Assembly: GCA_002361535.1 (NCBI GenBank)
Contig: DETG01000108.1
Coordinates: forward strand, 54,265-77,479
Length of the DNA: 23,215 nucleotides
Direction: 5' to 3'
DNA from: Prevotella sp. UBA3294
GTDB taxonomy: Bacteria > Bacteroidota > Bacteroidia > Bacteroidales > Bacteroidaceae
The notes below the pieces were generated by a model, which did no database searches, was not told where the DNA came from, and saw nothing but the letters and a program-made list of their open reading frames with translations. The position numbers and the translations under genes were made by a program. This document shows positions 1-23,215 of the stretch, in pieces (the stretch's first letter is position 1; each line of letters starts with the position of its first letter).

Positions 1-364
1 TCTCGCAGGCATACAGGTTGATGCCGAGCGCCTTGGCGGCCTCCACGAGTTCCTCCAGCGTGGCCACATTGTTCTTGCGCATCAGGTAGCGGAAAATCCT
101 GGGACCTGCCCCGAGGAAGTTGAAACGGCTTGTAGGGGTGACGCTGAGGCCTCCCATCATGAACCCGAAAATCTTGGTCAGCCAGTTGCCGCCCGTCAGC
201 GAACGGCCTTTCTTCTGCTTGATGGCATCCAGTCCCCAGAAAGTGAAGAAGATGTTCACCTCGTAACCCACGGCAGCGGCTCCGGTGCCGAGGGTGAATA
301 CGGCCGTCAGCTTGTCGAAATCGCCGCTGAAGGCAATGATGGATAGTTTCTTTGTCTCTGCCAT
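1..364 (-). CDS. DsrE/DsrF/DrsH-like family protein, partial (C-terminus beyond window)
   Basis: The ATG is at 364-362 and the frame stays open to the window edge, giving about 121 residues. The start MAETKKLSIIAFSGDFDKL, a glycine-rich stretch (GTGAAAVGYEV), the FFTFWGLDAIK segment, and a late NLYACE with a single cysteine match the DsrE2-type (peroxiredoxin-like) family. In related DsrE proteins the cysteine in this position handles persulfide sulfur. The gene starts 3 bp after the cysK stop, so it is very likely the last or a late gene of the metY-cysK transcript. That placement suggests a role in sulfur handling, but this is inference; the precise function of the family is not settled. 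The protein is truncated only by the window, not visibly broken. Confidence 0.75.
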   Translation of the reverse strand, partial: MAETKKLSIIAFSGDFDKLTAVFTLGTGAAAVGYEVNIFFTFWGLDAIKQKKGRSLTGGNWLTKIFGFMMGGLSVTPTSRFNFLGAGPRIFRYLMRKNNVATLEELVEAAKALGINLYACE

Positions 365-367
365 ATC

Positions 368-1303
368 TTATTCGTGATTAAACATTTGAGTGGAGAGGTA
401 ACGCTCACCCGTGTCGGGCAGCAGTGCCACGATGGTCTTGCCCTCGTTCTCGGGTCGGCGGGCCAGTTTGATGGCGGCGGCAGTGGCTGCACCGCTCGAT
501 ATGCCGGTCAGCACTCCGTCTTTCGTGGCCAGCAGCCGTCCCACGGCAAAAGCCTCGTCGTCCTTGATGCGCAGGATTTCGTCGTAGACGGTTGTGTTGA
601 GCACCTTCGGCTGGAATCCTGCTCCGATGCCCTGCAGCTTGTGCGGACCGGGCTTCCCGCCACTGAGCACTGACGAGCCGTAGGGCTCCACGCCCACAAT
701 CTTCACCTTCGGGATGTATTGTTTCAGCACCTGACCCACGCCCGTGATGGTGCCGCCCGTTCCGATGCCGGCCACGAAGATGTCCACCTTGCCGTCGGTA
801 TCGCGCAGAATCTCCTCGGCTGTGGTCAGCCGATGCACTTCCGGATTGGCGGGATTCTCAAACTGCTGGGGTATGTAGGCATTGCCGATTTCCTCTTTCA
901 ACTCATGTGCCTTGCGTATGGCCCCTACCATTCCCTCGTAGGCCGGAGTGAGCACCAGTTCGGCTCCGAGCGCCTGCAGCAGTTGGCGGCGCTCCACCGA
1001 CATGGCGTCGGGCATGGTCAGGATGAGGCGGTAGCCGCGGATGGCGGCAATGAAAGCCAGTCCGATGCCTGTGTTGCCGCTCGTAGGTTCGATGATGGTC
1101 GTTCCAGGACCTACGAGTCCCTTGCGTTCAGCCCGTTCGATGAGTGCCAGCGCCGTGCGGTCTTTCACGCTGCGTGCCGGATTCAGGTATTCCAACTTGG
1201 CCACTACCCGTGCCTTGAGTTTCAGTTCACGTTCCGTTCCCGTCAGTTCCAGCAGCGGCGTGTTGCCGATCAGTTCTATCAGACTTTGTGCTATCTTTGC
1301 CAT
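368..1303 (-). CDS. cysK: Cysteine synthase A (O-acetylserine sulfhydrylase)
   Basis: This PLP enzyme makes cysteine from O-acetylserine and sulfide in the cytoplasm. The 311-residue length is normal for the family. Visible motifs are the PLP lysine K47 in ARSVKDR, the substrate loop TSGNTG at 74-79, the phosphate-binding GTGGTITG in the middle, and GISSGAA near the C-terminus. It starts 32 bp after the metY-like stop and ends 3 bp before the DsrE-like start, so the three genes probably form one transcript. The spacer 1304-1335 is AT-rich with no visible terminator. CysK and CysM cannot always be separated by eye; the length and motifs fit CysK best. Confidence 0.93.
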
Positions 1304-1335
1304 GGTTTTATTTTATTATTTCCTTTTTACTTTTT

Positions 1336-2523
1336 TCAGATGTCGTCTGCCAGCAGCGCCTGCTGGATGTCGAGCAACAGATCGAGCGGGTCTTCCAGTC
1401 CTATGGAGAGCCGGATGGTGGTCTGCCTGACGTCCATTTGCTCCAGCTGTCTTTCGGGGAAGAGTCCGAAGATAGTCGAGGCGGGGTGGATGGCCAGTGT
1501 GCGGCTGTCGAACAGGTTCGTGGCCCGATGGATAAGTTTCAGCCGGTTCAGGAAACGGAAGCATTTCTCTTTCGACTCCAGATCGATGGTGAGCATGGCG
1601 CCCGCCGTGGGACCAAACTGCTGCTGAGCCAGCTCGTGGAAGGGGTTGTCGGGCAGTCCGATGTAGTTCACCGACTTGATGAGTCCCACCTCCCTCAATT
1701 CCTTTGCTATCCAGAGGGCGTTGGCGGCCTGCCGCTGATAGCGCACGTCGAGCGTTTCCAGTCCGAGTGTCTGCTGATAGGCCACCTGCGGCGTCATGTA
1801 AGCCCCGAGGTTCACCAGCAGTTCATATTTCACCCGCTGGTTCACCTGTGGGAACGTGCCATAGTCGATAATCAGTCCGCCCAGCGAAGTTCCGCCGCCC
1901 GAGATGTATTTCGTGCTCGACACCACTTCTACATCGACCCCCAGCTCCTTCAGCCGCGTTTCGGTGAAAGGAATCACGGTCGAGTCGGCTATCACGGGCA
2001 CACCCTTGCGGTGGGCTATTTCGGCAATCCTCTTCAGGTCGGCCACTTCCTGCTGCGGATTGGTCACGATTTCCAGAAACACGCAGCAGGTCTTCTCGTC
2101 AATGGCTGCCTCCACGGCCTCCAGGTCGGTGAGGTCTCTCAGCCGGGGCTTCACGCCGAACCGCAGCAGCGTGCCCGAGATTAGAGCCAGCGTGTTGCCA
2201 AACAGATGGTGCGACGACACGATGGTGCGGCCCTGCGCGCTGACTGCCAGCAGCGCATTGCTGATAGCAGCCATGCCCGAGTTGAACGCCGTCACGTGGG
2301 CTGCTCCCGTCAGTGCCTTCACGCGCTGCTCCAGGTTGGTCACCGTGGGATTTTCCATGCGCGCATAGTCGGGGGCACTGATGCGGTTGCAGAAGGCATT
2401 GGCCATCTCCTGAGCATCGCCGAACTCAAATGCCACATTATTATATACTGGCACTGCCAGCGCGCCGTAGGCATCGGGCCTCACGTAGGGCGTGTGTACT
2501 GCTATCGTCTGTTTTTTCAGCAT
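1336..2523 (-). CDS. Cys/Met metabolism PLP enzyme, probably O-acetylhomoserine sulfhydrylase
   Basis: The product is 395 residues and belongs to the trans-sulfuration PLP family. The PLP lysine is K205 in SSTKYISGGGTSLGG, and the end TLAIHPASTIFGLF followed by IRLSIGLEDPLDLL resembles O-acetylhomoserine sulfhydrylases (MetY), which join sulfide to O-acetylhomoserine to give homocysteine. Cystathionine gamma-synthase or gamma-lyase activity cannot be excluded from sequence. I place the start at 2523 (MLKKQTIAVHTPY) rather than at an in-frame ATG at 2577, because a good Bacteroidota promoter on this strand (TTTG at 2578-2575, TAACTTTG at 2554-2547) would put the transcript start downstream of 2577. 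It is the first gene of the metY-cysK-dsrE unit and is divergent from the Lrp-type regulator. Confidence 0.85.
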   Translation of the reverse strand: MLKKQTIAVHTPYVRPDAYGALAVPVYNNVAFEFGDAQEMANAFCNRISAPDYARMENPTVTNLEQRVKALTGAAHVTAFNSGMAAISNALLAVSAQGRTIVSSHHLFGNTLALISGTLLRFGVKPRLRDLTDLEAVEAAIDEKTCCVFLEIVTNPQQEVADLKRIAEIAHRKGVPVIADSTVIPFTETRLKELGVDVEVVSSTKYISGGGTSLGGLIIDYGTFPQVNQRVKYELLVNLGAYMTPQVAYQQTLGLETLDVRYQRQAANALWIAKELREVGLIKSVNYIGLPDNPFHELAQQQFGPTAGAMLTIDLESKEKCFRFLNRLKLIHRATNLFDSRTLAIHPASTIFGLFPERQLEQMDVRQTTIRLSIGLEDPLDLLLDIQQALLADDI

Positions 2524-2546
2524 TTTTACATCTTTATTTCTGGGTG

Positions 2547-2578
2547 CAAAGTTACGCGGTTTAGAAATATCTTCCAAA
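2547..2578 (-). promoter_or_regulatory. Promoter of the metY-cysK-dsrE unit
   Basis: On the minus strand, TTTG (2578-2575), a 20-bp spacer and TAACTTTG (2554-2547) match the Bacteroidota primary-sigma consensus TTTG-N19/20-TAnnTTTG. Transcription would begin about 20 bp before the ATG at 2523. Confidence 0.75.
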
Positions 2579-2609
2579 TTTCTTGCGTAATTCGGAAAAT
2601 ATCGCTAAA
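2560..2609. promoter_or_regulatory. Large imperfect dyad between the divergent metY and lrp promoters, candidate operator
   Basis: The dyad is centred between 2584 and 2585. By hand, 18 of 25 base pairs are symmetric, including arms around AATATCTTCC and its counterpart GGAAAATAT. It covers the -33 elements of both divergent promoters and reaches the metY-side spacer and the lrp -7 box. An adjacent Lrp/AsnC gene makes it a natural candidate binding site; this is inference. Confidence 0.5.
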
Positions 2610-2613
2610 TTTG
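2582..2613 (+). promoter_or_regulatory. Promoter of the lrp/asnC-type gene
   Basis: TAAATTTG at 2606-2613 fits the Bacteroidota -7 consensus TAnnTTTG. CTTG at 2582-2585 lies 20 bp upstream and is one base from the -33 consensus TTTG. The gene start at 2683 would leave a leader of roughly 60 bases. Confidence 0.65.
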
Positions 2614-2682
2614 CGGCGACAGCAGAAAATGTTTCCGAAAGGGGCATCTGAAATCTTTCCAAAAAGAATAAAATTCTGACAA

Positions 2683-3147
2683 ATGGCTGAAACCTTAGAC
2701 CAAACCGACTTGCAGATACTGAAAACGCTGCAAAAAAACTCCAAACTCACCACGAAGGAACTGGCCGACGCGGTGCATCTCACACCCACGCCCGTCTTCG
2801 AGCGACAGAAACGCTTAGAGCGACAAGGGTATATCAAGAAATACGTGGCCGTGCTCGACCCTGAGAAGCTCGGTCAGGGACTGCTCGTGTTCTGCAAGGT
2901 GAAGCTCAAACAGATCAACCACGAGATTGCCGATGCCTTCACCCGACGCATCATGCGCATACCCGAGGTGACCGAATGCTACAACACCAGCGGCGCCTAC
3001 GACTATCTGCTGAAGGTACGCGCCCGCGACATGAAGCAGTACCAGGAGTTCGTGCTCACCAAGTTAGGTGACATCGACTCCGTGGCATCCATCGAGAGCA
3101 CCTTCGTGATGAGTGAAATCAAACAGAACTACGGCATCAACTTGTAA
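2683..3147 (+). CDS. Lrp/AsnC family transcriptional regulator
   Basis: A 154-residue protein of the usual Lrp/AsnC length. The N-terminal part (about residues 5-60) is a winged helix-turn-helix: LDQTDLQILKTLQKNSKLT followed by a recognition helix around HLTPTPVFERQKRLE and the wing GYIKKYVAVLD. The C-terminal half (about 65-150) is the RAM/AsnC sensor fold with the typical VTECYNTSGAYDYLLKV strand-helix region. These proteins bind DNA as multimers, and amino acids often act as effectors. The gene is divergent from the metY-cysK unit, so control of sulfur amino acid synthesis is the likely job, by position only. The effector cannot be read from the sequence. Confidence 0.9.
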   Translation: MAETLDQTDLQILKTLQKNSKLTTKELADAVHLTPTPVFERQKRLERQGYIKKYVAVLDPEKLGQGLLVFCKVKLKQINHEIADAFTRRIMRIPEVTECYNTSGAYDYLLKVRARDMKQYQEFVLTKLGDIDSVASIESTFVMSEIKQNYGINL

Positions 3148-3151
3148 TCCA

Positions 3152-3231
3152 GAAAACAGTGTTTTCGGCACTCAAAAACGGTGTTTTCAGCCCATGAAAA
3201 CATTGTTTTGGAACATAAAAACAATGTTTTC
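3152..3231. repeat. Array of four 15-bp palindromes with about 22-bp period
   Basis: Units at 3152-3166, 3174-3188, 3196-3210 and 3217-3231 follow the pattern (G/A)AAAACnnTGTTTT(C/G). Start-to-start distances are 22, 22 and 21 bp, about two helical turns, so all sites face the same side of DNA. The array fills the gap between the convergent lrp-type gene and ruvB. It could be a protein-binding array or a set of short bidirectional hairpins. It is not a CRISPR, because the spacers are only 6-7 bp. Confidence 0.8.
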
Positions 3232-3324
3232 GTGAGTCAGGAAAGTCAAAGTGCAATATTCAACCGAAAGGACGGTTCAGAAACATGAGAATACTGCCAG
3301 ATAGAGTACGAGAAGGATTGCCCG

Positions 3325-4362
3325 TCATTCAAAGAGACCGGGTTCCATGATATTACCCGTATAGGGATTGCGCCCATAATGGCGATAGGCCAATTCGGTG
3401 GCCATGCGCCCCCGTGGGGTGCGTTTGATGAATCCCTCCATGATGAGGAAAGGCTCATAGACCTCCTCCACAGTACCCGCATCCTCGCCTATGGCGGTGG
3501 CGATGGTACCCACGCCCACTGGTCCTCCCTTGAACTTATCAATGATGGTGAGCAAGATCTTATTATCGATCTCGTCTAAGCCATACTGGTCGATGTTTAG
3601 GGCAGAGAGGGCGATCTTGGTGATATCGGTATTGATGCTGCCGTTGCCTTTTACTTGTGCGAAGTCACGCACACGGCGCAGCAAGGCATTGGCGATACGG
3701 GGCGTTCCCCTTGAGCGACGTGCGATTTCCATAGATGCCTCATCGGTGATGGGAACTTTCAGGATATAGGCCGACCGTTTGATGATCTTCTGCAGCACTT
3801 CTGGCTCATAATATTCCAAATGCATGTTGATGCCGAAGCGTGCACGAAGCGGTGCGGTGAGCAGTCCGCTACGCGTGGTGGCTCCCACTAAAGTAAAGGG
3901 GTTCAGGTCGATCTGGATGGAACGCGCCGACGGTCCTTTATCGATCATGATATCAATACGGTAGTCCTCCATGGCAGAATACAGATACTCTTCCACCACG
4001 GGTGACAGACGGTGGATCTCATCGATGAAAAGCACATCGTTCGTCTCCAACGAAGTGAGGATACCAGCTAAGTCACCGGGCTTGTCAAGCACTGGTCCGC
4101 TGGTGATCTTGAATCCCACACCTAACTCGTTGGCGATGATGTTCGACAAGGTTGTCTTGCCCAGTCCGGGAGGACCGTGCAACAAGGTGTGGTCGAGGGG
4201 TTCGCCGCGGTATTTAGCCGCTTCCACGAACACTTCCAAGTTCTCTACCACCTTCTTCTGTCCACTGAAATCACTGAAGCGCAGAGGGCGCAAAGCGTTC
4301 TCAAACTCCTTCTCTGTCGATGACAGCGTCTCTCTTCTTATGTCGAAATCTTCGTTCATCAT
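3325..4362 (-). CDS. ruvB: Holliday junction branch migration ATPase RuvB
   Basis: RuvB is the hexameric AAA+ motor that, with RuvA, drives branch migration of Holliday junctions in recombination repair. The 345-residue length is normal. Visible motifs are Walker A GPPGLGKT at 63-70, Walker B LFIDEIH with D114-E115, sensor 1 GATTRSG at 160-166, the arginine-finger region PLRARFG at 171-177, and the C-terminal winged helix ending [16 protein letters not shown]. Two adjacent ATGs (4362 and 4359) could start it, with little effect. It is the last gene of the tsaB-to-ruvB run and is separated from rseP by a purine-rich repeat spacer. Confidence 0.97.
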
Positions 4363-4379
4363 TATTCAAATCTTTCATC

Positions 4380-4449
4380 TCTCCTCTCATCCCTCCTCTT
4401 TCATCTCTCTCCTCTTTTCTCTCCTCTTTTCTCTCTCTCCTCTCTCCTC
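4380..4449 (-). repeat. GAGGAGA heptamer repeats in the rseP-ruvB spacer
   Basis: On the plus strand TCTCCTC occurs exactly at 4380-4386, 4408-4414, 4420-4426, 4436-4442 and 4443-4449, with a variant at 4392-4398. Linkers between the units are also purine or pyrimidine pure. On the sense strand of the operon this reads GAGGAGA, which looks like a chain of Shine-Dalgarno cores upstream of ruvB. The same heptamer is found inside the EptA-like gene at 13617-13681. Confidence 0.85.
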
Positions 4450-4455
4450 TATTTA

Positions 4456-5832
4456 TTACATATACCCTAACCACCTAAGGATATCATTCAGGTTAGCCAC
4501 CACCATAAGGAGGATGAGGATGGTGAAGCCCACATATTCGGCCTTGATCATGAAGTTTTCGCTGGGCTTGCGTCCTGTGATGATCTCGTAAAGGAGGAAC
4601 AGTACATGACCGCCGTCGAGGGCAGGGATGGGTAGGATGTTCATGAAGGCAAGGATGATGGAGAGGAAGGCTGTCATGCGCCAGAACATCATCCAGTCCC
4701 ATACCGGTGGGAACAGACTGCCGATGGCTCCGAAGCCGCCTAATGACTTGGCCCCGTCGGCTGTGGCCACATATTTCAGGTCGTTCACATAACCGCGGAG
4801 CACGCCCAGCCCATATTTGATGCCTGCCGGGAAGCTCTCGAAGAAGTTATATGTCAGTTGGGTGGGCTTGTAGTAGGTGGCGATGGACGTCTGACTCACG
4901 CCTAAGCGCATCTCCGGGGAGAGCACCACCTGTGTGGTATCCGTTGTTCCGCTTTTCTTCGACTGATAAACCAGTTGTACGGTACGGGTCTTTAGACTGT
5001 CAGCACTGCTCTTAGCCGTAGAGAGCACATCATTGAGGACTCCTATCTGATAGACGAACTCGTTCCAGGAGTCAACAGGTTTATTGTTGATGGCAAGAAT
5101 CTTGTCACCTTTCTCCATACCGATCTTGGCAGCAGGAGTCTCGGATAGCACACTGTCGATCTCTGCAGGCACGAACGGACGGGCAAAGGCTGGGTCGGCC
5201 TGCAGCATCTTGATCAGACTCATCTCCTCAGGCATCTGGATCGTCACCTCGCGGTTGCCGCGCTTCACTGTGATGGTTTGGGCATCGGCCAAATGGCGGA
5301 ACACGTCCACATCATAGCGATCGAAGGCCTTACCGTCGTAGGCCACGAGAATATCATGATCCTGGAAACCGATCTGTTTGGCCTCGGTGTTGAATTTGAA
5401 TCCCATCGACATGTCTTTTACGGCGATATACTCATCCCCCCAGTGGAAAAGCACCATCGAATAGATGAACAGGGCTAAGAGGAAATTCACGAGCACACCA
5501 CCGATCATAATGAGCAGACGCTGCCATGCCGGCTTACTGCGGAACTCCCATGGTTGCTCGGGCTGTTTCATCTGCTCGGTGTCGAAACTCTCGTCGATCA
5601 TACCGGCAATTTTGCAATAGCCGCCTAAGGGAAGCCATCCTACGCCGTATGCTGTATCACTGTTTTTGGGTTTGAACTCGAAGAGGTGAAACCAAGGGTC
5701 GAAGAACAGGTAGAATTTCTCTACGCGCACCCCGAATAGCTTGGCAAAAAAGAAATGGCCACCCTCATGGAGAAGAACCAGGAGAGAGATGGCGAGCATG
5801 AACTGTAACAGTCTGATCAAAAATACTTCCAT
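4456..5832 (-). CDS. rseP: Site-2 intramembrane zinc metalloprotease RseP (M50 family)
   Basis: A 458-residue membrane protease that cuts transmembrane segments of substrates such as anti-sigma factors. The zinc motif HEGGH is at 22-26 in the first membrane helix. The second motif NILPIPALDGG, with D406 as the third ligand, precedes a membrane helix near the C-terminus. Between them lies a periplasmic part with a PDZ-like domain around residues 215-300 (SETPAAKIGMEKGDKILAINNKPV). The length is typical of Bacteroidota RseP. It starts 3 bp after the dxr stop, so the two genes are co-transcribed and probably translationally coupled. The dxr-rseP pairing is common in bacteria. Confidence 0.94.
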   Translation of the reverse strand: MEVFLIRLLQFMLAISLLVLLHEGGHFFFAKLFGVRVEKFYLFFDPWFHLFEFKPKNSDTAYGVGWLPLGGYCKIAGMIDESFDTEQMKQPEQPWEFRSKPAWQRLLIMIGGVLVNFLLALFIYSMVLFHWGDEYIAVKDMSMGFKFNTEAKQIGFQDHDILVAYDGKAFDRYDVDVFRHLADAQTITVKRGNREVTIQMPEEMSLIKMLQADPAFARPFVPAEIDSVLSETPAAKIGMEKGDKILAINNKPVDSWNEFVYQIGVLNDVLSTAKSSADSLKTRTVQLVYQSKKSGTTDTTQVVLSPEMRLGVSQTSIATYYKPTQLTYNFFESFPAGIKYGLGVLRGYVNDLKYVATADGAKSLGGFGAIGSLFPPVWDWMMFWRMTAFLSIILAFMNILPIPALDGGHVLFLLYEIITGRKPSENFMIKAEYVGFTILILLMVVANLNDILRWLGYM

Positions 5833-5835
5833 TGC

Positions 5836-6993
5836 TTATTGATTGTTTAATAGTTCAGAGGCAATGCTACGTGCCTCAGCATCTGTTTTAAAATAGGTAT
5901 CTAACGACGGATTCTTATCAAATGAGGCCCGTTGCATGGTTTTCTCGATGACATCCGCCATTTGGGGGAATGAGCAGCGGTCATGACGGAAAGCTTCGTT
6001 CACCACCTCGTTGGCAGCATTCACGATACAAGCCATGTTACCACCGCAACGGATAGCCTCGAAGGCCAGTGCCAGACAGCGGAATCGCTTCAGGTCGGGC
6101 TCGAAAAACTCTAACGGATGTTTGAAGAGATCGAGACGGTCGCCAGAAAGACTCAGTCTGTCGGGATAGGAGAATGCATACTGGATGGGCAGTCGCATGT
6201 CGGGAACACCTAACTGGGCTTTCACCGATCCGTCGATGAACTGCACGGCACTGTGGACGATGCTCTGCGGGTGGATGAGCACCTGGATCTTCTCTGCAGG
6301 CACTCCGAAGAGCCATTTGGCTTCGATCACTTCGAAGCCTTTGTTCATCAGAGAGGCAGAATCGATGGTGATCTTCGCCCCCATGTCCCAGGTGGGATGT
6401 CGCAAGGCATCGGCGGCTGTCACCCGTGCTATCTGCTCCTCGCTCATCTGTCGGAACGGTCCGCCTGAGCAGGTGAGCAGAATTTTCTCAATAGGATTAT
6501 TACCCTCACCGACCAAACTCTGGAAAATGGCAGAGTGCTCACTGTCAACGGGCAGGATGGGGGCATGGTACTCGTTTGCTAACTGACAGATCAACTCACC
6601 AGCCACGACCAGTGTTTCTTTGTTGGCCAAGCAGATCTTCTTCCGTGCCTTGATAGCATGTACAGTGGGGGAGAGACCGGCAAAGCCCACCATGGCGGTG
6701 AGCACCATATCGATGGGACCCGCTTCGACGATATCGTCAAGGGCTTGCTTCCCTGCATATACCTTGATGTCCGGCTCGTCGGCCAGCAATGTCCGCAGTT
6801 CTTCGTAGCGAGCCTCATTGGCAATCACCACGGCAGCAGGCTTAAAGCGTCGTGCCTGCTGGGCTAACAACTCCACCTTGTTGTGGGCCGTCAAACAATA
6901 TACTTCGTACAAGTCGCTATGCTCGGCAATGACTTCAAGTGCCTGCGTGCCAATGCTTCCTGTAGAACCTAAGATAGCAATTTGTTTCTTCAT
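5836..6993 (-). CDS. dxr: 1-deoxy-D-xylulose 5-phosphate reductoisomerase
   Basis: This enzyme (also called IspC) converts DXP to 2-C-methylerythritol 4-phosphate with NADPH, the committed step of the MEP isoprenoid pathway. It is 385 residues, the usual size. The NADPH-binding motif GSTGSIG is at 9-15, ANKETLV at 123-129, the metal-binding D150 and E152 lie in PVDSEHSAIFQ, and the substrate-binding SGGPFR, HPTWDMGAKITIDSASLMNKG and HPQSIVHS motifs are all present. It is the drug target of fosmidomycin. It sits between rimM (11-bp gap) and rseP (3-bp gap). Its isoprenoid products would also feed polyprenyl-phosphate users such as the UbiA-family enzyme at 16479. Confidence 0.97.
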   Translation of the reverse strand: MKKQIAILGSTGSIGTQALEVIAEHSDLYEVYCLTAHNKVELLAQQARRFKPAAVVIANEARYEELRTLLADEPDIKVYAGKQALDDIVEAGPIDMVLTAMVGFAGLSPTVHAIKARKKICLANKETLVVAGELICQLANEYHAPILPVDSEHSAIFQSLVGEGNNPIEKILLTCSGGPFRQMSEEQIARVTAADALRHPTWDMGAKITIDSASLMNKGFEVIEAKWLFGVPAEKIQVLIHPQSIVHSAVQFIDGSVKAQLGVPDMRLPIQYAFSYPDRLSLSGDRLDLFKHPLEFFEPDLKRFRCLALAFEAIRCGGNMACIVNAANEVVNEAFRHDRCSFPQMADVIEKTMQRASFDKNPSLDTYFKTDAEARSIASELLNNQ

Positions 6994-7004
6994 TATTCTT
7001 TTTC

Positions 7005-7526
7005 TTATAATGACAATAATCCCTCGGGCAGATCCATGATGATGACCTGGTGCGCCTCATCGATGTCTTGTATCAGAGCGGAGGCAGCAGGAATCAGCAG
7101 CTCCTTCCCCGTATCACTGGTAACCTCTAAGAGCACATTCTCCGTGGAATCATCTACCGAGGCGATAGTACCTATCGGCATGAGACCTGCCGCATTGACG
7201 ATCCGGAAACCAACGATCTGCGCCCAACAGACGCCCTCTTCCTGATCCGGAGCTAATGCCCGGGGAAAGAACACCTCACAGTGGGTCAGCTCTCGCGCCT
7301 GCTCCAGGGTGTCGATTCCCTCAAGTTTCAGTAACACGCTCTCATCGGTACGGAAACGGTACTCCTCGATGAAGAACGGCACCAAGATCCCATCAACCTG
7401 AAGGATCAGGTAGTCGGCATCCACCTGGTCGAACACGTCATCACTGAACATAAAGATGACTTCTCCCTTGATGCCATGCGGTCGTCCGATGCGACCGATA
7501 CGAAATACCTCTTCTTGACGGATCAT
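7005..7526 (-). CDS. rimM: Ribosome maturation factor RimM
   Basis: RimM assists assembly of the 30S subunit head and binds protein S19. The 173-residue product has the N-terminal RimM domain starting FRIGRIGRPHGIKGEV (about residues 8-85) and a C-terminal PRC-barrel with the typical NVLLEVTSDTGKELLIPAASALIQDID and a final IIMDLPEGLLSL. It starts 1 bp after the murA stop and ends 11 bp before dxr. In many bacteria rimM is linked to rpsP and trmD; here it sits in a murA-dxr operon instead. Confidence 0.93.
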   Translation of the reverse strand: MIRQEEVFRIGRIGRPHGIKGEVIFMFSDDVFDQVDADYLILQVDGILVPFFIEEYRFRTDESVLLKLEGIDTLEQARELTHCEVFFPRALAPDQEEGVCWAQIVGFRIVNAAGLMPIGTIASVDDSTENVLLEVTSDTGKELLIPAASALIQDIDEAHQVIIMDLPEGLLSL

Positions 7527-7527
7527 G

Positions 7528-8838
7528 TTACGGGTTTACTCGTTGGATATGGGCACCTAAGGCATTGAGACGTGACTCGATATCTTCGTAGCCCCGGTCG
7601 ATCTGTGCAATGTTGTCGATACGGCTTGTGCCTTGGGCACTAAGGGCGGCAATGAGCAGGGCAATACCGGCACGGATATCCGGACTGGTCATGCGCCCGG
7701 CACGCAGCCGTTTCTTATGGTCGTGCCCCACCACGACAGCCCGGTGTGGATCACACAGGATAATCTGTGCTCCCATGTCGATGAGCTTATCTACGAAGAA
7801 CAGTCGGCTCTCGAACATCTTCTGGTGGAAGAGCACACTACCACGGGCTTGTGTGGCCACCACGAGCAATACGGAGATCAGGTCGGGTGTCAGTCCCGGC
7901 CATGGCGCATCAGCCAGTGTCATGATTGAACCGTCTATGAAGGAGTCTATGATATAATGTGCCTGACGGGGAATGAAGAGATCGTCTCCCTCCACTTTCA
8001 TCTTCACACCTAAACGGCGGAAGGCCGAAGGGATAATGCCGAGGTTGGGCAGGGAGACATTCTTGATACGAATGCCGTCGCCCACCATCGCTGCCATACC
8101 GATGAAGGAGCCTACCTCAATCATATCAGGCAGGATACGGTGGGATGCCCCATGCAGCGAGTCCACGCCGACAATGGTGAGCAGGTTACTACCGATGCCG
8201 CTGATATTGGCTCCCATCTGGTTCAGCAGATGACAGAGCTGCTGGATATAAGGCTCACAGGCCGCATTATAGATCGTAGTGGTGCCCTTAGCGAGAACCG
8301 AGGCCATGATGATATTGGCGGTGCCAGTAACCGATGCCTCGTCGAGCAACATGTAGCAGCCTTTCAGTCTGCTGGAGTGAATCTCATACACGTTGCGCTG
8401 CTCGTTGAAGTCGAACCGTGCTCCCAGATACTTGAATCCCAGGAAGTGGGTATCCAAGCGGCGCCGCCCGATCTTGTCACCTCCTGGCTCCGCCACGACA
8501 GCCTTACCGAAACGTGCCAGTAACGGACCGATCATCAGCACACTGCCTCGCAATGCCGCACATTTGCGCACGAACTCATCGCTCTCCAGATAGTCGAGTT
8601 TGAGTTCATCAGCCTGGAAGACATAATCGTTGCGATTCTCACGGCTCACTTTCACTCCGATCTCTTTGAGCAGCAAGATCAGGTTGTTCACGTCTAAGAT
8701 GTCGGGGATATTCCGAATCTCCACCTTCTCTGGTGTGAGTAAGGAGGCACAGATCACCTGCAGGGCTTCGTTCTTAGCTCCCTGGGGGATGATGGTTCCT
8801 TTGAGCAGATGACCGCCTTCGATAACAAACGATTCCAT
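7528..8838 (-). CDS. murA: UDP-N-acetylglucosamine 1-carboxyvinyltransferase, Asp-type active site
   Basis: MurA transfers enolpyruvate from PEP to UDP-GlcNAc, the first committed step of peptidoglycan synthesis. The 436-residue length is normal. K22-N23 in PQGAKNEAL and the PLLARFGKAVVAEPGG segment are the family hallmarks. The residue aligned with E. coli Cys115 is Asp121 (PGGDKIGRRR, codon at 8478-8476). Fosfomycin alkylates that cysteine. Asp variants are known from Mycobacterium and Chlamydia and are insensitive to the drug, so intrinsic fosfomycin tolerance is expected here. The gene lies 6 bp after DUF4290 and 1 bp before rimM. Confidence 0.96.
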   Translation of the reverse strand: MESFVIEGGHLLKGTIIPQGAKNEALQVICASLLTPEKVEIRNIPDILDVNNLILLLKEIGVKVSRENRNDYVFQADELKLDYLESDEFVRKCAALRGSVLMIGPLLARFGKAVVAEPGGDKIGRRRLDTHFLGFKYLGARFDFNEQRNVYEIHSSRLKGCYMLLDEASVTGTANIIMASVLAKGTTTIYNAACEPYIQQLCHLLNQMGANISGIGSNLLTIVGVDSLHGASHRILPDMIEVGSFIGMAAMVGDGIRIKNVSLPNLGIIPSAFRRLGVKMKVEGDDLFIPRQAHYIIDSFIDGSIMTLADAPWPGLTPDLISVLLVVATQARGSVLFHQKMFESRLFFVDKLIDMGAQIILCDPHRAVVVGHDHKKRLRAGRMTSPDIRAGIALLIAALSAQGTSRIDNIAQIDRGYEDIESRLNALGAHIQRVNP

Positions 8839-8844
8839 GTGCTA

Positions 8845-9444
8845 TTACTTCTTTCTTTTGTTTCGAGGGTTCAGGTCGTCTCTCAGCTGCACACGGTCGA
8901 ACTTGAACGTATCCATGTCAAGCTGGATCACCCCGTCGGTATAACGGGCCATGTCGTCGGCGATCTTCTCGTCATCGTTGGCGCCATGACTCCACTGCAT
9001 CAGGTTACGTTTCATCTGGTTGGCTGTGATACGAGCCAGTTCATCACGCTCCTCACCGGGAGGCATGCTCTTCAGTTTCTCGAAGGTCTCGAAGATCAGG
9101 CTGCCATAGTGCCGCACAGGGATTCTCTTCATGGGATAGTCCAGTGGCTCGGGCTTGGTGGCGATCTTCATCGCAGAGCTCACATCGTAGGGATAATCGA
9201 TGTCGAGCTGGAACCCGCTCATGATGGCTAAATGATCCCACAGTTTCTGCTGGTAATCGGCATTCTCGCGGTTCTGTGGGAACATACGTTCCATGATGCG
9301 GATGATGGTTTCGGCACACCGCTGTCGCTCTTCCTTGGTGGGAAGAGATATGGCATGGTCAACCATATTCTGCACCTCTCTCCCATATTCGGGGAGAATG
9401 AGTTTCTCTCGCTGGGTGTTATAGTCCAATCCTTTGATGTTCAT
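8845..9444 (-). CDS. DUF4290 domain-containing protein
   Basis: A 199-residue soluble protein with no signal peptide or membrane segment. Its start MNIKGLDYNTQREKLILPEYGREVQNM and the middle motif IRIMERMFPQNREN are characteristic of DUF4290, a family I know only from Bacteroidota. No catalytic motif is evident. The C-terminus is very basic (NPRNKRKK), which could contact RNA or DNA, but that is only a suggestion. It lies 45 bp after tsaB and 6 bp before murA, inside an operon of essential functions. That points to a housekeeping role in envelope or translation, still undefined. Confidence 0.85.
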   Translation of the reverse strand: MNIKGLDYNTQREKLILPEYGREVQNMVDHAISLPTKEERQRCAETIIRIMERMFPQNRENADYQQKLWDHLAIMSGFQLDIDYPYDVSSAMKIATKPEPLDYPMKRIPVRHYGSLIFETFEKLKSMPPGEERDELARITANQMKRNLMQWSHGANDDEKIADDMARYTDGVIQLDMDTFKFDRVQLRDDLNPRNKRKK

Positions 9445-9489
9445 AATGATATGAATTGATGTTTGTTCGAATGAATGAAAATGATGGGA

Positions 9490-10179
9490 TCAGAGCAACT
9501 TCTTGGGCATCTTGGCCACGAAGTCCTTCAGGTAGAACGGGACAAAGTAGGCCACATCCTCATACTGCTCAAGAGCGATGTGCTTTTCGGCCAAGGGGAA
9601 CATCCACTTAGCCAATGGCTCGATACCATCGATGAAGCGAGCATTTGGGTGCTGAAGGATCTCCTTGCACTTGGTCGCACCATTACCGAAGAAATACACG
9701 GGATGGGCATCTAAGAACGGAAGGTAAGTGCCGGCATCCACGATATCGGCCTGGACCTGGCGAAGCGGATGCAGGGCACGGTCATAGACAGCAGCATAAA
9801 CTTCCATCCTACGTGCATCGATCATCGGACAGAGCAGGGCATCGTCTTCCAGCTCCTGGCGCAACAAGACGGGCACGGTCAGCAGTTCCAGCGTAGGGAT
9901 GGCGATGAGCTTCACATCACGCCCATAGCAGATGCCTTTGGCCATCGAGGTCCCGATGCGCAAGCCTGTATAGCTGCCGGGGCCGCTGCTCACGGCCACT
10001 GCGTCTAAAGGGATGGCATGGTTGTCGATGAACGACAGTGCCTCATCAACAAAGATCCCCAGTTTCACGGCATGATTCGGACCGCTATGATCTTCTTCGT
10101 TGAAGATCACAGCACCGTCTTGACTGGCCGATACGGAGCACACATCGGTACTCGTTTCTATATTTAAAATACACGACAT
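9490..10179 (-). CDS. tsaB: tRNA threonylcarbamoyladenosine biosynthesis protein TsaB
   Basis: TsaB is the scaffold partner of TsaD in making t6A at position 37 of ANN-decoding tRNAs. The 229-residue product has the ASKHA-type N-terminus MSCILNIETSTDVCSVSAS and the family signature SSGPGSYTGLRIG at about 64-76. I chose the ATG at 10179 over an in-frame ATG at 10260, because the family begins exactly at this ILNIETS motif and the -7 promoter box on this strand (10213-10206) lies upstream of 10179 but downstream of 10260. It heads the minus-strand operon that runs to ruvB and is divergent from yicC. Confidence 0.92.
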   Translation of the reverse strand: MSCILNIETSTDVCSVSASQDGAVIFNEEDHSGPNHAVKLGIFVDEALSFIDNHAIPLDAVAVSSGPGSYTGLRIGTSMAKGICYGRDVKLIAIPTLELLTVPVLLRQELEDDALLCPMIDARRMEVYAAVYDRALHPLRQVQADIVDAGTYLPFLDAHPVYFFGNGATKCKEILQHPNARFIDGIEPLAKWMFPLAEKHIALEQYEDVAYFVPFYLKDFVAKMPKKLL

Positions 10180-10205
10180 ACAAAAATATCTTTCGAAATA
10201 AAGTG

Positions 10206-10213
10206 CAAAAATA
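10206..10213 (-). promoter_or_regulatory. -7 element of the tsaB operon promoter
   Basis: On the minus strand TATTTTTG (10213-10206) fits TAnnTTTG and lies 26 bp before the tsaB ATG. No clear TTTG is seen at the -33 position. The region upstream overlaps the yicC promoter. Confidence 0.6.
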
Positions 10214-10235
10214 CGCATTTTCCAGAAATTATTTG

Positions 10236-10243
10236 TACTTTTG
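10236..10243 (+). promoter_or_regulatory. -7 element of the yicC promoter
   Basis: TACTTTTG at 10236-10243 fits TAnnTTTG and lies 24 bp before the chosen yicC ATG. No clear -33 TTTG is present. It is the mirror image of the tsaB -7 box about a centre between 10224 and 10225. Confidence 0.6.
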
Positions 10244-10267
10244 CATAAATTTAACGTCAAACAGAGT

Positions 10268-11143
10268 ATGATACAGTCAATGACGGGCTACGGCAAAGCG
10301 GTCGTAACCTTTAAAGAAAAGAAAATTAATGTTGAAATAAAGTCATTAAACAGTAAGCAACTTGACTTGAACACCCGCATCGCACCCCTCTATCGTGAGA
10401 AGGAAATGGAGATGCGCCAGATGGTAGCCGCAGCATTGCTCCGTGGCAAGGTTGACTTCTCTATCTGGATTGAGAAAGACACAGTGGTGGATGCCACTCC
10501 CATCAATGCCGCACTTGTTGAGAATTATTACCAACAGATCAAGAAAATTTCTTCCGTTACCGGTATTCCAGAGCCCACAGATTGGTATGGCATGATCTTA
10601 CGTCTGCCCGATGTGATGACCAAGACCGATGTAGAGGTATTAGATGAGGAAGAATGGAAGGCGGCCCGTCAGGGTATAGAGGAGGCGCTGACCCGCTTGG
10701 TGGAGTTCCGTAAGCAGGAGGGTGCCGCCCTTCAAAAGAAATTCGAGGAGAAAGTTGACAACATCGCCCATCTGCTGTCAAGCATCGAGCCTTATGAGAA
10801 ATCGCGTGTGGAGAAGATCCGTGCCAAGATCGTAGAGGGATTGAAGAACATCCCCGAGGTGGAATACGACAAGAATCGATTGGAGCAGGAACTGATCTAC
10901 TATATCGAGAAACTGGATATCAGTGAAGAGAAACAGCGACTGACCAACCATCTGAAATATTTCCGCGACACCATGAATGAGCAGGAAGGCCAAGGTAAGA
11001 AGTTAGGGTTCATCGCACAGGAGATGGGCCGTGAGATCAATACCACGGGTTCCAAGAGCAACCAGGCAGAGATGCAGAACATTGTCGTGATGATGAAGGA
11101 TGAGCTGGAACAAATCAAAGAACAGGTGCTGAATGTGCTTTGA
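10268..11143 (+). CDS. yicC: YicC/YloC family endoribonuclease
   Basis: A 291-residue member of the YicC family, metal-dependent RNases implicated in RNA decay and stress. The start MIQSMTGYGKA is the family signature; the N-terminal YicC domain spans roughly 1-155. The C-terminal DUF1732 domain is at about 205-291 and ends with GKKLGFIAQEMGREINTTGSKS. The ATG at 10268 is preferred to an upstream in-frame TTG at 10241, which overlaps the -7 promoter element. It opens the plus-strand run and is followed by gmk after 29 bp, the yicC-gmk order seen in many bacteria. Confidence 0.92.
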   Translation: MIQSMTGYGKAVVTFKEKKINVEIKSLNSKQLDLNTRIAPLYREKEMEMRQMVAAALLRGKVDFSIWIEKDTVVDATPINAALVENYYQQIKKISSVTGIPEPTDWYGMILRLPDVMTKTDVEVLDEEEWKAARQGIEEALTRLVEFRKQEGAALQKKFEEKVDNIAHLLSSIEPYEKSRVEKIRAKIVEGLKNIPEVEYDKNRLEQELIYYIEKLDISEEKQRLTNHLKYFRDTMNEQEGQGKKLGFIAQEMGREINTTGSKSNQAEMQNIVVMMKDELEQIKEQVLNVL

Positions 11144-11172
11144 CACATCCTATACGCTTAAAGATATTGTAT

Positions 11173-11742
11173 ATGAAAGGGAAAATGATCGTCATCAGTG
11201 CTCCTTCCGGCAGTGGCAAGAGTACTATTATCAACTGGCTGATGCAAGAACATCCCGAGCTGAGACTCTCGTTCTCCATCAGTTGCACGAGTCGTGCCCC
11301 CCGGGGTACCGAGCAGAACGGAGTGGAATACTTCTTCCTCACACCAGAAGAGTTCCGACAGCGCATCGAGAACGAGGAGTTCTTAGAGTATGAGGAAGTG
11401 TATGAAGGACGGTTCTACGGCACCCTGAAGGCACAGGTGGAGCATCAGCGCGAGACTGGTGAGAACGTGGTGTTCGATGTGGATGTGAAAGGGGGCTGCC
11501 ATATCAAGAGCTACTATGGTGATGAGGCCTTGAGCATCTTTATCCAACCTCCGTCGATCGAGGTGCTGCGCCAGCGACTGGAAAGTCGGGGAACGGATGC
11601 ACCTGAGGTGATCGACCAGCGTATCGAACGCGCCGCCTTTGAGCTCACCTTTGCTGAGAAATTCGATCATGTGGTAGTGAACGATGACCTTGCCACCGCC
11701 GAACAGGAAGTCCTCGATATCATCCAAAAGTTTGTGGAATGA
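11173..11742 (+). CDS. gmk: Guanylate kinase
   Basis: Gmk phosphorylates GMP to GDP with ATP. The 189-residue product starts MKGKMIVISAPSGSGKST, with the P-loop at residues 10-18. The GMP-binding TSRAPRGTEQNGVEYFF segment and the lid and adenine-binding region (RLESRGTDAPEVIDQRI) follow. The ATG at 11173 is chosen by family alignment; an upstream TTG start at 11140 would overlap the yicC stop and add residues absent from the family. It is 29 bp after yicC and 16 bp before nadD. Confidence 0.95.
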   Translation: MKGKMIVISAPSGSGKSTIINWLMQEHPELRLSFSISCTSRAPRGTEQNGVEYFFLTPEEFRQRIENEEFLEYEEVYEGRFYGTLKAQVEHQRETGENVVFDVDVKGGCHIKSYYGDEALSIFIQPPSIEVLRQRLESRGTDAPEVIDQRIERAAFELTFAEKFDHVVVNDDLATAEQEVLDIIQKFVE

Positions 11743-11758
11743 AACAATCGAAACTTCT

Positions 11759-12346
11759 ATGATAAAAACGGGCATCTATGGGGGGACGTTCAACCCCATT
11801 CATTTCGGACATATCCGACTGGCCAAGCTCCTGCTGGAAAAGGCTCAGTTAGACGAGGTGTGGTTCATGGTGACCCCTCAGAACCCTTTTAAGGTGAATC
11901 AGGAACTGGTATGGGATCGCTATCGCTATGAGATGGTAGAAGGGGCACTGCGACGCTACAAACGTCTCATCGCCAGTGATTTCGAATTCGGTCTCCCGAA
12001 GCCCTCCTTTACGTGGAATACGTTGGAAGCACTGTCGAAGAAATACCCCGACCGTGAGTTCACCGTGCTCATCGGCGGTGACAACTGGGAGAAGATCCGA
12101 CTGTGGCATCGTCATGAAGATATCCTCGCCAACTATCATGTGGTGGTCTATCCCCGAGAGGGCAGCTCTTTTGACATGAACAGTCTCCCACCCTCAGTGC
12201 AGGTGGTTGACACCCCGCTGATTCCCATCAGCAGTACAAAGGTTCGTCAGCGTCTGGCTCAAGGGAAATCTGTTACCCGAATGGTGCCCAAAGCCGCCAT
12301 CTCCTTTATTGAGTCGCATGGCTTATATGGTATAACCCCGAAATAA
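11759..12346 (+). CDS. nadD: Nicotinate-nucleotide adenylyltransferase
   Basis: NadD joins nicotinate mononucleotide and ATP to form deamido-NAD. The 195-residue product starts MIKTGIYGGTFNPIHFGH, the nucleotidyltransferase GxFxPxHxGH motif at 8-18, and has the ISSTKVR motif at 157-163. The ATG at 11759 lies after the gmk stop; an earlier in-frame ATG at 11684 sits inside gmk and would add 25 residues before the conserved start. The next gene begins 29 bp downstream. Confidence 0.94.
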   Translation: MIKTGIYGGTFNPIHFGHIRLAKLLLEKAQLDEVWFMVTPQNPFKVNQELVWDRYRYEMVEGALRRYKRLIASDFEFGLPKPSFTWNTLEALSKKYPDREFTVLIGGDNWEKIRLWHRHEDILANYHVVVYPREGSSFDMNSLPPSVQVVDTPLIPISSTKVRQRLAQGKSVTRMVPKAAISFIESHGLYGITPK

Positions 12347-12375
12347 TCTATCCATCACGGTCAATAGAAGAAATC

Positions 12376-14265
12376 ATGAAGCGGAACATTGCCTTCCTTG
12401 TATTCATGTACGCATTGGGCATCATAACGGCTTATGCCGTATTGCCTGAGACACGAAATGCGAAGATCTATGAGCATCTCTTCACGGAGTTGCTGGTAGA
12501 TGTGGGTGTACTGTTCCTCTTACTCTCGATCCTGCCACAGAAAATCAGTGTATGGGTGAAGCGCGTATGCTATGTGGTTGCCTATGTCGTGGCTCTCATC
12601 GACGTGTATTGTTTCGTGAAGTTCGATAGTACGATAACCCCTACCATGTTGTTGCTGGTGGGCGAGACCAACGGTCAGGAGGCCACCGAATTCCTACAAT
12701 CTTATCTCTCTCCCGATATTCTCCTGAGTAAGGTGGGCTGGGTATTGCTGGTGTTGGTGGCGCATGGAGTGTGGAGTGTTATTTCGAGGAAGGACGTTTC
12801 GAGGAGTGTGGAGTGTGGAGTGAGAAGTGAGAATAGTACTGAGATACAGGATTCATATACAAAGTCACTTGTTCCTAATAGCAAATCTCACTCCTCACTC
12901 CTCACTCCACACTCCTCAATAATTTTATTGTTATTCTTCCTCGCCATTTTCCTCTTCTCCCTCATCGATTGCTGGTCAAACAAAGTAGCATTTCATCGAT
13001 TGATGACTTATGAGACGATCGGTGAGGTGGAGCACGAACTGACGGAGAAGAACAGGGCTGTACTCTACCAACCTCTCTACCGATTAGCATTCAGTATCCG
13101 TGCCAATCAGCTCACGGCAAAACAGGTAGATAAACTGATTGCCGGGATCGACAAGGTGGAAGTGGATAGCTGTGCCTTCACCACACCGCATATCGTACTG
13201 ATTATCGGAGAGAGCTACAACCGTCACCACGCTCAGCTCTATGGATACGACAAGGCCACCACACCGCGTCAAATGAAAAGGGCACAACGGGGGGAACTGA
13301 TCGCCTATCAGGATGTGGTGGCTCCATGGAACCTCACCAGTTTTGTGTTCAAACATCTCTTCTCGCTCTATACTGTCGGCGATTCCGGAGAATGGTGTGA
13401 CTATCCCTTGTTCCCCATGATCTTCCGACAGGCTGGCTATCATGTAACCTTCCTCACCAACCAGTTCCTGCCCCAAGCCAAAGAGGCGGTATATGATTTC
13501 AGCGGCGGTTTCTTTCTGAATAACCCTACCCTCAGCAAAGCAATGTTCGACACCCGGAACGAGAAACTGTGGTACTATGATGAGGGTATGTTGAAAGAAT
13601 GGGACGAGGTGTTTAAGAGGAGAGAGGAGAGAGGAAAGAGGAAAGGAATAGAAGAGGAAAGAGGAGAGAGGAAAGAGGAGAGAAATAAAAGAGGTGAGCT
13701 GACGATCGTCCATTTGAAGGGACAGCACCTTGACTACCGCACGCGGAGTCCGAAGGATCGGTGGCATTTCAAGCGCGATGACTATGACAGGCCCGACCTG
13801 CGTTCTGGGGAGATCCAACGCGTGGCCTACTATGATAATGCTATCCTGTATAACGACTCGATCGTTGACCAGCTGATCCAACGGGTGGAGAACGAGAATG
13901 CCGTGGTGATCTATGTGCCCGATCATGGCGAAGAATGCTACGGTCCTGGGGTACATTTCTGTGGCAGGATGCACAGTACGGAGATCACCTACCGATTGGC
14001 CCATGAAGAGTTCGACATCCCCTTCTGGATTTGGTGCTCTCATTCCATGATGGTGAAAGAGCCAGAACTGTATGAAGCCATCGTCAAAGCGAAGGATCGG
14101 CGGTATATGACCGATGCGCTGCCGTTCCTGCTGATGCACCTGGCAGGTATCTCCTCGAAGGACTATCGTCGGGACCTGGATGTCCTGAGCACTGAATACC
14201 GTGAGCAACGTCCACGGATCCTGAAGAACACCACGGATTATGACAAACTGAAGAAAGAGAAATAA
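12376..14265 (+). CDS. EptA-like phosphoethanolamine transferase / membrane sulfatase with two repeat-derived insertions
   Basis: A 629-residue inner-membrane enzyme of the EptA/sulfatase fold. About five hydrophobic helices lie at roughly 5-23, 38-54, 62-80, 119-135 and 182-198, followed by a periplasmic catalytic domain. Likely metal ligands and nucleophile are E279 in LIIGESYNRHHAQLYGY, T321 in NLTSFVFKHLFS, and D516-H517 in YVPDHGEE. Relatives move phosphoethanolamine from phosphatidylethanolamine to lipid A or glycans; the acceptor here is unknown. Family members are about 540-550 residues. Two stretches account for most of the excess: residues 131-181, from GGAGTGN repeats in inverted arrangement, and residues 414-440, a K/R/E/G-only run from GAGGARA heptamers just before the strand LTIVHLKGQH. 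Its stop abuts the ATG of the next gene. Confidence 0.85.
   Translation: MKRNIAFLVFMYALGIITAYAVLPETRNAKIYEHLFTELLVDVGVLFLLLSILPQKISVWVKRVCYVVAYVVALIDVYCFVKFDSTITPTMLLLVGETNGQEATEFLQSYLSPDILLSKVGWVLLVLVAHGVWSVISRKDVSRSVECGVRSENSTEIQDSYTKSLVPNSKSHSSLLTPHSSIILLLFFLAIFLFSLIDCWSNKVAFHRLMTYETIGEVEHELTEKNRAVLYQPLYRLAFSIRANQLTAKQVDKLIAGIDKVEVDSCAFTTPHIVLIIGESYNRHHAQLYGYDKATTPRQMKRAQRGELIAYQDVVAPWNLTSFVFKHLFSLYTVGDSGEWCDYPLFPMIFRQAGYHVTFLTNQFLPQAKEAVYDFSGGFFLNNPTLSKAMFDTRNEKLWYYDEGMLKEWDEVFKRREERGKRKGIEEERGERKEERNKRGELTIVHLKGQHLDYRTRSPKDRWHFKRDDYDRPDLRSGEIQRVAYYDNAILYNDSIVDQLIQRVENENAVVIYVPDHGEECYGPGVHFCGRMHSTEITYRLAHEEFDIPFWIWCSHSMMVKEPELYEAIVKAKDRRYMTDALPFLLMHLAGISSKDYRRDLDVLSTEYREQRPRILKNTTDYDKLKKEK
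12766..12917. repeat. GGAGTGN heptamer repeats forming a 32-bp inverted repeat inside the EptA-like gene
   Basis: GGAGTGT units occur at 12766-12772, 12773-12779, 12803-12809 and 12810-12816, then GGAGTGA at 12817-12823 and GAAGTGA at 12824-12830. The opposite orientation (TCCTCAC-type units) fills 12886-12917. The arms 12801-12832 and 12886-12917 are complementary at 30 of 32 positions around a 53-base loop. A 9-bp direct repeat TTTCGAGGA lies at 12782-12790 and 12797-12805. The element stays in frame and encodes the loop between the fourth and fifth membrane helices. Confidence 0.85.
13617..13681 (+). repeat. GAGGARA heptamer repeat inside the EptA-like gene
   Basis: Four heptamers run from 13617 to 13644, then a 9-bp break (13645-13653), then four more from 13654 to 13681. 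Each is GAGGAGA or GAGGAAA. The translation is a charged run of K, R, E and G. The unit is identical to that in the rseP-ruvB spacer. Confidence 0.9.
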
Positions 14266-15363
14266 ATGATGAGTAAGACGGAATCGATGGCACTACGCGG
14301 CTTGGCGATCTTAGGAATCGTGCTGCACAACTATTGTCACTTCCTGGGCTTCGCGGTGAAAGAGAACGAATATACCTTCACGGCAGAGAAGCCTATGCAA
14401 TTGATGGAGAAAGTGATGGCGATGGACAAAGACTTGTTCATCCATCTATTCTCATTCTTCGGGCACTATGGCGTTCCTATCTTCCTGTTCATCAGCGGTT
14501 ACGGACTGGTGAAGAAGTATGAGGGTGCGGGGGTACGGAAATGCGAAGGTGCGGGGTACTGGATATGGAAACATTTCGTGAAGTTGTTCCGTCTGATGAT
14601 CTACGGCTATGTGCTTTTCGTAGTCGTGTATTTCGCTCGTTACGACAGTGCACCGAAGGTGTTCACCCTTGACAGGATCGCAGCACAGCTCACGATGACC
14701 ATCAATTTCCTCTATACGGTGCCCGATCAGGCCATCAGACCCGGGCCTTACTGGTTCTTCGGACTGATGATTCAGTTGTATATCCTCTATCGTCTGGTGT
14801 TCTTCCGTTGGCGCAGCCTACTCCTCCTCGCTGTGTTCGTGGCGGTATGTTGGCTATTGCAGACGTGGGCCACACAGTATAACCCCGTGTCGTTTAACCT
14901 GCTGAACTACATCCGATATAATTTTGTAGGAGGAATCCTACCCTTCTGCATGGGTATCGCCTATGCCCGTTATTTCCGATATACGCTGACGGTGATGCAG
15001 TGGACAGGCATCGTCATACTCTCGGCCGTGGCCGTCTTCACCGGCAGTTTCTCTGTCTATAGCTGGTTGTGGGTGCCCCTGTTCGTTATCACGGGTGCAC
15101 TGGCCACTGTGAAGCTTTTGCCGCAGTGGATGCTGAAGCCCTGTGTGTGGTTCGGTGGTATCTCCTCGATGTTGTTCGTGATGCATCCGTTGATGCGTGA
15201 GTTGATCATCGCCCACTACCGCAGGATAGACATCTACTGGGGGATCGTCATCTACCTGCTCTCTGCGGTGGCGTTATCAATGCTGTTTCAGTTTGTGCTG
15301 GAGAAAAGTAATGCCCTGAAGGGTCGAAACCTCGCCATTGGCGACAAAGTAATAAAGAAATGA
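14266..15363 (+). CDS. Acyltransferase-3 family membrane protein (first copy)
   Basis: A 365-residue protein with about ten hydrophobic helices and the N-terminal signature of acyltransferase family 3: MALRGLAILGIVLHNYCHF, where the arginine and the histidine in the first helix are the usual catalytic features. The segment YGVPIFLFISGYGLVKKY is also typical. Such enzymes O-acylate sugars or lipids at the membrane. The ATG directly follows the stop of the EptA-like gene, and its stop overlaps the next ATG (ATGA), so translation is coupled. Residues about 86-97 (EGAGVRKCEGAG) come from an octamer repeat at 14522-14553 in a cytoplasmic-type loop and look inserted. The acceptor is unknown. Confidence 0.85.
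   Translation: MMSKTESMALRGLAILGIVLHNYCHFLGFAVKENEYTFTAEKPMQLMEKVMAMDKDLFIHLFSFFGHYGVPIFLFISGYGLVKKYEGAGVRKCEGAGYWIWKHFVKLFRLMIYGYVLFVVVYFARYDSAPKVFTLDRIAAQLTMTINFLYTVPDQAIRPGPYWFFGLMIQLYILYRLVFFRWRSLLLLAVFVAVCWLLQTWATQYNPVSFNLLNYIRYNFVGGILPFCMGIAYARYFRYTLTVMQWTGIVILSAVAVFTGSFSVYSWLWVPLFVITGALATVKLLPQWMLKPCVWFGGISSMLFVMHPLMRELIIAHYRRIDIYWGIVIYLLSAVALSMLFQFVLEKSNALKGRNLAIGDKVIKK
14522..14553 (+). repeat. Octamer tandem repeat inside the first acyltransferase gene
   Basis: Four imperfect 8-bp units (14522-14529, 14530-14537, 14538-14545, 14546-14553) follow RRRRTRCG. They encode Gly/Ala/Arg-rich residues between KKYE and YWIWKHF, which would otherwise adjoin. Confidence 0.7.
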
Positions 15364-16385
15364 AGAAGATAGAGTTCTCTGATTTCAGTAAATACCGTTC
15401 TGCCCTGATGGGTGCAGCGATGCTGTTCGTGATGTTCTTCCATGTATATATGCCAAAGAGCTACTTGATGTACGGGGTGGTGCGTTGTGGCAATATCGGA
15501 GTGGATATGTTCCTTTTTCTGAGTGGCATCGGACTTTGGTATTCCTGGACGAAGCAACCATCACTGAAGCATTTCTTCCTCCACCGTTACCTGAGGATCT
15601 ACCCGGCATGGCTGATCATGGCAGCCTTGTATTATATTCCCAACCACCTGTATGTGGCAGGTGGCGGCTATAGTCCGAACATCGGTCATTTAGTGGCAAA
15701 CATCCTGTTCAACTGGAGTTTCTGGCGCATAGACGACCTCACGTTCTGGTTCATTCCCGCCATTATGATGCTCTACACCTTTGCCCCAGCCTACATGGAA
15801 CTGATACGTAAGCACCCCTCCTACCGCTGGCTACCGGTGCTCTTCATGGTATGGGCTATCATGGTACAGTATTATCCTCCTGTGCACCGCGCTGTAGGAC
15901 ATGTCGAGATCTTCTGGAGTCGCATCCCTATCTTCCTGATAGGCATCAACTGCGGTCAGTGGGTGAAAGAGAAAAGGAGCATGGAGGGTGCCGCCCTTTG
16001 GGGAATCCTGCTGCTCTTCGTCCTGTCGTTCATGATGTGCATCGAGTTCGAGAACCACTGGCGTGGCAAGTTCCCGCTGTTTTTAGAGCGGATGGTCTAT
16101 ATCCCGTGCAGCATCACGGCGATGCTCCTTCTCTGTCGTGCCTTTCATTATGCTCCCCGCTGGCTCTTAGCATTCCTCACATTCCTCGGCGGTATCAGTC
16201 TGGAACTCTACCTGATCCATATTCAGTTCGTACTGAAATATGTGAAGGAGTATCACCTGGGCTACTGTCTCACCGCTTTGCTGATGATCGCGATCAGTAT
16301 CCCATTAGCGTGGTTGCTGAAGAAGGTGGTGCCCAACCTAAAATCCACCCCAGCCCTCCCAAAGGAAGGGAGAAAGGACAGCTAA
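15360..16385 (+). CDS. Acyltransferase-3 family membrane protein (second copy)
   Basis: A 341-residue membrane protein with about ten hydrophobic segments. The first helix contains R13 and the histidine of MLFVMFFHVYMP. GVDMFLFLSGIGLWYSW followed by FFLHRYLRIYPAWL matches the acyltransferase-3 (OatA/WecH-like) pattern. It differs clearly from the preceding copy, so the two probably have different acceptors or form a pair. It starts in a 4-bp ATGA overlap with the first copy. The last 15 residues (LKSTPALPKEGRKDS) are not family-like and are encoded by a REP-like palindrome at 16345-16374, which has evidently extended the reading frame. Confidence 0.85.
   Translation: MKKIEFSDFSKYRSALMGAAMLFVMFFHVYMPKSYLMYGVVRCGNIGVDMFLFLSGIGLWYSWTKQPSLKHFFLHRYLRIYPAWLIMAALYYIPNHLYVAGGGYSPNIGHLVANILFNWSFWRIDDLTFWFIPAIMMLYTFAPAYMELIRKHPSYRWLPVLFMVWAIMVQYYPPVHRAVGHVEIFWSRIPIFLIGINCGQWVKEKRSMEGAALWGILLLFVLSFMMCIEFENHWRGKFPLFLERMVYIPCSITAMLLLCRAFHYAPRWLLAFLTFLGGISLELYLIHIQFVLKYVKEYHLGYCLTALLMIAISIPLAWLLKKVVPNLKSTPALPKEGRKDS
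16345..16374 (-). repeat. REP-like palindrome, copy 1 (in the acyltransferase C-terminus)
   Basis: The stretch contains CCCTCCC, AAAGG and AAGGGAG and, read on the minus strand, aligns with the copies at 20104-20137 and 23077-23113 (a CTCCC stem followed by GGGAGGG and TGGGGTGG). It is in the opposite orientation to those two copies. Confidence 0.65.
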
Positions 16386-16390
16386 TCGAT

Positions 16391-16444
16391 AATTCGCCTA
16401 ATTCATAGAGAATCCAAAATTTGTCTAATTCGTCTAATTCGTAG
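16391..16444. repeat. Nonamer tandem repeat (AATTCGTCT type), six units
   Basis: Six head-to-tail 9-bp units fill the spacer between the second acyltransferase and the UbiA-family gene. Five begin AATT; the consensus is AATTCGTCT or AATTCGTAG, with one diverged unit at 16409-16417. The remaining 34 bp before the next ATG are purine-rich without a clear promoter. Confidence 0.85.
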
Positions 16445-16478
16445 AGGGGAAAGGGAATAGTGAAAAATTAAAAGAGAT

Positions 16479-17357
16479 ATGATAAAGAGTGCACTCAAAT
16501 TAATCCGACCGAATCAGTGGTTGAAGAATGTTTTTGTGGTCATGCCGATGTTCTTCGGTGGCAGTCTGCTGGACACCCAGGCTATCTATGCCGTGGTGGT
16601 TACCTTCTTTGCCTTCAGCTTCATTGCCTCGGCGGTGTACTGTTTCAATGACATCATCGACGTAAAATACGACCGTCGTCACCCTGTGAAATGTCACCGT
16701 CCGATAGCCAGCGGTGCTATCACCCTGCCACAGGCCTACAGTCTGATGGCACTGATGATCTTCCTGTCATTGGCTACGCTGATGCTGTTGAAAGTGAACA
16801 CATGGGTAGTGGGAGGTATCATCTTAGTATATTTTGTGTTGAATCTCGCCTATTGTGTCTGGCTCAAGCAGCAAGCCATCGTGGATGTATGTGTGGTAGC
16901 CTTCGGTTTCGTCCTGCGCCTGTTGGCTGGTGGTGAGGCCACCGAGGTAACGTTGAGTAAGTGGTTGGTGCTGATGACCTTCCTCATCACCCTGTTCATG
17001 TCATTTGCCAAGCGTCGTGATGATGTGATTCGTATGGAAGAGACGGGGGAAGCCCCGAGGAAGAACACCATCCGTTATAACCTGACATTCATCAACCAGG
17101 CCATCACCATCACGGCATCGGTCACTTTGGTATGTTATATCATGTACACGATCAGTCCTGAAGTAACGGCACGTGCCCATACCGACTACCTCTATCTAAC
17201 TTCCGGTTTTGTGTTATTGGGGTTGTTGCGTTATATCCAGTTGACGGTAGTTGACAAACGCAGTGGTGATCCCACGAAGATCATGTTGCGCGACCGGTTC
17301 ACACAGGTAGTAGCCGTGCTCTTTGCCCTGTCGTTCTTCATCATCATCTATCTTTAG
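16479..17357 (+). CDS. UbiA-family prenyltransferase, decaprenyl-phosphate phosphoribosyltransferase-like
   Basis: A 292-residue membrane protein with about nine hydrophobic helices. The start LIRPNQWLKNVFVVMPMFFGG and the Asp-rich site N57-D58, D61, D65 (FNDIIDVKYD), followed by HPVKCHRPIASG, resemble the Rv3806c type, which transfers 5-phosphoribose from PRPP to decaprenyl phosphate. A later FAKRRDDV loop agrees. Most UbiA proteins prenylate aromatic rings instead, but the LRPxQWxKN start and HPxKxxRPIASG favour the phosphoribosyl type. No epimerase (DprE1/E2) or phosphatase partner is visible. It follows the envelope genes after 93 bp and ends 6 bp before the convergent cobQ stop. The activity is an inference from motifs. 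Confidence 0.8.
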   Translation: MIKSALKLIRPNQWLKNVFVVMPMFFGGSLLDTQAIYAVVVTFFAFSFIASAVYCFNDIIDVKYDRRHPVKCHRPIASGAITLPQAYSLMALMIFLSLATLMLLKVNTWVVGGIILVYFVLNLAYCVWLKQQAIVDVCVVAFGFVLRLLAGGEATEVTLSKWLVLMTFLITLFMSFAKRRDDVIRMEETGEAPRKNTIRYNLTFINQAITITASVTLVCYIMYTISPEVTARAHTDYLYLTSGFVLLGLLRYIQLTVVDKRSGDPTKIMLRDRFTQVVAVLFALSFFIIIYL

Positions 17358-17363
17358 TGTTGT

Positions 17364-18890
17364 TCAAGTGAGGATCTGATAGAGGCGATTCATGTCAACC
17401 GCCTTTCTCACCCTTTCTGCAAGCAGGTTGTATTGTTGCTCTTTATAGGCGGTATAGTCGAACGACTGCCTTTGTTCCCCTTTCCCGACAAATGGTGCCA
17501 ACAGATAATCCACCACCACAGGATTGTCGAGGATCCCATGCATGTAGGTACCGAAACATTTTGAAGAGAGGAACGTCCCTTCGGTGGAGCCGTCGGGCAA
17601 CGTGTTGAGTGTGGCATGTGGCATCGGTAGAGAGGAGTCGGGGGTGTAGCATGTAGATTGTCCCATGTGAATCTCATACCCTTTGCACTCCTCCCCGTAG
17701 TGTAGGAAGCGGAAGGTGGTCTGCACAGTACGTTTCTCTCCGCTCATCGTAGTGCTTACAGGCAGCAGTCCTAACCCTGGTACACGTTCGATATCCCCTT
17801 CCACATGGTAAGGGTCGAGTATTTCCTGTCCCATCATCTGGTAACCGCCGCAGATTCCCATCACCGTGGCACCGTCGTGGTGTGCCTTCAGGATGGCCTG
17901 TGCCGCTCCGTTACGTCGCAGTTCGATGAGATCGGCGATGGTGTTTTTCGACCCGGGCAGGATAATGATGTCGGCTTTCTGCAGTTCCTCGGTATTGTTG
18001 GTATAGAAAAGGTGTGCGCAAGGGTCACGTTCCAGTGCATCGAAGTCGGTGAAGTTACTCAGCTGTCGTAGCATCACCACTGCGATATTGATCTTTCCCT
18101 GGGCCACCTCCCGTGCTTTCAGTTCCAGCGACACACTGTCCTCCTCCTCGATATGGATATCTTTGAAATAGGGCAATACGGCCAGAACGGGGATGCCGCA
18201 CAACTCTTCGATCATCCGCCGTCCCTCCTCGAAGAGAGAGCTGTCACCGCGAAACTTATTGATGATAATGCCTTTCACCCGTTGTCTTTCCTCTGGTGAC
18301 AGGAGCATCAGTGTGCCATACACGCTGGCGAAGACTCCCCCACGATCGATGTCTGCCACGAGGATGACATCGGCCTTCGCATACATCGCCATGCTCATAT
18401 TCACCAGGTCGCGGTCCTTCAGGTTGATCTCCGCAATACTCCCCGCCCCCTCCATGACGATGGGGTTGTAGCGTGAGGCCAGACGGTCGAAGGCGGCATG
18501 GGCCTCACAGCGCAGTAAGTCCCTGTCAATGCCTCTCCTTTCTCCTTGGTCCTTGCTCCTTCCACTGTCAAAATACTCCCTTGCGTGGTAGTTCCCGATC
18601 GGTTTGCCGTTGAGCACCACCTGTGAGGTATGATCGCTGTTGGGTTTCAGCAGGATGGGGTTCATATCAGTATGACAGGCGATGCCTGCTGCCTCGGCCT
18701 GTACCGCCTGTGCCCTTCCGATCTCCAGTCCTTCGGGTGTGGCATACGAGTTCAAGGCCATGTTCTGTGCTTTGAACGGTGCCGGATGGTAGCCGTCCTG
18801 TCGGAAGATCCTACAAAACGCTGTGGCCACGATGCTTTTGCCGACATCACTGCCAGTTCCTGCGAACATGATGGGGTGTAGTGGAGTCAT
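17364..18890 (-). CDS. cobQ: Cobyric acid synthase CobQ
   Basis: CobQ amidates adenosylcobyrinic acid a,c-diamide at four side chains using glutamine and ATP, in cobalamin synthesis. The 508-residue product has the N-terminal synthetase domain with the P-loop-like AGTGSDVGKS at 10-19 and FKAQNMALNSY. The C-terminal class I glutamine amidotransferase domain has nucleophile C347 in GICGGYQMMGQ and catalytic H451 in YMHGILDN. Residues 110-119 (GRSKDQGERR) are encoded by heptamer repeats at 18561-18534 and look inserted between NYHAREYF and DRDLLRCEAHAAFDRL. No other cobalamin gene is in the window. The ATG overlaps the stop of the upstream gene (ATGA), so translation is coupled. Confidence 0.95.
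   Translation of the reverse strand: MTPLHPIMFAGTGSDVGKSIVATAFCRIFRQDGYHPAPFKAQNMALNSYATPEGLEIGRAQAVQAEAAGIACHTDMNPILLKPNSDHTSQVVLNGKPIGNYHAREYFDSGRSKDQGERRGIDRDLLRCEAHAAFDRLASRYNPIVMEGAGSIAEINLKDRDLVNMSMAMYAKADVILVADIDRGGVFASVYGTLMLLSPEERQRVKGIIINKFRGDSSLFEEGRRMIEELCGIPVLAVLPYFKDIHIEEEDSVSLELKAREVAQGKINIAVVMLRQLSNFTDFDALERDPCAHLFYTNNTEELQKADIIILPGSKNTIADLIELRRNGAAQAILKAHHDGATVMGICGGYQMMGQEILDPYHVEGDIERVPGLGLLPVSTTMSGEKRTVQTTFRFLHYGEECKGYEIHMGQSTCYTPDSSLPMPHATLNTLPDGSTEGTFLSSKCFGTYMHGILDNPVVVDYLLAPFVGKGEQRQSFDYTAYKEQQYNLLAERVRKAVDMNRLYQILT
18534..18561 (-). repeat. Heptamer tandem repeat inside cobQ, four units
   Basis: On the plus strand units TCTCCTT, TCTCCTT, GGTCCTT and GCTCCTT run head to tail at 18534-18561. 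On the coding strand the consensus is AAGGAGN. The segment encodes CobQ residues 110-119, where relatives have a shorter linker as far as I recall. Confidence 0.75.
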
Positions 18891-19546
18891 TTCTGATGGA
18901 GTGGCACTTTCTTCCCTTTGAGGATCGCCTCGAAATAAGGTGGCTCATCTCTCAGTTGGATGTCATCGTAAATAAAGTCGGCCACCACCGTGTCTTTACG
19001 ATCGGGCAGGATCAACCCCATCTTCCCGTTTTTCTGTGCGATGATGGGCATCATGATCAAGTCATCGACATAAGTATAACAGGTGCGCAAGAAGTCATAC
19101 TGCGGTGATACGAGTATGTTACCTTTGAAATCTTTGATGCCGAATTTCCCGTCTTGCTCGAACACCTCATGGTATTGGATATATTTGCCTTTGATCCTTT
19201 TCAGGTAGAACTCCATTTTCTGTCGGTTGTTCACCATCTCCAGCATATACTCGAAGGTATCGCAGTAGTTAGCGATAGCCCGTGCCAGCACTAACTTGAA
19301 GTCCAGTCCGCTGATGGATTTCCTATTCAAGTCGATATAGCGTGCGATGGCCTCCTCCTTCTGCTCCACGGTGAGTGAAGACAGTGCCTCTTCGAATTTC
19401 TCCATAATCCGCTTAGTACCGCTCATCCCTTTGATATAGCGGTGCATCTGGCGCCCCATCTCCTGACACACGAACTTATCGATCTGCCGGATCTCAATGG
19501 GATCGATATACATCGATTCGAAGTTCTCTTGTGTTATTTTGCTCAT
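18887..19546 (-). CDS. WG-repeat-like hypothetical protein upstream of cobQ
   Basis: A 219-residue soluble protein without signal peptide. The N-terminal two thirds are charged and helical (about 1-120), ending RQKMEFYLKRIKGKYIQYHEVF. The C-terminal part has two segments like degenerate WG/KWG repeats: DGKFGIKDFKGNILVSPQYDFL and NGKMGLILPDRKDTVVADFIYDDI. WG repeats are thought to mediate binding, but no specific function can be given. It has an unusually clear AGGAGG 7 bp before the ATG (19559-19554) and a good promoter. Its TGA overlaps the cobQ ATG. Coupling to cobQ may reflect shared regulation rather than a cobalamin role. Confidence 0.75.
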   Translation of the reverse strand: MSKITQENFESMYIDPIEIRQIDKFVCQEMGRQMHRYIKGMSGTKRIMEKFEEALSSLTVEQKEEAIARYIDLNRKSISGLDFKLVLARAIANYCDTFEYMLEMVNNRQKMEFYLKRIKGKYIQYHEVFEQDGKFGIKDFKGNILVSPQYDFLRTCYTYVDDLIMMPIIAQKNGKMGLILPDRKDTVVADFIYDDIQLRDEPPYFEAILKGKKVPLHQK

Positions 19547-19577
19547 GGTAAATCCTCCTGTTTTCTTTCGTTTGCTA

Positions 19578-19609
19578 CAAAGGTACGCATTTTCTTCGAA
19601 TCGACCAAA
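19578..19609 (-). promoter_or_regulatory. Promoter of the WG-like/cobQ operon
   Basis: On the minus strand TTTG (19609-19606), a spacer of 20 bp and TACCTTTG (19585-19578) match the Bacteroidota consensus. Transcription would begin about 25 bp before the ATG at 19546. An AGGAGG ribosome-binding site (19559-19554) is present, uncommon in this phylum. Confidence 0.78.
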
Positions 19610-20083
19610 AAAGCATCGTCTTTTTTATCATAGACTGAATGTTTCGCATGTAAACCTCTCCTCTTGTGTTGAAAGTAAAAACTGAAAGAAATAGACTTGT
19701 TTGTAAGGGCCGCAAGCGGCTTTTATTGGAAAGAAATTAGAATAATTAGAATAATTGAACTTTCGGATGTTTGTGGGGATCGCCTACGGCGAGAAATTTT
19801 ACAAAATCTTACAAAATTCCATATGGCTTATTTGTTTGATTTTGTTTGGATTTTGTATGATTTCTGCCCGCAAGGGCACTAAAACAACGAAAGATTTAAC
19901 AACCGAAACATGAATAAAAAAAATTAAACCAGAAATTGAATTTTTTTGAAACGAATGTGAATAATATGGATAATCAATTATGCACATTAATTTCCATATA
20001 GAGTTTTTGTGTAGATTGATCTGTCACTCTCTCATAAATGCAACATTTTCAGTATTTTGTAGTAGAGTATTCAGATTTTTTAT
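19610..20083. other. Gene-poor spacer with nested inverted repeats
   Basis: The 612 bp between 19547 and 20158 contain no ORF with family features. Within it are GCCGC hairpins at 19709-19720 (GCCGCAAGCGGC), 19782-19790 (GCCTACGGC) and 19866-19877 (GCCCGCAAGGGC), two AATTAGAAT nonamers, and an imperfect inverted repeat (arms 19800-19818 and 19839-19857, both carrying two ATTTTGT/ACAAAAT motifs). An outer TTTCGG/CCGAAA pair lies at 19761-19766 and 19903-19908. The rest, 19911-20083, is AT-rich with no structure that I can name. Confidence 0.6.
19735..19757. repeat. AATTAGAAT nonamer repeat
   Basis: Two exact units (19735-19743 and 19744-19752) and the start of a third. The AATT-led 9-bp design is shared with 16391-16444 and 23172-23198. 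Confidence 0.7.
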
Positions 20084-20091
20084 TATCTTTG
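20084..20091 (+). promoter_or_regulatory. -7 element of the bspA-like gene promoter
   Basis: TATCTTTG fits TAnnTTTG. A TTTTG at 20055-20059 is too far upstream (24-bp spacing), so the -33 element is weak or absent. The predicted leader of about 60 bases contains the REP-like palindrome at 20104-20137. Confidence 0.6.
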
Positions 20092-20103
20092 CAGCAGAAT
20101 CCC

Positions 20104-20137
20104 GGTTCCCCTCCTACAGAGGGGGTAGGGGAGCCTC
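20104..20137 (+). repeat. REP-like palindrome, copy 2 (in the bspA leader)
   Basis: Two alternative hairpins are possible: CCCCTC (20108-20113) with GAGGGG (20119-20124), or the outer GGTTCCCC (20104-20111) with GGGGAGCC (20128-20135, one G-U pair). The element ends about 21 bases before the ATG at 20159. Confidence 0.7.
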
Positions 20138-20158
20138 CAATCTCAAAACTATCCGCTT

Positions 20159-22984
20159 ATGAAACCAACATCCATTATTCAACGACTGGTTATCCTATTG
20201 ATAACCCTGATGAGCGCCATCGGCGCTAACGCCCAAGAGGCCTATGCCTGCTATACAGAGTCGAACACGACGCTCACGTTCTACTACGACAATCTGCGCA
20301 GCAGCCGCACGGGCACGACCTACAGCCTGAACAAGGACGTCATGACTCCCGGCTGGGAATCCGACCAAACCAACAGATCTGTGACCCAGGTGGTCTTTGA
20401 CTCCTCGTTCGCCGATGCCCGCCCGACGACTACCAACCGTTGGTTTAACTATATGCAGAAACTTGAATCCATCACGGGCATGGAGTATCTGAACACCAGC
20501 GAGGTGACTATCATGTCTTATATGTTTCAGAATTGTACAAAGCTTACGAGCCTTGATGTGAGCCATTTCAACACGTCAAAGTTGATTGACATGAAATACA
20601 TGTTCTATAATTGCAGTCAGCTGACCGTCCTCGACTTGAGCAGTTTCAACACGTCCAAGGTGGCCTATATGAATTCGATGTTCTATGACTGCTATTGTCT
20701 GGAAACCATCTATGTGGACACTGGCTGGAGCACGGCTAAGGTGACGAGATCCGAAAATATGTTCGCTTTCTGCAACAATCTGGTAGGTGGCCAGGGCACC
20801 GAATACGCTTCATGCTGGACAGACGACGCGACCTGCGCCCACATCGACGGCGGCACGAGCAACCCGGGCTACTTCACCGACATTTATGCGCCAAGACCCT
20901 ATGCCTGCTACACCCCGTCGAACAAGACGCTCACGTTCTACTACGACACCCAGCGCGATAGCCGCACGGGCACAACCTACGATCTGAACACGAACGGCAG
21001 CAATACCGGTTGGGACACCGATGGCACCAAATCCAAAGTGACCAAAGTGGTCTTTAAATCCTCGTTCGCTGAAGCTCGCCCAAGGACTACTTTCATGTGG
21101 TTTTACAATATGGAGAATCTCCAATCCATCACGGGCATGAGTTACCTGAACACCAGCAAGGTGACCGATATGGCTTATATGTTTACGAATTGTACAAAGC
21201 TTACGAGCCTTGATGTGAGCCATTTCAACACATCCCGGGTGTATGAGATGTTCGCCATGTTCTCTGGCTGCACCAGCCTGACAACCCTTGACCTGAGCAG
21301 CTGGGAAACGTCGCAAGTGTATTCTTTAGCATCTATGTTTAGTGGCTGCATAGGTTTGACAAGCCTTGACCTGAGCAGTTTCAACACGGCCGAGGTGGAA
21401 CATATGGATTACATGTTCAGTGACTGCACAAATCTGAAAACCATCTATGTGGGCAATGGCTGGAGCACGGCTGAAGTGATGGAATCCGCAAGTATGTTCG
21501 GGAATTGCACCAGTCTGAAGGGCGGCAAGGGCACTACCTATGATGCCAACCACGTCGATGCGACCTACGCCCGCGTCGATGGTGGCACGAGCAATCCCGG
21601 CTACTTGACCGCTGTAGCAAAGGCTTACGCCATCTACACGTCTGAGAACAAGACGCTCACGTTCTACAACGACGATCAGTTCGCCTTCCGCACGGGCACC
21701 ATCTACGACCTGAATTCGGACGCAGACTACAACGATCCTGATTGGAGAAATGATGGCACTTTTGGCAATGTGACCCAGGTGGTCTTTGCCCCCTCGTTCG
21801 CTGATGCCCGCCCGACGACGACTTACGCTTGGTTCTATTACATGTACAATCTTCAGTCCATCACGGGCTTGAATTACCTGAACACCAGCAAGGTGACCAA
21901 TATGGCTTATATGTTTATGAATTGTACAAAACTTACGAGCCTTGATTTGAGTAGTTTCAACACGTCCAAGGTGACTGATATGGGTTACATGTTTGAGAAT
22001 TGCCGACTGAAGAGTCTTGACTTGAGCAGTTTCAATACGTCGAAGGTGACTAATATGAGTTCCATGTTTGAGTATTGCCTCAACCTGCGAACCATTTATG
22101 TGGGAAGCGGGTGGAACACGGCAGCCGTGACAGTGTCCGGTTACATGTTCTATAACTGTCACAGCCTGGAGGGTGGCCAAAGCACGACTTACGATGAAAG
22201 CCACGTTGACAAGACCTACGCCCGTATCGACGGGAATGGTGGGCCGGGCTACTTTACCGCTGCGGGTACTGAGCCCTACGCCTGCTATCAGAATGGAACG
22301 CTCACGTTCTACTACGACAACCAGCGCGATAGTCGCACGGGCACGACCTATGACCTGAACACAGGTGCTAGACCTGAGTGGCTTATTAACGGAACCAATG
22401 CCAATGTGACCAAGGTAGTCTTTGATTCCTCATTCGTTGGTGCCCGTCCAACGATCACAAGTAATTGGTTTAATGGTATGGGGAATCTTATAATTATTGA
22501 GGGCATGAACTACCTGAACACCAGTGAGGTGACTAATATGTTTGGTATGTTTGTTAATTGTGAGCAATTGACAAAACTTGACCTGAGCTGCTTCAATACA
22601 TCCAAGGTAAGTAACATGAATCTTTTGTTTTCCGGTTGCAAAAAGCTGCGAACCATCTATGTGGGCAATGGTTGGAGCACGGCAGCAGTGACGCAATCAA
22701 CAAATATGTTCTCTAACTGCACCATTCTGGTGGGCGGACAGGGCACGACCTGGAGTTCCTCGAACCCGATAGACAAAACCTACGCCCACATCGACGGTGA
22801 AGGTGGTCCAGGCTACTTCACCGCTCGTACTACAGGCATTGCCACAGACCTTCATCAAGTAACAAGTGATAAGCAACAGGTTCAAAGCAATGAGTGGTAC
22901 ACGATTGATGGTAGGAAGTTGAATGGAATGCCGGCCAAGAAGGGCGTGTATATTCAAAACGGGAAAAAGACAGTAATACATTAA
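20159..22984 (+). CDS. BspA-like secreted protein with DUF285 leucine-rich repeats, four modules
   Basis: A 941-residue surface or secreted protein. A signal peptide occupies about 1-25 (RLVILLITLMSAIGANA, predicted cut before Q26), with no lipobox cysteine. Four tandem modules follow, beginning near Y29, Y248, Y490 and Y707. Each opens with a YACYT...TLTFYYDNQRDSRTGTTYDLN-like segment and carries DUF285 repeats of about 25-26 residues (LDLSSFNTSKVTDMxxMFxNC). Each ends with TIYVGNGWSTAAV, GGQGTTY and a DxTYAxIDGG..GYFT motif. The C-terminus, NEWYTIDGRKLNGMPAKKGVYI plus a basic end, resembles Bacteroidota type IX sorting tails. Relatives bind host proteins or other bacteria (Tannerella BspA); the ligand here is unknown. 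The gene stands alone, with its own leader and a terminator-like hairpin. Confidence 0.88.
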   Translation: MKPTSIIQRLVILLITLMSAIGANAQEAYACYTESNTTLTFYYDNLRSSRTGTTYSLNKDVMTPGWESDQTNRSVTQVVFDSSFADARPTTTNRWFNYMQKLESITGMEYLNTSEVTIMSYMFQNCTKLTSLDVSHFNTSKLIDMKYMFYNCSQLTVLDLSSFNTSKVAYMNSMFYDCYCLETIYVDTGWSTAKVTRSENMFAFCNNLVGGQGTEYASCWTDDATCAHIDGGTSNPGYFTDIYAPRPYACYTPSNKTLTFYYDTQRDSRTGTTYDLNTNGSNTGWDTDGTKSKVTKVVFKSSFAEARPRTTFMWFYNMENLQSITGMSYLNTSKVTDMAYMFTNCTKLTSLDVSHFNTSRVYEMFAMFSGCTSLTTLDLSSWETSQVYSLASMFSGCIGLTSLDLSSFNTAEVEHMDYMFSDCTNLKTIYVGNGWSTAEVMESASMFGNCTSLKGGKGTTYDANHVDATYARVDGGTSNPGYLTAVAKAYAIYTSENKTLTFYNDDQFAFRTGTIYDLNSDADYNDPDWRNDGTFGNVTQVVFAPSFADARPTTTYAWFYYMYNLQSITGLNYLNTSKVTNMAYMFMNCTKLTSLDLSSFNTSKVTDMGYMFENCRLKSLDLSSFNTSKVTNMSSMFEYCLNLRTIYVGSGWNTAAVTVSGYMFYNCHSLEGGQSTTYDESHVDKTYARIDGNGGPGYFTAAGTEPYACYQNGTLTFYYDNQRDSRTGTTYDLNTGARPEWLINGTNANVTKVVFDSSFVGARPTITSNWFNGMGNLIIIEGMNYLNTSEVTNMFGMFVNCEQLTKLDLSCFNTSKVSNMNLLFSGCKKLRTIYVGNGWSTAAVTQSTNMFSNCTILVGGQGTTWSSSNPIDKTYAHIDGEGGPGYFTARTTGIATDLHQVTSDKQQVQSNEWYTIDGRKLNGMPAKKGVYIQNGKKTVIH

Positions 22985-23012
22985 ACATTATACATTAAAC
23001 ATTAAACATTAA
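22978..23012. repeat. ACATTAA heptamer repeat across the bspA stop codon
   Basis: Five head-to-tail units (22978-22984, 22985-22991, 22992-22998, 22999-23005, 23006-23012), four of them exact ACATTAA and one ACATTAT. The TAA stop of the bspA-like gene is the last triplet of the first unit. Confidence 0.85.
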
Positions 23013-23015
23013 CTT

Positions 23016-23032
23016 CGTTGACTTTTTCAACG
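23016..23032. other. Small hairpin CGTTGA/TCAACG
   Basis: A 6-bp perfect stem (23016-23021 with 23027-23032) and a 5-base T-rich loop, just before the larger hairpin. It has no obvious role of its own. Confidence 0.45.
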
Positions 23033-23035
23033 CTG

Positions 23036-23075
23036 TAAGAAGAAAGAGGATGAGCAATCATCCTCTTTCTTCTTA
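23036..23075 (+). terminator. 18-bp perfect hairpin with GCAA loop downstream of the bspA-like gene
   Basis: Arms 23036-23053 and 23058-23075 are perfectly complementary (18 bp) around the tetraloop GCAA. The downstream arm is U-rich (TTTCTTCTTA), so it can serve as the U-tract of a rho-independent terminator. The upstream arm is A/G-rich. It is the best candidate terminator for the transcript that ends at 22984. Confidence 0.7.
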
Positions 23076-23076
23076 G

Positions 23077-23113
23077 TTCCCCTCCCTTATGGAGGGGTCA
23101 GGGGTGGCCCCCT
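23077..23113 (+). repeat. REP-like palindrome, copy 3 (downstream of the bspA-like gene)
   Basis: CCCCTCC (23079-23085) and GGAGGGG (23091-23097) form a perfect 7-bp stem with a 5-base loop, followed by TCAGGGGTGG and a run of C. It aligns with copies at 16345-16374 (inverted) and 20104-20137. Confidence 0.75.
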
Positions 23114-23124
23114 CTTCTTGTTTG

Positions 23125-23151
23125 TTATCCGTTTGATCCGGCCAATCCGTG
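23125..23151. repeat. Nonamer repeat of nnATCCGnn type
   Basis: Three 9-bp units, TTATCCGTT, TGATCCGGC and CAATCCGTG, run head to tail between the REP-like palindrome and the next repeat. Confidence 0.65.
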
Positions 23152-23171
23152 GTCGTTTTACCTCTGAAAGA

Positions 23172-23198
23172 AATTATCATAATTACCATAATTACGCC
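23172..23198. repeat. AATT-led nonamer repeat, three units
   Basis: AATTATCAT, AATTACCAT and AATTACGCC are head to tail at 23172-23198. They share the AATT-led 9-bp design with 16391-16444 and 19735-19757. No gene is seen from 22985 to the window end. Confidence 0.7.
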
Positions 23199-23215
23199 AG
23201 TTCGGGATAAGATTA

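Follow-up and report, generated by a model that had tools for sequence, protein, structure and literature searches.

The locus examined here raises a simple question: what are the many short tandem arrays, with units of 7, 8 or 9 bp, that lie both between and inside its genes? By the window we mean the whole 23,215-nucleotide stretch of Prevotella DNA that was analysed. A preliminary description had listed ten coordinates in it, and held that the units were unrelated, that one process produced all the arrays, that they resembled the STRR repeats of cyanobacteria and that no description was known for the group. Our answer is that at least three things are mixed: a palindromic element whose arms are heptamer arrays, a family of nonamers with a common border, and solitary arrays that slippage could explain.

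Tandem arrays of 7–9 bp in the window and the genome

Arrays in the window were called by Tandem Repeats Finder (score ≥30) and by a separate period scan (score ≥12). Seven of the ten listed coordinates hold arrays by Tandem Repeats Finder (4380, 12766, 13617, 18534, 19735, 22978 and 23172). At 16391 itself there is none, the neighbouring 16418–16442 qualifying, and neither Tandem Repeats Finder (≥30) nor the period scan reports the 14522 octamer or the 23125 nonamer. The array at 12766 amounts to merely 2.1 copies; the genuine arrays there, at 12801–12833 and 12887–12918, are inverted and had been overlooked.

Such repeats are indeed numerous, and this genome has an excess of tandem arrays limited to the band of 7–9 bp. 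At score ≥12 the window holds six period-7 and three period-9 arrays, the means in 100 order-2 Markov sequences being 0.01 and 0.00, and none of the 100 matched the window's count at either period. The genome-wide period search against randomised sequence that had been proposed gave the same strong excess. A 262,489-bp portion of this genome has 17, 8 and 9 arrays of periods 7, 8 and 9, four in total for periods 1–6 and none for periods 10–12; three order-3 simulated sequences contained no array of any period from 1 to 13. A larger census of 584,537 bp, 183,385 bp of it contigs picked for holding nonamers, gives 47, 17 and 30 arrays against 13 for all other periods 1–13, and without those contigs and the window the remaining 377,937 bp give 26, 11 and 12 against 5. 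The excess of period 7 over simulated sequence is that expected of heptanucleotide long simple sequence repeats (LSSRs).

Overlapping arrays were merged for two further comparisons (46, 16 and 29 arrays of periods 7, 8 and 9 for residence in open reading frames (ORFs), and 93 of periods 7–9 for the partner test below). Period-7 arrays lie within ORFs in 16 of 46 cases and those of periods 8 and 9 together in only 4 of 45 (Fisher p 0.005; p 0.03 when only period 9 is compared), a contrast that rests on simple ORF calling, draws five of the 16 from the window and may reflect differences between families. Because the length of the unit is not divisible by 3, a stop-free heptamer array can be read through in each of its strand's three frames. 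Heptamer units show no enrichment for open frames, and frame-openness was rejected as the reason for their use.

Solitary arrays and a bordered nonamer family

The units are less unrelated than they had seemed: AGAGAGG occurs at 7 loci, AACTATG at 6 and nonamers of the AATTNGNCG type at 16. A CTCTCCT-type array (4371–4450) lies between the ORFs at 3325–4362 and 4456–5832 and belongs, by eye, to the unit family of the solitary AGAGAGG/AAAGAGG arrays at 13616–13683 (plus strand). The latter lie in frame in the second loop of the sulfatase-type gene at 12376–14265, where relatives have other peptides or a shorter loop (loops shown for 86 of 120 proteins). Another solitary heptamer array (18534–18561, minus strand) lies within a CobQ/CbiP-type gene (PF07685, PF01656) without breaking its frame, and the claim that the coding-region sites keep the frame holds. 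The ACATTAA array (22978–23012, plus strand) spans the stop codon of a BspA-like LRR gene; it was rejected as a dispersed family, three of its units having no other genomic site at ≤2 mismatches. A degenerate, sub-threshold octamer stretch (14521–14560, plus strand) lies in an acyltransferase gene (PF01757). By eye it is similar to an octamer array at positions 7609–7632 of locus L082. Solitary arrays such as these may be broken elements or ordinary slippage arrays.

Some of the nonamers form a family of their own. Two members of the dispersed type AATTNGNCG lie between genes at 16391–16446 (minus strand), bordered by CTCTACG and CTCTATG, and two further nonamer arrays are intergenic: AATTAGAAT (19735–19756), whose 22 bases recur identically at two further places on contig C44, and AATTACCAT (23172–23195). 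The nonamer frame AATTN5AATTN5AATT has 19 genomic sites, and the reversed pattern none. The dispersed family has a left border: of 23 occurrences, 16 begin with CTACG and 15 contain CTCTACG. A single process behind all arrays is not supported, and a single STRR-like class was rejected, as these nonamers have a border in common and the palindromic copies described below a core.

A palindromic element inside a sulfatase-type gene

The arrays at 12801–12917 form the two inverted arms of a palindromic element, about 125 bp long, that is dispersed in the genome. The host gene (12376–14265, plus strand) encodes a sulfatase-fold protein (PF00884) whose relatives are named phosphoethanolamine transferase [Prevotella sp.]. 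Within it, a full copy of what we call subfamily A (12796–12922, plus strand) is inserted in frame and encodes the peptide VSRSVECGVRSENSTEIQDSYTKSLVPNSKSHSSLLTPHSSII. Its left arm (12801–12832) is a heptamer array with units AGTGTGG and AGTGAGG, its right arm (12886–12917) is the inverted heptamer array, and the core between them (12833–12885) is kept among the aligned dispersed copies. The arms are 32 bp long and 94% complementary around a 53-nt loop, terminal inverted repeats of the kind that MITEs carry. Folding energies are -62.3 kcal/mol (z -9.5) for one strand of the copy and -67.6 kcal/mol (z -10.5) for the other. Just upstream, TTTCGAGGAAGGACG (12782–12796, plus strand) resembles, by eye, the left end of a second subfamily, B, found in sister species, and may be the remnant of an earlier element.

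Copies in the genome and its relatives

There are 13 near-full copies of subfamily A in this genome, the other 12 at 76–88% identity to the window copy, and the dispersed copies have the non-repetitive core in common. They span 113–142 bp, matching the Rickettsia palindromic elements (RPEs) in size (roughly 100–150 bp) and in forming a stable hairpin. Six of the 13 lie in frame within genes, in long ORFs: one in the sulfatase-type gene, three in a pseudouridine synthase gene, and one each in tatD and an ABC ATPase gene. Five of these six share strand, frame and type of peptide; residence in frame in unrelated genes, with a conserved peptide, is again a feature of RPEs. The other seven are not inside long ORFs, L218 and L222 overlapping ORF ends, and copies outside genes are likewise a feature of RPEs. 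At sites 2 and 3 of the pseudouridine synthase gene the copies fold at -53.5 to -79.6 kcal/mol. The host proteins (one left out of the check) match Pfam domains, and they presumably still work. Several genes accommodate the palindromic element in frame, in loops that differ among relatives, with the Pfam domains of their proteins apparently intact. Contig loci were chosen by the pattern AATTGTC, for which reason the 35 of their 64 hairpins that have period-7 arms say nothing of how frequent these are.

Presence and absence alleles, which had been predicted, are found among relatives: orthologous loci occur with and without inserts, and some relatives carry other array-type inserts in the same loops. 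The TatD loop has 61 aa here and 24–45 aa in 20 aligned relatives (three of 23 loci fell under the similarity cut). In the pseudouridine synthase gene, where some rows of the comparison repeat one genome, G331 is empty at all three sites, and sister species carry A, B or part of B. One comparison of 30 loci included five under the similarity cut and four that repeat others. In sister species a single site can carry a related core with both arms of a different heptamer. In the sulfatase-type gene, the site of the window copy is occupied in G195 and G110 by another inverted array pair, of AAGAAGC type; the one in G195 is 104 bp long and folds at -60 kcal/mol.

With 40 candidate stretches scored in each of the four genomes G278, G195, G110 and G331, subfamily A matches at 1e-20 number at least 10, 14, 24 and 3, respectively; G006 has none at that threshold. 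Among 80 genomes of the genus, matches at 1e-15 occur only in the present genome, G018 and G072, and the idea that subfamily A runs throughout the genus was rejected on this count (3 of 80, the present genome included). Of 11 subfamily A copies examined in sister genomes, six lie in ORFs of ≥110 aa, with frame or strand not uniform.

How the element may arise and persist

Taken as a whole, these observations are probably best explained by a selfish, non-autonomous, RPE-like element whose arms are kept by hairpin copying and slippage and whose frame-keeping inserts survive. Insertions that keep the frame in tolerant loops would persist, others being lost or left between genes. The two arms could template each other in a replication hairpin (quasi-palindrome template switching), which would keep both their complementarity and their periodicity; one-unit slips of the 7-bp ladder could contribute to this, and dispersed copies may recombine and so exchange the arm type at a given site.

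Both arms of a copy do tend to change together. At site 2 of the pseudouridine synthase gene, arm complementarity is 100% in the present genome and 93% in G278, and the left arms of the two share 63%. In G195 and G110 an automatic arm cut gives 73 and 77%, hardly better than the 57–73% between A and B right arms. Over 20 rows of subfamily A, the two arms of a copy carry matching unit variants in 42 of 60 units, where shuffling the partners gives 32.9 (p 0.009); the signal is modest and comes from related copies, with locus L229 entered twice.

A MITE origin, in which a non-autonomous derivative of an insertion sequence is moved by a transposase acting in trans on the terminal repeats, is possible, if doubtful. 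Size, terminal inverted repeats, copy number and clade-limited spread all fit, the ends TTTCGAGGA...TCCTCGAA are common to A and B, and a review holds it not uncommon for intragenic MITEs to form in-frame fusions (PMC10969869). However, the A, B and AAGAAGC-type arms differ at orthologous sites, which is hard to reconcile with a single transposase of fixed sequence specificity if more than the shared ends counts, and the junctions of copies in this genome and at the pseudouridine synthase sites show no constant target duplication by eye, the element-free sites having diverged. A search for a mobilising enzyme that covered the Y1 transposase family alone (PF01797) found none in this genome, which is 80.7% complete, and matched 5 of 14 control genomes. 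A REP/RAYT system was rejected on the same result.

It is unlikely that all the arrays are products of replication slippage, with the 7-nt unit set by the length of DNA that the polymerase contacts, as Mrazek and colleagues proposed, and with inverted neighbours arising by chance or local inversion. In its favour, many genomes have no long simple repeat commoner than the heptamer, as PMC4679880 and PMC4692102 report at second hand, and 76 of the 93 merged arrays have no inverted partner within 250 bp. Yet 17 of the 93 do have one, and 22 have a direct partner; a control that drew a single random stretch for each array gave no inverted partner (0 of 93). Slippage does not give 13 dispersed copies with a common non-repetitive core, one reading frame across unrelated genes or the common border of the nonamer family, and for the palindromic element it is refuted by the core that the copies share.

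Quite unlikely, too, is the reading of the hairpins as terminators, RNA stability elements or protein-binding sites, with the in-gene copies accidental. The very stable folds and the seven copies outside long ORFs would suit it. But a loop of some 50 nt would be long for a transcription terminator, and the copies in several housekeeping genes and the exchange at a single site point to mobility. An Rfam search of the window at the gathering threshold found no match, and a known RNA was rejected as the element's identity.

Selection for flexible charged or Ser/His-rich linkers, with the DNA pattern following the peptide, is very unlikely: the first PrmC linker does hold array-style peptides in 109 of 120 among the homologs listed (by a permissive pattern written after the peptides were viewed), but different peptides fill that same linker, some explained by the heptamer's opposite strand, the palindrome is largely kept at the DNA level, and the same array families also lie between genes.

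Wider occurrence, known systems and significance

Elsewhere in the order, the isolate Bacteroides stercorirosoris DSM 26884 carries a comparable in-frame palindrome in Mur ligase. When hairpin cores with period-7 arms were compared with one another, two pairs matched, so the palindromes of other organisms are not one core family, and that candidate was rejected. More tentatively, these elements could form a self-maintaining class of Bacteroidales hairpins in which tandem-ladder arms are rewritten jointly and in-frame insertions enter recurrent 'landing loops' steadily across the order. Hairpin copying with one-unit slippage would rewrite both arms, giving one core many arm sequences, and the landing loops, in housekeeping proteins, would include the PrmC linker, TatD, Mur ligase, pseudouridine synthase and phosphoethanolamine transferase.

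Among known systems, RPEs and the Wolbachia palindromic elements grouped with them are nearest. The STRRs of cyanobacteria are degenerate heptamer arrays, as here, and solitary; the likeness drawn in the preliminary description is fair for the solitary arrays. For ERIC, QMITE1 and the palindromic amphipathic repeat we know of no heptamer-array arms, and they are set apart by description. The available texts present ERIC and QMITE1 as intragenic MITEs (PMC10969869), and these, like the palindromic amphipathic repeat coding sequence (PMC2996958), are small palindromic or inverted-repeat elements able to add coding sequence.

RPEs are palindromes of about 150 bp that come in several families and insert into genes without shifting the frame, each with a conserved peptide (PMC10969869 and PMC6649704). 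All of this is alike here, a likeness of behaviour known from descriptions. The Prevotella element differs in its phylum, in arms that are tandem arrays of 7-bp units and in having differing arm types at one orthologous site; moreover, RPE arms lose identity over time (PMC6649704, in the part available), whereas here each copy's two arms tend to match. In Nematomorpha mitochondria, the same portion of PMC6649704 reports coding inverted repeats that are gained and lost and discusses arm conversion by template switching; these are mitochondrial, and dispersed cores or arrays are not described in that portion.

Among long simple repeats, heptanucleotide arrays rank first in most of the surveyed genomes (PMC4679880 and PMC4692102, citing Mrazek 2007). 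Period 7 dominates inside and between genes in both, but here a subset is a many-copy palindromic element with a non-repetitive core. The TAACTGA heptamers of five Bacteroidetes, Beggiatoaceae and Cyanobacteria (PMC4679880) are likewise dispersed arrays with repeat-free relatives; they have a single unit, are mostly intergenic, and come without a palindromic element in the text available. The Xanthomonas GGGAATC heptamers (PMC4692102) form arrays and some convergent inverted pairs, as here, but are G-rich and quadruplex-type, with no in-frame mobile element in the text available. The supposed lack of any description therefore falls for the heptanucleotide excess and for TAACTGA in Bacteroidetes, both in print, and stands for the in-frame palindromic element in Bacteroidales, of which a search of open-licence papers found no description. 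The general excess is thus already published, and the palindromic in-frame class looks new.

In one recent review, RPEs are the most extreme of the small inverted-repeat elements that make in-frame fusions with genes, and the same behaviour elsewhere is no more than supposed (PMC10969869). RPE-like behaviour is now seen in gut-type Bacteroidales, in several families. The periodic stem has the property that a one-unit slip still pairs, and the anatomy of the element may link the bacterial heptanucleotide excess with the way in which protein loops gain species-specific insertions. Annotators should be aware that some proteins of Prevotella and Bacteroides may owe their odd linkers to remnants of DNA elements.

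Excess of arrays of period 7–9

The preliminary description had pointed to many 7-, 8- and 9-bp tandem repeats, both between and inside genes, and their excess over simulated sequence is genuine. The window (G000:C39:54265-77479, in a genome of 2.73 Mb, 133 contigs and 80.7% completeness) holds, at a score of at least 12, six arrays of period 7 and three of period 9, whereas 100 order-2 Markov sequences average 0.01 and 0.00. For two of the genome's proteins, the named homologs come from Prevotella sp. Across 262,489 bp of this genome there are 17, 8 and 9 arrays of periods 7, 8 and 9, together with four for all of periods 1–6 and none for periods 10–12; three order-3 simulated sequences gave no arrays of periods 1–13. 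A larger sample of 584,537 bp, of which 183,385 bp had been selected for nonamers, contains 47, 17 and 30 arrays of periods 7, 8 and 9 versus 13 for the remaining periods up to 13. Leaving out the window and the nonamer-selected contigs (377,937 bp remaining), the counts are 26, 11 and 12 versus five. Units recur among the period-7 arrays of the 584,537 bp, for instance AGAGAGG (seven arrays) and AACTATG (six).

In eight other genomes of the genus, ten stretches totalling 170,118 bp hold 13 arrays of period 7 (nine of them in one single stretch), three of period 8 and five others. A further ten, drawn from other families of the order and totalling 130,805 bp, hold two, one and three, respectively. 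Array density therefore varies strongly.

A dispersed palindromic element with array arms

The window arrays at 12801-12917 are one element: they are mutually inverted, with 32-bp arms (94% complementary) flanking a core of 53 nt. The stretch 12796-12922, here subfamily A, has folding energies of -62.3 kcal/mol (z -9.5) on one strand and -67.6 kcal/mol (z -10.5) on the other. It is dispersed, with 13 near-full copies in the own genome (the window copy counted) and a core common to the copies. It also resides in frame within long ORFs, in six of the 13 copies. Three of them lie in a single pseudouridine synthase gene (PF00849); the sulfatase-fold window gene (12376-14265, + strand; PF00884), tatD (PF01026) and an ABC ATPase gene (PF00005; copy in reverse orientation) have one each. 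Five of these six share strand and frame and encode a peptide of the type SRS(V/E)ECGV(R/W)SEN (TRSVECGVWSEN in one); the other seven copies lie outside ORFs or at ORF ends. Another element, at L012:1196-1330, has arms of AGTGAAG units; two more near-full copies of it match at 78% and 82%.

At 1e-15, family A occurs in three of 80 genus genomes, the own genome among them. A sister-protein search across 398 genus genomes led to four sister genomes, G278, G195, G110 and G331, with at least 10, 14, 24 and 3 further copies; six of the 11 copies examined there lie within ORFs of at least 110 aa, in more than one frame.

Occupied and empty sites in relatives

Comparison of orthologous loci with and without the array, as the preliminary description had proposed, shows alleles with and without inserts in the pseudouridine synthase gene, where G331 has no element at any of three sites that carry one, or part of one, in its sisters. 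Different array types can occupy one site. At site 1 the own genome carries A, and G278, G195 and G110 carry only the left part of a related subfamily, B; at site 2 the own genome has A and the same three have B (units ACGAAGG/AGGAAGG); at site 3, G278 shares A with the own genome, and G195 and G110 have B. Searched at 1e-10, B gave no matches in the own genome or in G006; match rows numbered 7 in G278, 10 in G195, 14 in G110 and 1 in G331, and one palindrome may yield two rows. All three sites are shorter in relatives, and other array-style peptides occur at sites 1 and 2 in L294 and at site 3 in L309. The TatD loop has 61 residues in the own genome versus 24–45 in 20 aligned relatives, two of which (L273 and L275) carry the array-like LITHHSSLI and LITSHFSLL in it.

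At the window-gene site, G278 has the A element, and G195 and G110 have AAGAAGC-type arrays paired in inverted orientation (104 bp and -60 kcal/mol in G195); the G018 ortholog (L044) has an AGTGAAG array in a different place. Of 4604 homologs found for the window protein, 120 were listed; among these, P0001-P0005 contain the A peptide, P0006-P0013 have loops of the EEGRRRKDEGRRRKEN...SPSSLLLRPSSF type and are elsewhere, by eye, very similar to P0004, and additional groups show additional loop types.

Agreement between arms

The two arms of an element are mostly alike, agreeing at 90–100% in six of eight cases (73% and 77% at site 2 in G195 and G110), compared with 57–63% for left arms and 57–73% for right arms between A and B. 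In 20 A rows, unit variants match between arms at 42 of 60 units versus 32.9 with shuffled partners (p 0.009), and arm patterns are identical in nine of 20 versus 4.0. Because the copies are related to each other and one locus was entered twice, these matches lend modest support to copying between arms. Recombination with other copies could produce the agreement instead.

Other hosts and other array types

Three AATTGTC units in tandem occur in at least 119 stretches (80 of them listed), from Bacteroidota, Cyanobacteria, Clostridia, Anaerolineae, Planctomycetota and others. At three of these loci an array-armed palindrome lies in frame within an ORF. One of these ORFs encodes a Mur ligase in Bacteroides stercorirosoris DSM 26884, an isolate (L173); the other two are an AcrB-type one (L156) and a BT4734-like one (L144) of a Parabacteroides MAG. 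Among the 120 Mur ligase homologs listed, the loop has 32 residues in 50 and at least 50 residues in 23, several of which keep an AMQRDGAQ-like core with differing arm peptides.

The nonamers of AATTNGNCG type (16 arrays in the 584,537 bp) seem to form a dispersed family that has a border: CTACG stands at the start of 16 of the 23 occurrences, and 15 contain CTCTACG. Found at window 16391-16446 and L092 574-900, for example, and at times in small clusters and inverted pairs, this family looks like a separate dispersed repeat in its own right.

Further repeats were noted alongside. Octamer arrays of the almost self-complementary WWTCGWTA type occur at L026 802-871, L012 7980-8047 and L081 3470-3553; 13 of 16 period-8 arrays, whatever their type, are intergenic. 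Directly after ORF 2683-3147, window 3152-3231 has 22-bp repeats made of AAAACANTGTTTT palindromes, and the 262,489 bp contain seven period-22 arrays. GC-rich palindromes CCCCTCC...GGAGGGG at window ~20107-20135 and 23077-23107 resemble, by eye, hairpins of L014, L016, L059, L064 and L065, and are perhaps a further dispersed palindrome family. Two G006 loci (L061 5605-6031 and L029 957-1160) form long hairpins whose arms carry the period-12 array CGCTGCGTTACC; the former encloses a heptamer-armed inverted pair.

Solitary arrays and the probable nature of the element

An inverted partner lies within 250 bp of 17 of the 93 arrays (0/93 in a control with one random stretch per array), and a direct partner within that distance of 22. 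Arrays lie within ORFs in 16 of 46 cases for period 7, one of 16 for period 8 and three of 29 for period 9. In the PrmC gene (L083 14095-15030), two linkers each contain a solitary heptamer array, and the two arrays belong to different families; by a permissive pattern of our own, array-style peptides occur in the first linker in 109 of the 120 homologs listed (of 7567). In the window, a heptamer array spans the stop codon of a BspA-like LRR/DUF285 protein with internal repeats (20159-22984, 941 aa). The earlier idea of one array-making process was not supported, as A copies share a core, nonamers share a border, and slippage is still a fair explanation for solitary arrays.

PMC4679880 and PMC4692102, each citing Mrazek 2007, treat heptanucleotide excess and the polymerase-contact idea, and PMC10969869 and PMC6649704 treat in-frame palindromes, among them the Rickettsia palindromic elements. 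In the open-licence papers covered, we found no account of such elements in Bacteroidales. For the palindromic element, hairpin template switching together with one-unit slippage would probably keep the arms complementary and periodic, and recombination between copies may act too. We infer that the element is selfish and non-autonomous.
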